The position numbers were made by a program, and so were the translations under genes. Of a stretch of 64,000 nt of DNA, positions 1-64,000 are shown piece by piece. Each line of letters starts with the position of its first letter. Positions within the stretch are counted from its first letter, which is position 1. The DNA is from Hyphomonas sp. GTDB lineage: Bacteria; Pseudomonadota; Alphaproteobacteria; Caulobacterales; Hyphomonadaceae. The notes beneath the pieces were generated by a model. It did not search any database, was not told where the DNA came from, and saw only the letters and a program-made list of their open reading frames with translations. Location of the stretch: the NCBI GenBank assembly GCA_002700305.1, contig PACZ01000006.1, positions 1 to 64,000 on the forward strand. Direction: 5' to 3'.

Positions 1-1080
1 ACCCACACCCGGAGGCCCGACGAGGCAGAGGATCGGCCCCTTCATCTTGCCGGTGCGTTTCTGCACGGCGAGATATTCGAGGATCCGCTCTTTCACCTTT
101 TCGAGACCATAATGGTCGTCATCGAGCTGGTGCTCGGCTTTGACCAGGTCGGTCTCGATGTCCTTGCGCGTGCCCCATGGCAGGGCCAGCAGCCAGTCGA
201 GATAATTCCGCACAACGGTGGATTCCGCCGACATCGGCGACATCTGCCGCAGCTTCTTCATCTCGGCGTCGGCCTTGGTACGGGCCTCTTCGGACAGCGG
301 CGTTTCCTTGATGCGGGCTTCCAGTTCGGCCAGCTCGTCGCGCTCGCCGCCTTCACCGCCCTGCTCACCCAGCTCGCGCTGGATCGCCTTCATCTGCTCG
401 TTGAGATAATACTCGCGCTGGGTCTTCTCCATCTGCCGCTTGACGCGGTTTTTGATTTTCCGCTCCATTTGCAGCATGCCCATCTCGCTCTCCATGAGCG
501 CGAAGACCTTTTCGAGGCGTTCCTTCACGTCCGTGAGTTCGAGCAGTTCCTGCTTGTCGGAGAGTTTGACCGAGAGGTTCGATGCGACCGAGTCGGCCAG
601 GCGGCCGGGATCGGTCATCGCAGAGATCGTGCCGACGGATTCCGGCGGGATCTTGCGGTTCAGCTTCACATAATTCTCGAACTGCTCCTGCACGGCGCGC
701 ATGAGGGCTTCGACGTCGGAATTTTCCGTATCGACCTCGTCCAGAACTTCGACTTCGGCTTCGAAATAGTCGCCGCGGTCAATCAGTTCGTTCACCCGCG
801 CACGCGTCTTGCCCTCGACCAGCACTTTGACCGTGCCGTCGGGCAGCTTCAGCAGCTGGAGGATGGTGGCGATCGTGCCGGTTCCGTGCACGTCATCGGA
901 GCCGGGATCGTCGATCGCGGCGTCGAGCTGGGCCACCAGCATGATTTCATTATCCGCTTCCTCGATCATTTCGAGGGCGCGCACCGACTTGTCGCGCCCC
1001 ACGAAGAGCGGGGCGACCATGTCGGGGAACACAACGATGTCCCGAAGCGGCAACACCGGAAGGTTCTTGGTCTTTGGCAT
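1..1080 (-). CDS. lon: Lon protease, N-terminal part (truncated by window edge)
   Basis: ATP-dependent cytosolic protease that degrades misfolded and short-lived regulatory proteins. The frame reads MPKTKNLPVLPLRDIVVFPD from an ATG at 1080, the classic start of the Lon substrate-binding domain, and continues through a charged coiled-coil stretch (about residues 190-260). It leaves the window at residue 360 inside the Walker A loop (GPPGVG), so the AAA+ and Ser-Lys protease parts lie outside. A very good Shine-Dalgarno (AAGGAGG) sits 7 bases before the start. A heat-shock-like promoter is possible upstream (1170-1198). Family assignment is certain. Confidence 0.97.
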   Translation of the reverse strand, partial: MPKTKNLPVLPLRDIVVFPDMVAPLFVGRDKSVRALEMIEEADNEIMLVAQLDAAIDDPGSDDVHGTGTIATILQLLKLPDGTVKVLVEGKTRARVNELIDRGDYFEAEVEVLDEVDTENSDVEALMRAVQEQFENYVKLNRKIPPESVGTISAMTDPGRLADSVASNLSVKLSDKQELLELTDVKERLEKVFALMESEMGMLQMERKIKNRVKRQMEKTQREYYLNEQMKAIQRELGEQGGEGGERDELAELEARIKETPLSEEARTKADAEMKKLRQMSPMSAESTVVRNYLDWLLALPWGTRKDIETDLVKAEHQLDDDHYGLEKVKERILEYLAVQKRTGKMKGPILCLVGPPGVG

Positions 1081-1169
1081 GTAACTGCCTCCTTCGTATT
1101 ATGGTCCCGCCTGGCGGCGACCATGTGACCCTACCCGCACATGATGGCGGGAGTCGGGCGATGTACCAG

Positions 1170-1198
1170 ATGTGGAGAGTGGCCGGGCCTGCTTCAAC
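1170..1198 (-). promoter_or_regulatory. possible sigma-32 promoter of lon
   Basis: On the minus strand, GTTGAA (1198-1193) is followed after 15 bases by CTCCACAT (1177-1170). This resembles the heat-shock consensus CTTGAA...CCCCAT used by proteobacterial RpoH, 90 bases before lon, a gene commonly controlled by RpoH. It is a by-eye match with one mismatch in each element; the start of transcription is not shown. Confidence 0.4.
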
Positions 1199-1246
1199 CC
1201 GGCCCCTGCGCAACATAATTGTGATTTCCCCTGCCCCTGCCTGCAA

Positions 1247-2548
1247 TCAGGGCGCTGAGGACCGCCATGCCTTTGCGGCAGCCTTTTCCGACTTCTGATT
1301 GGCCAGAAAGGCCGACAGGACACCCAGTTTCTCATCAGGCTCCCCTCCCGCGCCCAGCCGTTTCAACTGCTCATAATACCAGCCCATAGCGCCGAAACCG
1401 TTAAGGGCCTTGATAAGCTTGATCGGCGAGTGCGGCCCCAGCAGGCCCGGCCCGATGCGCAGTTTCTGCTCCCACTGGTCGAGCGCGGCCTGCTTACCGT
1501 CCAGCAGCCGGGCCGGCGCGCCCGTATCCACGCAAAGCGGCCGGCCGAGCCCGATCAGGTCCGCCTCGCCTGCCGCCAAGGCGTCATTCATTGCGGCCAC
1601 AGTGCGGAAACCGCCGGTGACCATCAGCGGCATTTTTGCCCGGTCCTGAACAGCGCGGGCGTATTTGAGGAAATAAGCTTCCCGCGCGCGGGTCGACTCG
1701 GCAACCGGCTGATCGAAGGCTGGCTGCAGGCCTTCCTGGTCCATCATTTTCGGCTGCTCGTAATTGCCGCCGGAAATCTCCACGAAATCAACGTCCAGCG
1801 TGTCCAGAATGTCGATCACACCGAGGCAGTCCTCGAAACTGAAGCCGCCTTTCTGGAAGTCCGCCGAGTTTAGCTTGACCGACACCGAAAAGCCCGGCCC
1901 GGCGGCGATTTTCGCCTCTTTCACGCAGGCGGTCAGCAATCTTGCCCGGTTTTCTAGCGGGCCGCCCCATTCGTCCTCGCGCTGGTTGGCCAGCGGGGAC
2001 AGGAAAGAGGACAGGAGATAACCATGGGCGGCATGGACCTGAATGCCGTCGAACCCGGTCTGTTTCGCGACTTTCGCCGCCCGGCCGAAGCCTTCGATCA
2101 CGGCCTGGATTTCCTCTGCCGTCATGGCGCGGGGCGATCCGAACTGGCCGCCCGGCAGGCCAAGGGCCACAGGGCTGGGCGCGGCGGGACGCGGGTTTAC
2201 CAGTTTCGGCGTCTGCCGCCCGGCATGGCTGACCTGCATGACCAGCGCCGCGCCATGGCTTTTCGCCGCCTCGGCCCAGCGGGCGAACCCGTCCAGTTCC
2301 TCGTTCGAAACCTTCGGCCCGATGACCACATTGCCCACCTGTTCAAGGTGATCCCGGTCGATCTGGACATTGCCGGTGATGATGCCGCCAAGCCCGCCTT
2401 CGGCCCAGCGCCGGTAGAGCGTGACATGCGCCTCAGTGACCCGGTTGCGCGAATCAGCCAATCCCTCTGTCATTGCCGCTTTCACAAGACGGTTGGGAAA
2501 TGTCAGCCCGCTGGCCAGGGTTAATGCAGTGTTAATCGTGGCAGTCAT
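1247..2548 (-). CDS. old yellow enzyme family NADH:flavin oxidoreductase
   Basis: FMN-dependent TIM-barrel oxidoreductase of the OYE/2,4-dienoyl-CoA reductase class, 433 aa. It opens with FPNRLVKAAMTEGLAD, the FMN-binding first strand, and has QVSHAGRQ, the QVHAAHGYLLSSFLSP active-site segment with the paired His residues, the KLNSADF strand and the late VTGGFR and LIGLGRPL phosphate-binding strands. The ATG at 2548 gives a start immediately before the barrel; a longer open frame reaching 2905 runs antisense into parE and is not credible. Physiological substrate unknown; the family reduces activated C=C bonds. It is divergent from parE. Confidence 0.88.
   Translation of the reverse strand: MTATINTALTLASGLTFPNRLVKAAMTEGLADSRNRVTEAHVTLYRRWAEGGLGGIITGNVQIDRDHLEQVGNVVIGPKVSNEELDGFARWAEAAKSHGAALVMQVSHAGRQTPKLVNPRPAAPSPVALGLPGGQFGSPRAMTAEEIQAVIEGFGRAAKVAKQTGFDGIQVHAAHGYLLSSFLSPLANQREDEWGGPLENRARLLTACVKEAKIAAGPGFSVSVKLNSADFQKGGFSFEDCLGVIDILDTLDVDFVEISGGNYEQPKMMDQEGLQPAFDQPVAESTRAREAYFLKYARAVQDRAKMPLMVTGGFRTVAAMNDALAAGEADLIGLGRPLCVDTGAPARLLDGKQAALDQWEQKLRIGPGLLGPHSPIKLIKALNGFGAMGWYYEQLKRLGAGGEPDEKLGVLSAFLANQKSEKAAAKAWRSSAP
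2521..2535. promoter_or_regulatory. candidate CtrA-binding site
   Basis: TTAA-N7-TTAA (TTAATGCAGTGTTAA), an exact match to the full CtrA box of Caulobacterales and Hyphomonadaceae. It lies 67-81 bases before the parE start and inside the first codons of the divergent oxidoreductase gene. The motif is AT-only in its fixed positions and so uncommon by chance in this GC-rich DNA, but the coding overlap means chance cannot be excluded. Confidence 0.4.
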
Positions 2549-2601
2549 TGATGTTCCCCCATATCGACACGATCCTCCGCCGCCCCTAAGGGAGACCATA
2601 A

Positions 2602-4605
2602 ATGGCCGCCGCCAAGCAAGCAAAGCTGTTCGACCAAATGAGCTCCGATAATTCCGGCTACTCCGCCAAGGACATTGAAGTCCTCGAAGGCCTTGAGCCT
2701 GTCCGCAAACGCCCCGGCATGTATATCGGCGGCACGGACGAGCGCGCCTATCACCACCTCTTCGCCGAGGTGCTGGACAATGCGATGGATGAAGCTGTCG
2801 CGGGCCATGCCAACCGGATCGAGATCCATCTCGACGCCGAAGGCTACCTGACCGTCTCCGACAATGGCCGCGGCATCCCGGTCGACCCGCACCCGAAATT
2901 TCCAAAGAAATCAGCGCTGGAAGTCATCATGACGACGCTGCACTCGGGCGGGAAATTCTCCGACAAGGCCTATGCGACGGCGGGCGGCCTGCACGGCGTC
3001 GGCATCTCGGTCGTCAACGCGCTGTCGGAGCGTGTGGAAGTGGAAGTCGCGCGCGACAAGCGGCTTTACCGACAATGCTTCTCCCGCGGCCTGGTGGAAG
3101 GCAAGCTGGAGAAGGTCGGCGCCGCCCCGAACCGCCGCGGCACGTCGGTCAAGTTCAAGCCGGACCATCAGATCTTCGGCGAGAAGATGCGCTGGCGCCC
3201 GGCACGGCTGTTCCAGATGGCGCGCTCGAAGGCCTATCTCTATCGCGGCGTCGAAGTGCGCTGGGCCTGCGACCCGTCGCTGCTGCCGGAAGACTCCAAG
3301 ATCCCGGCCGAAGCCACCCTCTCCTACCCGAACGGCCTCGCCGACCAGCTGGCCGAAGTGTTCGGCGGCAAGGCGACGATCACCGAAGCGCCGTTTACCG
3401 GGCTGGTGGATCTCGGCGCCGAGGGCAAGGTCGAATGGGCCATCGCCTGGACGCAGGCCGGTTTCGGCGAGAGCGACGGCTTTGCCCGCTCCTATTGTAA
3501 CACCATCCCAACGCCCGAAGGCGGCACGCACGAGGCGGGCTTCCGCGCGGCGATCACCAAGGGCCTGCGCAATTTCGGCGAGCTGACCGGCAACAAGAAA
3601 GCCAGCGACATCACGGCGGACGACATCATGGGCCATTCGGGCCTCTTGCTGTCGGTCTTCATCCGCGGCCCGGAATTCGTGGGCCAGACGAAAGACAAGC
3701 TGTCGACCACCGCCGCCTTCCGCCTCGTCGAGAACGCCGTGCGCGACCGGTTCGACCACTGGCTGGCCGGCAGCCCGAAGGAAGCCGACAAGCTGCTGAC
3801 CTGGGCGATCGACCGCGCCGATGAGCGCGCGCGCCGCAGAAAACAGAAAGAAATCAACCGCAAGTCCGCCACCAAGAAGCTGCGCCTGCCGGGCAAGCTG
3901 GCGGACTGTTCGGAAAAAGGCCCGGACGAGACCGAGCTGTTCCTCGTCGAGGGGGACTCGGCCGGCGGCAGCGCCAAACAGGCGCGCGACCGGAAAACCC
4001 AGGCCATCCTGCCCCTTCGCGGCAAGATCCTGAACGTCGAGAGCGCCTCGCTCGACAAGATGATGGCCAACCAGGAGATCAACGATCTCGCGCTCGCCCT
4101 CGGCACACAGCTCGGCAAGAAATTCTCCATCGACGATCTGCGCTATGAGCGCATCATCATCATGACCGACGCCGACGTGGACGGCGCCCACATCGCGGCG
4201 CTGCTGATCACGTTCTTCTATCGCATGACGCCGGGACTCATTGAATCCGGACGGCTTTTCCTGGCCATGCCGCCGCTCTACAAGCTCTCCAACAAGGGCA
4301 CGATCGTCTACGCCATGGACGATGAGGACCGCGCCGCGAAGATGAAAGAGCACTTCAAGCCGAACCAGAAAGTCGACATGACGCGCTTCAAGGGCCTCGG
4401 CGAGATGAACCCGGCGCAGCTGAAAGAGACCACGATGAACCCGGCCAGCCGCGTCCTCGCCCGTGTGACGCTGCCGGATTCCATGGACGAGCTGACCGAG
4501 ATGAAACCCGCCGAACTCATCAACACGCTGATGGGAAAAAAGGCAGAGCTGCGCTTCCGCTTCATCCAGGAAAACGCCGCCTTTGTGGAAGACCTGGACA
4601 TTTAA
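2602..4605 (+). CDS. parE: DNA topoisomerase IV subunit B
   Basis: ATPase subunit of topoisomerase IV, which decatenates sister chromosomes with ParC. The 667-aa protein has the GHKL ATPase region (VLEGLEPVRKRPGMYIGG, then DNAMDEAV with the Mg-binding Asn, DNGRGIPV, and the ATP lid GLHGVGISVVNAL), the transducer domain, then the TOPRIM domain with LVEGDSAGGSAKQ and TDADVDGAHI, and the C-terminal RYKGLGEM-type block (RFKGLGEMNPAQL). The length of 667 residues fits ParE rather than GyrB, which is usually about 800 residues. It starts at ATG 2602 with a GGGAGA element upstream. Confidence 0.96.
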   Translation: MAAAKQAKLFDQMSSDNSGYSAKDIEVLEGLEPVRKRPGMYIGGTDERAYHHLFAEVLDNAMDEAVAGHANRIEIHLDAEGYLTVSDNGRGIPVDPHPKFPKKSALEVIMTTLHSGGKFSDKAYATAGGLHGVGISVVNALSERVEVEVARDKRLYRQCFSRGLVEGKLEKVGAAPNRRGTSVKFKPDHQIFGEKMRWRPARLFQMARSKAYLYRGVEVRWACDPSLLPEDSKIPAEATLSYPNGLADQLAEVFGGKATITEAPFTGLVDLGAEGKVEWAIAWTQAGFGESDGFARSYCNTIPTPEGGTHEAGFRAAITKGLRNFGELTGNKKASDITADDIMGHSGLLLSVFIRGPEFVGQTKDKLSTTAAFRLVENAVRDRFDHWLAGSPKEADKLLTWAIDRADERARRRKQKEINRKSATKKLRLPGKLADCSEKGPDETELFLVEGDSAGGSAKQARDRKTQAILPLRGKILNVESASLDKMMANQEINDLALALGTQLGKKFSIDDLRYERIIIMTDADVDGAHIAALLITFFYRMTPGLIESGRLFLAMPPLYKLSNKGTIVYAMDDEDRAAKMKEHFKPNQKVDMTRFKGLGEMNPAQLKETTMNPASRVLARVTLPDSMDELTEMKPAELINTLMGKKAELRFRFIQENAAFVEDLDI

Positions 4606-4687
4606 GACGGGTTCCGTATCGGCGCTTCGCGCCTCTCAAGACCCGGGCTCAGGGCTGCTGGCGCTCAGGCGTCCGGCCTTGGCGGCG

Positions 4688-4768
4688 TGTTGGACAAGGT
4701 GTTGGATAAGTGCCCCGCCAGACCCTCACGAACACCGTCTACAGACCGTCTATGGACCTTCTATAGCC
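4688..4768. repeat. two short degenerate tandem repeats downstream of parE
   Basis: TGTTGGACAAGG is followed directly by TGTTGGATAAGT (4688-4711). Further on, three 11-base units of the pattern CGTCTACAGAC / CGTCTATGGAC / CTTCTATAGCC lie in tandem (4736-4768). No function is evident; they sit between parE and the hairpin after the YrhK-like gene. Confidence 0.5.
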
Positions 4769-4769
4769 T

Positions 4770-4799
4770 GCCCGCGGCGCCCCGGAGGGGGTGGCGGGC
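4770..4799 (-). terminator. GC-rich hairpin downstream of the YrhK-like gene
   Basis: GCCCGC and GCGGGC arms enclose an inner CGCCCC/GGGGTG stem with a GGA loop. The hairpin lies 6 bases beyond the stop of the minus-strand gene at 4806. There is no clear T-run, so termination is only likely, not shown; it would also lie downstream of parE. Confidence 0.4.
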
Positions 4800-4805
4800 G
4801 CGCCC

Positions 4806-5051
4806 CTATTCCTTGGGCAGCCGTTTCATGTGCACGTCGCGCACGACATGCACGACCGGGCGGACCGCGAAAAAGACCGAGCCGATCAGGAACAGCCACG
4901 TCCCCGCCGTCACCGTCGCCGTCTTGAAGAACAGGACCGAGCCGATAATGAACATGATCGCCGCCAGCGCATCGACACAGTCATAGGCCGTGCCATAGGC
5001 GACATAGACCTGCTTGTGGCGCGGCGTCGTAAAACGCATTCCTTCGGTCAT
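4806..5051 (-). CDS. YrhK-like small membrane protein
   Basis: 81-aa inner-membrane protein of unknown function. After a short polar start (MTEGMRFTTPRHKQVY) it has two hydrophobic segments (roughly residues 22-42 and 46-66) with the GSVLFF...TGTWLFLIGSVFFAVRP pattern typical of the YrhK domain. The ATG at 5051 is preceded by AAAAAGGAGCATT, a strong ribosome site; a longer frame reaching 5174 lacks one. No clear functional link to its neighbours. Confidence 0.75.
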   Translation of the reverse strand: MTEGMRFTTPRHKQVYVAYGTAYDCVDALAAIMFIIGSVLFFKTATVTAGTWLFLIGSVFFAVRPVVHVVRDVHMKRLPKE

Positions 5052-5209
5052 AATGCTCCTTTTTCCCTGTCTGCAAAGCCGCAACCAGATTCCGAGTTTC
5101 GATCGCTTTTTTATGCCGGAGGCTGGTGCAATAGAGAGGCTGATTGGCTCTAACAGGCCAGCGACAAGAAACATGGAATATGGAAAAGATGCGTACGATT
5201 AGTAGGGAG

Positions 5210-6454
5210 CTAGGCGTTTAAGTTATTTTTTTCTAGAAGTTGTCGCAACTCAGGTGCGCGTAAATAGACCTGATTTCCGTTTTTATCGGAGCTTGAAGAC
5301 GACTCAATGCCCCAATAGCTAAGCGGTCCCCCGCGCCAATCTTTAGAATTCCATTTATCTCGCAGCATTTTTTGATATCGCTCAGCAGGTGTATCTCCAG
5401 TCTGAGCGGGACGTGACCGTGAATTAAGATGACTGAAAACCGAGTATTGAGGCAGCCATTTTTTTAGAGGCTGAGGCAATCGGATTTCTTCCTCACCCCC
5501 CTCTTTTATGATGGAAGTGAATGTACCCTCGAATGGATTGCAATCTTCGAGAAACCGATCCGCCGCGTTACAGCATGATTGGTAAGGATTTAAATGTAGC
5601 AGTTCTGTTTCTGCAAATCCAAATACCATGCCCAACTCGTCGACCCGATGCTTCAATTCGACCAAATTCGGAAGTTTGACCTCTGGAGGCAGCACATACT
5701 CTCTGCCAATTTTTTTGGCGCCCAATTCAAAATATTTGTCGAGCATCCCTGGCAATAGGCTATTGAGCCGCCCAAACTCTTTGGAACTGCTTTCAATCGG
5801 CCATTTTAGATACTCGGCGGACACATGCTTGGCGCCATCATTTGCAAGCAATCCTAATAGTTCAACTAGGGACTCTTCGTCCCCAAAAACCAGGGGCTGC
5901 AGCCGTATCGAAACCGCTACACCGGCATTGCTCAGGCCCTGAATCAATCTTCTACGCTCACCCCATTCCGGGACCAAAAGCTCCAACTTCTGTGACGTCT
6001 CTATTGAAGCGCCCGTGAATGAAACACGCACGTAAAAATTCCCAGAGCGCAACACGGCAAGATAGTCACTTTCGGCCGGCACAACACTCTTTGTGCTGAT
6101 CAATGTTGGGTATTTAAAGTCCGCCAACACCTTCAATAGTTCAAGCCCGACACCGTATTTGAGTTCCCAAGGGCTAAATGGGTCATTCATACCCCCAAAC
6201 TGTAATGGCACTCTTCTTTGCAAAAACTCATCGATTGCGTTGCGCACGTCACCAGACTGAACTCTATTTAGTCTGGCACGTAGGGCGCTTGCACTAGCAA
6301 ACTGAACTCCTTTTGCATCCGAATTGCCTCCCCTTGCCTTAGCAAAACAGAAAGCGCAGCTAAATTGGCACTTATTGTATGCGTCCAACCGAAGTGGTGT
6401 GCTACAAAAAGGCAACTGACTTGTAAGTGCTAAAGCGTATTTGTACGTGCGCAT
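5210..6454 (-). CDS. radical SAM protein, spore photoproduct lyase-like
   Basis: 414 aa. The N-terminal LDAYNKCQFSCAFCFAKARG segment carries a CX3CX2C cluster (Cys29, Cys33, Cys36) that binds the 4Fe-4S cluster of radical SAM enzymes, and FGGMNDPFSPWE plus TLISTKSVV follow the pattern of the SplB-related subgroup. The rest has no recognisable domain. The ATG at 6454 lies one base after the stop of the upstream membrane-protein gene, so the two are very probably translationally coupled; an in-frame upstream start at 6487 would overlap that gene. The coding sequence is AT-rich compared with neighbouring housekeeping genes, indicating acquisition. The substrate is unknown. Confidence 0.8.
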   Translation of the reverse strand: MRTYKYALALTSQLPFCSTPLRLDAYNKCQFSCAFCFAKARGGNSDAKGVQFASASALRARLNRVQSGDVRNAIDEFLQRRVPLQFGGMNDPFSPWELKYGVGLELLKVLADFKYPTLISTKSVVPAESDYLAVLRSGNFYVRVSFTGASIETSQKLELLVPEWGERRRLIQGLSNAGVAVSIRLQPLVFGDEESLVELLGLLANDGAKHVSAEYLKWPIESSSKEFGRLNSLLPGMLDKYFELGAKKIGREYVLPPEVKLPNLVELKHRVDELGMVFGFAETELLHLNPYQSCCNAADRFLEDCNPFEGTFTSIIKEGGEEEIRLPQPLKKWLPQYSVFSHLNSRSRPAQTGDTPAERYQKMLRDKWNSKDWRGGPLSYWGIESSSSSDKNGNQVYLRAPELRQLLEKNNLNA

Positions 6455-6455
6455 T

Positions 6456-7175
6456 TTAGAAAAGGTGAGACGCGGCAAAAAATACATTTTGAATCACAAC
6501 ACCCGCCGCTATCAAAATAGACGCGTAGTATAGAATCCAAGCAACGTGCCGCAATCTCCTAGACGCCCCAGCCCACCTACCGAATATCTCCCAAAACAAG
6601 TCTTTCTCTTTGGTCGCACACAAACTTTCGTTCACTGATATTTGGTACTTCTTGGACTTCCATTCGAATATGTAATTGGTTCCGCTATGGACCACCTCTG
6701 GCTTGTTGGATAGCGCGGCTTCGTTGGAAACCTCAATCACAAACGACTTTTCGGAACACCTCTTCCAGAGAATTTCCTTTTGCGGTTCTGTAATTGAATT
6801 CCAAGCGTAAAAAAATTCCCACACCAACCATCTTGGGGAGTTACCACGAGAAGCGTATTCCTCGTAGCTACCATACATCTTAATAAATTTTGGGCAAAAA
6901 AACGTGTAAATGATAAATGCAACAGCGTACAAAAGTGACGCGATCCAAAGAGCTTTCCAACTGAAAGGAAGCGCCAACACGAATTCCACTCTTGGATCTG
7001 ACAATATCTCAATACGCTCAGGCAGCACATCTGCTATTTTCAAAACAACCGGCACAAGACCGAACCAAGAAATGAAGAATCTAGTCAGGCTAGGGCTGAA
7101 CAAGTTTCGAAGATTCTGCCAATGGCTGTCTACCGCGAACCATCTACTAGTTGAAAACACAGCACTCTCCCTCAA
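6456..7175 (-). CDS. membrane protein of unknown function paired with radical SAM protein
   Basis: 239 aa, not recognised. Three hydrophobic segments are visible: about residues 33-50 (FISWFGLVPVVLKIADVL), 71-93 (FSWKALWIASLLYAVAFIIYTFF) and 209-237 at the C-terminus. A polar region of about 110 residues between the second and third could face the cytoplasm. Sampled sequence is near 40% GC, far below the flanks. It is the first gene of a two-gene unit, with the radical SAM gene beginning one base after its stop. The exact start is uncertain; no strong ribosome site precedes 7175. Confidence 0.6.
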   Translation of the reverse strand: MRESAVFSTSRWFAVDSHWQNLRNLFSPSLTRFFISWFGLVPVVLKIADVLPERIEILSDPRVEFVLALPFSWKALWIASLLYAVAFIIYTFFCPKFIKMYGSYEEYASRGNSPRWLVWEFFYAWNSITEPQKEILWKRCSEKSFVIEVSNEAALSNKPEVVHSGTNYIFEWKSKKYQISVNESLCATKEKDLFWEIFGRWAGASRRLRHVAWILYYASILIAAGVVIQNVFFAASHLF

Positions 7176-7306
7176 TCATCTAGGGTGTACTACCCCTTAA
7201 AATGTTCACCTTTTACCCCTATCATGCTTTTGATCGCTCCAGAAGTGCCAACGCACAATGATTCCTTGCGATATACCTATTTGCTAATCCCCCCGCAGCG
7301 GCCTAA

Positions 7307-8965
7307 ATGCTCTCCATGAGCAAAAATCTGAAAATCCTGGTCGCGCAGCTCAATCCTGTGGTGGGGGACATCAAGGGGAACCTTGAGCTGGCGCGCGGGG
7401 CGTATGCCGAGGCGAAGGACAAGGGCGCTGACCTGCTTGTCCTCTCCGAACTGTTCATCCTTGGCTATCCGGCCGAGGATCTGGTGCTGAAACCGGCCGC
7501 CGTGGAAGACTCCATGAAGGCGGTGCAGGCCCTCGCCGCGGAGACCGCGGGTGGCCCGGCCGTGATCATCGGCAGCCCCTGGATGGACGGGAAGAAGCGG
7601 CACAATTCCGCCGTGCTGCTGGCCGAAGGCGCGGTGGCCGGGCGCTATGACAAGCGCGAGCTGCCGAATTATGGCGTGTTCGACGAGAAGCGCATCTTCG
7701 ATGCCGGCGAAGGCCCCCTGCCCGTGTTCGAGCTGAACGGCATTCAGGTCGGCATCGCGATCTGTGAGGACATCTGGTATCCGCGCGTGCCCTCTGCGCT
7801 GGCCGAGGCCGGGGCGGAAATGCTGATCGTGCCGAATGGCAGCCCGTGGCGCCGCACCGTGCAGGTGGAGCGCCACACCAGCTTCTCCGCCTGGACCAAG
7901 ACCGGCGTGCCCTACCTGTTCGTGAACCAGGTGGGCGGGCAGGACGAACTGGTCTTCGACGGGGCGAGCTATGCCGTCGATTTCGACGGGACGGAGCACC
8001 AGCTGCTCGGCGATTTCGTCACCGGCACGGCGCTGGTAGAGTTCGATGGCGAGACGCATCAGTTTGCGAGCGAGTCGAAGGCAGAGCTGACCAGCGGCTG
8101 GGAAGCCGAATACCGCGCGGCGGTGATGGCGCTCGGCGATTACGTCAACAAGAACCGCTTCCCCGGCGTCGTGCTGGGCATGTCGGGCGGCATCGACTCG
8201 GCGCTGACGGCGGCGATTGCCGTGGACGCGCTGGGCGCCGACCGCGTGTGGTGTGTGATGCTGCCGTCGAAATATACGTCCTCTGACAGTCTGGAAGATG
8301 CGAAGCTGTGTGCCGAGGCCCTCGGCGCGCGCTATGACACGATCAATATCCGCCCCGGCGTCGACGCGCTGGACGAGATGCTGGCCGGGCAGTTCGCCGA
8401 TACGCAGCCGGACGTGACGGAAGAGAACATCCAGAGCCGCCTGCGCGCGGTGACGCTGATGGCGCTGTCGAACAAGTTCGGGCACATGGTGGTGACCACC
8501 GGCAACAAGAGCGAGATGGCCGTCGGCTATGCCACGCTCTATGGCGACATGTGCGGCGGCTACAATGCGCTGAAGGATTTCTGGAAGACCGAAGTGTTCG
8601 AGCTCGCGCGCTGGCGCAACATGGCCGTGCCGAAGGGCGCGCTGGGGCCGGGCGGCGAAGTGATCCCGATGCGGATCATCACCAAGCCGCCGAGCGCGGA
8701 GCTGCGCGAGGACCAGACAGACCAGGACTCCCTCCCCCCCTATGACGTGCTGGACGATATCCTGCGCGGCCTGGTGGAGGGCGAGGAAGACGTGGAAGAC
8801 ATCATCGCCCGCGGGCACGACACCGCCACAGTGAAGCGGATCGAGCACCTGCTCTACATCGCCGAATACAAACGCCGCCAGGCCCCGCCGGGCGTCAAGA
8901 TCGGCGGCAAGAATTTCGGCCGCGACCGGCGCTACCCGATCACGAACCGGTTCCGGGACGCGTAG
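7307..8965 (+). CDS. nadE: glutamine-dependent NAD+ synthetase
   Basis: Converts nicotinic acid adenine dinucleotide to NAD+, using ammonia from glutamine. The 552-aa protein has an N-terminal nitrilase-type glutaminase domain with the Glu48 (SELFILGYP), Lys116 (KRELPNYGVFDE) and Cys153 (AICEDIWYP) triad, and a C-terminal synthetase domain with the SGGIDSAL pyrophosphate loop near residue 293 and the TTGNKSE motif. A second ATG at 7316 is an equally possible start. It is monocistronic and converges on the following reductase gene. Confidence 0.95.
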   Translation: MLSMSKNLKILVAQLNPVVGDIKGNLELARGAYAEAKDKGADLLVLSELFILGYPAEDLVLKPAAVEDSMKAVQALAAETAGGPAVIIGSPWMDGKKRHNSAVLLAEGAVAGRYDKRELPNYGVFDEKRIFDAGEGPLPVFELNGIQVGIAICEDIWYPRVPSALAEAGAEMLIVPNGSPWRRTVQVERHTSFSAWTKTGVPYLFVNQVGGQDELVFDGASYAVDFDGTEHQLLGDFVTGTALVEFDGETHQFASESKAELTSGWEAEYRAAVMALGDYVNKNRFPGVVLGMSGGIDSALTAAIAVDALGADRVWCVMLPSKYTSSDSLEDAKLCAEALGARYDTINIRPGVDALDEMLAGQFADTQPDVTEENIQSRLRAVTLMALSNKFGHMVVTTGNKSEMAVGYATLYGDMCGGYNALKDFWKTEVFELARWRNMAVPKGALGPGGEVIPMRIITKPPSAELREDQTDQDSLPPYDVLDDILRGLVEGEEDVEDIIARGHDTATVKRIEHLLYIAEYKRRQAPPGVKIGGKNFGRDRRYPITNRFRDA

Positions 8966-9018
8966 GCGCCTCCCTCAGCCACGCCTGCACGCCCGGATCC
9001 TGGTTTTACCGTATCTTT

Positions 9019-10014
9019 CTAGTTCTCAAGATCCGGGTTGATCGGGACAATGATGCGCCCACGGATTTTGCCTTCGAGGAAAAGTGGCGCCGTCGAGACA
9101 ACATCTTCGAACGCCACCTCCGTGGACATGGCTTCCAGCTTTGTTGGGTCCAGATCGGTTGCGAGACGCGCCCAAGCGGCCAGTCTTTTCTCTTTCGGGC
9201 ACATGACACTGTCGATGCCTTTCAGCGTGACGCCCCGAAGGATGAAGGGGGCCACACTCGTCGGCAGGTCCATGCTGCCAGCCAGGCCGCAAGCTGCAAC
9301 GGTTCCGCTGTATTTGATCATCGACAGGAGATTGGCGAGGACAACGCCGCCAACAACATCGACAGCGCCCGCCCAACGCTCTTTGTTCAGGGCGCGCGGC
9401 GGCCCGGAAAGATCGGCCCGGTCGACAATCGAGGACGCGCCAAGGCTTTTGAGATAGTCCGTCTCTTCGGGCCGACCCGTGGCTGCCGCAACCGTGAAGC
9501 CTTTGTTTGCAAGCAGACTTGTTGCGACGCTTCCGACACCTCCGGATGCGCCTGTGACAAGGATTTCGCCGCTGGCGGGGGTGACGCCTTCGTCTTCCAA
9601 GGCGATGACACAGAGCATCGCGGTATAGCCGGCGGTGCCAATCGCCATCGCTTGGCGCATCGTGAGACCATCAGGAAGACGGACAAGCCAGTCCCCCTTC
9701 ACTTTCGCGCGTTCTGCAAGCCCGCCCCAATGCTTTTCACCGACGCCCCAGCCGTTCAGAACAACGCGGTCTCCGGGTGCAAAATCAGAATGGCGGCTTT
9801 CAGAAACGACGCCGGCAAAATCAATGCCCGGAACCATCGGGAAGCTTCGCACGACCGGGGAGCTGCCTGTGATCGCCAGCGCATCCTTGTAGTTCAGGGT
9901 CGACCAGGCGATGTCGACGATCACATCTCCCTCTTCCATTTCGGGAAGGGTCACCTGGCTCCGGGAAACGGTCTGCTCGTCTGTATCTTTGTTGATCAGG
10001 ATTGCATCGAACAT
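9019..10014 (-). CDS. AcuI/YhdH-type quinone oxidoreductase (acrylyl-CoA reductase family)
   Basis: 331-aa NADPH-dependent medium-chain reductase without the structural zinc lobe. The start [10 protein letters not shown] at 10014, the [14 protein letters not shown] segment, [12 protein letters not shown] and the nucleotide-binding [10 protein letters not shown] (about residue 150) match the AcuI/YhdH family, which reduces acryloyl-CoA or related electrophiles. It lies 13 bases after the TetR gene (10666-10028), so both are transcribed together from the promoter at the 10676-10693 operator. Overlong frames upstream of 10014 run into the regulator gene and were not used. Confidence 0.87.
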
Positions 10015-10027
10015 GTGTGTCGCCTTT

Positions 10028-10666
10028 TCAATTTGACGTGAGGGCAAAGAAGCCAGCTGCGAACTGGCGGAGGGGGTCCGGACTTTGCTCGAGCTTGGCG
10101 CGCAAAACCGCGCCTTCCCAACCAATCCAGAAAAAAGCGGCGAGCGCGTCCGGCTTATGGTGCTTGCCAATCTCGCCCTGGTTTTGTGCTTCAAGAAGGC
10201 AAGCCTCTGTCAGGTGCTGCCAGTCCGACAAAGCAGAGGAGAGCAGGCTGCGGAATCCCGGCGGGAGGGCCGCCATCTCCTGCCCCAGATTTCCAACGAG
10301 ACACCCGCGCCTGAACGCGTGCTTTTCCATCCCTTTTTCGGCATCGGAAATAAAGCCCCGCAGCCGATCCAGCGGAGAGAGGTCAGCGCGTTGGAACCAG
10401 GTACGAAGCTTGGATGAGAAAAACTCATTGTAGGCACCAATCAGTGCACCGCCGAAATCCTCTTTCGAGTCGAAGTGGTAGTAAAAACTGCCTTTAGGCA
10501 CACCCGCGGCCCGCAGGATTTCATCGACCGCAACCGCGCAGTAGCCCCGCTCGGTCAGATACTCCAGCCCGGTCCGGATCAGCTCCTGACGCGCCGTCTG
10601 ATCGCCCGGCGGTTTGCGTGGACGGCCTCTGCGGCGGCCGGGAGTTGGGGCGTCTGTGGAGCTCAT
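10028..10666 (-). CDS. TetR family regulator of the AcuR/NemR type
   Basis: 212 aa. A basic N-terminal arm ([13 protein letters not shown]) precedes a TetR helix-turn-helix at about residues 30-65 ([25 protein letters not shown]). The ligand-binding half includes [13 protein letters not shown]; a Cys at this place is known as a redox/electrophile sensor in NemR-like repressors, so Cys here is a plausible sensor (inference). The ATG at 10666 is chosen because an inverted repeat operator lies just upstream and the frame beyond it looks non-coding. It probably represses itself and the downstream AcuI-like gene. Confidence 0.85.
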
Positions 10667-10675
10667 TTTTTGTTT

Positions 10676-10693
10676 ATAGACTAAATGGTCTAT
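10676..10693. promoter_or_regulatory. NemR/AcuR-like operator
   Basis: Inverted repeat ATAGAC-N6-GTCTAT (ATAGACTAAATGGTCTAT), 10 bases before the TetR start codon. It closely resembles the known NemR box (TAGACC...GGTCTA), in keeping with the regulator type encoded by the next gene. Confidence 0.7.
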
Positions 10694-10946
10694 TAAATGC
10701 AATATCTGACGAACAGGAATTGCAGAATTGCTGGATTCACCCGGCTTGGGAGGGCTTGCTCTGGCGTCCGGCCTAAGGAAATGGCTTTGAGACGGCGTAT
10801 TCAGGCGCACAGCACCCGGGAGTGAGCCGGAGCCCATTCGCGGCTTCAAAAACATCTCTCGAAATCATCCAGCACGCACGAAGGATGCACGCGCGGCCTT
10901 TACCGTCACGGCACAAAGTCGAAGCATTCGGGCAGAGGGCGAAAGC

Positions 10947-11795
10947 CTACTCGTCCGTCCCTTCATCCAGCGCCCCGTTCTGGAAGGCTTCCAGTTCGAG
11001 GCCCTCGGCGCGGACCTTGTCCACTTCATCGGGATAGATGTCAGACGCTTCGCCGAAGCCGACGATGGGCGACGGCACGATATCGTCCTGCGCGATGGCG
11101 TCGTCATAGAGCAGCCAGGCGCGCTTGCCGCCGATACAGGCGACCTCGACCCATTGGTCTTCTTCAAGGCTGACCGCCGACATGCTGGAGATGTCGCGCA
11201 GCTCGGCCTCGTTGATCGTGTATTCCTGCCCGTTCACGCGGAAGATCGCGAAGCCTTCGCCGAGATAGCGCAGATAGGACAGGACATCGCCCGCCTTCAG
11301 CTCCAGCACCTGCATGCCTTCATCGCCCGGCGTTTCGATATTGGCGTCGACCTGCATCACCACCGGCTCGATCTTCGAGGCAACGATAAACTCCAGATTG
11401 TCGCGCTCGACCCGCTCGCGGTTCCAGATCTGGTAATTGGCATATTGCGGCAGGGTGCAGGCGACATTGGCCGGCTCGTCCGGATTGGGCCGGGCGCGGC
11501 CGCTCACCGTGACGCCCTGTTCCAGCACGACGAACCCGGCCGGATATTCCCCCGGCCAGCCATAGGAGACGTACCAGGTGTCCGGATAGCCGGCGAGCGC
11601 GGAGAAATCCCGGTCGTTCGGCGCAGATTCGGCAACCTCGTAAGGGGACGCGATCGGCTCGGCCTCCGGCATGTCTGCCGCCAGCGCCTCGTTTTCGACA
11701 GGCGCAGGGGTGGCCCCGCCGTCAGCGGGCGTGTCAGCCGGCTGTCCGCAGGCCGCGAGGCTTCCTGCCAAAGCAAGAATCCAGGCTTTTTTCAT
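10947..11795 (-). CDS. secreted lipoprotein of unknown function
   Basis: 282 aa. A signal peptide ends in a lipobox (LAGSLAAC, Cys16) followed by a Pro/Ala/Glu-rich linker of about 40 residues, so the protein should be lipid-anchored. The mature part contains segments such as TWYVSYGWPGEYPAGFVVLEQGVTV and an acidic C-terminus, but I recognise no family. ATG 11795 has a strong GAGGAGG ribosome site; longer frames run antisense to gltX. It is divergent from gltX with 145 bases between them. Confidence 0.75.
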   Translation of the reverse strand: MKKAWILALAGSLAACGQPADTPADGGATPAPVENEALAADMPEAEPIASPYEVAESAPNDRDFSALAGYPDTWYVSYGWPGEYPAGFVVLEQGVTVSGRARPNPDEPANVACTLPQYANYQIWNRERVERDNLEFIVASKIEPVVMQVDANIETPGDEGMQVLELKAGDVLSYLRYLGEGFAIFRVNGQEYTINEAELRDISSMSAVSLEEDQWVEVACIGGKRAWLLYDDAIAQDDIVPSPIVGFGEASDIYPDEVDKVRAEGLELEAFQNGALDEGTDE

Positions 11796-11940
11796 GACCC
11801 CCTCCTCGGGTTGCGACTCACCTGCCGGTGCCACACTAGCATACAGATTAGCAAGAAACTGGCATGGGTCGCTTGGCTTTTTCTGCAATTTGGTGTCGAA
11901 AGCGGCACACATTCCCCAGATCCACGGCCATATAACGTCC

Positions 11941-13281
11941 ATGACCTCCCCTATCGTCCGCTTCGCCCCGTCTCCCACCGGCCGACTGCATGTCGGCAAT
12001 GTGCGCACCGCGCTCATCAACTGGCTGTTCGCCAAGGGCCAGGGCGGCAAGTTCATCCTGCGCATCGACGATACCGACGTGGAACGCTCCACGAAGGAGA
12101 ATGAAGACGCGCTGAAAGTGGACCTTGAATGGCTGGGCCTCGTCTGGGCCGACACGTTCAACCAGTCCGATCGCTTTGCCCAGTATGACGCCGCCGCCGA
12201 AAAGCTGCGCGGCATGGGCCTGCTCTATCCCTGCTACGAGACAGCAGACGAGCTGGACCGCAAGCGCAAGATCGCCCTCTCCCGCGGCCGCCCGCCCGTC
12301 TATGACCGGGCTGCGCTGGAACTCACGGACGCGGACAAGGCCAAACTCGAAGCCGAAGGCCGCAAGCCGCACTGGCGCTTCAAACTGTCCGGCGAGCGCG
12401 TCGAGTGGAACGACCTTGTGCGCGGGCCGCAAAGCATCGACACGTCCAGCCTGTCCGACCCGATCCTCATCCGCGAGGACGGCTCCTATCTCTACACCCT
12501 CCCCTCAGTCGTCGACGACATCGAGGCCGGCATCACCCATGTCGTGCGCGGCGAAGACCATGTGACGAATTCCGGTGCGCAGATCGAGATCTTCAAGGCG
12601 CTCGGCGGCACGGCGCCGGACATGGCACACACGCCGCTGCTGATCGGCGCGGACGGCCAGGGCCTGTCGAAGCGCCTCGGCTCGCTGTCGATGGGCGAGC
12701 TCCGCGCGCAGGGCTATGAGCCGATGTCGATCTGCTCGCTGCTGGCGAAGATCGGCACGTCTGACAATGTCGAAGCGCGGGGCAGCCTCGATGAGCTGGT
12801 CGCGGAATTTGACTTCGGCAAGATCGGCCGCTCCCCGGCCCGGTTCGACGAGGCGGAGCTGAAAGGCCTCAACGCCGCCATCCTGCACGCCCTGCCCTTC
12901 GATACGGTAAAAGACCGCCTCGCCGCGGTGGACCCGCGCGCGGCGGACGAAGCCTTCTGGACCGTGGTGCGCGAGAACTGCTCGCTCCTGCCGGAAGTGG
13001 CCGGCTGGGTCGACACCGTGTTCGGCGACATCACCCCGCTGGTGGACGACGAGGACAAGGAATTTGTCGCCACCGCCGCGACGCTGCTGCCGGACGGCGA
13101 GCTGACGGGCGAGACCTGGAGCCAGTGGACGAATGCCGTGAAGGCAGAAACCGGCCGCAAGGGCCGCGGCCTCTTCATGACGCTCCGCAAGGCCCTGACC
13201 GGCCAGGAACACGGCCCCGACATGGGCGCCATCCTGCCGCTGATCGGACGCGAACGGGCGCTGAAGCGGCTGGGCGGCTGA
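11941..13281 (+). CDS. gltX: glutamyl-tRNA synthetase
   Basis: Charges tRNA-Glu (and possibly tRNA-Gln for the amidotransferase route). 446 aa, starting MTSPIVRFAPSPTGRLHVGN with the class I HIGH motif as HVGN (residues 17-20). The KMSKS loop appears as GLSKR near residue 241, and the C-terminal anticodon-binding domain ends normally. The length and the SPTGRLHVGN signature resemble the shorter of the two GltX paralogues often present in alphaproteobacteria; which tRNA it prefers cannot be read from the sequence. The ATG at 11941 is used because codons upstream overlap the divergent lipoprotein promoter. Confidence 0.93.
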   Translation: MTSPIVRFAPSPTGRLHVGNVRTALINWLFAKGQGGKFILRIDDTDVERSTKENEDALKVDLEWLGLVWADTFNQSDRFAQYDAAAEKLRGMGLLYPCYETADELDRKRKIALSRGRPPVYDRAALELTDADKAKLEAEGRKPHWRFKLSGERVEWNDLVRGPQSIDTSSLSDPILIREDGSYLYTLPSVVDDIEAGITHVVRGEDHVTNSGAQIEIFKALGGTAPDMAHTPLLIGADGQGLSKRLGSLSMGELRAQGYEPMSICSLLAKIGTSDNVEARGSLDELVAEFDFGKIGRSPARFDEAELKGLNAAILHALPFDTVKDRLAAVDPRAADEAFWTVVRENCSLLPEVAGWVDTVFGDITPLVDDEDKEFVATAATLLPDGELTGETWSQWTNAVKAETGRKGRGLFMTLRKALTGQEHGPDMGAILPLIGRERALKRLGG

Positions 13282-13308
13282 TCACGGAACAGCCAAGTTG
13301 CTGATTTT

Positions 13309-13343
13309 GTTCCGTTTTGGTTCGACGTGAACAAAAATGGAAC
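13309..13343 (+). promoter_or_regulatory. two alphaproteobacterial LexA (SOS) boxes
   Basis: GTTC-N7-GTTC at 13309-13323 and GAAC-N7-GAAC at 13329-13343. The second is the reverse complement form of the first, and both share the core GTTCC-TTTT-GTTC pattern. This is the direct-repeat LexA site known from Caulobacter and Rhodobacter relatives. They lie 106-140 bases before the small gene at 13449. Confidence 0.75.
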
Positions 13344-13448
13344 TTTTTCCTTTCCAAAACGTGAATATTCTGCTTATGTTCTCATATCGCGGGGCCAACG
13401 GAATGCCCCCGCAAACTGGGTTCAAATGCATAGGCTGGGAGTTGCGTG

Positions 13449-13772
13449 ATGGTACGTCTGGTGATCAAGGGATGTGAGTTCGATCCGGCGCAGGTGAAGG
13501 ATGTCGTGTTCGGGGACAGCTTCCGCATGGAACTCGACAAGGCGATGGAACTGGCAGATGCCGGCGTCGAATTCTGGGCCGCCGGACCTGACGGCGCCAT
13601 GGCCCGCGTGATCCTCGGCGAGAACGAATATGGCGAACGCATCCTGAAGACCGAAGCCATCGCCTTTGCCGCCAATCATCTGGGCGAGATCGTCGCCCCG
13701 CCGGTCGTGCGCCGCCCCTACCGCGCCGAGACACATATCCCTGCACGGATGGATTTCGCCGTCGCAGCTTAA
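13449..13772 (+). CDS. small conserved-looking protein, probably SOS-regulated
   Basis: 107 aa, not recognised. The sequence MVRLVIKGCEFDPAQVKDVV leads into an acidic, probably globular alpha/beta protein with no signal peptide or membrane segment. A GTG directly before the ATG (13446) could also serve as start. Two LexA boxes stand upstream, so it is likely induced by DNA damage (inference from the sites alone). It follows gltX on the same strand after 167 bases that contain those boxes, so it has its own promoter. Confidence 0.7.
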   Translation: MVRLVIKGCEFDPAQVKDVVFGDSFRMELDKAMELADAGVEFWAAGPDGAMARVILGENEYGERILKTEAIAFAANHLGEIVAPPVVRRPYRAETHIPARMDFAVAA

Positions 13773-13832
13773 ACGCTGCCCCTGACGTTACGCAGCGGCC
13801 CTCGCCTCCCGCCCGCGCCAGAACGGTGCAGC

Positions 13833-13856
13833 CACCTCCCCCGGATGCGGGAGGTG
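13833..13856 (-). terminator. hairpin between convergent genes
   Basis: CACCTCCC and GGGAGGTG form an 8-bp perfect stem with an 8-base loop, 5 bases past the stop of liuD and 60 bases past the stop of the SOS-type gene. There is no long T-run on either strand. Placed between convergent genes, it may serve both. Confidence 0.5.
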
Positions 13857-13860
13857 AGGG

Positions 13861-15765
13861 TTACTCCGCCACAAGCTGGACGAGCACGTCCCCTTCGGAA
13901 ACCTGGTCGCCCACCTCGCCGGTCACGGCTTCCACAACGCCATCGCGCGGCGCCGTCAGCGCATGCTCCATCTTCATGGCTTCCATGACGGCAACTGTGT
14001 CGCCGCGCGTTACCTCTGCGCCGGCCTTCACCATAATCGACAGGACCTTGCCCGGCATCGGCGCGCTGACACTGTCGCCGCCGAGCACGGCTTCGACGTC
14101 TGCGTCGAATTCAGGCACTTCCACCAGAACCGTGTCTCCGCCCGTCGTGACCGCATAGCGGCGGGGCGAAATGTCCGTCACCAGCGGCAGCGGCGTGTCC
14201 GGGTCCACCGGGTGTTCTTCCGGATCCACCCAATCGGCATCGGCGCCGACAGCTATCATGGCCTTGTGCACCGGTGCCCTGTTCATGCGCCAGCCATCCT
14301 GAATGCCCCATGGCGTCGCCCCGCCCGCCTCATTAAGGCGCACATCGCAAACCGCCATGACGGAGGCATGCTGGTGCTCCGTAGGCGGAAGGGTCAGCGT
14401 ATCGCCTGCCTCCGCGATCCAGTTCACATGATGGGAATGGTTGAGGAACGCGTCCGACGACGCGCAGCGGCTGAGGAAGCCGGCATTCGACGGCACGCCG
14501 GCCAGCTGCAGGTGCGACAGGGTCGTGATCAGCCGCTCGCAGGCCGCATGCCGGTTGCCTTCATGCACAATCAGCTTGGCGATCATGGAGTCATAGTTCG
14601 ACGGCACGCGGTCGCCGGTCTCGAACCCCGCATCCCAGCGCACGGTCTCGCCGTCCACCGGCTCCATCAGGCCGAACTCCAGGATCAGGCCTGCACCGGG
14701 ACGGAAGCCTTCGGCCGGGTCTTCGGCGCAGATCCGCGCCTCGATGGCATGGCCATGCAGCGGGATATCCTGCTGGTGCAGCGGCAGCAATTCGCCGGAG
14801 GCCACGCGCAGCTGCCACTCAACAAGGTCCTGCCCCGTGATCATCTCGGTCACCGGATGCTCCACCTGCAGGCGTGTGTTCATTTCAAGGAACCAGAACG
14901 TGTCGAGCGCCAGCGGCCTTGAACCGTCCACGATGAATTCCACCGTACCGGCGCCTTCATATTTCACAGCTTTCGCCAGCGCCACGGCGGCATCCGTCAT
15001 GGCCTTGCGCACATCCTCCGGCATGCCGGGCGCAGGCGCCTCCTCGATCACTTTCTGGCGGCGGCGCTGCAGCGAACAGTCGCGCTCATAGAGGTGCACG
15101 GCGTTGCCATGGCTGTCGCCGAAGACCTGCACTTCGATATGGCGCGGCTGTTCGACCAGCTTCTCAAGCATGACGCGGCCATCGCCGAAGCTGCTCTCGG
15201 CCTCGCGTACGGCGCTTTCCAGTTCGGCGGCCAGTTCCGACGCCTTGGTGACGAGGCGGATGCCCCGGCCCCCGCCCCCGGCGACAGCCTTGATCAGCAG
15301 CGGGAAGCCGATTTCCTTTGCCGCCTCGGTCAGCGTCTTGGCGTCCTGCGCCTCGCCGCGATAGCCGGGCAGCACGGGCACGCCTGCCTCCTCCGCAATG
15401 CGCTTGGCCTCATCCTTCGGCCCCATGGAGCGGATGGCAGAAGCCGGGGGCCCGACCCAGATGAGCCCCGCCTTCACGACAGCCTCGGCAAAATCGGCAT
15501 TCTCCGACAGGAAGCCATAGCCGGGGTGGATCGCGTTAGCGCCCGTTTCTTTGGCCGCCGCGAGGATCGCCTCGACCTTCAGATAGCTCTCAGGCGCAGG
15601 CGCCGGGCCGATATGCACGGCCTCATCGGCCTCGCGCACATGTTTGGCCCGCGCATCGGCGTCGGAATAGACGGCGACGGTGGCAATGCCGAGGTCCCGG
15701 CAGGTGGCAAAGATACGGCAGGCGATCTCGCCCCTATTCGCGACGAGAAGCTTCTCGATTTTCAT
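13861..15765 (-). CDS. liuD: 3-methylcrotonyl-CoA carboxylase, biotin-carrying subunit
   Basis: ATP-dependent biotin carboxylase plus biotin carrier, 634 aa, for leucine breakdown (carboxylates 3-methylcrotonyl-CoA with LiuB). The biotin carboxylase domain runs from KLLVANRGEIACRIF through GGGGRGIRLV, ERDCSLQRRRQKVIEEAPAPG and the EMNTRLQVEHPVTEM active-site segment; the carrier domain ends with AMKMEH, biotin on Lys598. The assignment to the methylcrotonyl rather than the propionyl enzyme rests on liuB, liuC and liuA in the same cluster and on a separate pccA at 46411. Its start overlaps the end of the DUF817 gene by 32 bases, suggesting coupling. Confidence 0.9.
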   Translation of the reverse strand: MKIEKLLVANRGEIACRIFATCRDLGIATVAVYSDADARAKHVREADEAVHIGPAPAPESYLKVEAILAAAKETGANAIHPGYGFLSENADFAEAVVKAGLIWVGPPASAIRSMGPKDEAKRIAEEAGVPVLPGYRGEAQDAKTLTEAAKEIGFPLLIKAVAGGGGRGIRLVTKASELAAELESAVREAESSFGDGRVMLEKLVEQPRHIEVQVFGDSHGNAVHLYERDCSLQRRRQKVIEEAPAPGMPEDVRKAMTDAAVALAKAVKYEGAGTVEFIVDGSRPLALDTFWFLEMNTRLQVEHPVTEMITGQDLVEWQLRVASGELLPLHQQDIPLHGHAIEARICAEDPAEGFRPGAGLILEFGLMEPVDGETVRWDAGFETGDRVPSNYDSMIAKLIVHEGNRHAACERLITTLSHLQLAGVPSNAGFLSRCASSDAFLNHSHHVNWIAEAGDTLTLPPTEHQHASVMAVCDVRLNEAGGATPWGIQDGWRMNRAPVHKAMIAVGADADWVDPEEHPVDPDTPLPLVTDISPRRYAVTTGGDTVLVEVPEFDADVEAVLGGDSVSAPMPGKVLSIMVKAGAEVTRGDTVAVMEAMKMEHALTAPRDGVVEAVTGEVGDQVSEGDVLVQLVAE

Positions 15766-16651
15766 GTCCGGGCCCTCCGGTGTCCCGGCGCCCGCCGCGA
15801 TGGACGGCGGCGACCAGGACGAAACTGATGATCATCAGCAGATACCACGATCCGAGTTTGGATAAAGAGACCGGGTGCCAGCCATCTTCCTGCCCCGGAT
15901 AGGCCCAGGCGCGGGCGAAGGTGCCAATGTTCTCCGCAAACCAGATGAACAGGGCGACCAGAAGGAAGCCGATCACCAGCGGCATGGGCCGGTGAAACCG
16001 GTCCGGCCGGAACCAGACGAAGCATGGCCCGTAAACCAGCAACGTGCCTGCAAACAGGGCGATCCGGACATCCGGCAGCCAGTGATGGGCAAAGAAATTC
16101 ACATAGATCGCGGCGGCCAGCAGGCCCTGCAGCCAGAGCGGCGGAAACCGGTCAAACCGGAAATCGAAGATCCGCCAGACCCGCGCCAGATAAGAGCCGA
16201 CAGAGGCATACATGAAGCCGGTAAACAGCGGCACGGCGCCGATGCGCAGCACGCTTTCCTCCGGATAGATCCAGCTGCCATGGGCGGTCTTGAACAATTC
16301 CATGATCGTGCCGGTGATGTGGAAGACGAGGATCACCTTCGCCTCCTCCAGCGTCTCCAGCCCCGTCCACAGCATCAGGACCTGGATCAGCACCGCCCCG
16401 ATGACGAGGAAATCATAGCGCGAGACCGGCGCGTCATCCGGATACCAGAGGAAAGTGGCCAGCAGGAGGCCCAGCATGGCCCCGCCGAACAGGCAGGCCC
16501 AGCCCTGCTTGATGCCGAAACTGACGAATTCGAAGGCGGCCAGGCTCCACGGCCCTTTCACCCATCGCGCCCTCAGGGCTTCGCGCCCGGCATGCAGGCG
16601 CCGCTGGACGGCATTGGGCGGCTTCGGGCCGAAGGCTGGGGGCGCGGTCAT
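15734..16651 (-). CDS. DUF817 family membrane protein
   Basis: 305 aa, multi-pass inner-membrane protein of unknown function with about eight hydrophobic segments spread from residue 40 onwards. Motifs such as EFVSFGIKQGWACLFG, HITGTIMELFKT and GSWIYPEE...RIGAVPLFTGFMYASVGSY fit the DUF817 family. ATG 16651 is taken as start; a TTG at 16675 would add eight residues. Its last 32 bases overlap the start of liuD. Confidence 0.8.
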   Translation of the reverse strand: MTAPPAFGPKPPNAVQRRLHAGREALRARWVKGPWSLAAFEFVSFGIKQGWACLFGGAMLGLLLATFLWYPDDAPVSRYDFLVIGAVLIQVLMLWTGLETLEEAKVILVFHITGTIMELFKTAHGSWIYPEESVLRIGAVPLFTGFMYASVGSYLARVWRIFDFRFDRFPPLWLQGLLAAAIYVNFFAHHWLPDVRIALFAGTLLVYGPCFVWFRPDRFHRPMPLVIGFLLVALFIWFAENIGTFARAWAYPGQEDGWHPVSLSKLGSWYLLMIISFVLVAAVHRGGRRDTGGPGHENREASRRE

Positions 16652-16800
16652 TGTCTGGCTGTTACATTGATTCAAGGCGGGTTTCAGGCCGGTTCATGGC
16701 CCTTCGTGCGCCGGCCCTGTCCCTTTCATGGCCATATCGTACCCTTGCGCCCTGCCGAACCCATTGTAAGGGTTAACCGCCTGAATCGGAGGGAAGAGAC

Positions 16801-17145
16801 ATGGCCTATGCATCTGGCGTCAAACTGAGCAGCCTTGCAGGTCTCGTGGGGGCCGCCGTCGGCGGCTATATCGGCTACACACAGGCCGGGCATGTCAGCG
16901 AGCTTGAACCCGTGGCGGGTGCGCTGATCCTTGGCGCCATCGGCCTCGTAGTCGGCAGTGCGGGCGCCTATCTGCTGAAATCGCTGATGCAGTTCCTGAT
17001 CTATCTGATCATGTTCGGCGTGCTGGCCTATGTGTTCCAGAACCAGATCGAGCAGTTAACCGGGATCAATCCGGTCAACGCAACGATCAGCTTGCTTGAA
17101 GACATCGGCATGCCTGTGAAGAGCATGCGCAAATCGCTGGAATAA
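16801..17145 (+). CDS. small membrane protein of unknown function
   Basis: 114 aa with a glycine-rich first hydrophobic segment (LAGLVGAAVGGYIGYTQAG, residues 11-29) and two further membrane segments at about 37-59 and 60-79, then a polar tail. A GGAGGGAAGAGAC ribosome site precedes the ATG. No family recognised. It is divergent from the DUF817 gene and its stop lies 5 bases from the stop of convergent liuC. Confidence 0.7.
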   Translation: MAYASGVKLSSLAGLVGAAVGGYIGYTQAGHVSELEPVAGALILGAIGLVVGSAGAYLLKSLMQFLIYLIMFGVLAYVFQNQIEQLTGINPVNATISLLEDIGMPVKSMRKSLE

Positions 17146-17149
17146 GGCC

Positions 17150-17950
17150 CTAGCGGACCCAGTTCGGGCGCCGCTTTTCGAGGAAGGCGGCGATGCCTTC
17201 CTTGCCCTCGTCGGAGACGCGCCGCGCCGCGATGCGCTTGGCCGTCTCATGGCCGAGGTCGCGGTCGATGATCTGGCCGGTGACGTCTGCCACCAGCTTC
17301 TTCGCATCCGCCACAGCGCCCGGCGCAGCAGAGAAGACGAGATTGGCGAGGTGTTCTTCCATCTTCGTCATCTCTTCCAGCGTCTCGACGACATACTGGA
17401 CGAGGCCGATCTTCTCGGCGAAGGCGGCATCGAAGCTCTCGGCGGTCGTGAACAAGGCGCGAGCCCAGCGCGGGCCGATGGCGTCAATCACGTAAGGGCT
17501 GATCGTGGCCGGTGTCAGACCAAGGCGGACTTCGGAGAAACGGAACTTGGTGTTCGACATGGCGACCGCCACATCACAGGCCGCCACCAGCCCTGCCCCG
17601 CCGCCCATGGCTGCGCCCTGCACCATGGCGAGCGTCATCTGCGGCATCTCATAGAGCGACTGCAGCATCTCGGCGAGGTTCACCGCGTCGCGGACATTGT
17701 CCTCTTTCGTATGCGTGGCAGCACGCTTCATCCAGTTGAGGTCGGCGCCGGCGCTGAATGTGTGTCCATTGCCGCGCAGGATCATCATGCGGATCGTGGG
17801 CTGGTCGGCGATCGTCTTGAACGCGTCGGTCAGCTCCGCAATCAGCTCCATATTGAAGGCATTGTGCACGTCAGGCCGATTGATGGTGACGACGGCGAGG
17901 CCTTCCTCGGTGGCCTGGAACTTGATGAGATCGTAGTTGGAATCGCGCAT
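17150..17950 (-). CDS. liuC: methylglutaconyl-CoA hydratase (crotonase family)
   Basis: 266-aa crotonase fold enzyme that hydrates 3-methylglutaconyl-CoA to HMG-CoA in leucine degradation. Typical elements are VVTINRPDVHNAFN, the CoA/oxyanion loop SAGADLNWMKRAA (the ADLNWM variant is characteristic of LiuC-type hydratases), and the second oxyanion segment AAMGGGAGLVAACDVAVA. Its neighbours liuB and liuD carry the preceding step. HMG-CoA lyase, the next step, is not in the window. Confidence 0.88.
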   Translation of the reverse strand: MRDSNYDLIKFQATEEGLAVVTINRPDVHNAFNMELIAELTDAFKTIADQPTIRMMILRGNGHTFSAGADLNWMKRAATHTKEDNVRDAVNLAEMLQSLYEMPQMTLAMVQGAAMGGGAGLVAACDVAVAMSNTKFRFSEVRLGLTPATISPYVIDAIGPRWARALFTTAESFDAAFAEKIGLVQYVVETLEEMTKMEEHLANLVFSAAPGAVADAKKLVADVTGQIIDRDLGHETAKRIAARRVSDEGKEGIAAFLEKRRPNWVR

Positions 17951-18058
17951 GGGGCCCCCACGTTAAATTTCTGGGCGTTGAATTTCTGGGAGTCTTTTGG
18001 ACCGCTCACGCGCCGACGGCAACCGCCCTTCGGCTGAAGGTGGTGCCCCTGAAATGCT

Positions 18059-18089
18059 GACGGCCTCCTGCCGCGCGCAGGAGGCCGTC
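18059..18089 (-). terminator. strong hairpin after the EF-hand gene
   Basis: Perfect 12-bp stem GACGGCCTCCTG / CAGGAGGCCGTC with a 7-base loop, 18 bases past the stop of the EF-hand gene on the minus strand. The T-run is poor, so it is called from stem strength and position. Confidence 0.65.
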
Positions 18090-18107
18090 TTCGGACAGTG
18101 CTCGAGC

Positions 18108-18428
18108 TCAGCTCGTTTTACCGTCCGGTTCCTGTCCGGTCTCGTTTTCTGGGACGAGGCGTTTGGGGCTGGCGCGCCAGGCATCGATGGCGGCATTGTA
18201 TTCGGCTTCCAGCACGAAGCCGTCTTGATCGGTGTCGAATTTCGTGAATTTCGCGACGGCCTCGGCTTCAGTCGCCCGGCCGCCGGAAGTTTTCCACGAG
18301 ACAAATTCTGCTTCGCTGAGGCGCCCGTCGGAGTCTGTGTCGAGGCCGGAAAAGTCCGGCATTTCGCCGGCGTGGCCCATCAGAGCGGTGGCAAAGGCAG
18401 CCACCACGAGGAATGGGGTGCGTTGCAT
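18108..18428 (-). CDS. secreted EF-hand calcium-binding protein
   Basis: 106 aa with a signal peptide (MQRTPFLVVAAFATALMGHA) and two EF-hand loops, DTDSDGRLSEAEF (about 30-42) and DTDQDGFVLEAEY (about 69-81), both with the full Asp-x-Asp-x-Asp-Gly...Glu set of ligands. It is likely a periplasmic calcium-binding protein; partner unknown. It lies between liuC and the quinone reductase gene with its own hairpin terminator. Confidence 0.85.
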   Translation of the reverse strand: MQRTPFLVVAAFATALMGHAGEMPDFSGLDTDSDGRLSEAEFVSWKTSGGRATEAEAVAKFTKFDTDQDGFVLEAEYNAAIDAWRASPKRLVPENETGQEPDGKTS

Positions 18429-18552
18429 AACGTCTCTCCTTTGTGCTGTGCCGCCTTCAGCTGCGACAAGGAAGAGCCTACGCGAGAGACGCGTTCATGT
18501 TGCGTGAAAACGGGTTCACGACACGATTTTAATGATCGGCCCGGATCAGGGC

Positions 18553-19134
18553 TCAGACGCCCTCGGCGCCGATCTTGCGGCAGAAGGTTTCCCAGGAGCG
18601 GAAGTCTTCCTCATCGAGCTGCCCCACCCCGCCGATGATGGTGTGATGAAGGGGGTGGAAACCGGAAAGACCGAGCAGGCCGCGCTCCAGCGCCTTCAGC
18701 GCCCCGGCATCCATGCCGAACCGGTAGACGAGACCGGGCATGCCCATGGAGACCAGCACGCGGGCTGACTTGCCCTTCATCATCTGGGCGGGCCAGCCCT
18801 TGTCGTTTTCACCGACGAAGAACGCACCCCGGCCAGCCTGCTCGAAGAAGGCTTTCAGGATCGCCGGCATATTGCCCAGCCAGAGCGGGAACGCGATCAG
18901 CAAATGCTCGGCCGCGGCGATCTTCTCCCGTTCTGTCAGGATCGGTTCGGGCGGCGGGGTCCCGAACTCCTCCGCGGACCGCAGCATCGGCACGTCCAAC
19001 GCCGCGACGTCGATACGCGTGACCGTGTGGCCTGCGCTCTCTGCCCCATCGGCATAGGCATCGCACAGGGCGTGAATCAGGTGTTTGGGGTCCGTATCCG
19101 GATGGCCGTTGATGATGCAGATCGATTTGGTCAT
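18553..19134 (-). CDS. NAD(P)H dehydrogenase (quinone), flavodoxin-like fold
   Basis: 193-aa flavoprotein of the NQO1/MdaB/KefF group, expected to reduce quinones by two electrons. It starts MTKSICIINGHPDTDP with the FMN/FAD phosphate loop and has HLLIAFPLWLGNMPAILKAFFEQ, the family flavin-binding segment, followed by GKSARVLVSMGMPG. It lies 89 bases after liuB on the same strand. Substrate not assignable. Confidence 0.85.
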   Translation of the reverse strand: MTKSICIINGHPDTDPKHLIHALCDAYADGAESAGHTVTRIDVAALDVPMLRSAEEFGTPPPEPILTEREKIAAAEHLLIAFPLWLGNMPAILKAFFEQAGRGAFFVGENDKGWPAQMMKGKSARVLVSMGMPGLVYRFGMDAGALKALERGLLGLSGFHPLHHTIIGGVGQLDEEDFRSWETFCRKIGAEGV

Positions 19135-19223
19135 GAGCAGGCCTCGCTTCCTGTCGCACTCTACGACAGGAAGATGTCAGACCTGCGACGTTATGCAATC
19201 CGCAAACGTCCCTATTTCCGGGC

Positions 19224-20831
19224 CTACATCCGGAAGACGCCGAAGCCGCGTTCGCCGAATGGCGCGTTGAGGCTGGCCGACAGGGCGAGGCCCAGCACGC
19301 GGCGCGTGTCTGCCGGATCGATGATGCCATCGTCCCAGAGGCGCGCAGTGGAGAAGTAAGGCGAGCCTTCGGCCTCGTAGAGGTCGCGGATCGGCTGTTT
19401 GAACGCCTCTTCTTCGTCTGCAGGCCATTCGCCGCCCTTGCGCTCGATGCCGTCGCGTTTGACCGTGGCGAGCACGGACGCAGCCTGCTCCCCGCCCATG
19501 ACCGAGATGCGGGCATTCGGCCACATGAACAGGAAGCGCGGAGAGTAAGCCCGGCCGCACATGCCGTAATTCCCTGCCCCGAAGCTGCCGCCGGTGACGA
19601 CAGTGAATTTTGGCACCGAAGCGGTGGCGACCGCGGTCACCATCTTGGCGCCGTCCTTGGCAATGCCGCCGGCCTCGTATTTCGAGCCGACCATGAAGCC
19701 GGTGATGTTCTGCAGGAAAACGAGCGGAATGCGCCGCTGGTCTGCCAGCTCGATGAAGTGGGCCGCCTTCTGCGCGCTCTCGGAGAAGAGAATGCCATTA
19801 TTGGCGAGGATCGCGACCGGCATGCCGTAGAGCCGCGCAAATCCGCAGACGAGGGTTTCGCCATAGAGCTTCTTGAACTCGTGGAACTCAGACCCGTCGA
19901 CGAGGCGCGCGATGACTTCACGGGCATCATAGGGCTCGCGGACATCCTGCGGGACAAGACCGTGCAGCTCGGCCGGGTCGTAAAGCGGCTCTGCCGGCTC
20001 GGTCAGCTCGAAAGGCTGGGGCTTCGGCTTTGCCAGCGTACGGACGATGGAGCGCACAATGGCCAGCGCGTGGGAGTCATGCGCGGCGTAATGGTCTGCG
20101 ACGCCCGAGCGGCGGGCATGCACATCGGCGCCGCCAAGATCCTCCGCCGAGATCACCTCCCCTGTCGCAGCCTTCACCAGCGGCGGGCCGCCGAGGAAGA
20201 TCGTGCCCTGCTTGCGCACGATCACCGTCTCGTCCGACATGGCCGGCACATAGGCGCCGCCGGCAGTGCACGAGCCCATGACGGAGGCGATCTGGGGAAT
20301 GCCCTTCGCGCTCATCTGGGCCTGATTGTAGAAGATGCGGCCGAAATGCTCCCGGTCCGGAAAGACTTCCGACTGGTGCGGCAGGTTTGCACCGCCGCTG
20401 TCGACAAGGTAGATGCACGGCAGATGGTTTTCGAGCGCGACTTCCTGGGCTCTCAGATGTTTCTTCACCGTGATGGGGAAGTAGGCACCGCCCTTTACCG
20501 TGGGGTCATTGCAGACGATCAGGCATTCGCGGCCCTCAACCCGGCCCACGCCGGTGATGATGCCCGCACCAGGCGCCTCGCCGTCATACATGCCATGCGC
20601 GGCCAGCGCGCCGATTTCCAGGAAAGCACTGCCCGGGTCCAGCAGGCGCTCGACCCGCTCCCGCGGGAGCAGCTTGCCCCGGTCGACATGACGCTGGCGC
20701 GAGGCCTCCGGCCCGCCAAGCGCGGCTTTGGATGTGTGCTCGCGCAATTCGTCGAGCAGGCCTTCCATGGCGGCCTTGTTCGCGGCAAAGCGTGGCCCCG
20801 CCACGTCGAGACTGGATTTCAGGACGGGCAT
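19224..20831 (-). CDS. liuB: 3-methylcrotonyl-CoA carboxylase, carboxyltransferase subunit
   Basis: 535 aa, transfers CO2 from LiuD-bound biotin to 3-methylcrotonyl-CoA. The N half carries [21 protein letters not shown], the [15 protein letters not shown] segment and [16 protein letters not shown]; the C half has [27 protein letters not shown] and [25 protein letters not shown], all characteristic of the MCC beta chain rather than of PccB. It starts at ATG 20831, divergent from the cNMP-patatin gene. Confidence 0.95.
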
Positions 20832-20947
20832 TCAGCCTCCCTTCAGAAGTTTTTGGCAGGCTTAGCTGCCTCTGGGTCAGGTGTCACGCGTGTGTCACCG
20901 GTTTTTACCAGACTGGGAAACGCACCCTCTAGGAAAGGCCGCTGACC

Positions 20948-22753
20948 ATGCGCATGTTCAGGAACATGAAACTGGACATCACGCCCTCTCTGAAGGCGAT
21001 TGCCTTCCTGAAGGATGTGCCGGCCAAGGTGATGCGGGCGGCCGGACAGGAAGCGGCCTGGTATTGCGTGCCAGCCGGCGGGACGCTGTTCCTGCGCAAT
21101 GAACCGGCCGACAAGATCTATTTCGTCCTGTCGGGCGCCCTCGGGGCCTTCCGGGTCAATCCCAACGGCCAGAGCGAATTCATCGGCCATATCCGCCCCG
21201 GCGAGCCGGTCGGCGAGATGTCCATGTTCCTCGGCGGGATCGACCTCGACGGCGACGGCGCCCCGGAAGACGCGCCGCACACAAGCTCGGTCTATGCTCT
21301 GCGGGATTCCGAAGTCGTCGGCTTCTCGCGCGAAGGCTGGCGGCAAATGGTCAAGCATGATCCGGAACTGCTGGAGCAGATGATCCGCATTATCCTGCGC
21401 CGCGTCGGCCGGGAGGGACAGCGCAATATCAGCTCGGCGCCGAAAGTCTTCACCCTGGTTGCCACCTCCCCCACCATCGACCTGGAACTGCGCGCCGAAG
21501 CCCTGAAGTCGAGCCTGGAAGCGCTGGGCAAGTCTGCGGTGATCGTCGGCGAATCGAAGGGCGCAGAGAAGCCGGCTGCCTTCTTCGACCAGCTCGATCA
21601 GAACAACGACATTGTAATCCTCATCTCCACGATCGGCGATACACGCTGGTACCGCCTGTCCGTGCGCCAGGCTGACCGGATCTGGGTGTTCGGCCGCGCC
21701 GATGCCAAACCGTCCAATCCGCTGATGCCGGAGGACGACTCCCCGGCCCGCGAGCTGAAACTGGTCGACGTCGTGCTGCTGCACCCCGGCGACAACCGGC
21801 GCGCCTGCCGGCCAGTCGAATGGCTCGAAGCTGCTGGCGCAAGCCGCCTGTTCCACTGGCAGGGCATGAGCGGGCCGAACTGTGACCGGCTGGCACGGGT
21901 GATGGCAGGTATCTCGGTCGGGCTGATCCTGTCTGGTGGTGGAGCACGGGCCTATTCGCACATCGGTGTCGTGCGGGCGATGCGCGACCGGGGCGTGCCG
22001 ATCGACTTTGTCGGCGGTGCCTCCATGGGGGCTGTCATTGCCGGCTGTGTCGCCATGGGCTGGGACGATGCCGAAATCGACCGGCGCATCCGCAAGGCCT
22101 TCGTGGAGACCAACCCCCTTGGCGATTACACCCTGCCCGTCGTGGGCATGGTCAAGGGATTGCGGGTGAATGCCCGTCTGAAAGAACATTTCGGGGACGC
22201 GGAAATCGGTGACCTCGCCCTGCCTTTCTTTGCGACCTCGACCAATCTGATGACCGGGACGCAGAGAATTCACCGGACCGGCCTTCTGCGGGACGCGTTG
22301 CGGGCGACGATCTCCCTGCCCGGCATCCTGCCGCCGGTTGTGGATGGCAATGATCTTCTGGTCGATGGCGCCGTGCTGAACAATTTCCCGGTCGATGTCA
22401 TGCGCGACATGCATCGCGGCTTTGTCATCGGATCAGATGTCACGCGCCAGCCGGAAGGCCTGAAGATCGAAGAGTTCGAAAAGCCGGCGGGATTCTTCCG
22501 CTGGGTCCTGCGGCATGGTTTCTCGAACCCGCCGCCCATTGCCGGCGTCCTGATGCGGGCGGCAACCATCCGGGCCGATACCCAGTTCGGCCGCGACATC
22601 ACCGACGTGCTGATCCTGCCGGAACTGGCGGAAACCGAGCTGCGCGACTGGGAGAATTACGAGGCAACCGTCGAGTCCGGCTATCAGGCGGCCCTTCTGG
22701 CCCTGGATGAAGCTGGAATGGGCGCATCCGCCCGTCTACAGCCGGCTAAATGA
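20948..22753 (+). CDS. cyclic-nucleotide-binding patatin-like phospholipase (NTE/RssA type)
   Basis: 601 aa. The N-terminal 150 residues form a cNMP-binding beta-roll (GTLFLRNEPADKIYFVLSGAL, then RPGEPVGEMSMFLGG). A middle region of about 160 residues matches the linker of bacterial NTE homologues, and the patatin domain follows: oxyanion loop GGGARAYSHIG, nucleophile Ser359 in GASMG, and catalytic Asp473 in DGAVLNN. It is probably a membrane-associated lysophospholipase/esterase under nucleotide control. ATG 20948 is used; ATG codons at 20954 and 20966 are alternatives. Confidence 0.88.
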   Translation: MRMFRNMKLDITPSLKAIAFLKDVPAKVMRAAGQEAAWYCVPAGGTLFLRNEPADKIYFVLSGALGAFRVNPNGQSEFIGHIRPGEPVGEMSMFLGGIDLDGDGAPEDAPHTSSVYALRDSEVVGFSREGWRQMVKHDPELLEQMIRIILRRVGREGQRNISSAPKVFTLVATSPTIDLELRAEALKSSLEALGKSAVIVGESKGAEKPAAFFDQLDQNNDIVILISTIGDTRWYRLSVRQADRIWVFGRADAKPSNPLMPEDDSPARELKLVDVVLLHPGDNRRACRPVEWLEAAGASRLFHWQGMSGPNCDRLARVMAGISVGLILSGGGARAYSHIGVVRAMRDRGVPIDFVGGASMGAVIAGCVAMGWDDAEIDRRIRKAFVETNPLGDYTLPVVGMVKGLRVNARLKEHFGDAEIGDLALPFFATSTNLMTGTQRIHRTGLLRDALRATISLPGILPPVVDGNDLLVDGAVLNNFPVDVMRDMHRGFVIGSDVTRQPEGLKIEEFEKPAGFFRWVLRHGFSNPPPIAGVLMRAATIRADTQFGRDITDVLILPELAETELRDWENYEATVESGYQAALLALDEAGMGASARLQPAK

Positions 22754-22828
22754 CGGACCTGTAATTTTCAATACAGTGTTAAGCATATTCGTGCAGCTTC
22801 CCCGAGGGCTGAAGGGGGAGGATGGGAG

Positions 22829-24805
22829 ATGCTGGGCATGGATATGGCGCTTTGGGATATGCTGCCGGTTGTCATCTGCGAGACGGCCGCTGTGCGGGAC
22901 GCGTCCGGCAAGCTGATCGATCTGGAATGGACGGCGTCCAACCGCCTCATGAACGAGTCGATCCGGCCCGACGGCAGCAGTATCGTCGGAATGCGCATCT
23001 TCGAGTTCGATGCTGCCTACAAGAATTCCGAAATGGTCCGTGCGGTCATCCATGTGATCGAAACCGGAGAGTCCCGTACGTTCCACACCTCTGCCGGCCG
23101 CGCGGCCCAGATGCTCGGCAAGGTGATGAAAACCACCATTATCCCGGTTGAACGCGAAGGCGAACGCCGCGCCCTGTCGGTGTCCCACGAAGTGACCGAA
23201 CTTGCACAGGAGCGCGACGAGGCACTGCGGCTGTACGAACTGGCAAAGACCGCCTGCGACAACGCTCTGCACGGCATCATCCTGAACGATACCGCCGGAC
23301 GCATCATTTATGTGAACCGTGCCCTGTGCGAGATGTCTGAATTCACCGAGGAAGAGCTCATTGGCAAGGATGTCGGCATCCTGACAGGCGATGAAACCTA
23401 TGAGCCGGATGCCGAACTGGCGATGAAACTGGCCAGCGGTGAAATGCTGCGGCACGTGACGCAAGCGGAAACACCGACCAAGTCCGGCGGCACAAACCAG
23501 GTCGAGCTTTCACTCACCAGCGCCCGCTGGGGGGAACGCGGCGAACGGATCTTCATCACCTATGTCAGGGACATAAGGGAAGAACGCCGCAATGCCCACG
23601 AACTGCGTGACGCCCTGAACCGGGCAGAACAGGGCACGCGGCTGAAATCCGAATTCCTGGCGAACATGAGCCATGAGATCCGTACGCCGTTGAATGGCGT
23701 GCTGGGCATGACGCAGGTCCTCGCCCATACGGACCTCACCCCGGACCAGAAGGAACAGGTCGCCACGATCCTCGACTCCGGCAAAACGCTGATGTCGATC
23801 CTGAACGATATTCTGGATCTATCGAAGATCGAGGCCGGCAAACTGGAAGTAACCCCGGTCACCGGTGATTTGCGCCACAAGCTGAGCCGCATGATCAAGT
23901 TGCACGCGGCGACGGCAGAGGAGAAGGGCATCAGTCTCCAGCTCTTCATCGATCCGAGCGTCCCGTCCCGGATGAAATTCGATCCCGTGCGCGTGCGCCA
24001 ATGCGTCGGCAATTTGGTTTCCAATGCCATCAAGTTCACGGAAAAAGGCGACGTGATGGTGGTCGTGACCTGCGAGCCCACACGGTCGGGCAACATGCGC
24101 GTAATCGTTCATGTGACTGACTCCGGATGTGGTATTCCGGCTGAAAAGATCGACCGCGTGTTCGAGAGTTTCTCGCAGGCCGACGGCTCAACCACACGCC
24201 GGTTCGGCGGCACGGGGCTCGGCCTGCCAATTACCCGCAAGCTGGCCCAGATGATGGGCGGAGACGTCACCGTCGTCAGCGAGCCCGGCCGCGGTTCTGT
24301 CTTTACACTGAAATTCGAAGCTGAATCCAGCGACGTGATTCACCTGCACGAAGACGTGCTGCCCAACCCTGCCGCGCCGAAAGCCGCGCGCGATGGCCTC
24401 GGCGGCCGCCGTGCTCTTGTGGTCGACGATAATGGTATCAACCGCCGTGTTGCCCGCACTTTCCTGGAGCACTATGGCCTGGAAGTGTCCGAAGCCGGGG
24501 ACGGTAATGAAGCGCTCGAAGCGCTCGATCACGAGCCGTTCGATATCGTCCTGATGGACATCCACATGCCGGGCCTCGATGGCGCCGAGGCCTTCAAACG
24601 CCTGCGCAATTCCGCGAGCCTCAACCGCGTCGTGCCCGTGATTGCCCTGACAGCCGATTCCATGCGCGGCGACCGGGAGAAATATCTCGCGAAAGGCTTC
24701 GACGGCTATGTCGCCAAGCCGATAGATGAGCGATCGCTCGTCACCGTCATCGGACAGGTGCTCAGCGTCCCGACGGACTTCGGAGAACGCCGCGCCCGGG
24801 CCTGA
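22829..24805 (+). CDS. cytosolic PAS-PAS hybrid histidine kinase with C-terminal receiver
   Basis: 658 aa with no membrane segment. An N-terminal PAS-like region (VVICETAAVRDASGKLIDLEWTASN) is followed by a second PAS (DNALHGIILNDTAGRIIYVNRALCEMS), a DHp helix with phospho-acceptor His282 (NMSHEIRTPLNG), a HATPase domain (N box NLVSNAIKFTEKG, G1 DSGCGIP, G2 GGTGLGLPI) and a receiver with Asp577 (VLMDIHMPG) and the late Lys in YVAKPID. It follows the cNMP-patatin gene by 75 bases. No cognate response regulator is adjacent. Confidence 0.93.
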   Translation: MLGMDMALWDMLPVVICETAAVRDASGKLIDLEWTASNRLMNESIRPDGSSIVGMRIFEFDAAYKNSEMVRAVIHVIETGESRTFHTSAGRAAQMLGKVMKTTIIPVEREGERRALSVSHEVTELAQERDEALRLYELAKTACDNALHGIILNDTAGRIIYVNRALCEMSEFTEEELIGKDVGILTGDETYEPDAELAMKLASGEMLRHVTQAETPTKSGGTNQVELSLTSARWGERGERIFITYVRDIREERRNAHELRDALNRAEQGTRLKSEFLANMSHEIRTPLNGVLGMTQVLAHTDLTPDQKEQVATILDSGKTLMSILNDILDLSKIEAGKLEVTPVTGDLRHKLSRMIKLHAATAEEKGISLQLFIDPSVPSRMKFDPVRVRQCVGNLVSNAIKFTEKGDVMVVVTCEPTRSGNMRVIVHVTDSGCGIPAEKIDRVFESFSQADGSTTRRFGGTGLGLPITRKLAQMMGGDVTVVSEPGRGSVFTLKFEAESSDVIHLHEDVLPNPAAPKAARDGLGGRRALVVDDNGINRRVARTFLEHYGLEVSEAGDGNEALEALDHEPFDIVLMDIHMPGLDGAEAFKRLRNSASLNRVVPVIALTADSMRGDREKYLAKGFDGYVAKPIDERSLVTVIGQVLSVPTDFGERRARA

Positions 24806-24810
24806 TGGCT

Positions 24811-25449
24811 TCACGGCGAGCGCTGTGGGCGCCGGTTGCATTCGGGTGCACCATAGGCGTCCGCATAGGACCTGCCGAAGCAGACAATCAATCCATCCAC
24901 GACACCGAGGTTCAGGTTATCCGCTGGCACCTTGGCTACCAGATTGGCCCGTTCCGCTTCCAGGGCTGACCGGTTTCCTTCAACAAAAGCTATGGTTGCG
25001 CGCACATATTCATTCCAGCCGCCAATGCTCTGCTCTTCAGGTTTGATCGACTTGTTGAACAGATCCAGTGCTTCCTGAGGTTGCCCATGCATCGCCCTGA
25101 TCTGTCCTTCATGCCAGTAAAGCAGTGGAATTTCCCCATCTTCGCTAAACTGCACCTCCCCTTGCGGGAAAGCATGGCTCACAGGCTCTCCCCTCGCCCG
25201 CAGAGCTGCGTGATAGTCGCGAATAAGGTCAGCGGCTGCAAGTTCACACCCCGGCTTTGCGCTTACTGAACGCAACCCGTCAGGCGCCTGATCGAATGTC
25301 CAGTAGTCCATTGAGAAATAGGCATCACGATCTGTGAAGCATGGCGTCCCATCTGCGGCCTGCGCAGCCATGAGATCTGGTTTTTCACTCAAAGACGTGC
25401 AGGCCGAAGCGGCCAGAATGCCAACAAGCAGTAGCTTTACCCGCCTCAT
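24811..25449 (-). CDS. lipoprotein of unknown function
   Basis: 212 aa with a lipobox signal (LLVGILAASAC, Cys17). A helical region around residues 110-160 (EGQIRAMHGQPQEALDLFNKSIKPEEQ) resembles a single tetratricopeptide-like unit. Four further Cys residues (near 37, 69, 190 and 204) could form disulphides in the periplasm. It ends 5 bases from the stop of the convergent histidine kinase. No family assigned. Confidence 0.65.
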   Translation of the reverse strand: MRRVKLLLVGILAASACTSLSEKPDLMAAQAADGTPCFTDRDAYFSMDYWTFDQAPDGLRSVSAKPGCELAAADLIRDYHAALRARGEPVSHAFPQGEVQFSEDGEIPLLYWHEGQIRAMHGQPQEALDLFNKSIKPEEQSIGGWNEYVRATIAFVEGNRSALEAERANLVAKVPADNLNLGVVDGLIVCFGRSYADAYGAPECNRRPQRSP

Positions 25450-25571
25450 AATTTCCTCTCTTGATTGTGAAAAATGCTACCCTTGAGAGGGGCGACCGGC
25501 AACATAGATAAGAAACGGGTGAGTATAGATTTCTTGTTTTTGCAGACTGGCCCGCCCGCGCCTGAGGAGGC

Positions 25572-26099
25572 TCAGGGCAATCCTTCCGGGAGGCGATAGT
25601 AGAAGCCCATCATCCTGAGGCGGAGGTACCGCTTCCGCGTCAGGATCATCGCGGAGGCGTCAGCTTCCAGATTGTTGAAGGAAAGCCGGATAAAAGCCAC
25701 TTCTGACTGCCGGAAGGATTCCCATGCGGCCTGATCTGCATCGAGCAGCGTGCCGAAACTGTCTATCTGGCGCGTCGGATCGAGACTCCGGTAATTCTTG
25801 CGCCTTTCGATTTTCAGGCGCGTAATCTGCCGCTCGATCAGGGTTTCGATCCTGCGTGTTTCAAGACGATAGCAGCCGGACATTTTGCGGTACGACGTGT
25901 CGGCCTCGACCATGCAAGCACTGAACGCGCCGGAGTAGCAGTCCCAAAGCGTCTCGGGGGTTTCGTATCCGACATCTTCAAGCGTACAGGCCTCGATCTC
26001 GGCGAGAGCCGTCTCTTCCGCCGTATCAGCTTCTTCCGCCAGCGCAGGCGCCGCGCCCTGCGCGATCAGAATCAGGGCAGCTGAAAGCGCGCGTCTCAT
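25572..26099 (-). CDS. periplasmic protein, possibly LprI/DUF1311-like
   Basis: 175 aa with a signal peptide ending in APALA. Four Cys lie in the first half of the mature chain, and the segment [20 protein letters not shown] resembles the core of the DUF1311 lysozyme-inhibitor-like domain, though the match is partial. Its ATG overlaps the stop of liuA by four bases (ATGA), so it is translated with liuA, an odd pairing for a periplasmic protein. Confidence 0.6.
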
Positions 26100-27268
26100 C
26101 CCGTCTCGCCGAACAGTTCGCGGCCGATCAGCCAGCGGCGGATCTCGGAGGTCCCTGCCCCGATCTCGTAGAGTTTTGCATCACGCAGCAAGCGGCCGGT
26201 CGGATATTCGTTGATATAGCCATTGCCGCCGAGGATCTGGATGGCATCGAGCGCGAGCTTCGTCGCAGTCTCTGCCGCGTAGAGGATCGCGCCTGCAGCA
26301 TCCTTGCGGGTCGTCTCGCCCCGGTCGCAGGATTTGGCGACGGCATAAACATAGGCCTTGGCCGCATTCATCTGGACATACATGTCGGCGACCTTGCCCT
26401 GGATCAGCTGGAACTCGCCGATCGACTGCCCGAACTGTTTGCGGTCATGGATGTAGGGAATCACGACATCCATACAGGCCTGCATGATGCCGGTCGGCCC
26501 GGCTGACAACACGGCGCGCTCATAGTCGAGCCCGCTCATCAGCACACGGACACCGCCATTCAGCGGCCCCATGATGTTCTCTTCCGGTACTTCGCAGTCT
26601 TCGAAGACCAGTTCGCCGGTTTCCGATCCGCGCATGCCGAGCTTGTCGAGCTTCTGCGCGACGGAGAAGCCTTTCATGTCCCGTTCGATCAGGAAGGCGG
26701 TGATGCCTTTCGATCCGGCCTCAGGCTCGGTTTTCGCGTAAACGACGAGCACATCCGCATCCGGCGCATTGGTGATCCACATCTTTGTGCCGTTCAGCAC
26801 ATAGCGGTCGCCCTTCTTCTCGGCGCGCAGCTTCATCGAGACGACGTCTGAGCCCGCCCCACTCTCGCTCATGGCGAGAGAACCGAGATGCTCGCCGCTC
26901 ATCAGTTTCGGCAGGTAGCGCGCTTTCTGGGCGTCAGACGCCCAGCGGCGGATCTGGTTCACGCAGAGGTTCGAATGGGCCCCATAGGACAGGCCGACCG
27001 AGGCGGACGCGCGGGAGATTTCCTCCATCGCCACGACATGTTCGAGATAGCCGAGGCCAGTGCCGCCCCATTCCTCTTCCACCGTGATGCCCAGCAGGCC
27101 GAGTTCGCCCATCTTTGGCAGCAGGTCACGCGGGAATTTGTCCGTCTTGTCGATCTCGGCCGCACGCGGCGCGATTTCGTTCTGGGCAAAACTTGCCACG
27201 GTTTCGCGGATCATGTCGGCGGTTTCGCCGAGGTCGAAGTTCAAGGTGGGATATGTGTTCGCAATCAT
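26096..27268 (-). CDS. liuA: isovaleryl-CoA dehydrogenase
   Basis: 390-aa FAD-dependent acyl-CoA dehydrogenase. It has the IVD-like segments [79 protein letters not shown] and the late [32 protein letters not shown]; the catalytic Glu of IVD-type enzymes is consistent with [16 protein letters not shown]. It performs the first committed step of leucine catabolism after branched-chain ketoacid oxidation. It heads a transcript that includes the 25572 gene. Confidence 0.94.
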
Positions 27269-27306
27269 TGCGGTTGATTAGCAGGCCGTTCCCGGCCTGT
27301 CAGCAG

Positions 27307-28464
27307 TCAATCCTGCCGCGTGATCGCCCGGTAGAGATAGTAGATCGCCAGCACGCTCAAGAGGACCGAGCCGAAGGCCAGCAAGGGACCGACAAAGGCT
27401 TCGCCCTCTCCGGCCGGAAACCGCTGCGGTGCTGGCGTCGCCGTCCGGCGGACGCCTTCGAACACACCCCAGAGGCCGAGGCCGGACAGGAGCGCATAAG
27501 GCAGCCAGCGCAGCAGGCTGATGTCGCCGTTCAGTCCGTTACCGCGGGCCGGCGGCACGGTCGGCGGGCGCAGGATCTCCCGGCGGCCGTCCGGAATCTC
27601 AGGAACCGTCTGGCGCTGGACCGGCTCAGTCTTGGGCGTTGGCGCCATCCGGGGGTGGCGGGCCTCAATGACCGTGTCATCCGGCCGGTCGTCTTCATGG
27701 CCATCCGGCTCTGCCAGGGCTGACACTGCCCGGGTGATTTCGTCAGCCGTTGGCACGCCGGTCTCGGACGCGTCCTGCGGCGCGCTTGCAGCTTGCTGTT
27801 CGTCCAGCAGTTTCGTCATCCGCTCGGCAACAGCCCGGGCTGCGGCCTGCGGGGCCGTGTCGGCGCCCGGCCGGGGCGGCGCAGCGGACGTCTGGCCATC
27901 CTCGGTCCGCGCCTCGATCACGACGGCGCGTTCCCGCGACATGGCGAGCGCCGCGCCGGGATCAAATTGCGGACGCATCAAGGCACCGGGCACGGGGATG
28001 CGGCCGGATGGGTGTTCCAGGAATAGGGCCTTCTCGGCCGCGCGCCGGCGGACCAGCGCATCCACCACGCGGACCTCGCCATCCACCCTGCCCTTCCGCC
28101 AGGCGGTCATGCCTTCGGCGGCCTGCAGCCGCTCGCCGCTGTTCAGAAGTGCCAGCACGTTGGATTCCAGGAAGGCGTCCGTGCCGATATTGAAAGCGAA
28201 GGACACCAGCGCGTCGAATTCATTCTGGGTGAGCGGTGTCAGCACACGCTCGCGGATCAACTCCTCGATCGGTGCCAGGTCATGGTGGCGCAGCACGAGT
28301 TCGGCATCGGCGCGGGTGACACGCAGGCCTTCGCGGGCGCCGGCCGTGTGGCCGAAACCAACGATCCAGTTGCCGTCCGGCAGGCGGGTGGCGCGCGCAC
28401 GAAAGCCCTCGAAGCTCTTGATAAGCTCGACCCCGGCTCCGGACGTGCGCATTGGCAGGGCCAT
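27307..28464 (-). CDS. spmX: SpmX-like polarity factor with inactive-looking lysozyme domain
   Basis: 385 aa: an N-terminal GH24 lysozyme-like domain (residues 5-150), a proline/charged-rich middle (about 160-320) and two C-terminal membrane segments (about 325-345 and 358-380). This is the architecture of Caulobacter SpmX, which places the DivJ kinase at the old pole. Residues 19-40 align without gaps to the GH24 active-site stretch: Glu19 is kept, but the catalytic Asp position holds Leu28 and the Thr position Ile34, the kind of loss described for SpmX. ATG 28464 or 28452 fits the family start. Its presence suggests a Caulobacterales-type cell cycle. Confidence 0.88.
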   Translation of the reverse strand: MALPMRTSGAGVELIKSFEGFRARATRLPDGNWIVGFGHTAGAREGLRVTRADAELVLRHHDLAPIEELIRERVLTPLTQNEFDALVSFAFNIGTDAFLESNVLALLNSGERLQAAEGMTAWRKGRVDGEVRVVDALVRRRAAEKALFLEHPSGRIPVPGALMRPQFDPGAALAMSRERAVVIEARTEDGQTSAAPPRPGADTAPQAAARAVAERMTKLLDEQQAASAPQDASETGVPTADEITRAVSALAEPDGHEDDRPDDTVIEARHPRMAPTPKTEPVQRQTVPEIPDGRREILRPPTVPPARGNGLNGDISLLRWLPYALLSGLGLWGVFEGVRRTATPAPQRFPAGEGEAFVGPLLAFGSVLLSVLAIYYLYRAITRQD

Positions 28465-28569
28465 GCAGAATGGCTCCCGTATTGAAACAGTTGATGTTTT
28501 TCTATGCCGCACCCTTGCAAATGGCGCGCCTTTTCCCCTGAGAGGTGAGTCCGGCGGCGTTGCCGGGCC

Positions 28570-29949
28570 TCAGAGCAGGACGAGCGTGGCCAGTCCCAGG
28601 AAGGAGAAAAATGCCATCACATCGGTCAGCGTCAACACAAAGACCGACGAGGCCACCGCCGGGTCCGCCCCCAGCTTCTTGAGCCCCAGCGGCACGAGAA
28701 TGCCCAGGAGGCAGGTCCAGGTAAACGTCATCACGACGGCAGCCATCGCAACCCCGGCAAGCAGCAGGTCGCCAAACCAAATGAGGATAATCCCGGAAAC
28801 AACCAATGAAAACATGAGGCCGTTGCCAAGCCCCGTCAGCAACTCACGAACGACAGTCCTGCGAACCGCAGGCCCTTCCAGTTCACGTTCGGCAATCGCG
28901 CGAACCGCAACAGCGAGTGTCTGGCTCCCCGCATTTCCGCCAAGAGCAGAAATCATCGGCATCAACACCGCCAGCGCGACCACTTTGTTAAGCGTCCCTT
29001 CGAAAATGGAAATCACCGCTGAAACAGCAAACGCCGTGCAAACATTGACCACAAGCCAAGGAGATCTGGCCCGAATCGAATCCCAGACCGAATCCGACGT
29101 ATCGGCCGATGTCACACCAGACAGGGCGAGAAAGTCTTCCGTGTTTTCATCCTGGATGACGTCCACCATGTCGTCGACGGTGATCATACCGACAAGCCGC
29201 CCATGGTCATCCAGAACTGGGGCCGACGCCAGAGAGTACTTCTGAAACTGATAGGCGACCTCTTCCTGGTCCATCTCAGTCGTAATGTTGGACAAGAGCG
29301 GCAACATGATTGCCGAAAGAGGTGTATCCCGAGAAGTCCGCAATAATTGAGACAATGGAACGGCGCCCAGCGGCCTGTAGGCTGGGTCTGTGATATAGAT
29401 CTCGTAAAATGTTTCGGGCAGTTCCTCGCCCCGTTCACGCGCATAATCGATCGTGTCGCCGACACTCCAATATTCCGGTGCCGCAACGAACTCACGCTGC
29501 ATGAGGCGGCCGGCGGACTCCTCCTCGAAGGCCAGGCCCTGCTCATATTGGGCCCGTTCAGCGGGAGCGAGATCGACCAGGATGCGTTCGCGCCGGTCGT
29601 CTTCAAGATCCTCAAGGATCGTGGTCGCGTCATCTGAGTCGAGTTCGTCGATGGCGGTCGCGACCGCCGCATCCGGCATCGCCTGAATTGCGCCTTCGCG
29701 GTATTCGTCGCGCAATTCGATCAGGATATTGGGGGGAAGCTCTCCCCCCAGAATGCCGACCAGCTCCTGAACCCGTTCGTAACTCAGCTGCTCCAACAGG
29801 TCAGCAGCATCGGCTGGGTGCATCCGGCGCAGATGACGATCGACCCAGCGGACGTCGTGATCGTCGATGGCATCCTGAAGTTCTTCAATGTCGCGTTCGG
29901 AAATGGTGCCGGCAACCTGTTCGGTCTCGATCGCTTCGGAATTCTCCAT
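28570..29949 (-). CDS. mgtE: MgtE family magnesium transporter
   Basis: 459 aa. The order is MgtE N domain (helical, about 10-130, with MHPADAADLLEQL), two CBS domains (about 130-260, ending VDDMVDVIQDE) and five membrane helices with the pore signature SALGGNAGSQTLAVAVRAIA. It imports Mg2+ and is gated by cytosolic Mg2+ binding to the N and CBS domains. The ATG at 29949 is preferred; a start at 29967 would add six residues. It lies just downstream of the four-gene signalling module but is a common housekeeping transporter. Confidence 0.93.
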   Translation of the reverse strand: MENSEAIETEQVAGTISERDIEELQDAIDDHDVRWVDRHLRRMHPADAADLLEQLSYERVQELVGILGGELPPNILIELRDEYREGAIQAMPDAAVATAIDELDSDDATTILEDLEDDRRERILVDLAPAERAQYEQGLAFEEESAGRLMQREFVAAPEYWSVGDTIDYARERGEELPETFYEIYITDPAYRPLGAVPLSQLLRTSRDTPLSAIMLPLLSNITTEMDQEEVAYQFQKYSLASAPVLDDHGRLVGMITVDDMVDVIQDENTEDFLALSGVTSADTSDSVWDSIRARSPWLVVNVCTAFAVSAVISIFEGTLNKVVALAVLMPMISALGGNAGSQTLAVAVRAIAERELEGPAVRRTVVRELLTGLGNGLMFSLVVSGIILIWFGDLLLAGVAMAAVVMTFTWTCLLGILVPLGLKKLGADPAVASSVFVLTLTDVMAFFSFLGLATLVLL

Positions 29950-30023
29950 AGGACCGGCCTCCCGCATGATTGCTATTCTGACGACACTATCAGGAGACGG
30001 GTTGCCTCGGCGTTACGTCCGGG

Positions 30024-32363
30024 TCAATCCCCTTCGTCAACCAACATCCGGCTGCTCAGGGTTCTGCGCTCCATCGCCGTCGAGGCCACGTGAAGCAGCA
30101 TGAAGAGCACCCCCGAAAGCAGGACCGACAACAACACCTGCCATCCATCAACTGCGTGCTTCGTCAGATAGTCCCCAAACCGGCCCAACCGCTCCGGCGC
30201 CGGTGGCATCATCGGCGCGACCATACGGCCGAGCGGTTCAGAAACAACCACCGAGGGGGTGATCGCGAAGCCGAGCAGGAAAATCAGCCGCTGAAACGCG
30301 CGGGCCCCGATTTCGAGCGTCTTTTCGATGCTGCTGAGCATGAGTTCAGTCAGGTTCGAATACCGTTCACTGCGCTCGGTGAGCCCCCAGCGTTTGTCCA
30401 GAGCTTCCCGCCAATTCTGCAGGGACGGATTGCTCGTCGCCGAGACGCCGCTTTCGGCAATCCGGGCTTCAAATGTCCGGTCGACCCGTTTCAGCAACAT
30501 CTGCAACGCCACTGTACGCTTTAACAGCCCCTCCAATTTGCGGCGGTTCGGCCCCCGCCATCGCCCCCTGTTTTTGCCGGATTTGTTTGAAGGCGGGTCC
30601 ATCAGGGTCGCGAAGCGCTCCTGGAGGTTCGCCAGTTCCAGATAAGCCGTCTTCAACGCAGCGTCTTTCGCAGCGCAGGCCTCAAACTGGGCAACCAGTT
30701 GCGAGCTATCGAGCATCCAGGGCCGCCAGTCATCAAACAACACCGCACCATCTTCGGTGACGATCACGAACCCGCCTTTGACATTTATACGGTCGTAGCT
30801 CATCGGATCGTATATCAGGGAAAATGTTCCATGCGGGATGTCTCCCTGCCGCGGGATGCTCGCCATAGCCCCCTCAACCGACGGCAACGACATCGCGCGG
30901 CCGTCATCGGGGCTCCCCTGCGCCCAACGAAGGTTGACCAATCGCTTGTCCCCACTCGTGACGGGCTTCGGCTCCTGCACAACATCCCAGAGTGAACGCT
31001 TCTCCAGGACAGCCTTTTCAGCAGGCCCATGGGTCTGGACCACGCGGATTTCCTTCAGCGGGTTGCTTGTCTCCCAGACAATCCTCTGGATGTCTTCCCA
31101 ATCTAGAAAGCTGCCGCGACTTGCAATTTCGGGCAGTCCCTGCCCGGTCTCGAAACCACGGGGAGAGGCAATCAGCGTGTATCGGCCGCCATCCTGATAC
31201 CAGGGCTCGTTCCAGACCGCCGGATCCAGGCCGGGCAGCCGCCGCGGTGCGTCTGACGGCCGGGTCACGCTTGCCGCTTTCCAGGCATCGCTTTCCGCGG
31301 ACTCAATCGCGTCATAAATCGGTTTCAGGCATATGCCGCTGTCCGGATCGCTCGACAGGGTGAAGCGATTGCCGGGCGTGGCGTTCGGCCTGTAAGCGAC
31401 GGCAACATCGAACCCGCGTTTCATCGGCGAATTCTCTGTATCCTTTCGGTAAAAGAGCTTGGCCGCGCCCGCTTCTTCTTCCTCTTCGTAAATCAAAGCA
31501 TCGGCAATCCGCACCCGCTCCCCTGGTTTTCCGTCATGTCCCAACAAGGGCAGTCTGAGCTGTACGATATTGGCATGCTCCAGCCATGCCTGATAAATGT
31601 CCTGCTCACGCTCGAGCGCGGATTGGAACGCCTGCTGATGATGGAGTGACGGACTTTCGGGCAGCCGATCAACCAGGCAACCTTGGCGCAAAGCATCTGT
31701 CAGGAACTGAACACCACTTGTCCAGGCATTGCTCAGTGACTGCGGATCAATCCATTGATCCTCCTTTGCAGGTGCTCCGTCTCCTGATTGAGCCGACGAA
31801 GCCCGCGTAAAGATGGCATGCGATCCTGCGGATTGTAGCGCACACCAGTTCCGCATGGGGTCTCCGGTGACATTTCCGTCCCGCCGATGGCGGGAAACAG
31901 CCTCGATCCACGGCTGCAACTCAGGCGGAACCTGGTTTGACAGCAATCGGATCGCCAGGATCACGAAAGCCAGCAGCCGGTCTGGTGTCGCATCATCCTG
32001 CACAACCAAAGCGCCAGAATTCAGGCGGGATACCAATGAGGCCGCATCGCCTGACGGCGGCAGCAAAGGTGCCATTTCGGGACTGGCTGCCAATTCGGAC
32101 AGGCACCTGAAGCCCGCATACGGACCTGTCAGGCTTGGAACAACCAATATCCCGTTTTGCGGATCAGGTTGACTGACGCCGATCGCAATCACATCCGTAT
32201 CCAGATGGGTCACCGCCTGGCTACCAAGCGGAACGGATCGTATATTTAGCTTCTCAACCGTCTGAAAAGCCTTGAAGACTTCTTCAAGTACACCGCCCAT
32301 ACCTGTACCTACGCCTGAGAACCAATAAGAAGCCGAGTGTATTGGTTCGGTTAGAGGTTGCAA
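30024..32363 (-). CDS. module protein D: large protein with C-terminal membrane anchor, unknown function
   Basis: 779 aa, not recognised. The N-terminus has a glycine-rich loop (FSGVGTGMGGVLEEVF, residues 16-31) followed by alternating strand-helix sequence (VIAIGVSQ, GILVVPSL) that could be a nucleotide-binding Rossmann- or tubulin-like fold; this is a faint resemblance only. The middle is mixed; residues around 570-680 are helical with long charged stretches. Two hydrophobic segments near the C-terminus (about 690-712 and 741-762) should anchor it in the inner membrane. It is the last gene of a four-gene operon, starting 7 bases after the radical SAM gene stop. Confidence 0.65.
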   Translation of the reverse strand: MQPLTEPIHSASYWFSGVGTGMGGVLEEVFKAFQTVEKLNIRSVPLGSQAVTHLDTDVIAIGVSQPDPQNGILVVPSLTGPYAGFRCLSELAASPEMAPLLPPSGDAASLVSRLNSGALVVQDDATPDRLLAFVILAIRLLSNQVPPELQPWIEAVSRHRRDGNVTGDPMRNWCALQSAGSHAIFTRASSAQSGDGAPAKEDQWIDPQSLSNAWTSGVQFLTDALRQGCLVDRLPESPSLHHQQAFQSALEREQDIYQAWLEHANIVQLRLPLLGHDGKPGERVRIADALIYEEEEEAGAAKLFYRKDTENSPMKRGFDVAVAYRPNATPGNRFTLSSDPDSGICLKPIYDAIESAESDAWKAASVTRPSDAPRRLPGLDPAVWNEPWYQDGGRYTLIASPRGFETGQGLPEIASRGSFLDWEDIQRIVWETSNPLKEIRVVQTHGPAEKAVLEKRSLWDVVQEPKPVTSGDKRLVNLRWAQGSPDDGRAMSLPSVEGAMASIPRQGDIPHGTFSLIYDPMSYDRINVKGGFVIVTEDGAVLFDDWRPWMLDSSQLVAQFEACAAKDAALKTAYLELANLQERFATLMDPPSNKSGKNRGRWRGPNRRKLEGLLKRTVALQMLLKRVDRTFEARIAESGVSATSNPSLQNWREALDKRWGLTERSERYSNLTELMLSSIEKTLEIGARAFQRLIFLLGFAITPSVVVSEPLGRMVAPMMPPAPERLGRFGDYLTKHAVDGWQVLLSVLLSGVLFMLLHVASTAMERRTLSSRMLVDEGD

Positions 32364-32370
32364 CCGGTCA

Positions 32371-33843
32371 TCAGAGCCGCCCGAGGGTATTGTACCGCTT
32401 CAGCCGCGAAATGGCGTCAGCATTTTCCGGTCGATCGAAAGATCCGCCTTCTACGGCGAGTCCTTCATCATTCAGACCGAAGTAAAGGCGCACATGGTTC
32501 GGCGACGCCTGTTTGAGGTAGTCAACCATCAGGTCCAGATTCGGCGGCGTGAAACTGCCGTCCCTGAAGGCAGTCTCAAGCTCTGTGCCCACAGCCGCAT
32601 ATGTCGGGTTGATATGAAGTGTGATCGCGACACCATACTCTTGCGAAAGACCGTCAAAAAACCGGATCGCCTGATCGATATCGTCAACGGCTTCGTGATC
32701 GCTGATGCCCGGCACCGGCTTGAGCATCATGTAACAGCGCAAATCACCACCCGCTTCGCCGAGCGATTTCACCAGGGCCTGGATCGCTCTGTCCGACAGG
32801 CCTTTTCGAATTACCCGGTTCCTCAGGTGCTTGTCGAACACTTCCACGCCGAGCGCGAGCTCAAAGGAAAGGTCCGGCTTGCCCGCAAGCTCAATCACCT
32901 TTGCAATAGAGGCCAGCTTTTCCGGCGTGACAAACTCTGCGCGGGTTTCCAGGCTGATCCGCCTCAGCTTCGGCATCCGCGCTGCAGCAACCTGTATACT
33001 GTGCAGCAGAACCGATTGCGGAAATGTCGGCTCATCCAACACGCTGCCATTGTTCGATATGACCAGCGTCCGGATGGAGGCCAGCTCCTCTTCGGTCCAG
33101 GCCACACGGAACACATAGTCTGTCTGCTCGATCAGATCATGCGGCAGGATCTTCGCCTGAGACGACAGATCCGGCAGGGCGCAGCCCTGGCAAACCTTAT
33201 AAGTACAGGCCGGCGAGAAATATACGATGAACGCGACGGTCCCCCCTATGGTTTCGCTCATCCAGTACTGGATGGGACGGTTCACGGGGTGGAAAAATTT
33301 GACGATCGCCGGCGTCGGTTCAGGCTGACGGTTCGGCAGCGGCAAGTCACAACGCTGCAGCAGGAGCGCCAACGGAACCGTGGAGACCAGATCAAGCAGC
33401 GCGATCAGGAAGTCCCGCGTTGCGCCTGCTTCAAGGTGCGCCTGCAAGGCAGCCACGTGGTCACGAGAGTCGATTATCCTCTCAAGCTCTGCCCTGTGGC
33501 CGTGAAAAAAGCGGACCAGTTGCGGCAGGGTATCGACACCAAATTGATCATAGCAGATCCAGTCGGCAACCGCTCCGACAAACAGCTTGTGCAGGACGCC
33601 TGTGCGTGAAGATCCAAATACGCTTGACGTTGCAAGTTTCAGGCGGACATCAGCCAACACCCATAGACAGGCATCCGTCAGCGTATCGACCGTCTCTGGC
33701 CGGGGCGTCGCAACACCCAGTGCGCTTTCATAAATACTCGTATCGAATTCAGTATCGTCAACGCGCTGGTTGACCGACACAACAACAGCGCCCTGCTGTC
33801 GCATCACACGGCGCACCGCCGTCGCTCGGCTTTCGCTTATCAT
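32371..33843 (-). CDS. module protein C: radical SAM enzyme resembling archaeosine-synthase-type proteins
   Basis: 490 aa. An N-terminal helical region of about 180 residues precedes a radical SAM domain with Cys213, Cys218 and Cys221 (FSPACTYKVCQGCALP), a CX4CX2C spacing different from the canonical CX3CX2C. The following TLVISNNGSVLDEPTFP, LRRISLETRAEFV, FELALGVEVFDKHLRNRVIRKGLS and CYMMLKPVPGISDHEA segments follow the pattern of the Elp3/RaSEA/YgiQ-like groups. The substrate is unknown. It begins 6 bases after the stop of the 1014-aa gene. Spontaneous loss of the cluster motif is not evident, so it is probably active. Confidence 0.8.
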   Translation of the reverse strand: MISESRATAVRRVMRQQGAVVVSVNQRVDDTEFDTSIYESALGVATPRPETVDTLTDACLWVLADVRLKLATSSVFGSSRTGVLHKLFVGAVADWICYDQFGVDTLPQLVRFFHGHRAELERIIDSRDHVAALQAHLEAGATRDFLIALLDLVSTVPLALLLQRCDLPLPNRQPEPTPAIVKFFHPVNRPIQYWMSETIGGTVAFIVYFSPACTYKVCQGCALPDLSSQAKILPHDLIEQTDYVFRVAWTEEELASIRTLVISNNGSVLDEPTFPQSVLLHSIQVAAARMPKLRRISLETRAEFVTPEKLASIAKVIELAGKPDLSFELALGVEVFDKHLRNRVIRKGLSDRAIQALVKSLGEAGGDLRCYMMLKPVPGISDHEAVDDIDQAIRFFDGLSQEYGVAITLHINPTYAAVGTELETAFRDGSFTPPNLDLMVDYLKQASPNHVRLYFGLNDEGLAVEGGSFDRPENADAISRLKRYNTLGRL

Positions 33844-33849
33844 GGTCCG

Positions 33850-36800
33850 TCAACTCTTGTGCTTCCGGGTATGAATAACGCCATCGACATAGTCTGCATA
33901 GACAAAGCGTTTGACGGTATCCTGCCCCTCATGACCCGGCGTATATACCATGTACCCGCCCTCTTCCGCCTCCTCCAACAAGAGGAATTGCTTCAGCACT
34001 TCGGGATTTGCCTCCGGTATCCGGGCCAACCGGAACAGGCCATCGTCGATCGCTGAGGCTTGCGCTTCATGTCCGGCTGCGTAGAGCACGAATTTCAGTT
34101 GCTGCGCGAGCCCTTCAAGCCCGTACAGGAAGAATTCCAGCAATTGATTCCGCGCCGCAGGAATGAGGTCAGGTGCCGTGGCCTTGTCCATGTTGCGGCG
34201 ATCATAGAGCATCGACAAGAAATGATAGCCGTCCGCATAAAGGATCGGACGTAATGCCTGATTGAGGCTGGCGCCCGTCGCAGCGGCAGCCAGAAGCATA
34301 TCACTCTGAAACGCAAAGGATGTCAGCTTGTCATAGGCATTGCGGCCCGCGAAATCCGACACATCCGGAAAGGCTTTCAGCGTATCCTGCATTCCGAATT
34401 CAGGCTGATACATGAATCGAATCAAATCAGCCGCCTTCAGGGGGGTGTCACCAGAAGACAGCAAGCCGTCATGAAGTGACATGAACAGATTCGAGATGAA
34501 GTCCGTGCCCTCAGCTTCTGCTGTCGCTTGTTGTACCCGTCCGATCAAACGAATCTGATCCATCGCACCATTCACGACTTCGACCTGCTCGTTCCAGAAC
34601 TGGACCTCGTTGGGCACGATGAGCGCAGGGAACGTAACGGCCCGATTGCCACGTATTTTCTCGAGAAACGGCTTGGGCGACTGCGCAGATCGCATCTTCG
34701 ATGCAGCCCGATCAATGTCTTTCTTCGATCTGTACCCTTCGGCATTTGCGACGGAATACATGATGTAAGAGATCCGCACCGCATTTCGCTGGAACGCCAT
34801 CATCGCATTCCACATCCGGTTCCGGCGGGTTTCGTTCCACTCCACCGCCAGTTTGCGTTCTTCGATACTGCTCAACAGGTGACTGAGCGGTCTCGCCCAG
34901 GCCGCGGGCAACTGGGTCAGGACGCGCTTTGCCCAGTCCATCCTCTGGCGATAGAATCTTGCCCGCAACTCGAGACGGTTGAGCGCCATCCGGCCATCAA
35001 ACAGAACCGTCGCAGCATCCAGTTCATTGGCATGCGGAAAGAAGTAACGACCGCCATCGATATGGAGGCGGTCGTTCAGGTGTGTGGAAACCGGAAACAC
35101 CGAATGCGGCCAGCGATGCCGTTCGAAGCCTTCCCAGTCCACATTGCCTTCCCGGGCGAGCAGCGTCTCAATGGGCGGGTCGAGCAGGAGTTCTGCGGCG
35201 CGGTTCAAATTCTCGATCACCTCTTCGGGAAAGCGATCAAGGATTCGTCGGTCCGGCTTTGAGATGTAGGGTTTGGCTTCAGTGGCAAGGTGGCGCGCGA
35301 TCACCAGACTGTGTTCGGCCCAGTCGGCCTCATGCTTGTGTCCTTCCGGAACGCATCCGTACGGCGTATTCCAGCTTTTCACGAGCCAGTTGTGAAATGC
35401 GCGAACCGTCCAGAGCGGCAGGTGTTCTTTCTGCCCGCCCTCCTCAAGGACAGAGCGGGCGGTCTTGAACAGACGTTCCGGCGGCACAGGTCGACCGTCT
35501 GCTAACCGGGCCGGCAGTTCCGCCAATGCCTCATCTTCGGCCCAATCCATAATAGTCAGCGCCGACTCAAACAGCTCCGTCAGAATTTCATTCGGATCGG
35601 AAATCTTTTCCGCAACGCGGTCCGCTTCCAGAAGGAAATCCCAATTGATCGGATCAATGAGGAGTTCCGGATTCTCCAGAAAGACAGAGTCTATCTGCAT
35701 ACGGACCCCTCCGGCACTCGATTTCTCGATGGCGCGCCCGACCAGATTATGCAGAACAAAACGGCTGGCCCGTTTCAGAAGCTCTTCGCGTGCAGAGGCG
35801 TCCTGCAACCGGGTCTCCGGCAGGTCATCATAAAAGACGCCCGGAACCATACCCAATCGAGAGAGCAACATGTCCGAACTGTCGTCCGGAGGAAGCACGA
35901 AGACGACTTTATTCCTGGGGAACATCTCGATCACGCGGCTCATGAGCACCTCTTCGTGATCGTACTGGCTCGAAGTCCGCTTCTTCGAGAATTCATCCTC
36001 TCCACAGAACCTGACGACCAGGACCGAATTGTCCCGCCGCGAACGAAACTCTTCCAGTATGGCCGGCGTTGCCTCGACACTTTCAAGGTATTCAATATGC
36101 CGCGGCGCATTTCGATGACTTCGTTCCACAGCGAGACAAACGCACTGCAGAATGAAGTTCCGGCTATGCGACCGTGGCGAGCGCAGCGCGATCCGGTTGC
36201 AGGACCGGACATATTCAGACCGTAATTCCCACCGCTCAACAAAATCGCGATGGGCTCCGAAGAATGGAAAGTACGAAATGGAAAACCGTTCCGCATCTGA
36301 TTTTGCGGTGCGCATCAGGTTCATGCGTTCCGCAATACGGCTGAGATCAAGCCAGCCGATATTCGCTCGAAACTCCTGAAGGATATACCGCGCCGCATCC
36401 TGGGGCATGATCGACCCACGGCCGCGGCGTTCTTTCTGAAAGTACGGCCTGCCTTGCAGGCCAACCGAAATCAAACTCTTCTGTCCCTCGCTGGCGGAGC
36501 TGAGAAAGATAAAAGGGATACCGTGCTTCGCCAGGCGCTCGGCTGCTGCAACACCATTGCGAATTCGGGGTTCGTAGTCGCAATCGGGATCCGGCGTGGC
36601 ACCTTCGACGGGTGGCCGGTGCTCCGGAACGCGCAGGTCAATCACGCCAAACAGGAAACGAGAATAGCGCTCCGGGCCATTCAGATAGTCATCAAGCGCC
36701 TCATTGAACTCTTCCAGACAAGTTACGGGAAAAATGGCCAGGTTCAGCAAACGGTTGATCCTGTGATCGGTCGTGCTGAGCGATCGCTGCCATACCTTCA

Positions 36801-36894
36801 GATCAGAATCTTCGCCGCGATAATCCGCGTCCAGGAAATTGTCGTCGAGCCACAGCAAGTTCCCGCCGGTGTATATCTGCTTATCCATCGGCAA
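33850..36894 (-). CDS. module protein B: large protein with N-terminal receiver-like domain
   Basis: 1014 aa. Residues 10-160 read as a response-receiver fold: acidic pair Asp17-Asp18 (LLWLDDNF), candidate phospho-acceptor Asp86 (LFGVIDLRVPEH), Ser132/Ser133 (IPFIFLSSASE) and Lys154 (YFQKERRG). The rest, about 850 residues, is largely helical with no motif I recognise and no membrane segment. No DNA-binding output domain is visible. The start overlaps the end of the 1403-aa gene by 14 bases. It is probably the phosphorylation target of protein A (inference). Confidence 0.7.
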   Translation of the reverse strand: MPMDKQIYTGGNLLWLDDNFLDADYRGEDSDLKVWQRSLSTTDHRINRLLNLAIFPVTCLEEFNEALDDYLNGPERYSRFLFGVIDLRVPEHRPPVEGATPDPDCDYEPRIRNGVAAAERLAKHGIPFIFLSSASEGQKSLISVGLQGRPYFQKERRGRGSIMPQDAARYILQEFRANIGWLDLSRIAERMNLMRTAKSDAERFSISYFPFFGAHRDFVERWELRSEYVRSCNRIALRSPRSHSRNFILQCVCLAVERSHRNAPRHIEYLESVEATPAILEEFRSRRDNSVLVVRFCGEDEFSKKRTSSQYDHEEVLMSRVIEMFPRNKVVFVLPPDDSSDMLLSRLGMVPGVFYDDLPETRLQDASAREELLKRASRFVLHNLVGRAIEKSSAGGVRMQIDSVFLENPELLIDPINWDFLLEADRVAEKISDPNEILTELFESALTIMDWAEDEALAELPARLADGRPVPPERLFKTARSVLEEGGQKEHLPLWTVRAFHNWLVKSWNTPYGCVPEGHKHEADWAEHSLVIARHLATEAKPYISKPDRRILDRFPEEVIENLNRAAELLLDPPIETLLAREGNVDWEGFERHRWPHSVFPVSTHLNDRLHIDGGRYFFPHANELDAATVLFDGRMALNRLELRARFYRQRMDWAKRVLTQLPAAWARPLSHLLSSIEERKLAVEWNETRRNRMWNAMMAFQRNAVRISYIMYSVANAEGYRSKKDIDRAASKMRSAQSPKPFLEKIRGNRAVTFPALIVPNEVQFWNEQVEVVNGAMDQIRLIGRVQQATAEAEGTDFISNLFMSLHDGLLSSGDTPLKAADLIRFMYQPEFGMQDTLKAFPDVSDFAGRNAYDKLTSFAFQSDMLLAAAATGASLNQALRPILYADGYHFLSMLYDRRNMDKATAPDLIPAARNQLLEFFLYGLEGLAQQLKFVLYAAGHEAQASAIDDGLFRLARIPEANPEVLKQFLLLEEAEEGGYMVYTPGHEGQDTVKRFVYADYVDGVIHTRKHKS

Positions 36895-39800
36895 GCCCCA
36901 CCAACATCATTGTACTGTGCAACTTTTCCGCCACCGCAGAGATTTTATCTGCCTGCGCAGGCTCTGCCTCCATCAGTCCGAACAGGAAATTTCGCAACCG
37001 CAGGTAAGAGGCCTCAGCTGCTCCATACTCGAATTTTTCTGCTTCCTCTGACACAACCTTCGACAGCAGCTCTTTTCGTTCATCGGCAGACAACGAGGCC
37101 GCGCGCAATTCAACATTAGGAAGCGACCGGCTCCGGTCTTCCAGATAACTTTGTAGATCCCGGGTCAGGCGCTCGACCTCTCCGGGGTTCTCCTTATGCA
37201 AATTAAGCAGGTCATGCCGCGTAATGGCGACGGCGCCGGAATTTTCGCGAACTGTCCCCGCGAGCATTTCTGCGATTCCCTGGGGGTCGCCCGGTGCTGC
37301 GACAATGTTATAGTTCAATAGCCAGTAGCGCACAGATGGGGCAAGCTGAACCTCGCCCTGCGTATTGCTTACCAACATCGCGAGCCGGGAATGATATGAC
37401 GGTGAAAAGACTGGACGCGGCGTCGGGCTCCTTCCGCCCAGCAATGGAAGTGACGGAAGCCGCATCCAGGAATCAACTGCCTCATAGAGATCCAGCATCC
37501 TCGCATCAGCGAGCACGAAGTCCGGCCTTGGCTCGGCATCGAGCAGCGCGAGATATTTCTCGTCGAACTTGTCCAGATGAGGTCGCTTGATCGTTAGTTT
37601 CTCAGCCGTTCCGGCAGCGGCTGGCCCGGTCACCCACGAAGCTTCCGGTGCCGAATTTGCCGGGCTCAACCGGGCTCCGATCATGTCTGCCAACTCGCCG
37701 CCCCGGGCTGTTTCCTTGAGATGCTTCATGCTGAGGATAACAACCTGGCCGCTGGCAAGCGGGTCTTCGCAGTGATTCAAGGTGACCGGCTTGTATTTTT
37801 CACCAAGGCAGCATTTTCCCGACCGGGGATCCGTGATCACCTCCACTGCCTGCGCAGCGGTAAGGTTTGTGGCAATCCACACGGGCGGGTAATGCCCGGC
37901 CTCGGCGGCCAATGCCCCGTAGAACTCAAGAGCTTCCACACCATTGGTCGTGGAAATGCCGGCTTCACCGTCGCCCCTGGGAACATTGAGATCCGAGATA
38001 ATGAGCTTCGGCAGGCCGGATTCAAGCATCCTCTCGAATTCGGCGACCGTCTCTGCCACTTTGACCGTCAGTCCGGAGGAACGCTCTCCAATCGCCTCAA
38101 CAGTCGCGTCGCTGTTCTCGACACTATCCTCCAGGATCAGGATGTCCGGACAGAGTTGGTCGAAATCAGTGTCTTCTTTGGTCGCGCGTTCTCCTGAAGA
38201 CGTGATCTGGTCAAACCCGCCATGCGCGAGTTTCGCCGGCAGCTGGATACGCGCTTGCACCCAATCTGCCGAAAGCCGGAAATACCGCATGTCCGCACGC
38301 GACCCGAGTCCGTTCTGCAGCAGCTGGCGCGACGCATAGACCCCCACACCCGTCGAGGTCTTTTTCTGATTGTTCTGCAAGCCTTCCTTCTGGGGTGTAC
38401 GGGACGTGAGCCGTGCCCAGATGTCCGGTGCAACAGGCGCACTGGTGTTCTCAACGGTCAGGTCGAGCGAATGCTCATTGGTGGCCGAGTTGAAACTCGC
38501 CTGAACAACGATCCGGACCTCAGCGTTCGAGGGCGCAGACTCCCCGAGTGATGCTTCCACCGCATTTTTCAAAGCGACATCCAGGCATTCCCGCACAGCC
38601 ATGACCGGCAATTGTAAAGTCAGGTTGGGAATGGGGACATAATGAAACGAAAGAACGGGAACGCGGCCGGCTTCCCGGCCATGCGCCAGAAGATAGTTCT
38701 CGGCATACTGCGCAATGCGTTCAGCCACGCTCTTTTCCAACCGTTCCTCGAGCATTCCGTCTTCAAGCTGGAGAATTTCGTCACAATCGGGGTCCTGATC
38801 CAGCCAGATGCGGGCCAGGTACCGCGCGCCATTGCTGTATGCCGGAATATCATCCATCGCGGTCCGGTCGAAGCGGACAGTCTTCCGAACCGAATTCCAC
38901 TGAGCGTCCAGTTCATCGTGGTGCGACTTGTCGATATGAATTTTCATCTTGTGGACAAGGCTGTCCATAAGTGCGCTGACGACATCAACGCGCCGCTCAA
39001 GGAAGTCGATTTCCCGCTTGCGATCCCGCAGTCGCTGCCGGCAGATCATCTGTACAAGAAGCTTAAGGTCCTCACGTTCAGCTTCCAGGTCCGGAATAGA
39101 TTTTTCCGGATCATCATCAGCAATCAGGATAATTGTGAATTTATTGGAATCAGGCGGGAGATAGTGCGCATCCACATCTTCACCGGCGGTCCGCCTTTCG
39201 CGCTTGTTCTCCTGAGACAGGAGAGGCTCGAAAGACAGAACCACAACTTTGGATTCGATATCGCCTGTCGATTGCTGGGCCCAGAACTGCTCGAGTTCCT
39301 GAGGCTGCAGGCCTGCAATCTTTCCGCAACGGTCAACATAGGCTTTGTTGATCGCACTCAACAGCGGAAAGTCCCTGTCGAAATCGGAACGGGACACGAA
39401 ATCATACAGGAAACCCTCGCGGGTGAACTGTCGCCGAAGTCCTGCTTCGTTCGCTTCGCGATACTCCTCAACATTCACAATATCGATATCCGGACCCGAC
39501 GAGATAATGGACTCAATCGCCATCTCAGCGAGCTGTGTCCGCCGGTCCAGTTTTCCCGCCGCGATCACCGTTCGCTCGGAATTGGCAACATAGGCGTCAG
39601 GCTCAACCAGTTCTGACATTTCAACATGATCTCGATTGTTTCGCACAAGATCGAAATCGTGTTTGTATTTGATGCTTTTCAGCGTGACGGCAAACTCACG
39701 ATTGAGATCCCGGCCCACCCGCTCGAACGAAGCACGCGTCTGGAATCGATCGATTGGCGACTGGCTTTCCAACGCCGCCTCCAGCACACGGATCCGGACA

Positions 39801-41092
39801 GCATCGGCACCTGATTTCAGTTGTGTAGCCTCTGCCCCAGTGTCCGGAATAATAAATGCCCGGTCAAACGGAAACGTTTCCGTATCCAGCACACCTTCAA
39901 TCCGCATGCAGAGCAGCTCTTCGACAAACCGTGTCCAGAAGTCGAGCGTCGTTTCATTTTTCAGACGGGCGTCGGATGCCTCTTTACCCAGCAGACCTGA
40001 AACCCCCTGCCCGAACCAGGCGCGCGCGATCTTCGACCCTTCACCACTTGAAATCCGGATCGCTTCGCCGCGTTGGCGAGACATGAGTTTGTAATGCAGG
40101 GCTCCCAGAGATGCATCCAGCGCAGCTTCCAGTTCCCGCTGCCCCCTGTCGCCGAGCATTGGCACACTGGGCGGCGCCTGAAATACGCCGATAAATATAT
40201 CGGGCATATTGGCAATGTCTTCGGGAATGCTCTCGTCGATGAACCAGGGATCGGACGGGGTGATAGAAATCAAAAAGGTAATATCGGGACTACCGTTCAG
40301 ACTGGCCACATAAGTCACTGGCAAAACGTCGATCGCGTCTGTGAAGCGATCTGAGTTCCGGGCCCCATCCTCGCCATCCGCTACATCGTACTTGGATTTA
40401 CGGTATACTTTTTCGAGCCAGGCGATGACATGTGCCCGGACGAATACGTTTGTATCCGTTGACCAGTTCTCGTCTTTTTCGGTTCGGCTCGGCCGATGCT
40501 GCCGGAACTGCTCGAACAGGTATTCCGACAATGGCCGCAGAAGCGCCAGCCTGTCGGGCGGCTCCATATCGTCACCAGAAAGGTTTCTTGTGATTGCATC
40601 GAGATTTAGCGTTTGACTGAGCGAGCGGTCAAACGCCCCATCCTCCAACGGACGAACAGAGTGGTCTAGTTGCTGATCGTGAAGCAGTTGAAGGTACCGG
40701 CTCACCTTGTCGTGCTGCAGTTCACCGTAATGAGCCGAATCCAGTTCCGGATAGTGGACGAAAGCGCGATTGCGTTTTCTGTCCCGCCGCATCTCGATCA
40801 TGCAGACCGGCTGACCAAGGCTGCGCATGGGGCTGTCCCCCAGCAGCGCCATCGCCTCTTCCTGGCCAGGGCCAAACTCTTTGCTGAGAAAATGAAAGAA
40901 AAGAGCCGCTGGCCCATACCCCTTGAGCGCTGGTTCCGCATCAACAGATTCAGCACTATAGGCGAGCGTTCGCGCCTCGATCCGGCTAAAGACCTGCGCC
41001 TCAGAAATGGAGCCGGAGTCGAGCTTTTCAGCGTTCCATTTGTCCTCATCAAGCGAAATTCGCCAGAGTCTGCTTGCTCTTTCCTGATTCAT
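36881..41092 (-). CDS. module protein A: histidine-kinase-like ATPase fused to a receiver domain
   Basis: 1403 aa. The first ~650 residues are unassigned and might be a sensor. A helical stretch around 680-730 contains MDSLVHKMKIHIDKSHHDE, where His714 is a possible phospho-acceptor, though it does not fit a standard H-box. A GHKL ATPase region follows with N box around Asn843 (LDVALKNAVEASL) and the G2 loop TGVGVYASRQLL near 913. The receiver spans about 983-1100: Glu988/Asp989, Asp1034 (LIISDLNVPRGDG), Thr in VWIATN and Lys in LGEKYKPVT. About 300 unassigned residues follow. A GGAAG element precedes ATG 41092. First gene of the operon. Confidence 0.78.
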   Translation of the reverse strand: MNQERASRLWRISLDEDKWNAEKLDSGSISEAQVFSRIEARTLAYSAESVDAEPALKGYGPAALFFHFLSKEFGPGQEEAMALLGDSPMRSLGQPVCMIEMRRDRKRNRAFVHYPELDSAHYGELQHDKVSRYLQLLHDQQLDHSVRPLEDGAFDRSLSQTLNLDAITRNLSGDDMEPPDRLALLRPLSEYLFEQFRQHRPSRTEKDENWSTDTNVFVRAHVIAWLEKVYRKSKYDVADGEDGARNSDRFTDAIDVLPVTYVASLNGSPDITFLISITPSDPWFIDESIPEDIANMPDIFIGVFQAPPSVPMLGDRGQRELEAALDASLGALHYKLMSRQRGEAIRISSGEGSKIARAWFGQGVSGLLGKEASDARLKNETTLDFWTRFVEELLCMRIEGVLDTETFPFDRAFIIPDTGAEATQLKSGADAVRIRVLEAALESQSPIDRFQTRASFERVGRDLNREFAVTLKSIKYKHDFDLVRNNRDHVEMSELVEPDAYVANSERTVIAAGKLDRRTQLAEMAIESIISSGPDIDIVNVEEYREANEAGLRRQFTREGFLYDFVSRSDFDRDFPLLSAINKAYVDRCGKIAGLQPQELEQFWAQQSTGDIESKVVVLSFEPLLSQENKRERRTAGEDVDAHYLPPDSNKFTIILIADDDPEKSIPDLEAEREDLKLLVQMICRQRLRDRKREIDFLERRVDVVSALMDSLVHKMKIHIDKSHHDELDAQWNSVRKTVRFDRTAMDDIPAYSNGARYLARIWLDQDPDCDEILQLEDGMLEERLEKSVAERIAQYAENYLLAHGREAGRVPVLSFHYVPIPNLTLQLPVMAVRECLDVALKNAVEASLGESAPSNAEVRIVVQASFNSATNEHSLDLTVENTSAPVAPDIWARLTSRTPQKEGLQNNQKKTSTGVGVYASRQLLQNGLGSRADMRYFRLSADWVQARIQLPAKLAHGGFDQITSSGERATKEDTDFDQLCPDILILEDSVENSDATVEAIGERSSGLTVKVAETVAEFERMLESGLPKLIISDLNVPRGDGEAGISTTNGVEALEFYGALAAEAGHYPPVWIATNLTAAQAVEVITDPRSGKCCLGEKYKPVTLNHCEDPLASGQVVILSMKHLKETARGGELADMIGARLSPANSAPEASWVTGPAAAGTAEKLTIKRPHLDKFDEKYLALLDAEPRPDFVLADARMLDLYEAVDSWMRLPSLPLLGGRSPTPRPVFSPSYHSRLAMLVSNTQGEVQLAPSVRYWLLNYNIVAAPGDPQGIAEMLAGTVRENSGAVAITRHDLLNLHKENPGEVERLTRDLQSYLEDRSRSLPNVELRAASLSADERKELLSKVVSEEAEKFEYGAAEASYLRLRNFLFGLMEAEPAQADKISAVAEKLHSTMMLVGLADG

Positions 41093-41412
41093 TTAAACTT
41101 CCGATACCGCCTGCGACATTGGAGCTTAACTGGAATGATGGCACCTATTCACGCAGAATCTCCTCGAAATTGAATTTATCCCCAGACTGACGGCAATTAC
41201 GCGACTTAACAGGCAATCCGACCCGTCACACGCGAAGTTTCGGCGTATCTAATGGCCTTGCGGCAAAAGGCTGTCAGTCGGAACGGTTGAGTTCTGCCTT
41301 TTTGATCTACTTGGCGAGCGACCAATTGTGCACGTCTGTTGGCCGTCATGGATGCGGCAAGCACGGCCTGCCGCAACGCTGCTACGGGCAAAGGCGGCTC
41401 ATCCAGTCAGCA
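41093..41412. other. 320-base intergenic region upstream of the four-gene module
   Basis: Lies between the module's first start codon and the stop of the MarR gene, both on the minus strand. It holds no credible gene; short open frames here lack ribosome sites and sensible composition. It must contain the module promoter, but no convincing -35/-10 pair was found. No tRNA, repeat or attachment-site-like sequence was seen. Confidence 0.6.
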
Positions 41413-41868
41413 TCACAGCACATCCGGGCGGACCTCACGGAGGGCCTCTGTGAGGTTGCCGAGATGGGGCTCGCCCAGCACCGCTTCCATTCTGGCCTGC
41501 GCGGTTTTCCAGTAAGGGCGTGCCTCTTCCAGTTTCTTCAGTCCGAGCGTGGTGAGCAGGACGCGGCGCTTGCGGCCCGTCCCCTCATTCCCGCGATGGA
41601 CATAACCGGCCTTTTCGAGCGGCTTCAGGTTCCGCGACAGGGAGGTGCGGTCCAGATTCATCAGCTCGGCGACCCGGGAGATGGAGTCCGGCTCATACCG
41701 GCCGATCACATGCAATAGTCCGAATTGGGTAATCGTTAGTCCGGTCGGGCGCAGGGCATCGTCATAGTGGCGGGTGATGAGGCGGGCTGCGCGCAGCACC
41801 CTGCCGGCTACGCAGGTGCCTGTGACTTCGGACAGGAGGTCCGCGGGATCGGTCATCTCGGTCATCAT
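41413..41868 (-). CDS. MarR family transcriptional regulator
   Basis: About 151 aa. The winged helix reads TITQFGLLHVIGRYEPDSISRVAELMNLDRTSLSRNLKPLEKAGYV, followed by a wing with GTGRKRRVLLTTLG, as in MarR/SlyA proteins. ATG 41868 is favoured over 41907 because an operator copy (41870-41883) sits directly before it; ATGs at 41865 and 41856 are also possible. Likely represses itself and the divergent secreted TPR gene. No ligand can be named. Confidence 0.87.
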   Translation of the reverse strand: MMTEMTDPADLLSEVTGTCVAGRVLRAARLITRHYDDALRPTGLTITQFGLLHVIGRYEPDSISRVAELMNLDRTSLSRNLKPLEKAGYVHRGNEGTGRKRRVLLTTLGLKKLEEARPYWKTAQARMEAVLGEPHLGNLTEALREVRPDVL

Positions 41869-41869
41869 C

Positions 41870-41883
41870 TCGTGTATATGCAG
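41870..41883. promoter_or_regulatory. MarR operator copy 1
   Basis: TCGTGTATATGCAG, 12 of 14 bases matching the inverted form of AGTGCATATACACT found twice further on. It lies immediately before the favoured MarR start codon. Confidence 0.6.
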
Positions 41884-41955
41884 TCTTTTTGCGAGATGTC
41901 CAATCACGCCCAGTTTTACTATGCTCAGGCATTAGAGTCTGTGTATGGAAACCTC

Positions 41956-41974
41956 ATTATAGTGCATATACACT
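41956..41974. promoter_or_regulatory. MarR operator copy 2 with adjoining -10 box
   Basis: AGTGCATATACACT (41961-41974) is a near-perfect palindrome. On the minus strand a TATAAT hexamer (41961-41956) abuts it, so repressor bound here would cover the promoter of the MarR gene. Confidence 0.7.
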
Positions 41975-42078
41975 AATTATGGGTTGTGCAGACACCTCCG
42001 TATGCCGGCCTCTCTCCCCCGTCCGGCTTTCCCCTGCCGGACGGGCCCTTTCCCGGCACGTTCCGGCATCCGCCATAA

Positions 42079-42092
42079 CGTGCATATACACT
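42079..42092. promoter_or_regulatory. MarR operator copy 3, upstream of the TPR gene
   Basis: CGTGCATATACACT, identical to copy 2 in 13 of 14 bases, 26 bases before the start codon of the secreted TPR protein gene. The position is suitable for blocking that gene's promoter. Confidence 0.7.
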
Positions 42093-42117
42093 AAATACTG
42101 CAAGAAAGGTTCCTCCC

Positions 42118-42687
42118 ATGTTCTCCTCCCGAAGCATCACCGCCGGCCTGCTCGCCCTTGGATTCGCTGCAGACCCGGCCTTTGCCGCGCCGGACGTCTA
42201 TCGCAATGGCCCGACGCCTGCCGAAACCTGCGCCGATGGTGTCGCCACGCCCGGTGCCGCCTCCCCCGCGCTCAAGCGCGTCTGCGAGGAGGCCATCGGC
42301 GAACAGACCCTCAGCCGCAAGGACCGCGCTGCCACGCTCGCCAATTCCGGCATCGTCAGCTTGCGTCTCGGCGACTACGAACCCGCCCTCGCCCGCCTGC
42401 AGGAAGCCGCAGAGCTCGGCCCGAAGCACGGCGACATTTCCATCAGCCTGGCAGCCACGCTGATCCGCCTGGGGCGCGCAGATGAAGCGATTGCGGCCCT
42501 GTCGGACATCGACGCCGTGTCGCCGGAGAACCGGCATATCGCCTACTACAATCGCGCCCTGGCTTATTGGGCGCTCGAGGATGCGGAAGCGGCCTATCGG
42601 GACTTCTATGCCAGCGCCGCCCTCAAGCCGGGCTTCGCGCCCGCCGAAGACGCGCTGGGCCAGTTCCAGGTCGCTTCGGTTGAGTAA
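42118..42687 (+). CDS. secreted tetratricopeptide-repeat protein
   Basis: 189 aa with a signal peptide (ITAGLLALGFAADPAFA). TPR-like helices are visible at about 78-105 (ANSGIVSLRLGDYEPALARLQEAAELGP), 107-135 and 143-172 (AYYNRALAYWALEDAEAAYRDFYASAALKP). Two Cys near residues 38 and 56 may pair. An AAGGTTCCTCCC stretch precedes the ATG. It is divergent from and probably controlled by the MarR protein. Partner unknown. Confidence 0.8.
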   Translation: MFSSRSITAGLLALGFAADPAFAAPDVYRNGPTPAETCADGVATPGAASPALKRVCEEAIGEQTLSRKDRAATLANSGIVSLRLGDYEPALARLQEAAELGPKHGDISISLAATLIRLGRADEAIAALSDIDAVSPENRHIAYYNRALAYWALEDAEAAYRDFYASAALKPGFAPAEDALGQFQVASVE

Positions 42688-42794
42688 AGACCCACCGCAT
42701 CGGGGCTGTTCGTGCGAGCGCGCAGCAGCCCTGAACGCGATCCATCGCGGGACGTCGTGAAGCAGGGATCAATCCAGGGAATCATTCATTCGCT

Positions 42795-42833
42795 AAAATC
42801 GATCCTCGATCGATTTTTGGCGCAAAGCGCCAA
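42795..42833 (-). terminator. two adjacent hairpins downstream of tRNA-Leu(GAG)
   Basis: AAAATCGATC / GATCGATTTT (10-bp stem, 3-base loop, 42795-42817) and TTGGCGC / GCGCCAA (7-bp stem, 3-base loop, 42817-42833) share an edge. On the minus strand they follow the tRNA 3' end by 10 bases, and the AT-rich stem supplies a TTTT run. Confidence 0.65.
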
Positions 42834-42843
42834 CGCAATCGAA

Positions 42844-42928
42844 TGGTGCGGTCGAGAGGACTCGAACCTCCACGGGTTGCCCCACAGCGACCTCAACGCT
42901 GCGCGTCTACCAATTCCGCCACGACCGC
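42844..42928 (-). tRNA. tRNA-Leu(GAG)
   Basis: Reverse-strand tRNA with a 7-bp acceptor stem (GCGGTCG / CGACCGC), D-arm GGAATTGGTAGACGC, anticodon loop TTGAGGT with anticodon GAG, a long class II variable arm and T-loop GGTTCGAGTCC. The CCA end is encoded (42846-42844). Confidence 0.95.
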
Positions 42929-43013
42929 ACATGTCTCATTCGAGGCGAAGGCGCCGTATAAGGCCCGCCTGCCGCTTTGTGAAGCCCCGAATACACCCTA
43001 TATGCGGGGCGTG

Positions 43014-43712
43014 ATGCACAAATTTTCTCCTGTCCAGTGGGCTGTGTCGGATCGGCCGGTTCCCTACGAAGACGCCCTCGCCTTTATGGAGGCGCGCGCC
43101 CGCGCGATTCATGAAGAAGATGCGCCCGAACTTGTCTGGTTCCTTGAGCACCCGCCGCTCTATACGGCAGGCACGTCAGCGAAGCTGGACGACCTGCGGG
43201 ACCCCGCCCGTTTCCCCGTTTTCGATGCCGGGCGCGGCGGGCAGTACACCTATCACGGCCCCGGCCAGCGGGTGGCCTATGTGATGCTGGATGTGGGCAA
43301 GCGCGGCAAGGATGTGCGTGCCTTCGTGCAGAACCTTGAGCGGTGGATCATCACGGCCCTGCAAAGCTTCAACATCGATGCCGGTCCCCGCGACGGGCGG
43401 GTGGGTGTCTGGGTCGACCGGACGCAGGCCGGCGGCCCGCTGCGCGAGGACAAGATCGCCGCCATCGGCGTGCGCCTGAAGCGCTGGGTCAGCTTCCACG
43501 GCATCAGCCTCAATGTTGAACCGGACCTCGAACACTTCAGCGGCATCACGCCGTGCGGCATTGCGGATCCGCGCTATGGCGTGACCAGCCTGGCCGATCT
43601 CGGCATTCCGGCGACGATGGCAGATGCAGACATCGCCCTCCGGGATGCGTTTGAAACCGTCTTCGACAGCGCGCTGGAACCGGTGCCCTGCCCGCTTCAG
43701 CCCGCGGCGTAA
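43014..43712 (+). CDS. lipB: octanoyltransferase (lipoate biosynthesis)
   Basis: 232 aa. Transfers octanoyl from acyl carrier protein to lipoyl domains. Family signatures are [10 protein letters not shown], the [20 protein letters not shown] block and [22 protein letters not shown] with the active-site Lys, then CGI in [16 protein letters not shown], with the catalytic Cys. ATG 43014 is used; ATG 43002 is a possible alternative. The open frame upstream of these overlaps the tRNA and is not coding. Confidence 0.95.
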
Positions 43713-44467
43713 GCAGGCGGCAGCTCTTCCTCGCCCTGGGCAATGTCGCTGCCGGTCCTGAACCGGCCAACACCGCCATTCGGAATGCGGGCGACAAAGA
43801 GCAACGTCCACAGCATCACGAAAAATGAGGTCGGCGCCCAAGCAAGCATGGCAAGGCCGAGACCGGAACTGGCAGCCATGTCCCGCTCACTTTGCGGCGG
43901 CCCCGGACGGCGACGCTGCTGAGGCTGAGGCTGAGGCTTCGCGGCAGCGGCCTCTGCGCCGTCTTCCGCAGGCGCCTCGGCCGTCACGGCAGGTTTTGGC
44001 GCGTGCATCGCTTCATACTTTTTGATGCCGCCCTGTGCACCGAGATAGAAGCCGACCAGGCCGAGCATCAGCGGGATCAGGACGATCATCGCCCAGAGCG
44101 GGGATTTGTGCGCCTCATTGAAGCGGCGCACATGCGCGACCCATGACGTGAACTCCGTCACGATCACGAACACAAAGAACGGCAGCAGCAGCTCCGGGAC
44201 TGGCAGGACCAATGCCTCGACCGGCTTCCAGAGGCCGCTGAGGTCCGCCCCGGCGAGCGACGCGATGAACACGGTGAACACCGGAACGATGTAGAGCAGC
44301 ACACGCCCCAGGAACATGAAGGTCCACGCCCGGGTGAAGTGCAGTTTCGGGCTCGACCCGAACGGATTGAAGAATACCTGGCCCCAGCGCATGTCGTGGG
44401 GGTTGTCACGGGCATCCTTGATCCAGGGACGATGCGGATCAATCGCGGTGGGGTCGTTGGGTTTCAT
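43697..44467 (-). CDS. membrane protein, diverged DUF805-like
   Basis: 256 aa. Four hydrophobic segments (about 47-72, 84-106, 124-143 and 200-223). [25 protein letters not shown] resembles the RRLHDxGxSGW core of DUF805 proteins, but the length and a 45-residue Ala/Pro/Gln-rich insert (about 155-198) are unusual. It is first of four related genes in a row on the same strand. Its end overlaps the end of lipB by 16 bases. Confidence 0.6.
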
Positions 44468-44493
44468 GAGCGGCGTTTATCCTTGCGCGGGGG

Positions 44494-45018
44494 TCAGGAA
44501 GCATCGGGACGGCCGGTCGCCGGCCCGTGGGCATTGGCATCCGGATCGGAAGGCAGGCGCCCCGCAACCAGGGCGAGGCCGGCACTGGTGATCAGGAAGC
44601 TGACCAGCCGGGTCAGGGCAGTGCCGCGGGCGATCTCGATGGCGTGTTTCTGCTGCGCTTCCATCATGCCGCCGAAGCCGTCGGTCAGGCCAACCTCCTG
44701 AATCTGGGTCATCAGCGGCAACATGTCCGGCGACAGAACCGGAAGCAGCACGGCGTTGAGGATCGAAGAAACCACCACAAAGCCGAACAGGAACAGCACA
44801 TTGAACCAGGCCGTCTGGCCGGCATCGTGCAGGCGCTTGGCGAGCACGCAGAAATAGCCCCACAACAAGGGATATTGCAGGAGCGCTGCGCCCACGGACG
44901 CGCCGACGATGAGAACCTGAATGATCAGACCGGCACCCGTGAGCAGGATCAGGCCGCGCAGAAAGTCGCGCGGGCCGATGCGGCCTTTTGGATTCAGCAG
45001 GACATAGGAAATGTCCAT
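44494..45018 (-). CDS. DUF805 family membrane protein
   Basis: 174 aa inner-membrane protein. It opens MDISYVLLNPKGRIGPRDFLRG (the DUF805 GRIxRxxF start), has about four hydrophobic segments and the AKRLHDAGQTAWFNVLF core. An ACAGGAGAC ribosome site is present. Function of the family is unknown. It lies 26 bases before the 256-aa DUF805-like gene and is probably co-transcribed with it. Confidence 0.8.
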   Translation of the reverse strand: MDISYVLLNPKGRIGPRDFLRGLILLTGAGLIIQVLIVGASVGAALLQYPLLWGYFCVLAKRLHDAGQTAWFNVLFLFGFVVVSSILNAVLLPVLSPDMLPLMTQIQEVGLTDGFGGMMEAQQKHAIEIARGTALTRLVSFLITSAGLALVAGRLPSDPDANAHGPATGRPDAS

Positions 45019-45109
45019 TCGTTGAAAGTCTCCTGTGGTCAGGTCGGGTCTTCTGCCGGGTTCTTATCAATAAACGATAAATCCGTGCAAGCAAAACCCG
45101 CACACTAAA

Positions 45110-45137
45110 GAGCCGGACCCCTCATAGGGCCCGGCTC
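45110..45137 (-). terminator. hairpin after the third DUF805 gene
   Basis: GAGCCGG / CCGGCTC with an inner CCCT / AGGG extension, 46 bases beyond the stop of the gene at 45184. On the minus strand it is followed by a short T-rich stretch (TTTAG). Confidence 0.6.
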
Positions 45138-45183
45138 CCAATTCTACACCCGGCCGGGGCCGGGATCGAGGGACAAGCCGCGA

Positions 45184-45633
45184 TCAGACGAACGTATCGG
45201 CTGCGCCAGCGGTCGGGTTAAGCGGATCCGGACCGTACTTGTTCGGGCCTTTGGTGCCCGGGATACAAGCGATCACGATCGCGGCGATACCGGCAATCAT
45301 GTTCAGCACCGGCACGAAATTGGCCACGACGAGGCCAGCATAGATCCAGCCCGTCTGGTTGATGTCATGCAGGCGGCGAATGAACAACGCGATGCCCGGA
45401 ATGATGATCGCCAGCACATAAATGGCCACCAAGGCGATAAGGATGAAGCCGAGCGGCGACACTTCCTCGGTGCGCATATTGATGCCGCCCAGAACGAAGA
45501 ACAGTAGCGCCCAGACGCCAAAGATGATCAGGTTGAACAGGTAGACCCACCAGTATTCGGCGCGCGTAGAGCGGCCCTGGAAGTCGACATAACGCGAGAA
45601 GAACAATTTTATTGCGTCGGGAAAGCTGACCAT
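45184..45633 (-). CDS. DUF805 family membrane protein
   Basis: 149 aa, the most typical DUF805 member here: MVSFPDAIKLFFSRYVDFQGRSTRAEYWWVYLFN at the N-terminus, four membrane segments and RRLHDINQTGWIYAG, ending GTKGPNKYGPDPLNP, which is the usual family tail. ATG 45633 has a strong AAGGAG ribosome site. A hairpin follows, so it can be transcribed apart from the two genes downstream. Confidence 0.87.
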   Translation of the reverse strand: MVSFPDAIKLFFSRYVDFQGRSTRAEYWWVYLFNLIIFGVWALLFFVLGGINMRTEEVSPLGFILIALVAIYVLAIIIPGIALFIRRLHDINQTGWIYAGLVVANFVPVLNMIAGIAAIVIACIPGTKGPNKYGPDPLNPTAGAADTFV

Positions 45634-45731
45634 TTCAGGTCTCCTTGTGTTGCCGGGCCCCCTCTGAAGCACCCGAACTGTTGATCATTCTGATAAAACG
45701 CCGCCCGCGAAGTCTGGCGGGACTCTACCGC

Positions 45732-46265
45732 TTAACTGAAGGCAGATGCTGAACCGCCCGGTCCCGGGCCATACTGGTTGTCGTTCGGATCGGTCTTGAA
45801 CAGGCTCATCACAAAGCCCACAACGCCGGTCACAAGACCAGTGGACAGGATCGACGGCAGCAATTGCGCCTGCGCCATCCGCTTGGATTCCTGCATGGCA
45901 TAAGCCATCGCCGCCCCCGGATCATTGGAGGACATATAGTCCGCCATATTCTCTTCCATCTCGCGCTGCATGTCAGCGACATTCACCCCGAACAGGGGTG
46001 GCAGGATGGCCTGTGCGACAAGGGATACGATGATCGCCAGCACGACCATGGCAAGCGTCAGCCAGCCGGTCTTGCCGGCATCGTGAAACCGCTTGGTATG
46101 CACGGCGATCCAAGGCCAGATGAAGATGATGCTGATGAAACCCAGGAAGGGCGAAACATAAGCTGACAGCACGGTCAGGGCCGCGCTGATTCCGAAGAGA
46201 ATCAGAACCCCCCGCCAATAGGTTGGCTGGTCGATGCGCCCGTTCGGGCTGAAGAGCAGTTCCAT
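45732..46265 (-). CDS. DUF805 family membrane protein
   Basis: 177 aa. Begins MELLFSPNGRIDQPTYWRGV, has four hydrophobic segments, the TKRFHDAGKTGWLTLAM core and the family tail DPNDNQYGPGPGG. Between the third and fourth segments is a 40-residue acidic, Met-rich loop (about 98-138) not usual in the family; the gene at 44494 has a loop of comparable size, which suggests that these two are the closest paralogues. Confidence 0.83.
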   Translation of the reverse strand: MELLFSPNGRIDQPTYWRGVLILFGISAALTVLSAYVSPFLGFISIIFIWPWIAVHTKRFHDAGKTGWLTLAMVVLAIIVSLVAQAILPPLFGVNVADMQREMEENMADYMSSNDPGAAMAYAMQESKRMAQAQLLPSILSTGLVTGVVGFVMSLFKTDPNDNQYGPGPGGSASAFS

Positions 46266-46410
46266 TACCGTTCCCCCAGATCAAATCCATTGATGAGGGG
46301 GACACTGCCCTCCTCCTCAGATCCGGCGGATCAGACGCCTGATCTGATCCACTCACCTGAGGCAGGATAGCGCGGTAATTTCATTATTGGGAGGTTAATT
46401 CGCCCTTGGA

Positions 46411-48414
46411 TCAGGCAAACTCGACCATAATTTCGTCGGCCGCAACGCTGTCACCCGCCGAAACGTTGATCGCTTTTACCGTTCCGGTTGCTTCAGCCCT
46501 GATAATGTTCTGCATTTTCATGGCTTCAACGACACAGACGGCCTCGCCTTCCTGCACTTCCTGGTCAAGCTCCACATCAATGGACACAACCAGACCCGGC
46601 ATCGGGGAGATAATCAGCTTCGACGTATCGGGCTTCGGCTTCTCCGGCAGGCGGGCATGCAACTCGGCGATCTGCGGGGTGCAGACCAGCGCGCGCAGGG
46701 CAACGCCGCGGTGGCGGAAGACATAGCCTTCGGTCCGGTCAGCGAATTTCACGGCAAAGGTCTTGCCGTCCAGCGAACCTTCGACAAGGTGCTGGCCGGG
46801 TACCCAGTCAGTGATAAGCGTATGCGTCTTGCCGCCATCGATCGTGATTTCCGCATCGCCGTCGCCGCCAAGATCCAGCGTGACGGGATATTGCTTGTCG
46901 CCGAGGATCACGACCCATTCGCGGCGCGCTTCCGGCACCGGCGCCATGCGGCCCGAAGTGAGCGCAGCCCGGCGTGACAGGAAGCCGTGCACATAGGCAG
47001 CCGCGCAGATCAGCTGCGTCTCCTGAGTCTCCGTCGGCGGAACACCGTCAAAGCCTTCCGGGAACTCGTCCTTGATATAGGCCGTGGTGATATTGCCTGA
47101 GCGGAAACGGTCCTGGTCCATCACAGCAGCGATGAAGGGGATGTTGTCCTGGATGCCTTCGATGTGGAACCGGTCGAGCGCCTCGCCGTGTACGTCGAGG
47201 GCCGTATCGCGGTCCTTGCCCCAGGTGATCAGCTTGGCGATCATCGGGTCGTAGAACATGGAGATTTCGTCGCCCTCGCGGACGCCGCTGTCCATGCGGA
47301 CTTCCCCCTCGCCCAGCTTGCCTTCGCCCGGCGGGTGGAAGCGCTTCAGGCGGCCAATGGACGGCAGGAAGTTGCGGTACGGGTCCTCCGCATACACACG
47401 GCTTTCAACGGCCCAGCCATTGATACCGATGTCGGACTGTTTGATCGCCAGCTTCTCGCCGGCCGCCACGCGCAGCATCTGCTCGACAAGGTCGACGCCG
47501 GTGATCATCTCGGTCACCGGGTGCTCCACCTGCAGACGGGTGTTCATTTCAAGGAAGTAGAAGCCCTTGTCCTTGCCGGACACGACAAACTCCACCGTGC
47601 CGGCGCTGTCATAGTTCACGGCCTTGGCAAGCGCGACGGCCTGTTCGCCCATCTTCTTGCGGGTTTCCGGATCGAGCAGCGGCGACGGCGCTTCCTCGAT
47701 CACCTTCTGGTTCCGGCGCTGGATCGAGCATTCGCGCTCGTTCAGATAGATGCAGTTGCCGTGCTTGTCGCCCAGCACCTGGATTTCGATGTGGCGCGGC
47801 TCAAGGATGAATTTTTCGATGAAGACACGGTCGTCGCCGAAGGAGGATTTGGCTTCGGCCTTCACGGCCGGGAAGCCTTCTTCGACGTCCTTGTCATTAT
47901 AAGCGACGCGGATGCCCTTGCCGCCGCCGCCGGCCGACGCCTTGATCATCACCGGATAGCCGATGTCCTTGGAGATCTTCACGGCTTCCTTGGTGTCTTC
48001 GATCAGGCCCATATGGCCCGGCACCGTGGACACGCCCGCTTCAGCCGCGAGCTTCTTGGAGCTGATCTTGTCGCCCATCGCATCGATGGCGAAGGCGTTC
48101 GGGCCGATCCAGCCGATGCCCTCTTCTTCCAGTCTTTTTGCAAAACCCGGGTTCTCGGACAGGAAACCAAAGCCCGGATGGATGGCTTCGGCGCCCGTGG
48201 CCTTCACGGCTTCAATGATCTTGTCGGCAACCAGGTAGGATTCCGATGCGGGTGACGGGCCGATGTGAACCGCTTCGTCGGCCATTTCCACGGCCATTGA
48301 GCCGGCATCGGCATCTGAATAGACAACCACCGTCTGCACGCCCATGCGGCGGCAGGTCTTGATGACGCGGACGGCGATCTCGCCCCGGTTTGCAATCAGG
48401 ATCTTCTTGAACAT
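46411..48414 (-). CDS. pccA: propionyl-CoA carboxylase alpha subunit
   Basis: 667 aa biotin carboxylase/biotin carrier chain converting propionyl-CoA to methylmalonyl-CoA with PccB, which is not in the window. The N half carries KILIANRGEIAVRVIKTCRRMG, GGGGKGIRVAYN, ERECSIQRRNQKVIEEAPSP and EMNTRLQVEHPVTEM; the middle has the PCC BT-like region; the end carries AMKMQN with biotinylated Lys633. The sequence through DAMGDKISSKKLA and the longer C-terminal region identify it as PccA rather than methylcrotonyl or acetyl-CoA carboxylase. Confidence 0.92.
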   Translation of the reverse strand: MFKKILIANRGEIAVRVIKTCRRMGVQTVVVYSDADAGSMAVEMADEAVHIGPSPASESYLVADKIIEAVKATGAEAIHPGFGFLSENPGFAKRLEEEGIGWIGPNAFAIDAMGDKISSKKLAAEAGVSTVPGHMGLIEDTKEAVKISKDIGYPVMIKASAGGGGKGIRVAYNDKDVEEGFPAVKAEAKSSFGDDRVFIEKFILEPRHIEIQVLGDKHGNCIYLNERECSIQRRNQKVIEEAPSPLLDPETRKKMGEQAVALAKAVNYDSAGTVEFVVSGKDKGFYFLEMNTRLQVEHPVTEMITGVDLVEQMLRVAAGEKLAIKQSDIGINGWAVESRVYAEDPYRNFLPSIGRLKRFHPPGEGKLGEGEVRMDSGVREGDEISMFYDPMIAKLITWGKDRDTALDVHGEALDRFHIEGIQDNIPFIAAVMDQDRFRSGNITTAYIKDEFPEGFDGVPPTETQETQLICAAAYVHGFLSRRAALTSGRMAPVPEARREWVVILGDKQYPVTLDLGGDGDAEITIDGGKTHTLITDWVPGQHLVEGSLDGKTFAVKFADRTEGYVFRHRGVALRALVCTPQIAELHARLPEKPKPDTSKLIISPMPGLVVSIDVELDQEVQEGEAVCVVEAMKMQNIIRAEATGTVKAINVSAGDSVAADEIMVEFA

Positions 48415-48527
48415 CTCTACCCCGGCAGGCCTGTTAAAACTTACAGCTTGCCGCAGTTACGCCGCACACCCGAACTTGTCCACACATGACGGAGCGACAA
48501 AAGGCCTTGCGAGTTGCAGTCAAAAAT

Positions 48528-48543
48528 GTTAGTGATCACTCAC
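48528..48543. promoter_or_regulatory. palindromic operator-like site
   Basis: GTTAGTGATCACTCAC, a 16-base palindrome with a single mismatched pair, in the 148-base region between divergent pccA and the DUF2157-like gene, 20 bases before the latter's start. The form is typical of TetR or GntR type operators. No regulator gene is adjacent. Confidence 0.5.
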
Positions 48544-48562
48544 TTATGAATGGGAGGCCGTC

Positions 48563-49531
48563 ATGCCGACGATCCGGATTGATCTGCAACAGCTACAGGC
48601 CGAAGGGCTGATCGGCGCCGATCTGGCCCGCCTGATCGAGGCCCGTGCAGTCCCCGATTCCCGCTCCGGCCTGTTCGTGAATCTCGCCCTGATCATGGGC
48701 GCGCTGGCGGTCGCCGCAGGGACAATCGCGCTGGTGCCTGACGCTACGACAGGTCTGATCCTGGCCGTTCTGGCGATTGCGGCGGCCGAATTGACCCGCC
48801 GGGTCGCGCCGGGCGCCTCTCTGAAGGTGCTGTCAGCGGGGCTTGCCCTGATGGGCGTTCTCGGCCTCGCGGGCTGGATCGGCTGGCAATATGAGGACGC
48901 GGCCGACACCACCCTGCCTGCCCTGCTGATCACGCTGCTGCTCGGCGCGGGCGCCGTCTGGTTCCGCTCGGCCTTCATGATGGTACTGTCGGTTCTGGCG
49001 TTCGGCGCGGTCTTCGGCACGGGAACGGGATACTGGCACGCCTGTTACGGCCTGTTCGTTGAGCAGCCGGTCATGACCATCCTTGTGTTCGGCGCGCTGA
49101 CGGCAGGCCTCTATGCCCTGCGCAGCCGGATCGGAGCAGTCTGGCAGAACCTTGCCGGGATTGCCGCGCGTACGGCTTTCTTCCTCGTCAATTTCGCCTT
49201 CTGGGTCGGCTCTCTCTGGGGCGACGATTTCGGGCCGGACTATCGCTATTCAGAAGAGACCGATTGGGAAACTTGGCGCGCCACCACCACGCACGTGCCG
49301 GAAGCTGTCTTCTCGATCGGCTGGCCGCTGCTGCTCATTGCTGTCATGGCCCGCAGCCGGAATGGCGGCTTCCTGTCAGTGACCGCAACCGTCTTCCTCG
49401 CGATCCACGCCTATACGCAGTATTTCGAGACCTTCGGCGCCCATCCCTGGACGCTGGTCATCGGCGGGATCGGCCTCGTCGGACTGGCGGTCGGCGCAGC
49501 AAAGCTGATGAAGCTGCAGGCAGCCGCCTAG
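48563..49531 (+). CDS. DUF2157-like multi-pass membrane protein
   Basis: 322 aa. A short cytoplasmic N-terminus (LQQLQAEGLIGADLARLIEARAV) is followed by about eight to ten hydrophobic segments, as in DUF2157 proteins. A Trp/Asp-rich non-membrane loop (about 218-245, DDFGPDYRYSEETDWETW) likely faces the periplasm. A GGGAGG ribosome site precedes ATG 48563. Function unknown. It overlaps the stop of the convergent channel-like gene by four bases. Confidence 0.7.
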   Translation: MPTIRIDLQQLQAEGLIGADLARLIEARAVPDSRSGLFVNLALIMGALAVAAGTIALVPDATTGLILAVLAIAAAELTRRVAPGASLKVLSAGLALMGVLGLAGWIGWQYEDAADTTLPALLITLLLGAGAVWFRSAFMMVLSVLAFGAVFGTGTGYWHACYGLFVEQPVMTILVFGALTAGLYALRSRIGAVWQNLAGIAARTAFFLVNFAFWVGSLWGDDFGPDYRYSEETDWETWRATTTHVPEAVFSIGWPLLLIAVMARSRNGGFLSVTATVFLAIHAYTQYFETFGAHPWTLVIGGIGLVGLAVGAAKLMKLQAAA

Positions 49532-49989
49532 TCGTCCCGGCCCTCGATCTTGGCCTCGAAGGCGCGGACGCGGGCCGTCAGCGAGACGAGGAAAGCTGTC
49601 GACCAGCTGATCAGGAGGAAGCCGTTCATGGATTCGGCCACGCCCAGCATCCGCCATTTGTGCGACAGGATCACATCCCCGAAGCCGACCGTGGTGAAGG
49701 TCGAAGTGGAGAAATAGACCGCCGTTTCGATCTGGTGGAGCTCACCCACAATCAAATAGGCAAAGGCATATAGCCAGATCTGCAGCGAATGCAGGGCAAA
49801 CAGGCTGAACACGACAATCAGGATGCCGAGCCCCTGCCCCAGCGTTTCGCCCATTCTCGACGTCCGGCGCCGGAATTCCCGCCCCCGTTGGCGCAACAGC
49901 GCGGTCAGGCCGACAAGCCCGGCAAAATGGATCGAGAAGGTAATCGCAACCATCAGGGTCGCAACGGCCAGATTCTGGAACAGGATCAT
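49528..49989 (-). CDS. two-helix potassium channel-like protein
   Basis: 153 aa. After an N-terminal membrane helix (residues 5-30) and a second (about 55-78), a pore helix and selectivity filter read STSTFTTVGFGDVIL (TVGFGD matches the TVGYGD filter), followed by an inner helix (about 118-140). This is the Ion_trans_2 arrangement; there is no regulatory RCK domain. ATG 49989 is used; the frame further upstream overlaps the SDR gene. Confidence 0.8.
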   Translation of the reverse strand: MILFQNLAVATLMVAITFSIHFAGLVGLTALLRQRGREFRRRTSRMGETLGQGLGILIVVFSLFALHSLQIWLYAFAYLIVGELHQIETAVYFSTSTFTTVGFGDVILSHKWRMLGVAESMNGFLLISWSTAFLVSLTARVRAFEAKIEGRDD

Positions 49990-50119
49990 GTCCTGAGCCT
50001 CCAATAGTGCAGGCCTGTTTACCCTATAGCCATTTAGCTTTCGTTGACGCCGTAAAAATCTGCCGCCACAAGCGCAGTCACAGCACAACAGACAATCAGA
50101 ACAGGCAGGGAGGCCGACC

Positions 50120-50935
50120 ATGGCAGACACGAAAGATCTCGCAGGACGCAAGGCAATCGTCACAGGGTCGGCCACAGGACTTGGGCGCTCCATCGCGCTG
50201 AAGCTGGCAGAACGCGGCGCCGACGTGATCATCAATTGCACGAAATCGGTCGCCGATGCCGAGCAGACAGTTGCCGACTGTCAGGCCCTTGGCGCCCAGG
50301 CGCGCCTGGTGCAGGCCGATGTCTCGACCGAAGAAGGCTGCAAGGCTCTGGCCGATGCTGCCGCCGTCTGGGGCAGGCTCGATATTCTGGTCAACAATGC
50401 GGGAATCACCCGCCATGCCCGTGACCATGCCGACCTGGGCGCCCTCTCCCGGCAGGATTTTCTCGACATCTACACGGTGAATGTCGCCGGCCCGTACCTC
50501 ATGATGCAGGCCTGCAAGACGCTGCTGGAGAAATGCCTCGAAGAAACCGGCCGGCCGGCAGCGGTGCTGAACGTGTCGTCCATCGCCGGCGTGACAGGTG
50601 TCGGGTCTTCGGTCGCCTATGCCGCCTCGAAGGGCGCTTTCAACACAATGACGCTGTCTTTGGCCCGTGCGCTGGCACCGGCGATCAGAGTTAATGCAAT
50701 TTGCCCCGGATTTATCGGCACCCGCTGGTTCAAGGACCAGATGGGCGAGGAACAATACAAAAAAATGGAGGCTGGTGTCGCTGCGTCAGTCCCCCTGAAT
50801 GTGGCCAGCGGCCCTGATGACATTGCAGATTCCGCCGTTTTCTTCTGCACCGATGCGAGTCGCCATGTGACCGGCGAAACCCTGCTTGTGGATGCCGGCA
50901 TGCACCTTGGTTATGCCCCTCTGGTAGCTCGCTGA
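50120..50935 (+). CDS. short-chain dehydrogenase/reductase
   Basis: 271 aa classical SDR. Cofactor loop TGSATGLGRS (about 15-24), DVS acidic motif, NNAG (about 91-94), and the catalytic Ser-Tyr-Lys set in NVSSIAGVTG...YAASKGA. The pattern is close to FabG-type 3-oxoacyl reductases, but SDR substrates cannot be read from sequence. An AGGGAGGCC ribosome site precedes the ATG. A lone gene. Confidence 0.88.
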   Translation: MADTKDLAGRKAIVTGSATGLGRSIALKLAERGADVIINCTKSVADAEQTVADCQALGAQARLVQADVSTEEGCKALADAAAVWGRLDILVNNAGITRHARDHADLGALSRQDFLDIYTVNVAGPYLMMQACKTLLEKCLEETGRPAAVLNVSSIAGVTGVGSSVAYAASKGAFNTMTLSLARALAPAIRVNAICPGFIGTRWFKDQMGEEQYKKMEAGVAASVPLNVASGPDDIADSAVFFCTDASRHVTGETLLVDAGMHLGYAPLVAR

Positions 50936-51108
50936 CGCATTCGTGACGCCCAAAGAGCAGGCAGGAGTGCCTTAAGTCTGCTCAATTCGGCGGCGATCCT
51001 TAACTCGGTACCCGGATAAACTCTTTTTCAGTCCGCCGTCCCCGGATGGCGCGTCAATCTGTCCCCGGCGCTCAACGGAGCGCGCTCATAACGAACGGGG
51101 AAGTTCAA

Positions 51109-51792
51109 ATGGTATCCAAACTCACACGGGCGGGGGTCGCCCTCGCAGCACTCGCTGCCGCCGCGGGCGGCGCCTATGCCGAAGGCGAATGGTCGGGCAA
51201 CGTCGCACTGACGACAGACTATGTCTGGCGCGGGGTATCCCAGTCCAACGAAGACTTCGCGATCCAGGGCGGCTTCGATTATTCCAATGGCATGTTCTAC
51301 GCCGGCACCTGGGCGTCGAACGTCGATTTCGGCGACGAGCCGGAAGATGCCAACCTGGAACTGGACCTGTATGGCGGTCTCGCGGGGGAGACTGAAAGCG
51401 GGATCAGCTGGGACGTCGGTTTCATCTACTACGCCTATCCTGACACGGAAGAAGCAGACTACGACTTCGTCGAACTGCAGGGCGCGCTCGGCTACACTTT
51501 CACCAGCGGCGTTTCGGTCGGCGGTGCGGTGTACTGGGATCCGGACAATGAGAACGTCTATGTGGAGGGATCTGCGGGGTATTCCTTCACCGACGCCTTC
51601 TCGGTGGACGCTTCCGTCGGCAACTACAGCTTCGATGCGGGTGGCGACTACACCAACTGGTCGCTCGGCGGCACCTACTCCCTTCCGATCGGCATCGATG
51701 TTGACCTGCGCTACTGGGATACCGACGGCGACGACATCTATGGCTCGATTGCCGAAGAGCGCGTTGTCCTGACGCTCGCCAAGTCTCTCTAA
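51109..51792 (+). CDS. TorF-family outer-membrane porin-like protein
   Basis: 227 aa with signal peptide MVSKLTRAGVALAALAAAAGGAYA. The mature chain begins EGEWSGNVALTTDYVWRGVSQS, the signature of the TorF/TIGR02001 family, and consists of amphipathic, aromatic/acidic beta strands ending in a strand closing with SL. It probably forms a small beta barrel in the outer membrane. ATG 51109 has GGGGAAG upstream. A strong terminator follows. Confidence 0.87.
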   Translation: MVSKLTRAGVALAALAAAAGGAYAEGEWSGNVALTTDYVWRGVSQSNEDFAIQGGFDYSNGMFYAGTWASNVDFGDEPEDANLELDLYGGLAGETESGISWDVGFIYYAYPDTEEADYDFVELQGALGYTFTSGVSVGGAVYWDPDNENVYVEGSAGYSFTDAFSVDASVGNYSFDAGGDYTNWSLGGTYSLPIGIDVDLRYWDTDGDDIYGSIAEERVVLTLAKSL

Positions 51793-51850
51793 GGCTTCCG
51801 GTTCCTCCAACTGCGCGGGGATCATGCCCTCCTCCACGCGCAGCAAGGTG

Positions 51851-51890
51851 AAGGCCGCTGGTTCCCGCCGGAACTGGCGGCCTTTGTTTT
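51851..51890 (+). terminator. intrinsic terminator after the porin gene
   Basis: AAGGCCGC ... GCGGCCTT stem with an inner GTTCC / GGAAC pairing, followed by TTTGTTTT. It lies 58 bases after the porin stop. It is the clearest Rho-independent terminator in the window. Confidence 0.88.
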
Positions 51891-51962
51891 ACCCAAATGT
51901 CTTCCTATCTGTAGGATAGAGGGGGCTCCCCAGAACCAGACCGACTTGAAGGAGACGATTGC

Positions 51963-53786
51963 GTGGCAGCCGAGTTTACACCTGTGCAAGCTGTCGATGC
52001 GCTCGTTCCGGCGATCACGCTGCTTGGCTTTGGTGCGGCCTCTGCGCTGGTGACGAAAGCGGCCCGGCTCAGCCCGATTGTCGGCTACCTGATCGTCGGC
52101 ATACTGATCGGACAGTACGGCCTGGGCCTGATCCATGAGAGCCCGGCGACCCACCTGCTTGCAGAGCTGGGCGTTGTGTTCCTGCTGTTCGACATCGGCA
52201 TGCATGTCTCGATGCGGGAACTGAAAGAAAGCCGCCGCGACCTGCTGGGCCTTGCGCCCGCTCACCTCATGCTGACCGGCCTGATGAGTGCCGGCGCCCT
52301 CTGGATGATCGGCATCGCCTGGCCCATTGCTCTGGCCGTGGGGCTGAGCCTCGGCCTGTCCTCAACCGCTGTGGTCGCCCGCATCCTGACCGAGCGCGAG
52401 CAGAATTCCTGCCCCATTGGCCGGGCCGCCACACATGTCCTGATCTTCCAGGACATGGTGGCGATCTTCCTGATGATCTACGCCACGTCTCTCGGCGGGG
52501 CAGAAACCGGCGCCTCCGGGCTCGCCGGCGTCATCTCCACGCATTTGCTGGCCGGGGCAGACCTTCCGCTGATCGCCTCCCTGGCGCTCTCGCTGGTGCA
52601 GGCAGGCCTCGCCTTCTTTGCGGCGGTGCTGGCAGGTAAATATCTGATCAACCCGATTTTCCGGACGCTGGCGATTATCCGCAATGAAGAGGCCTTTACG
52701 GCCTTCACCCTGCTCTTCGTCCTGGCGGCCGCCTGCGCCACGGCGGTGGCCGGACTGTCCCTTACCCTCGGCGCCTTCCTGGCGGGGCTGGCCGTGTCCG
52801 GGACGCCCTACCGGCATGAAGTGCAGACGGAGATGGCCCCCTTCCGAAGCCTGCTCCTTTCTTTCTTCTTCATCAGCGTCGGCCTCTCGATCGATGTCCC
52901 GGCCCTGATGCGGAACCTGCCGCTGGTTCTGCTGGCGGCCGGGGGCCTCATCGGCTTCAAGACTGCGCTTGGTTTTGCCGCCGCGCGGCTGAACGGGTGG
53001 AGCGTTCCGGGCGCGACGCAGCTGGCCTTCCTCTTGGCGCAGGGATCGGAATTCACGCTGGTCGTGCTGTCGCTCGGCGCCATCGTCACCGGCATGCCTG
53101 GCCCGCTGATGAGCAGTGTTGTGGCCGCCGTCGCGCTGTCGCTGGCGATCGCTCCGGTCTGGGCCGACCTTGGCGCACGCCTGTCCCGCGAGATCGTCCG
53201 CCGGACACAGTCCCGGACCGAGGCTGCGCCCAGATCCACGCCGCTGCTCGACCGGCCGGTCATCATCGTCGGCATGACGCAGACCGGACGGCTGGCCGTC
53301 GACGCGCTGGAAGATCACGGCATCCCTTACATCGCGACCGAGTTCGACCCGGACCGGCTCCTGTCCGCCGTGGCAGATGGCTACCGGGTCTCCTTCGGCG
53401 ATGCGTCGAACCTGAAACTGATCGAAGCCATCGGCGGCAACCAGGCCCGCGCCATGGTGCTCGGCTTCCCGCGCTATGAAGTCTCCCAGGAGGTGACGCC
53501 GGTCGTGATGCGGCGCTTCCCTGACCTCAAGCGCTTTGTCACGGTCGACACTGCGGAGGACATGGAACGCTTCTCCAATCTCGGCGTGCGCACGCATTTT
53601 GCCATGGGCGAGCCGCGCGGCATCGAAATGGTGATCGACATGCTGAACGCGCTCGGTGTCCCTGAAGACGAGGTCAGTGCCTGGCTCAGTCACGAAACCG
53701 AGCGTTTCGCCATCGGGGAAGCCAAGGCGGACGATGATGAGGGTGATCTCGACCCCGTGGAGCCGGACCTCGACCAGGCCGCCTGA
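51963..53786 (+). CDS. Kef-type monovalent cation:proton antiporter with TrkA-N domain
   Basis: 607 aa CPA2 family transporter. About twelve membrane segments occupy residues 12-405, with the Kef-like LAELGVVFLLFDIGMHVS and LGLSSTAVVARIL segments; an RCK/TrkA-N domain begins near 432 (PVIIVGMTQTGRLAVDALEDHGI), where the usual GxGxxG reads GMTQTG. An acidic tail ends the protein. The start is a GTG at 51963 with AAGGAGACGATT before it. It should export K+ in exchange for protons, gated by nucleotide binding. Confidence 0.9.
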   Translation: MAAEFTPVQAVDALVPAITLLGFGAASALVTKAARLSPIVGYLIVGILIGQYGLGLIHESPATHLLAELGVVFLLFDIGMHVSMRELKESRRDLLGLAPAHLMLTGLMSAGALWMIGIAWPIALAVGLSLGLSSTAVVARILTEREQNSCPIGRAATHVLIFQDMVAIFLMIYATSLGGAETGASGLAGVISTHLLAGADLPLIASLALSLVQAGLAFFAAVLAGKYLINPIFRTLAIIRNEEAFTAFTLLFVLAAACATAVAGLSLTLGAFLAGLAVSGTPYRHEVQTEMAPFRSLLLSFFFISVGLSIDVPALMRNLPLVLLAAGGLIGFKTALGFAAARLNGWSVPGATQLAFLLAQGSEFTLVVLSLGAIVTGMPGPLMSSVVAAVALSLAIAPVWADLGARLSREIVRRTQSRTEAAPRSTPLLDRPVIIVGMTQTGRLAVDALEDHGIPYIATEFDPDRLLSAVADGYRVSFGDASNLKLIEAIGGNQARAMVLGFPRYEVSQEVTPVVMRRFPDLKRFVTVDTAEDMERFSNLGVRTHFAMGEPRGIEMVIDMLNALGVPEDEVSAWLSHETERFAIGEAKADDDEGDLDPVEPDLDQAA

Positions 53787-53875
53787 TCTGCCCCGCTTTC
53801 CCTGAGGCGAAGTGGAGGCTGGAAATTGCGCATGATGGGGTCTATAGGCACTCCCATTCCCTTCAGGAGGCTTAA

Positions 53876-54997
53876 ATGCGCATTGGTGTTCCAACAGAAA
53901 TCAAGAAACAGGAATCCCGTGTCGGCCTGACACCGGAAAGCGTCGGCGAGCTGGTGCGGGCGGGCCATGAGGTCGTCATCCAGGACAGCGCCGGCCTCGG
54001 CTCCGGTTTCCAGAATGAGGACTACACCGCCGTCGGGGCGAAAATCCTGCCGGACGCCGATGCCGTCTTCAAAGCCGCCGAACTGATCGTGAAGGTGAAA
54101 GAGCCCCAGCCGGAAGAGACCGCGCGCCTGACGCCGGACCACACGCTCTTCACCTATCTTCACCTGGCGCCCGATCCTGTTCAGGCGGCCGGCCTGATGA
54201 AATCCGGCTGTCTTGCCATTGCCTATGAGACCGTCACCGACGCGCAGGGCGGCCTGCCGCTGCTGCGCCCGATGAGCCAGGTGGCCGGCCGGATGTCCAT
54301 GCAGGTCGCTGCCTGGGCCCTGATGCGCACCAAGCGCGGCCGCGGCATCCTGCTCGGCGGCGTGCCCGGCGTAATGCCGTCGAAAGTGGTCATCATCGGC
54401 GGCGGCGTCTCCGGCACCCATGCGGCCGAGATCGCGGTCGGCATGCGCGCCGACGTCACCGTTTTCGACCGCAACAATCGTCGCCTCGATGAACTCGACA
54501 GCGAATTCCGCGGCAGTCTCAAGACCATGTACTCCACCGCGCACTCGCTCGGCGAGGCCATCAAGGATGCCGACCTCGTCATCGGCGCTGTGCTGATCCC
54601 GGGCGCCGCCGCGCCGAAACTGATCAGCCGCGAACAGCTGAAGACGATGAAGCCCGGCGCGGTTCTGGTCGACATCGCCATCGACCAGGGCGGCTGTTTC
54701 GAAACCAGCCACGCCACGACGCATGAAGACCCGATCTATGAGGTCGACGGCGTACTGCACTATTGCGTCGCCAACATGCCGGGCGCCGTGCCGCGCACGT
54801 CGACCTACGCCCTCAACAACGCCACCCTGCCCTTCGTGATGCAGATCGCCAACAAGGGCGCGCGCGAAGCGATAAACGCCAACCCGCACCTCGCCAACGG
54901 CCTGACGGTCGACGGCGGCAAGATTGCGCACGAAGCGGTGGCACAAGATCTGGGTGAAGACTATGTCCGCCCCGCCTGGCTAAAGAGTCCAGGCTGA
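53876..54997 (+). CDS. ald: alanine dehydrogenase
   Basis: 373 aa, interconverts L-alanine and pyruvate/ammonia with NAD. It begins MRIGVPTEIKKQESRVGLTPESV (substrate-binding Arg15), continues with IVKVKEPQ (Lys), FTYLHLAPDP (catalytic His), and the Rossmann loop VVIIGGGVSGTHAAEIA, then VLVDIAIDQGGCFE (catalytic Asp) and PGAVPRTSTYALNNATLPF. Full length. It is preceded by CAGGAGGC and followed directly by the convergent PadR gene. Confidence 0.96.
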   Translation: MRIGVPTEIKKQESRVGLTPESVGELVRAGHEVVIQDSAGLGSGFQNEDYTAVGAKILPDADAVFKAAELIVKVKEPQPEETARLTPDHTLFTYLHLAPDPVQAAGLMKSGCLAIAYETVTDAQGGLPLLRPMSQVAGRMSMQVAAWALMRTKRGRGILLGGVPGVMPSKVVIIGGGVSGTHAAEIAVGMRADVTVFDRNNRRLDELDSEFRGSLKTMYSTAHSLGEAIKDADLVIGAVLIPGAAAPKLISREQLKTMKPGAVLVDIAIDQGGCFETSHATTHEDPIYEVDGVLHYCVANMPGAVPRTSTYALNNATLPFVMQIANKGAREAINANPHLANGLTVDGGKIAHEAVAQDLGEDYVRPAWLKSPG

Positions 54998-55017
54998 AAG
55001 GCTGATATACCCGCGGC

Positions 55018-55572
55018 TTACGTGTAGAAGGCCAGCACGTCCTCCAGCCAGTTGAGGCGGGCCTGCAGCATGTGGCCCGCCCCCGCAACCGACAGCGCGT
55101 CCACGGCTCTGCCTTCCGCGCCCAACTGAGCGCGATTGACCTCCACGCGGCTTAGAGAAACCTGCGTTGCGGCGATCATGCGCTTGATAACCGCTACCCG
55201 GTCGCCCGGCGCGAGAACGCTGATAAAAATCAAGCGTGTACGGATCGGGTCTGCCGCCGGCTCACCGACCCAGTCCGGCACCTCTTTCAGCCAGGCCTGC
55301 GCCGCTTTCCTGCCGGCTGGCGTCGCTTCGATCTCCTTTGCCCCCCGCCCATCAGATTCGACGTCTTGCCGGGCCAGCAAACCACGCTCCGTCATGCGGC
55401 GGATCAAGGGATAGATCGAGCCGGTACTGGCATGCCATGTCGATGTCAGAGACTCTTCGAATTGCTTGCGGATACTGTAGGCTGTGCACGGCCCCTCCTT
55501 GGCGACCAGCGCCAGAACGCAGGCCTCAAGTTCCGTCAGATTCTTCCGGTCATTCTCATTTTTGCTTGCCAT
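55018..55572 (-). CDS. PadR family transcriptional regulator
   Basis: 184 aa. The winged helix (LTELEACVLALVAKEGPCTAYSIRKQF...GSIYPLIRRMTERGLL) is typical of PadR, with the wing DGRGAKEIEATPAGRKA and a C-terminal helical dimerisation part. ATG 55572 lies 21 bases from the palindrome at 55594-55610, and AAAGGAA precedes it; a start at 55608 would lie inside the palindrome. It probably represses itself and the divergent CPBP gene. Confidence 0.88.
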   Translation of the reverse strand: MASKNENDRKNLTELEACVLALVAKEGPCTAYSIRKQFEESLTSTWHASTGSIYPLIRRMTERGLLARQDVESDGRGAKEIEATPAGRKAAQAWLKEVPDWVGEPAADPIRTRLIFISVLAPGDRVAVIKRMIAATQVSLSRVEVNRAQLGAEGRAVDALSVAGAGHMLQARLNWLEDVLAFYT

Positions 55573-55593
55573 GAGTTCCTTTCCAGCCTTATT

Positions 55594-55610
55594 TAGTGCG
55601 AATCGCACTA
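55594..55610. promoter_or_regulatory. PadR operator candidate
   Basis: TAGTGCGAATCGCACTA, a perfect palindrome with 8-base arms around a central A, in the 57-base gap between the divergent PadR and CPBP protease genes. Confidence 0.75.
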
Positions 55611-55629
55611 TTTGGAAAAGAGATCAAGC

Positions 55630-56289
55630 ATGACGGACGTATCCCCGGCAAAAAAAGCTGCGACGTACCTTTTGTGGGCGCTTCCCCTGTTGTTCCCATT
55701 GGCCCTGCCCGGAATCGGCGCCCTGTTTTCGCTGGCCGTTGTGGTGATTGCACTGATTTTCCACAAGGACGCACGGCGCGCGACCCTGCGTTGGTGGGGC
55801 GACAGTCCAGGCCGGATGGTCGCCATCGGTATCGGCGCCGGGGTCGTCATCCATATCGGCTTTTCAATCCTCATTGAGCCATTGATCCAGATCAGCCTCC
55901 ATGAGGAAATCGACCTCAGCAATTTCGACGCGGTCAAAGGCAACCTCGCCAACTATCTGATCCTGCTGGCCATAGGCGTGTTCTTCGGCGGGTTTGCAGA
56001 AGAATTGATGTTCCGGGGGTTTGTCATTGGCTGGGGGGAACGCCTGTTTGGTGGCGGAGCAATCTTTCTTGTCGTGCTCTCTGCAGCCGTGTTCGGCGCA
56101 GCCCACCTGTACCAGGGACCGTCAGGCATGTTGTCGACCGGGCTGATGGGTTTTCTGTTCGGCCTGCTTTATCTCTCAACGGGACGCCGGCTGATCGCCT
56201 GTATGCTGGCGCACGCCACGATCGACATACTCGGTATCACGGAGCTTTACGTCGGCCACCCATTCCTGCCGCCCCTGTTCGGCGCATGA
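55630..56289 (+). CDS. CPBP family intramembrane metalloprotease
   Basis: 219 aa, multi-pass membrane protein. Motif 1 is Glu124-Glu125 in FAEELMFRGFVIG (EExxxR), motif 2 is FGAAHLYQG (FxxxH), and motif 3 is MLAHATIDILG (HxxxD/N-like), the full set of zinc/catalytic residues for the CAAX/CPBP (Abi) peptidases. ATG 55630 is chosen; an upstream TTG overlaps the operator. Its substrate is unknown; members range from prenyl-protein processing to bacteriocin immunity. Confidence 0.88.
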   Translation: MTDVSPAKKAATYLLWALPLLFPLALPGIGALFSLAVVVIALIFHKDARRATLRWWGDSPGRMVAIGIGAGVVIHIGFSILIEPLIQISLHEEIDLSNFDAVKGNLANYLILLAIGVFFGGFAEELMFRGFVIGWGERLFGGGAIFLVVLSAAVFGAAHLYQGPSGMLSTGLMGFLFGLLYLSTGRRLIACMLAHATIDILGITELYVGHPFLPPLFGA

Positions 56290-56352
56290 TCTGCATGATG
56301 ACCAGCTGGTCTCGCCTCGAAAGTCCGGGCGCCCCACCTGCCGAGCTCAAAA

Positions 56353-56895
56353 TCAGGACAGCGCGGCGATGGCGTCGTCGATGGTCGCGCGGGGCCGGTC
56401 GAGGATGGCACTGATCTGGGCGCGCTGTTCGATGGCGAGCCACAGGCCCAGTACTTCCACGTCCACAACACGCCATTCGCCGTTGCGTTCGATGACGCGC
56501 CAGCGGACCTTCATCGGGTCTTCACCCTTTGGCGTAATCCGGGTTTCGACAATCGAGTCCGACTCGCTCCGATCTTTCGACCCCAGCACGACGATGTCGG
56601 CTTCGCGGAAGGTGCCGGCATTCTCACGGAACGTGTCGGCCAGGAACACGCTGAGCGCGTCGGTGAAACGGGCCTGCTCCTCGGCGCTGACCCGGCGGGC
56701 ATGTTTGCCAAGTGCAAACCGGGCGACCGCGGCAACGTCGATCGAACGGGTGAAGGCTTCCTCGCCTTTCACCGGATCGGAAATGTCGGCGGCTGCCCCG
56801 GCGATGAGGGCCTCAGCCTCGGGACCTGCCAGAGCTGGCAACGGCGCCAGGGCGATGGCAACGGATGCGATGAGCGTGCGGAGCATGGAACTCAA
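56353..56895 (-). CDS. MlaC/Ttg2D-type periplasmic phospholipid-binding protein
   Basis: 180 aa with signal peptide MSSMLRTLIASVAIALAPLPALA. The pattern ISDPVKGEEAFTRSIDVAAVARFALGKHAR, FTDALSVFLADTF and MKVRWRVIERNGEWRVVDVEVLGLWLAIEQRAQISAIL is typical of MlaC (TTG2 toluene tolerance) proteins, which carry phospholipids between the outer and inner membranes. The other Mla genes are not adjacent. An ATG three codons downstream is an alternative start. Confidence 0.88.
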   Translation of the reverse strand: MSSMLRTLIASVAIALAPLPALAGPEAEALIAGAAADISDPVKGEEAFTRSIDVAAVARFALGKHARRVSAEEQARFTDALSVFLADTFRENAGTFREADIVVLGSKDRSESDSIVETRITPKGEDPMKVRWRVIERNGEWRVVDVEVLGLWLAIEQRAQISAILDRPRATIDDAIAALS

Positions 56896-57227
56896 TCCTT
56901 CAGGTTGAACGACACACTACATATGGCGTGCCACCCCGCTGAGTTCCCCGCTTAACTATATAGTAATCATGCCGATTGCGCATGAACCCGGCCCCTTGAA
57001 GCTGGCGAATCCGAATCAGGCGCGGTTTTTGTGCCACATTGGGACATTTCTGTTTCAGGCTGATCCAGATCCGGACGAATTGTGGCCGCTTGGTCACAAT
57101 CACCTGTTTCGAAAAGGATTTTTGGTGAACCGCCCGGTAACCATAAAAAGATTGCGTCCGGCGGCGTTCACACCGGGCCAGCAAGCGGGGAAGACCTGCA
57201 AGCGAAAAATCGCTCCCGGATCAGGCG
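56896..57227. other. 332-base region between mlaC-like gene and tRNA-Leu(TAA)
   Basis: No credible gene; a 94-codon minus-strand frame (57184-56900) has no ribosome site and an atypical composition. It holds a small hairpin close to the tRNA end (57201-57214) and should carry the promoter of the mlaC-like gene, for which AT-rich sequence at 56954-56971 is a candidate. Confidence 0.5.
57201..57214 (-). terminator. small hairpin downstream of tRNA-Leu(TAA)
   Basis: AGCGA / TCGCT 5-bp stem with an A4 loop, 14 bases after the tRNA 3' end on the minus strand. Weak, with the T-run in the loop only. Confidence 0.35.
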
Positions 57228-57311
57228 TGGTGCGCGCTGTGGGACTCGAACCCACACTCCCGAAGGATGGGGATTTTAAGTCCCCTGTGTCTACCATTCC
57301 ACCAAGCGCGC
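57228..57311 (-). tRNA. tRNA-Leu(TAA)
   Basis: Acceptor stem GCGCGCT / AGCGCGC, D-arm GGTGGAATGGTAGACAC, anticodon stem-loop GGGGACTTAAAATCCCC with anticodon TAA, class II variable arm TCCTTCGGGA, T-loop GGTTCGAGTCC. The CCA end is encoded. Confidence 0.96.
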
Positions 57312-57495
57312 GAACCGTCTGGTTGCCTTACTGGCATACACGCACAATCCGCCACAACACCATGTGTCATCGCAAGCAATCTGTGTATTTCCAGCAGATG
57401 GAAGCCGGGGTGGAGCCTCGCCGGGGTGGACTTGGCAGACCTTGCCGGGCGATGCTGCCCCGGCACGTGCGCACCCGCGCCAGCCGGAGGAGATT

Positions 57496-57930
57496 ATGCT
57501 GAAAGCCCTGCCCTTCCTGTGGTCTCTGCTCGCAGCATTGGGCGCAGCCGCACAGCTGTTCGTGGCGCGCATGTCGGGCGGGGCTGCCATGGGCACGATG
57601 CTGTTCAGCGCCGCATCTGCCGTGCTTATCACAACGGTCAGCACGATCGGCATGGCACTGGTCTACCTGCTGATCCTGCGAACGCGCCCGTCCTTGTCCG
57701 TGGCGATTGTCGGCTACAGCCATTTCTTCCTGGCCTGCGCCGCCTATACCGGCCAGACAATCGGCACGCTGGAGCGCAACCGCTACCTGGCCGGTACGGG
57801 TGACATGACAGCGGCTAGCTTCGCCTACACCGCCGCCGGCCTCGCCAGCCTGCTGGCCGGCATTGTCTTCATCCTGGCGCTGATCGTGGCGCTGAATACA
57901 CGCCACGAACGCCTTGAGGATATTTTCTAG
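57496..57930 (+). CDS. small membrane protein of unknown function
   Basis: 144 aa with four hydrophobic segments (about 4-24, 32-58, 67-90 and 105-132), the second and third Ser/Thr rich. GGAGGAGATT lies directly before ATG 57496. No family recognised. It overlaps the stop of the convergent thiolase gene by four bases. Confidence 0.68.
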   Translation: MLKALPFLWSLLAALGAAAQLFVARMSGGAAMGTMLFSAASAVLITTVSTIGMALVYLLILRTRPSLSVAIVGYSHFFLACAAYTGQTIGTLERNRYLAGTGDMTAASFAYTAAGLASLLAGIVFILALIVALNTRHERLEDIF

Positions 57931-59138
57931 ACGACACGCTCGAACACGGCAGCCAGGCCCTGCCCGCCGCCGATGCACATAGTCTCGACGCCATAGCGGG
58001 CTTCGCGGCGGTCCATCTCACGCAGCAGCGTGGTCAGGATGCGCACGCCGGTACAGCCGACCGGGTGGCCGAGTGAAATGCCGGAGCCGTTGACGTTCAG
58101 GCGGGTCATGTCGTCATCGCTGAAGTTCAGCGCCTTGGTGCAGGCGAGCACCTGCGAGGCGAAAGCTTCGTTCAGTTCGAACAGGTCGATGTCCTTCAGT
58201 TCCAGCCCGGCGCGCGCCATGGCTTTTTCCGAAGACGGCACCGGGCCAATGCCCATGACTTCCGGGCCGACACCGGCCACCTGCCAGGACAGCATCCGGC
58301 CGAGCGGCTTCAGCCCATACTTGTCAGCCGCTTCGCGCGTACAGACGATACAGGCCGCCGCGCCATCATTCTGGCCGGAAGCATTGCCCGCCGTGACGGT
58401 GGCGTCCGGATCTACCTTGCCGCGGATGGCGCGGAGGGTGGAGAGTTTCTCCAGCGTCGAGTCGGCGCGGATATGCTCGTCCTTGTCGACCACCGTATCG
58501 GCCTTGCGGCCTTTGACCGTAAACGGAACGATTTCCTCGTCAAACTTTCCGGCGGCCTGCGCGGCAGCGGCTTTCTTGTGCGAATTGTAGGCGAACTCGT
58601 CCTGGGCTTCGCGGGTGATCTGGTAATCGCGGCGCAGGTTCTCGGCCGTCTCGATCATGCCGCCCGGCACCGGATGATGTTTGCCACCTGCTGTGTAGCG
58701 GCCCCGCGAGAGGCCGTCATGCAGGGTCAGCCCGTCGCCCTTCAGGCCCCAGCGCATTTCGATGGAGAAAAACGGCGCATTGGACATGCTCTCCGCCCCG
58801 CCTGCGATGACGAGGTCGTTCGCACCGGACCCGACCTGCATGATCGCATTGATCACCGCCTGAAGGCCCGAGCCGCAGCGGCGGTCGATCTGGTAACCGC
58901 CGGTCGTCGTGGTGAGGCCTGCATCGAGGGCCACCATCCGCCCGAAAGCCGGGGCCTCCATGGTCGGGTAGCACTGCGCGAAGAGACAGTCTTCGACCGC
59001 TTCTGCGGGCAGGCCGGTCCGCTTCATCAGCTCGCTGATGACATGGCTCGCCATTTCATGGGCATGCACGGTCTTGAAGCTGCCACCAAAGCCGCCGACG
59101 GCAGTACGTACGGGTTCGCAGATTACAACATCTCTCAT
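57927..59138 (-). CDS. thiolase (acetyl-CoA acyltransferase)
   Basis: 403 aa. The nucleophile Cys88 lies in YQIDRRCGSGLQAV, the second His in SLGHPVGCTGVRI, and the second catalytic Cys in GVETMCIGGGQGLA; FELNEAFASQVLA completes the family set. It makes or cleaves 3-ketoacyl-CoA; chain length cannot be told. It starts 5 bases after the stop of the crotonase gene, so both act in one beta-oxidation-like pathway. Confidence 0.93.
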   Translation of the reverse strand: MRDVVICEPVRTAVGGFGGSFKTVHAHEMASHVISELMKRTGLPAEAVEDCLFAQCYPTMEAPAFGRMVALDAGLTTTTGGYQIDRRCGSGLQAVINAIMQVGSGANDLVIAGGAESMSNAPFFSIEMRWGLKGDGLTLHDGLSRGRYTAGGKHHPVPGGMIETAENLRRDYQITREAQDEFAYNSHKKAAAAQAAGKFDEEIVPFTVKGRKADTVVDKDEHIRADSTLEKLSTLRAIRGKVDPDATVTAGNASGQNDGAAACIVCTREAADKYGLKPLGRMLSWQVAGVGPEVMGIGPVPSSEKAMARAGLELKDIDLFELNEAFASQVLACTKALNFSDDDMTRLNVNGSGISLGHPVGCTGVRILTTLLREMDRREARYGVETMCIGGGQGLAAVFERVV

Positions 59139-59143
59139 CGGGC

Positions 59144-59926
59144 TTATCCTTGCTGGTCACGGCCACGGGCGGTGACCTGTTTGCGGGCTTCTTCGACGGA
59201 ATCGGCGGTGACGGAATTTGCGTGCTCGATGGAACGGCGCACTTCTTCCTTCATGGCATCGGCGAAGGGCATGCCGAAGCCGTCATCGATCAGCGCCTTG
59301 TACTTCTTCAGAAGCACAGGCTGCGTGCCGCACATTTCGTGGGCAAGTTTCATGGCTGCCGGCACCAGTTCGTCTGCCTTGTAGACACGGTTTACGAGGC
59401 CCCAGCGTTCCGACATTTCGGCGTCGATGAAGTTGCCGGTGAAGGAGAGTTCCTTGGCGCGGCTGATACCGATCAGGCGCGAGAGTTTCTGCGACAGGCC
59501 CCAGCCCGGCACGATGCCGACGCGGGCGTGGGTGTCAGCGAATTTCGCATTCTCGGACGCCAGCAGCACGTCGCACATCAGGGCCAACTCAAATCCGCCG
59601 GTGATGGCAAAGCCGTTAATCGCGCCGATGACCGGCCACGGATAGGCTTCGATCGCGGCGAGGATGTTGATCGCCTTGGAGTCTTCGTCGGCGCCGAGGG
59701 CAAAGCCGGTCTGGCCGGCCTCTTTCAGGTCGACGCCCGCGGTGAAAGCCCGGCCGGCGCCGGTCAGCACGACGGCGCGGATCTCCGGATCGTCTTTCAG
59801 CTCCGTGAACACACGCACGATCTCGGCACGCAGTGCACGGCTGAGCGCGTTCAGCGCGTCCGGCCGGTTTAGGGTCACCAGCGCGACCGGTCCGTCGCGC
59901 TCAACAAGAATGATTTCGTCAGCCAA
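59144..59926 (-). CDS. enoyl-CoA hydratase (crotonase family)
   Basis: 260 aa. ALVTLNRPDALNALS, the oxyanion loop GRAFTAGVDLKEAG and the second loop GFAITGGFELALMCDVLLAS mark a crotonase. The first catalytic Glu position of mitochondrial-type hydratase (G-G-G-x-E-L) is present as TGGFELAL; the later Glu position holds a Gly-Trp-Gly segment (IVPGWGLSQKLSRLIG), as in many bacterial ECH paralogues. It is followed at 5 bases by a thiolase gene. Confidence 0.9.
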   Translation of the reverse strand: MADEIILVERDGPVALVTLNRPDALNALSRALRAEIVRVFTELKDDPEIRAVVLTGAGRAFTAGVDLKEAGQTGFALGADEDSKAINILAAIEAYPWPVIGAINGFAITGGFELALMCDVLLASENAKFADTHARVGIVPGWGLSQKLSRLIGISRAKELSFTGNFIDAEMSERWGLVNRVYKADELVPAAMKLAHEMCGTQPVLLKKYKALIDDGFGMPFADAMKEEVRRSIEHANSVTADSVEEARKQVTARGRDQQG

Positions 59927-59962
59927 GGCGGCCTCCTTTGATTTTCGTCAGTCTGGGAATTT

Positions 59963-60451
59963 TCAGGCCTGTTTCCGGCGGAACAGGTTCACGATGGCAA
60001 TGATCAGGGCAACCAGCGCAATCGCCGCAGCCAGAAAGAAAAGACCGAATTTCAGCGGTGTCAGCCATTCCTTGGCGTCCAGCACATCGGCGGAGCCTTT
60101 CAGCGCCAGCGCCTGCACCATGTTCTCGGTCAGGTCCACGATAATGGTCGCAAAGGCAGGCACGGCGGCAGCCTTGCCGTAACTTCCGAAGAAGCGCAGC
60201 GCCATGCCGGCCAGGAAGCCGCCATAGGCCAGCGGATACGCCGTATCCAGCAACACGGTGACCCAGAAATGCACGTCCCGCTGCTCTGCGGTCATGCCCG
60301 CCAGGATCTCGCGCGCCTGCACGGCAGAGGCCGTCATGTCGAGAAACGTGCCGCCGACGGCCTTGTTGAACACGCCAAATCCGGCACCGATGACGATCAT
60401 CAGGACGAACAGCGTCCAGATGACCGAGGTTCGTTTCAGAAAGTCTGTCAC
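59963..60451 (-). CDS. four-helix membrane protein of unknown function
   Basis: 162 aa with hydrophobic segments at about 9-30, 62-84, 92-108 and 131-154. HFWVTVLLDTAYPLAYGGFLAGMALR contains polar residues inside a helix that may be functional. Its ATG overlaps the stop of the CinA-like gene (ATGA), so the two are translationally coupled. It lies 36 bases before the crotonase gene on the same strand. No family assigned. Confidence 0.68.
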   Translation of the reverse strand: MTDFLKRTSVIWTLFVLMIVIGAGFGVFNKAVGGTFLDMTASAVQAREILAGMTAEQRDVHFWVTVLLDTAYPLAYGGFLAGMALRFFGSYGKAAAVPAFATIIVDLTENMVQALALKGSADVLDAKEWLTPLKFGLFFLAAAIALVALIIAIVNLFRRKQA

Positions 60452-61224
60452 GTATTGGCGTCCTCCAGCCGCTCGGGTCTTACGCCCGCTTGTTCGATGA
60501 TCGCCGACAGTTTCGCGGCGACGTCTTCAATCAGCTCTTCATGGAGGGTGGAGGCAACGAGGTGGACCCCATTGTCGCCCACGGTCCGGAACCAGGGATA
60601 GGAGCCGAAGGAAACCTGCGGCATCTCCTTGGCGAGTTGGCCCAGCGGTTCGGCGATGTCCCCTTCCCGGAGGCCCGTGCCGCGGATCGTGATCTTGTGC
60701 ACCACCGCGCCCGTTTCGAGACGCGGGCCGATGTCTTCCAGCATGGCGCGGGCGACCTGCGGTACGCCGGCCAGCGTGAACACGTTCCCGGTCTGGAAGC
60801 CCGGTGCGCCAGACACCGGATTGGCCACGACGCTCGCCCCGTGCGGAATGCGCGCCATGCGCCGGCGGGCGGGCGTGTATTCGGTGCCCATCGCCTTGTA
60901 GCGTTCGGCCAGCATGGCGGTGACTTCGGGATGTTCGGAAATGCCGACGCCGAAGGCCTTGGCGATGGCGTCTGCGGTGATGTCGTCATGCGTCGGGCCG
61001 ATGCCGCCCGTGGTGAAGACATAAGTGTATTTTCCCCGCAGCGCGTTCACTGCCGCAACGATCTCGTCCTCGATGTCCGGCACGGTCCGGCTCTCGCGCA
61101 CGGGGATGCCCAGCGGGGCCAGATAGGTGGCGATCTGCTGGAGATTGATGTCGCGGGTCCGTCCGGACAGGAGTTCATCCCCGATGAGGAGGACGGCGGC
61201 GGTCGGCGAGCTTTTGTCGGTCAT
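60448..61224 (-). CDS. CinA-like molybdopterin-binding domain protein
   Basis: 258 aa. TAAVLLIGDELLSGRTRDINLQQIA, TTGGIGPTHDDITADAIAKAFG and ENVFTLAGVP-like TGNVFTLAGVPQVARAML form the MoCF/COG1058 domain; the C-terminal nicotinamide-nucleotide amidase domain of full CinA is absent. Likely an ADP-ribose pyrophosphatase-type or related nucleotide enzyme by family precedent. The start at 61224 (MTDKSS) follows GGAAGGAACTGG. It belongs to the run from 62565 to 57927. Confidence 0.87.
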   Translation of the reverse strand: MTDKSSPTAAVLLIGDELLSGRTRDINLQQIATYLAPLGIPVRESRTVPDIEDEIVAAVNALRGKYTYVFTTGGIGPTHDDITADAIAKAFGVGISEHPEVTAMLAERYKAMGTEYTPARRRMARIPHGASVVANPVSGAPGFQTGNVFTLAGVPQVARAMLEDIGPRLETGAVVHKITIRGTGLREGDIAEPLGQLAKEMPQVSFGSYPWFRTVGDNGVHLVASTLHEELIEDVAAKLSAIIEQAGVRPERLEDANT

Positions 61225-61248
61225 GCCAGTTCCTTCCCCCAAGCAGCG

Positions 61249-62565
61249 TCACTCTGCAAGCGCGCGATAAACGAGTTTAGCGGATTCCGACCGCAGGCTC
61301 CGGTCGAGGCTACCTGGAAAACGCTGGATCATGCCGATGAAGAAGAGGTCGTTCACCGGATCGATCCAGAACCAGGTGCCTGCCGCGCCGCCCCAGTAAT
61401 AAGCGCCTTCTGGCTGGCTGGCGCCCGTCGCCGACGGGTCGACATAGACCGCGAAGTCCAGTCCGAAGCCCTGCCCCGCCATTTGCGGATTGGGGCTGAC
61501 ACCGTCGGAAAACAGACCAACGCCTTCCGGCAGCACATCGGTGCGCATCAGCCTGACCGTTTCAGGCTCAAGAATGCGGACGCCGTTCAGCTCGCCGCCA
61601 TTCACCAGCATCTGGCAGAACCGGGCATAGTCCCCGATGGTGGAGACGAGGCCCTGCCCGCCCTTTTCCATCCCGATCTCGCCTTTGCGAAAGTCCAGGT
61701 TCGGCGCCTCAAGCGGCTGCAGAACGCCGGTCTCCCGGTTCGGCGTGAAGACATCGGAGAAGCGGTCGCGCTTGTCCTCCGGCACATAAAAGCCAGTATC
61801 GGCCATGTCGAGCGGGCCGAAAATCTCGTCCTGCAGATATTCGCCAAAGCGCTTCCCGCTGAGCTTCTCGACAATATAGCCCTGCAGATCGACCGCCGTG
61901 CTGTAAGCCCAGTTGGTGCCCGGCTGGTAGAGCAGCGGCACGGTGGCGAGCCGCGAGACATAGGTGTCCATGTCCGGCGCGCCCAGCACCTCGGCTTCGG
62001 CGAACATCTTGTTGACCGGGTCGTCGCTGAACAGGCCGTAGGCGAACCCTGCCGTGTGGCTCATCAGTTCCCGCATCGTGGCCGGCCGGTCCGGATTCAC
62101 GAGGATCGGTTCTCCGGCCTCATCCAGCCCTTCGAACACTTTCAGGCTGGCCAGTTCGGGCACAAATTTGGTGATCGGGTCGTCCAGGCTGAACGCCCCG
62201 TCCTCATACAGGGTCATCAGGGCGACACCCGTAATCGGCTTGGACATGGAATAGATCCGGAAGATCGTGTCTTCGGTGACAGGCGCCTGATCGGCTGCGC
62301 GGCGAATGCCGTACTGATCGTAATTGATGACCTGCCCGTCTTTCACCAGAAGCGTGGAGATGCCCCGCACCAGCCCATCATCGACAGATTTACGCATGGC
62401 GGCATCCAACGCATCCAGTCCGTTTGCGGAAAACCCCGCCGGAGTTTCGGCGGCATCCAGATGGTCAAAAGTGATGGCTTGCGGGCCCGCTGCAGGCGCA
62501 GTGATGCAGGCCGCAAGGCCCAGAATGGCCAGGGATGACAGAAATATGCTCGGGCGCCAGTTCAC
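61249..62565 (-). CDS. class C beta-lactamase-like serine hydrolase, lipoprotein
   Basis: 438 aa. A lipobox (SLAILGLAAC, Cys20) anchors it to a membrane. The penicillin-binding fold has SxxK as SMSK (Ser106, Lys109), the YxN position as YST (WAYSTAVDLQ), HTAGFAYG, and a late WGGAAGTWFWIDP corresponding to the KTG region but as GGAAG. These substitutions are usual in esterase/peptidase members (EstB/LACTB-like) rather than in true beta-lactamases. It heads a probable operon with the CinA-like gene 24 bases downstream. Confidence 0.88.
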   Translation of the reverse strand: MNWRPSIFLSSLAILGLAACITAPAAGPQAITFDHLDAAETPAGFSANGLDALDAAMRKSVDDGLVRGISTLLVKDGQVINYDQYGIRRAADQAPVTEDTIFRIYSMSKPITGVALMTLYEDGAFSLDDPITKFVPELASLKVFEGLDEAGEPILVNPDRPATMRELMSHTAGFAYGLFSDDPVNKMFAEAEVLGAPDMDTYVSRLATVPLLYQPGTNWAYSTAVDLQGYIVEKLSGKRFGEYLQDEIFGPLDMADTGFYVPEDKRDRFSDVFTPNRETGVLQPLEAPNLDFRKGEIGMEKGGQGLVSTIGDYARFCQMLVNGGELNGVRILEPETVRLMRTDVLPEGVGLFSDGVSPNPQMAGQGFGLDFAVYVDPSATGASQPEGAYYWGGAAGTWFWIDPVNDLFFIGMIQRFPGSLDRSLRSESAKLVYRALAE

Positions 62566-62707
62566 GGATTATCCTCCCAGCCCCGCACAGGAGCTTTGGT
62601 CTTCGCTTTCCGGCACACTACAGAGATCGGCGGCCTGGCGCCAAGCCGGAACGTTGCGGCATCCTACGCATTGATCCTTCAGGTTCTGCCACAAAAGGAG
62701 ATTTCCA

Positions 62708-63148
62708 ATGAAACGCACCGCCACAGCCATCTGGAAAGGCAATCTGCGCGAAGGCACCGGAACGCTGGATACCCAAAGCGGCGCCCTCGACGCGCATCCC
62801 TATTCTTTCAAGGCCCGGTTCGAGGATGAAAACGGCAAGTCCGGCACCAATCCGGAGGAATTGCTGGGCGCGGCGCATGCCGGCTGTTTCACCATGCAGC
62901 TGTCGCACCTGCTGGCCCAGGCAGGTCACCCAGCGGAGCAGCTGAAGACCACCGCAGCCGTTTCGGTCGAACCGAAAGATGGCGGCGGCTTTGAGATCAC
63001 GCGCAGCGCGCTCAGCCTTGAGGCAAAAGTCCCGGGCATTGAACCGGACATATTCGAGGCCATTGCGGGTAAGGCCAAGGCCGGATGCCCCGTCTCCGTT
63101 GCGCTGGGCGGCGTTGAAATCACACTGGAAACCCGCCTCGACCGCTGA
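62708..63148 (+). CDS. OsmC family peroxiredoxin
   Basis: 146 aa thiol-dependent organic hydroperoxide reductase. The catalytic Cys pair lies in [14 protein letters not shown] (about Cys57) and [12 protein letters not shown] (about Cys122), with the Arg-rich loop near the N-terminus. The ATG is preceded by AAAAGGAGATTTCC. It is divergent from the serine hydrolase gene. The pattern without the longer Ohr motifs makes it OsmC rather than Ohr. Confidence 0.92.
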
Positions 63149-63210
63149 CCAAGGGTGGAAATTTTCCGCTTTTGCTGCCACATTCGGCGCAGACAGCAGA
63201 AAGTTACCCG

Positions 63211-64000
63211 ATGACCGACACCGACCTCCTCTTGCCCATGCGCACGGGCGAAATCCGCATTCACGATGCCGAAGGCTTCGAGGGCATGCGCAAGGCCGGG
63301 CGGCTGGTGGCGGAATGTCTCGACATGCTTGTGCCGGAAGTGAAGCCGGGCGTGACGACCGAACACCTCGACAATCTGATCCGGGAGTTCGTGCTGGACC
63401 ATGGCGCAACCTCTGCCACGATCGGCTATCGCGGCTATCGCCACGCGTCCTGCATCTCAATCAACCATGTGATCTGCCATGGCATTCCGGGGCCGAAACC
63501 GCTGAAGGAAGGCGACATCGCAAATATCGACGTGACGCTCATCATCGATGGCTGGCACGGCGACCATTCGCGCATGTTCGGCGTGGGCGAGGTGAAGCGG
63601 AAGGCCGAACGCCTGATGGACGTCACCTATGAGGCCATGATGGCCGGCATCGCACAGGTGAAGCCCGGCAACCGGTTCGGCGACATCGGCGGCGCGATCA
63701 GCGAGATCGCCCGCAAGAACCGGATGTCCGTGGTCGAGGATTTCTGCGGCCACGGCCTCGGCCGTCTTTTCCATGACGAACCGAACGTGATCCACTCCTC
63801 CGACTACAATACCGGCCCGGAACTGAAGCCCGGCATGTTCTTCACCATCGAGCCGATGCTGAACCTTGGCCGCAAGGATGCGAACATCCTGCCCGACGGC
63901 TGGACGGCCGTGACGCGCGACCGCCAGCTTTCGGCCCAGTACGAACACTCCGTCGGCGTGACGGAAGACGGCGTAGAGATCTTTACGACCAGCCCGAAAG
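63211..64000 (+). CDS. map: methionine aminopeptidase type I (cut by window edge)
   Basis: Removes the initiator Met from new proteins. The 263 codons seen begin MTDTDLLLPMRTGEIRIHDAEGFEGMRKAGRLVA and include the metal ligands of the pita-bread fold: His in SINHVICHGIP, Asp in NIDVTLIIDGWHGDHSRMF, His in CGHGLGRLFHDEP, Glu in FTIEPMLN and the final Glu in SAQYEHSVGVTEDG. Only the last few residues lie beyond 64000. A weak CAGAAAG element precedes the start. Confidence 0.95.
   Translation, partial: MTDTDLLLPMRTGEIRIHDAEGFEGMRKAGRLVAECLDMLVPEVKPGVTTEHLDNLIREFVLDHGATSATIGYRGYRHASCISINHVICHGIPGPKPLKEGDIANIDVTLIIDGWHGDHSRMFGVGEVKRKAERLMDVTYEAMMAGIAQVKPGNRFGDIGGAISEIARKNRMSVVEDFCGHGLGRLFHDEPNVIHSSDYNTGPELKPGMFFTIEPMLNLGRKDANILPDGWTAVTRDRQLSAQYEHSVGVTEDGVEIFTTSPK

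What the first reader, a model, noticed from the sequence alone, without database searches (positions are those of the whole stretch)
30024..41092. Four-gene module joining two-component signalling domains to a radical SAM enzyme and a membrane-anchored protein
Seen in sequence: four minus-strand genes spaced by -14, +6 and +7 bases. In order they encode a GHKL ATPase plus receiver (1403 aa), a receiver-like protein (1014 aa), a radical SAM protein with a CX4CX2C cluster (490 aa) and a protein with two C-terminal membrane segments (779 aa). Sampled GC is about 53-57% against 62-70% in flanking housekeeping genes, with no DNA-binding output domain. Two-component cascades normally end in transcription factors or diguanylate enzymes; here the only obvious enzyme output is a radical SAM. 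I know of no described defence or signalling system with this set. Inference: a phosphorylation-controlled modification or conflict system.
Basis: partly seen in the sequence, partly recalled or inferred. Interest (0 to 1): 0.87.

Follow-up and report, generated by a model that had tools for sequence, protein, structure and literature searches.

The report
Two-component radical-SAM membrane-protein operon
A rare four-gene unit that moves between bacteria joins a phosphate-relay sensor to a radical-chemistry enzyme and a membrane protein; it resembles known phage-defence logic but matches no described system that we could find, and its function is untested.

Summary
In detail: four tightly spaced minus-strand genes at the stated coordinates. 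P1 carries a degenerate GHKL ATPase and a receiver; P2 begins with a receiver; P3 is a radical SAM protein distantly like RaSEA with a conserved CX4CX2C; P4 has two C-terminal membrane segments. No Pfam, NCBIfam or PADLOC model accounts for the set.

The unit is real. The same four genes in the same order occur in another family of the order (G818; 30/32/45/26% identity). Both copies sit at unrelated sites that are empty in congeners, so it moves laterally. It is rare: only these two full copies turned up in samples of 60-398 genomes.

P4 belongs to a wider family: in 4 of 8 distinct loci it lies near STAND NTPases, and its end looks CorA-like (moderate, mixed evidence). Best reading: a phosphorelay-gated conflict module with a membrane effector and a radical SAM enzyme that modifies something or makes a signal. 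Defence is inference. It works like Detocs but fails the Detocs features tested. Nine literature searches of an open-licence library found no description.

The parts
36881..41092 (-). P1, 1403 aa: unknown N-terminal half, degenerate GHKL ATPase, receiver, unknown C-terminus
38951..38953 (-). P1 His714, candidate phospho-acceptor in a conserved S-x-V-H-K
   Evidence: conserved in both copies; role inferred
38306..38608 (-). P1 residues 829-929, GHKL ATPase (N, G1, G2 boxes; G1 is ENT(S/T)AP)
   Evidence: hhalign 95.4%, E 1.9e-8 against 19 HATPase domains
37856..38146 (-). P1 residues 983-1079, receiver with acceptor Asp1034
   Evidence: hhalign 97.8%; E988, D989, D1034, T1075 conserved
33850..36894 (-). 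P2, 1014 aa: receiver followed by a long part without a named domain
36427..36867 (-). P2 residues about 10-156, receiver (D17, D18, D86, S132/S133, K154)
   Evidence: conserved in both copies; hhalign 86.1%
32371..33843 (-). P3, 490 aa: radical SAM protein with an unknown N-terminal 200 residues
32497..33234 (-). P3 residues 204-449, RaSEA-like radical SAM core with C213, C218, C221
   Evidence: TIGR01210 E 1.5e-23, 83.6 bits, cut-off 212; cysteines conserved
30024..32363 (-). P4, 779 aa: soluble region plus membrane end, member of a wider family
30081..30287 (-). P4 residues about 693-761, two membrane segments, CorA-like
   Evidence: mixed result
29833..41259 (.). stretch without a counterpart at the congener sites L030 and L033 (for L029 similarity resumes at 41422): the inserted DNA including the 5' end of mgtE

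Best explanation
A laterally moving, phosphorelay-controlled conflict module, most likely anti-phage. Shown: a four-gene operon recurring in a second family; GHKL and receiver domains with conserved acceptor residues; a radical SAM core with conserved cysteines; a membrane end conserved across the P4 family; gain at two unrelated sites. Inferred: P1 senses an insult through its N-terminal half, phosphorylates itself (candidate His714) and passes phosphate to its own receiver (Asp1034) and to P2 (Asp86). Phosphorylated P2 is the switch, its long C-terminal part releasing or recruiting the outputs. P3 does radical chemistry on a nucleotide, tRNA or peptide, as damage or to make a ligand. P4, held in the membrane by a CorA-like end, opens or disrupts the membrane and stops the cell. 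Elsewhere P4 relatives seem to be driven by STAND NTPases; here the two-component pair would take that place.
For: Same order of four genes in G818 at 26-45% identity. Both insertions absent at congener sites, and divergent GC and mgtE point to import. Receiver and kinase residues conserved, domains supported by profile tests with low-scoring controls. P4 relatives near STAND NTPases in 4 of 8 distinct loci, one of them in a stretch with BREX-2 and toxin-antitoxin genes. CorA-like end: first 45 Foldseek rows are CorA, MRS2 or CmaX, PF01544 in one relative at E 2.6e-5. Type III CRISPR CorA effectors have the same layout of soluble domain plus CorA-like membrane end (PMC10600005, passages).
Against: No phage data. 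Neither copy lies in an obvious defence island; G818's lies beside pheT and pheS. PADLOC gives no convincing match. The G1 box lacks the usual Asp-x-Gly-x-Gly, and a plain hmmsearch with the HATPase profile is not significant, so kinase activity is uncertain. The receiver lysine is not clearly conserved in P1. CorA likeness is weak: no Foldseek match at E<=0.001 and low TM-scores, generic helical bundles outrank CorA in VIA-align, PF01544 in L013 is below its cut-off, the family profile gives 46.7% and the two-copy P4 profile 0.1%. 4 of the 8 P4 loci showed no STAND NTPase nearby. Only two full copies are known here.
Confidence: 0.42

Rival explanations
1. A relay-controlled adaptation module without a role in conflict: P3 modifies a tRNA, nucleoside or metabolite when P1 senses a stress, and P4 anchors the complex or moves ions.
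For: P3 is closest to RaSEA, a tRNA-modifying enzyme; two-component systems normally serve adaptation (recalled); no defence genes beside either copy were recognised.
Against: Patchy presence and lateral gain at two sites; P4 relatives near STAND NTPases; no archaeosine partner protein recognised in the operon.
Confidence: 0.27
2. A relay-controlled peptide or natural-product maturation unit: P3 modifies a peptide or small molecule that P4 exports or responds to.
For: The nearest RaSEA-like plasmid relatives lie in Streptomyces clusters with P450, carbamoyltransferase and glycosyltransferase genes.
Against: No other biosynthetic gene in the operon of either copy and Pfam shows no transporter in P4; no search for very short peptide genes was made.
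Confidence: 0.14
3. A regulated ion (Mg2+-type) uptake or efflux module built on a CorA-like P4, beside mgtE.
For: CorA-like end of P4; the window copy lies next to mgtE.
Against: mgtE is the ordinary neighbour in all 10 congener loci read, and the G818 copy is not beside mgtE; the CorA likeness covers only the end of the protein and is weak; a radical SAM enzyme has no place in this reading.
Confidence: 0.08
4. Four unrelated genes that happen to lie together.
For: Only the rarity of the set.
Against: Same four genes, order and strand at an unrelated site in another family at 26-45% identity.
Confidence: 0.01

Closest known systems
Detocs (defensive two-component system)
   Same: Multi-gene system built on two-component signalling with a non-transcriptional output (three-gene family that degrades ATP: PMC11249213, passages)
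   Different: Four genes; no purine nucleoside phosphorylase match in Pfam; no receiver detected in P3 or P4, whereas the Detocs effector is fused to a receiver (recalled); extra radical SAM enzyme
RaSEA, archaeosine radical SAM enzyme (TIGR01210)
   Same: Radical SAM core of P3 and of the G818 P3 (83.6 and 105.1 bits)
   Different: Far below the 212-bit cut-off; extra N-terminal 200 residues; no archaeosine partner recognised in the operon
CorA effectors of type III CRISPR (SAM-AMP pathway)
   Same: N-terminal soluble domain plus C-terminal CorA-like membrane end (PMC10600005, passages)
   Different: No CRISPR protein in the four genes; P4's soluble part is of another, unnamed family; direct comparison with CRISPR CorA sequences was not made
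STAND NTPase conflict systems
   Same: P4 relatives lie near STAND NTPases in 4 of 8 distinct loci
   Different: Pfam finds no STAND or AAA domain in P1-P4 of either copy
Predicted HATPase/REC defence system in DefensePredictor (figure legend)
   Same: Histidine-kinase-like ATPase and receiver domains are named in the legend on predicted, not yet validated systems (PMC13092281, passages)
   Different: Figures and supplements are not readable here; the held main text has no 'radical' and no CorA, so identity can be neither shown nor excluded

Membership tests
Two-component signalling proteins | Receiver domain with phospho-acceptor Asp | tested here: met
   P1 97.8% and P2 86.1% as fragments against 18 receivers; D1034 and D86 conserved
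Two-component signalling proteins | GHKL ATPase with N, G1 and G2 boxes | tested here: inconclusive
   Profile test 95.4%, N and G2 boxes in register, but G1 degenerate and hmmsearch not significant
Two-component signalling proteins | Autophosphorylation on His | not testable with these tools
   Candidate His714 conserved in two copies
Detocs | Three-gene system | tested here: not met
   Four genes in both copies
Detocs | PNP effector of the best-described type | tested here: not met
   No PNP family among Pfam matches of P1-P4 at E<=1
Detocs | Effector fused to a receiver (recalled) | tested here: not met
   P3 and P4 pairs 0.1% against the receiver profile; P2's C-terminal part has no named domain
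RaSEA (TIGR01210 equivalog) | Score above the curated cut-off of 212.15 bits | tested here: not met
   83.6 bits (P3) and 105.1 bits (G818 P3)
Radical SAM superfamily | Cluster-binding cysteines in a radical SAM core | tested here: met
   C213, C218, C221 conserved in both copies; TIGR01210 match at E 1.5e-23; the PF04055 match alone is below cut-off
CorA channels | CorA-like stalk helix and two membrane segments | tested here: inconclusive
   For. Against: generic bundles rank higher, two-copy profile 0.1%
Prokaryotic viperins | Match to a viperin model | tested here: inconclusive
   No PADLOC match for P3 at E<=1; I did not confirm that the library holds viperin models
Known or candidate defence systems in PADLOC-DB 2.0.0 | Convincing match of the proteins to a system's models | tested here: not met
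   Only weak matches: SduA on the P1 receiver, E 0.0034, and a CARF model on the G818 P3, E 0.04
Anti-phage defence system | Protects a host from phage | not testable with these tools
   Needs a phage challenge

The most novel reading that the evidence does not exclude
A CRISPR-free analogue of the SAM-derived messenger pathway of type III CRISPR: a phosphorelay senses infection and switches on a RaSEA-like radical SAM enzyme that turns SAM or a nucleotide into a new messenger, which gates the CorA-like membrane protein P4. It would be a phosphorelay that runs a radical-chemistry second messenger, a kind of system not met in the searches made here.
Probability: 0.08. Interest if true: 0.92.

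Novelty: new variant of a known kind. Interest (0 to 1): 0.68.

Why it matters
Two-component relays usually end in transcription factors or second-messenger enzymes (recalled). A mobile operon that ties a relay to a radical SAM enzyme and a membrane protein would widen the Detocs-like idea, and it points to an effector family (P4) that two unrelated sensor types, STAND NTPases and phosphorelays, appear to share. It offers defined residues (P1 His714 and Asp1034, P2 Asp86, P3 cysteines) for direct tests.

Tried and rejected
Archaeosine pathway membership: not claimed, since P3 lies far below the cut-off and no partner gene was recognised. PADLOC systems: only weak matches.

Hits set aside: L002 is a PTS transporter with a chance match to P3. 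Not followed up and not counted: L006, L037, L016, a 95-residue match, and L018, a partial P4-profile match at E 7e-14. The NCBIfam and Pfam matches with E above about 0.01 to unrelated families were ignored.

Searches that gave no relative: four viral-contig scans with P3, P1, P2 and the P3 pair; plasmids by tblastn with P1, P2 and the G818 P1 and P2; phages with P3.

A structure of P1 residues 690-1110 from one sequence failed (pLDDT 34.7) and was not used. PDB profile searches: the P2 and P3 pairs gave nothing useful, the P1 pair weak receiver matches at E 0.1-0.65, and the P4 profile put Wzc chains (E 0.015) above CorA chains (E 0.41 and weaker). A third receiver near the P1 C-terminus reached 10.2% and is not claimed. 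Families not listed by VIA-align are not excluded.

Full report
Observation. The four minus-strand genes are present at the stated coordinates and spacings. I call them P1 (36881-41092), P2 (33850-36894), P3 (32371-33843) and P4 (30024-32363). Their GC is 55.9-58.6%, against 60.9% for the window and 62-65% for marR, lipB and gyrB.

What the libraries say. Pfam finds a sub-threshold receiver in P1 and a sub-threshold radical SAM core in P3 (other matches at E<=1 are of unrelated families), and nothing in P2 or P4. NCBIfam gives the archaeosine radical SAM enzyme RaSEA for P3 at E 1.5e-23, 83.6 bits against a cut-off of 212. PADLOC gives one weak match, SduA, on P1's receiver (E 0.0034).

A second copy. 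In 299 genomes of the order, P1 found one strong match besides its own genome, in G818, a genome of another family. Around it lie homologues of all four genes in the same order and strand (1368, 972, 493 and 695 aa), with tblastn identities of 30, 32, 45 and 26% and spacings of -4, +3 and +11 bases by their coordinates. So the set is a conserved unit.

Domains, tested on the two copies. P1 residues 829-929 align with HATPase domains (19 of the 24 loci from the own genome passed a motif filter) at 95.4%, E 1.9e-8, with the N, G1 and G2 boxes in register; a plain hmmsearch with the same profile is not significant. As controls, whole P1 gives 93.0% and the P1 N-terminus, P2, P3 and P4 give 0.1-1.1%. 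The G1 box is ENT(S/T)AP in both copies instead of the usual Asp-x-Gly-x-Gly (the usual form recalled). A conserved S-x-V-H-K around His714 is a candidate phospho-site. Against 18 receivers, P1 scores 97.8% and P2 86.1% as fragments (96.3 and 59.8% as whole proteins); P3 and P4 score 0.1%. P2 keeps D17, D18, D86, S132/S133 and K154; P1 keeps E988, D989, D1034 and T1075, but not clearly the lysine. P3 keeps C213, C218 and C221, and the G818 P3 also matches RaSEA, at 105.1 bits. RaSEA converts preQ0-lysine in archaeal tRNA to archaeosine in a complex with ArcS (PMC11298593, passages); no such partner was recognised here.

P4's family and company. L016 is a 95-residue match and was dropped; L009, from the same genus as L008 and scoring almost the same, was not examined further. 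Of the other 8 loci (L007, L008, L010-L015), 4 have a STAND-type NTPase nearby: L008 divergent at 212 bases, L015 on both sides within 150 bases, L007 and L014 within 2.5 kb on the same strand. L007 and L014 are both from Chromatiaceae, so they are not fully independent. L013 has a DUF4145 protein and a Ser/Thr kinase-WD40 protein further off. In L010, L011 and L012 I saw no STAND neighbour when reading the ORFs, but these neighbours were not scanned with Pfam, and L011 and L012 are short contig pieces. L007 also carries BREX-2 genes and toxin-antitoxin pairs. A tblastn of P1, P2 and P3 against these loci at E<=0.01 found none of them.

Mobility. None of the four module genes is found at 10 congener mgtE loci that I read, out of 21 same-genus genomes searched, which all have mgtE. 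At 7 of these 10, marR follows mgtE: directly in 5, with an acyl-CoA-dehydrogenase-like gene (named by eye) between them in 2, L030 and L033. The window has no counterpart from 29833 to 41259 against L030 and L033, and to 41421 against L029. A 107-base stretch at 41260-41366 matches DNA at the end of that intervening gene. The window's mgtE is 69% identical to three close congeners that are 95.8-96.7% identical to each other, so mgtE was probably imported with the module. In G818 the unit lies between a membrane-protein gene (channel-like by eye) and pheT. These two genes are neighbours without the unit at 5 of the 11 congener loci with a strong match; at the other 6, pheT is not within the fetched flank.

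Rarity. Matches at E<=0.001: P3 in 2 of 385 class genomes (own and a chance hit); P2 in 2 of 398 phylum genomes (own and one weak hit not followed up); the P4 profile in 2 of 398 (own and one partial hit); P1 in 3 of 299 order genomes (own, G818 and one weak hit); the P3 pair in 1 of 190 class genomes (G818); the P2 pair in 1 of 60 genomes of G818's family (G818). These samples overlap, and other phyla were not sampled this way.

Mechanism. Shown by sequence: a kinase-like ATPase domain, two receivers, a radical SAM core and a membrane protein in one mobile, conserved unit. Inferred: sensing by P1, relay to P2, switching of P3 and P4, and membrane damage that stops the cell. I put this conflict reading at 0.42; the chief rival is a relay-controlled adaptation module without a role in conflict.

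Comparison with what is known. Detocs is the nearest in logic (PMC11249213 and PMC10952713, passages); three features were tested and not met, one of them (receiver-fused effector) recalled. The vWA-MoxR conflict systems include a variant with a radical SAM effector gene, but with vWA and FtsH-type parts (PMC7159879, passages), which Pfam does not find here. The DefensePredictor paper names HATPase and REC in a figure legend on predicted systems (PMC13092281, passages); figures are not held, so overlap with this unit cannot be excluded. Type III CRISPR CorA effectors share P4's layout (PMC10600005, passages). That the set is undescribed rests on nine searches of an open-licence library that lacks most subscription journals.

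Novelty. A new variant of two-component-run effector systems, in which at least two protein families (P2 and P4) have no name in the libraries used here.

Noticed in passing
window 5210-7175: Two adjoining minus-strand ORFs (425 and 239 aa) with GC of 44-47%, the lowest in the window, and no Pfam match at E<=0.001; possibly another recent acquisition.
   Followed up: partly
window 41260-41366: A 107-base stretch matching the end of an acyl-CoA-dehydrogenase-like gene that lies between mgtE and marR in two congeners (L030, L033); the rest of that gene is missing here.
   Followed up: partly
window 28570-29967: mgtE is 69% identical to three close congeners that are about 96% identical to each other, as if imported together with the module.
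   Followed up: partly
window 27307-28512: Phage-lysozyme-domain protein next to mgtE, also more divergent from close congeners (about 80%) than most of the neighbouring genes compared.
   Followed up: no
L010 9683-12941: A P4 relative is followed on the same strand by a corA-like gene (named by eye; 11955-12941), of interest given the CorA-like end of P4.
   Followed up: no
L003 11827-12942 and L004 11827-12942: RaSEA-like radical SAM genes on Streptomyces plasmids (L003: TIGR01210, 172.6 bits) inside what look like natural-product clusters with P450, carbamoyltransferase and glycosyltransferase genes.
   Followed up: partly
window 43697-46265: Four neighbouring small ORFs, three with DUF805 matches (one below cut-off), of varying number and identity among congeners.
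   Followed up: no
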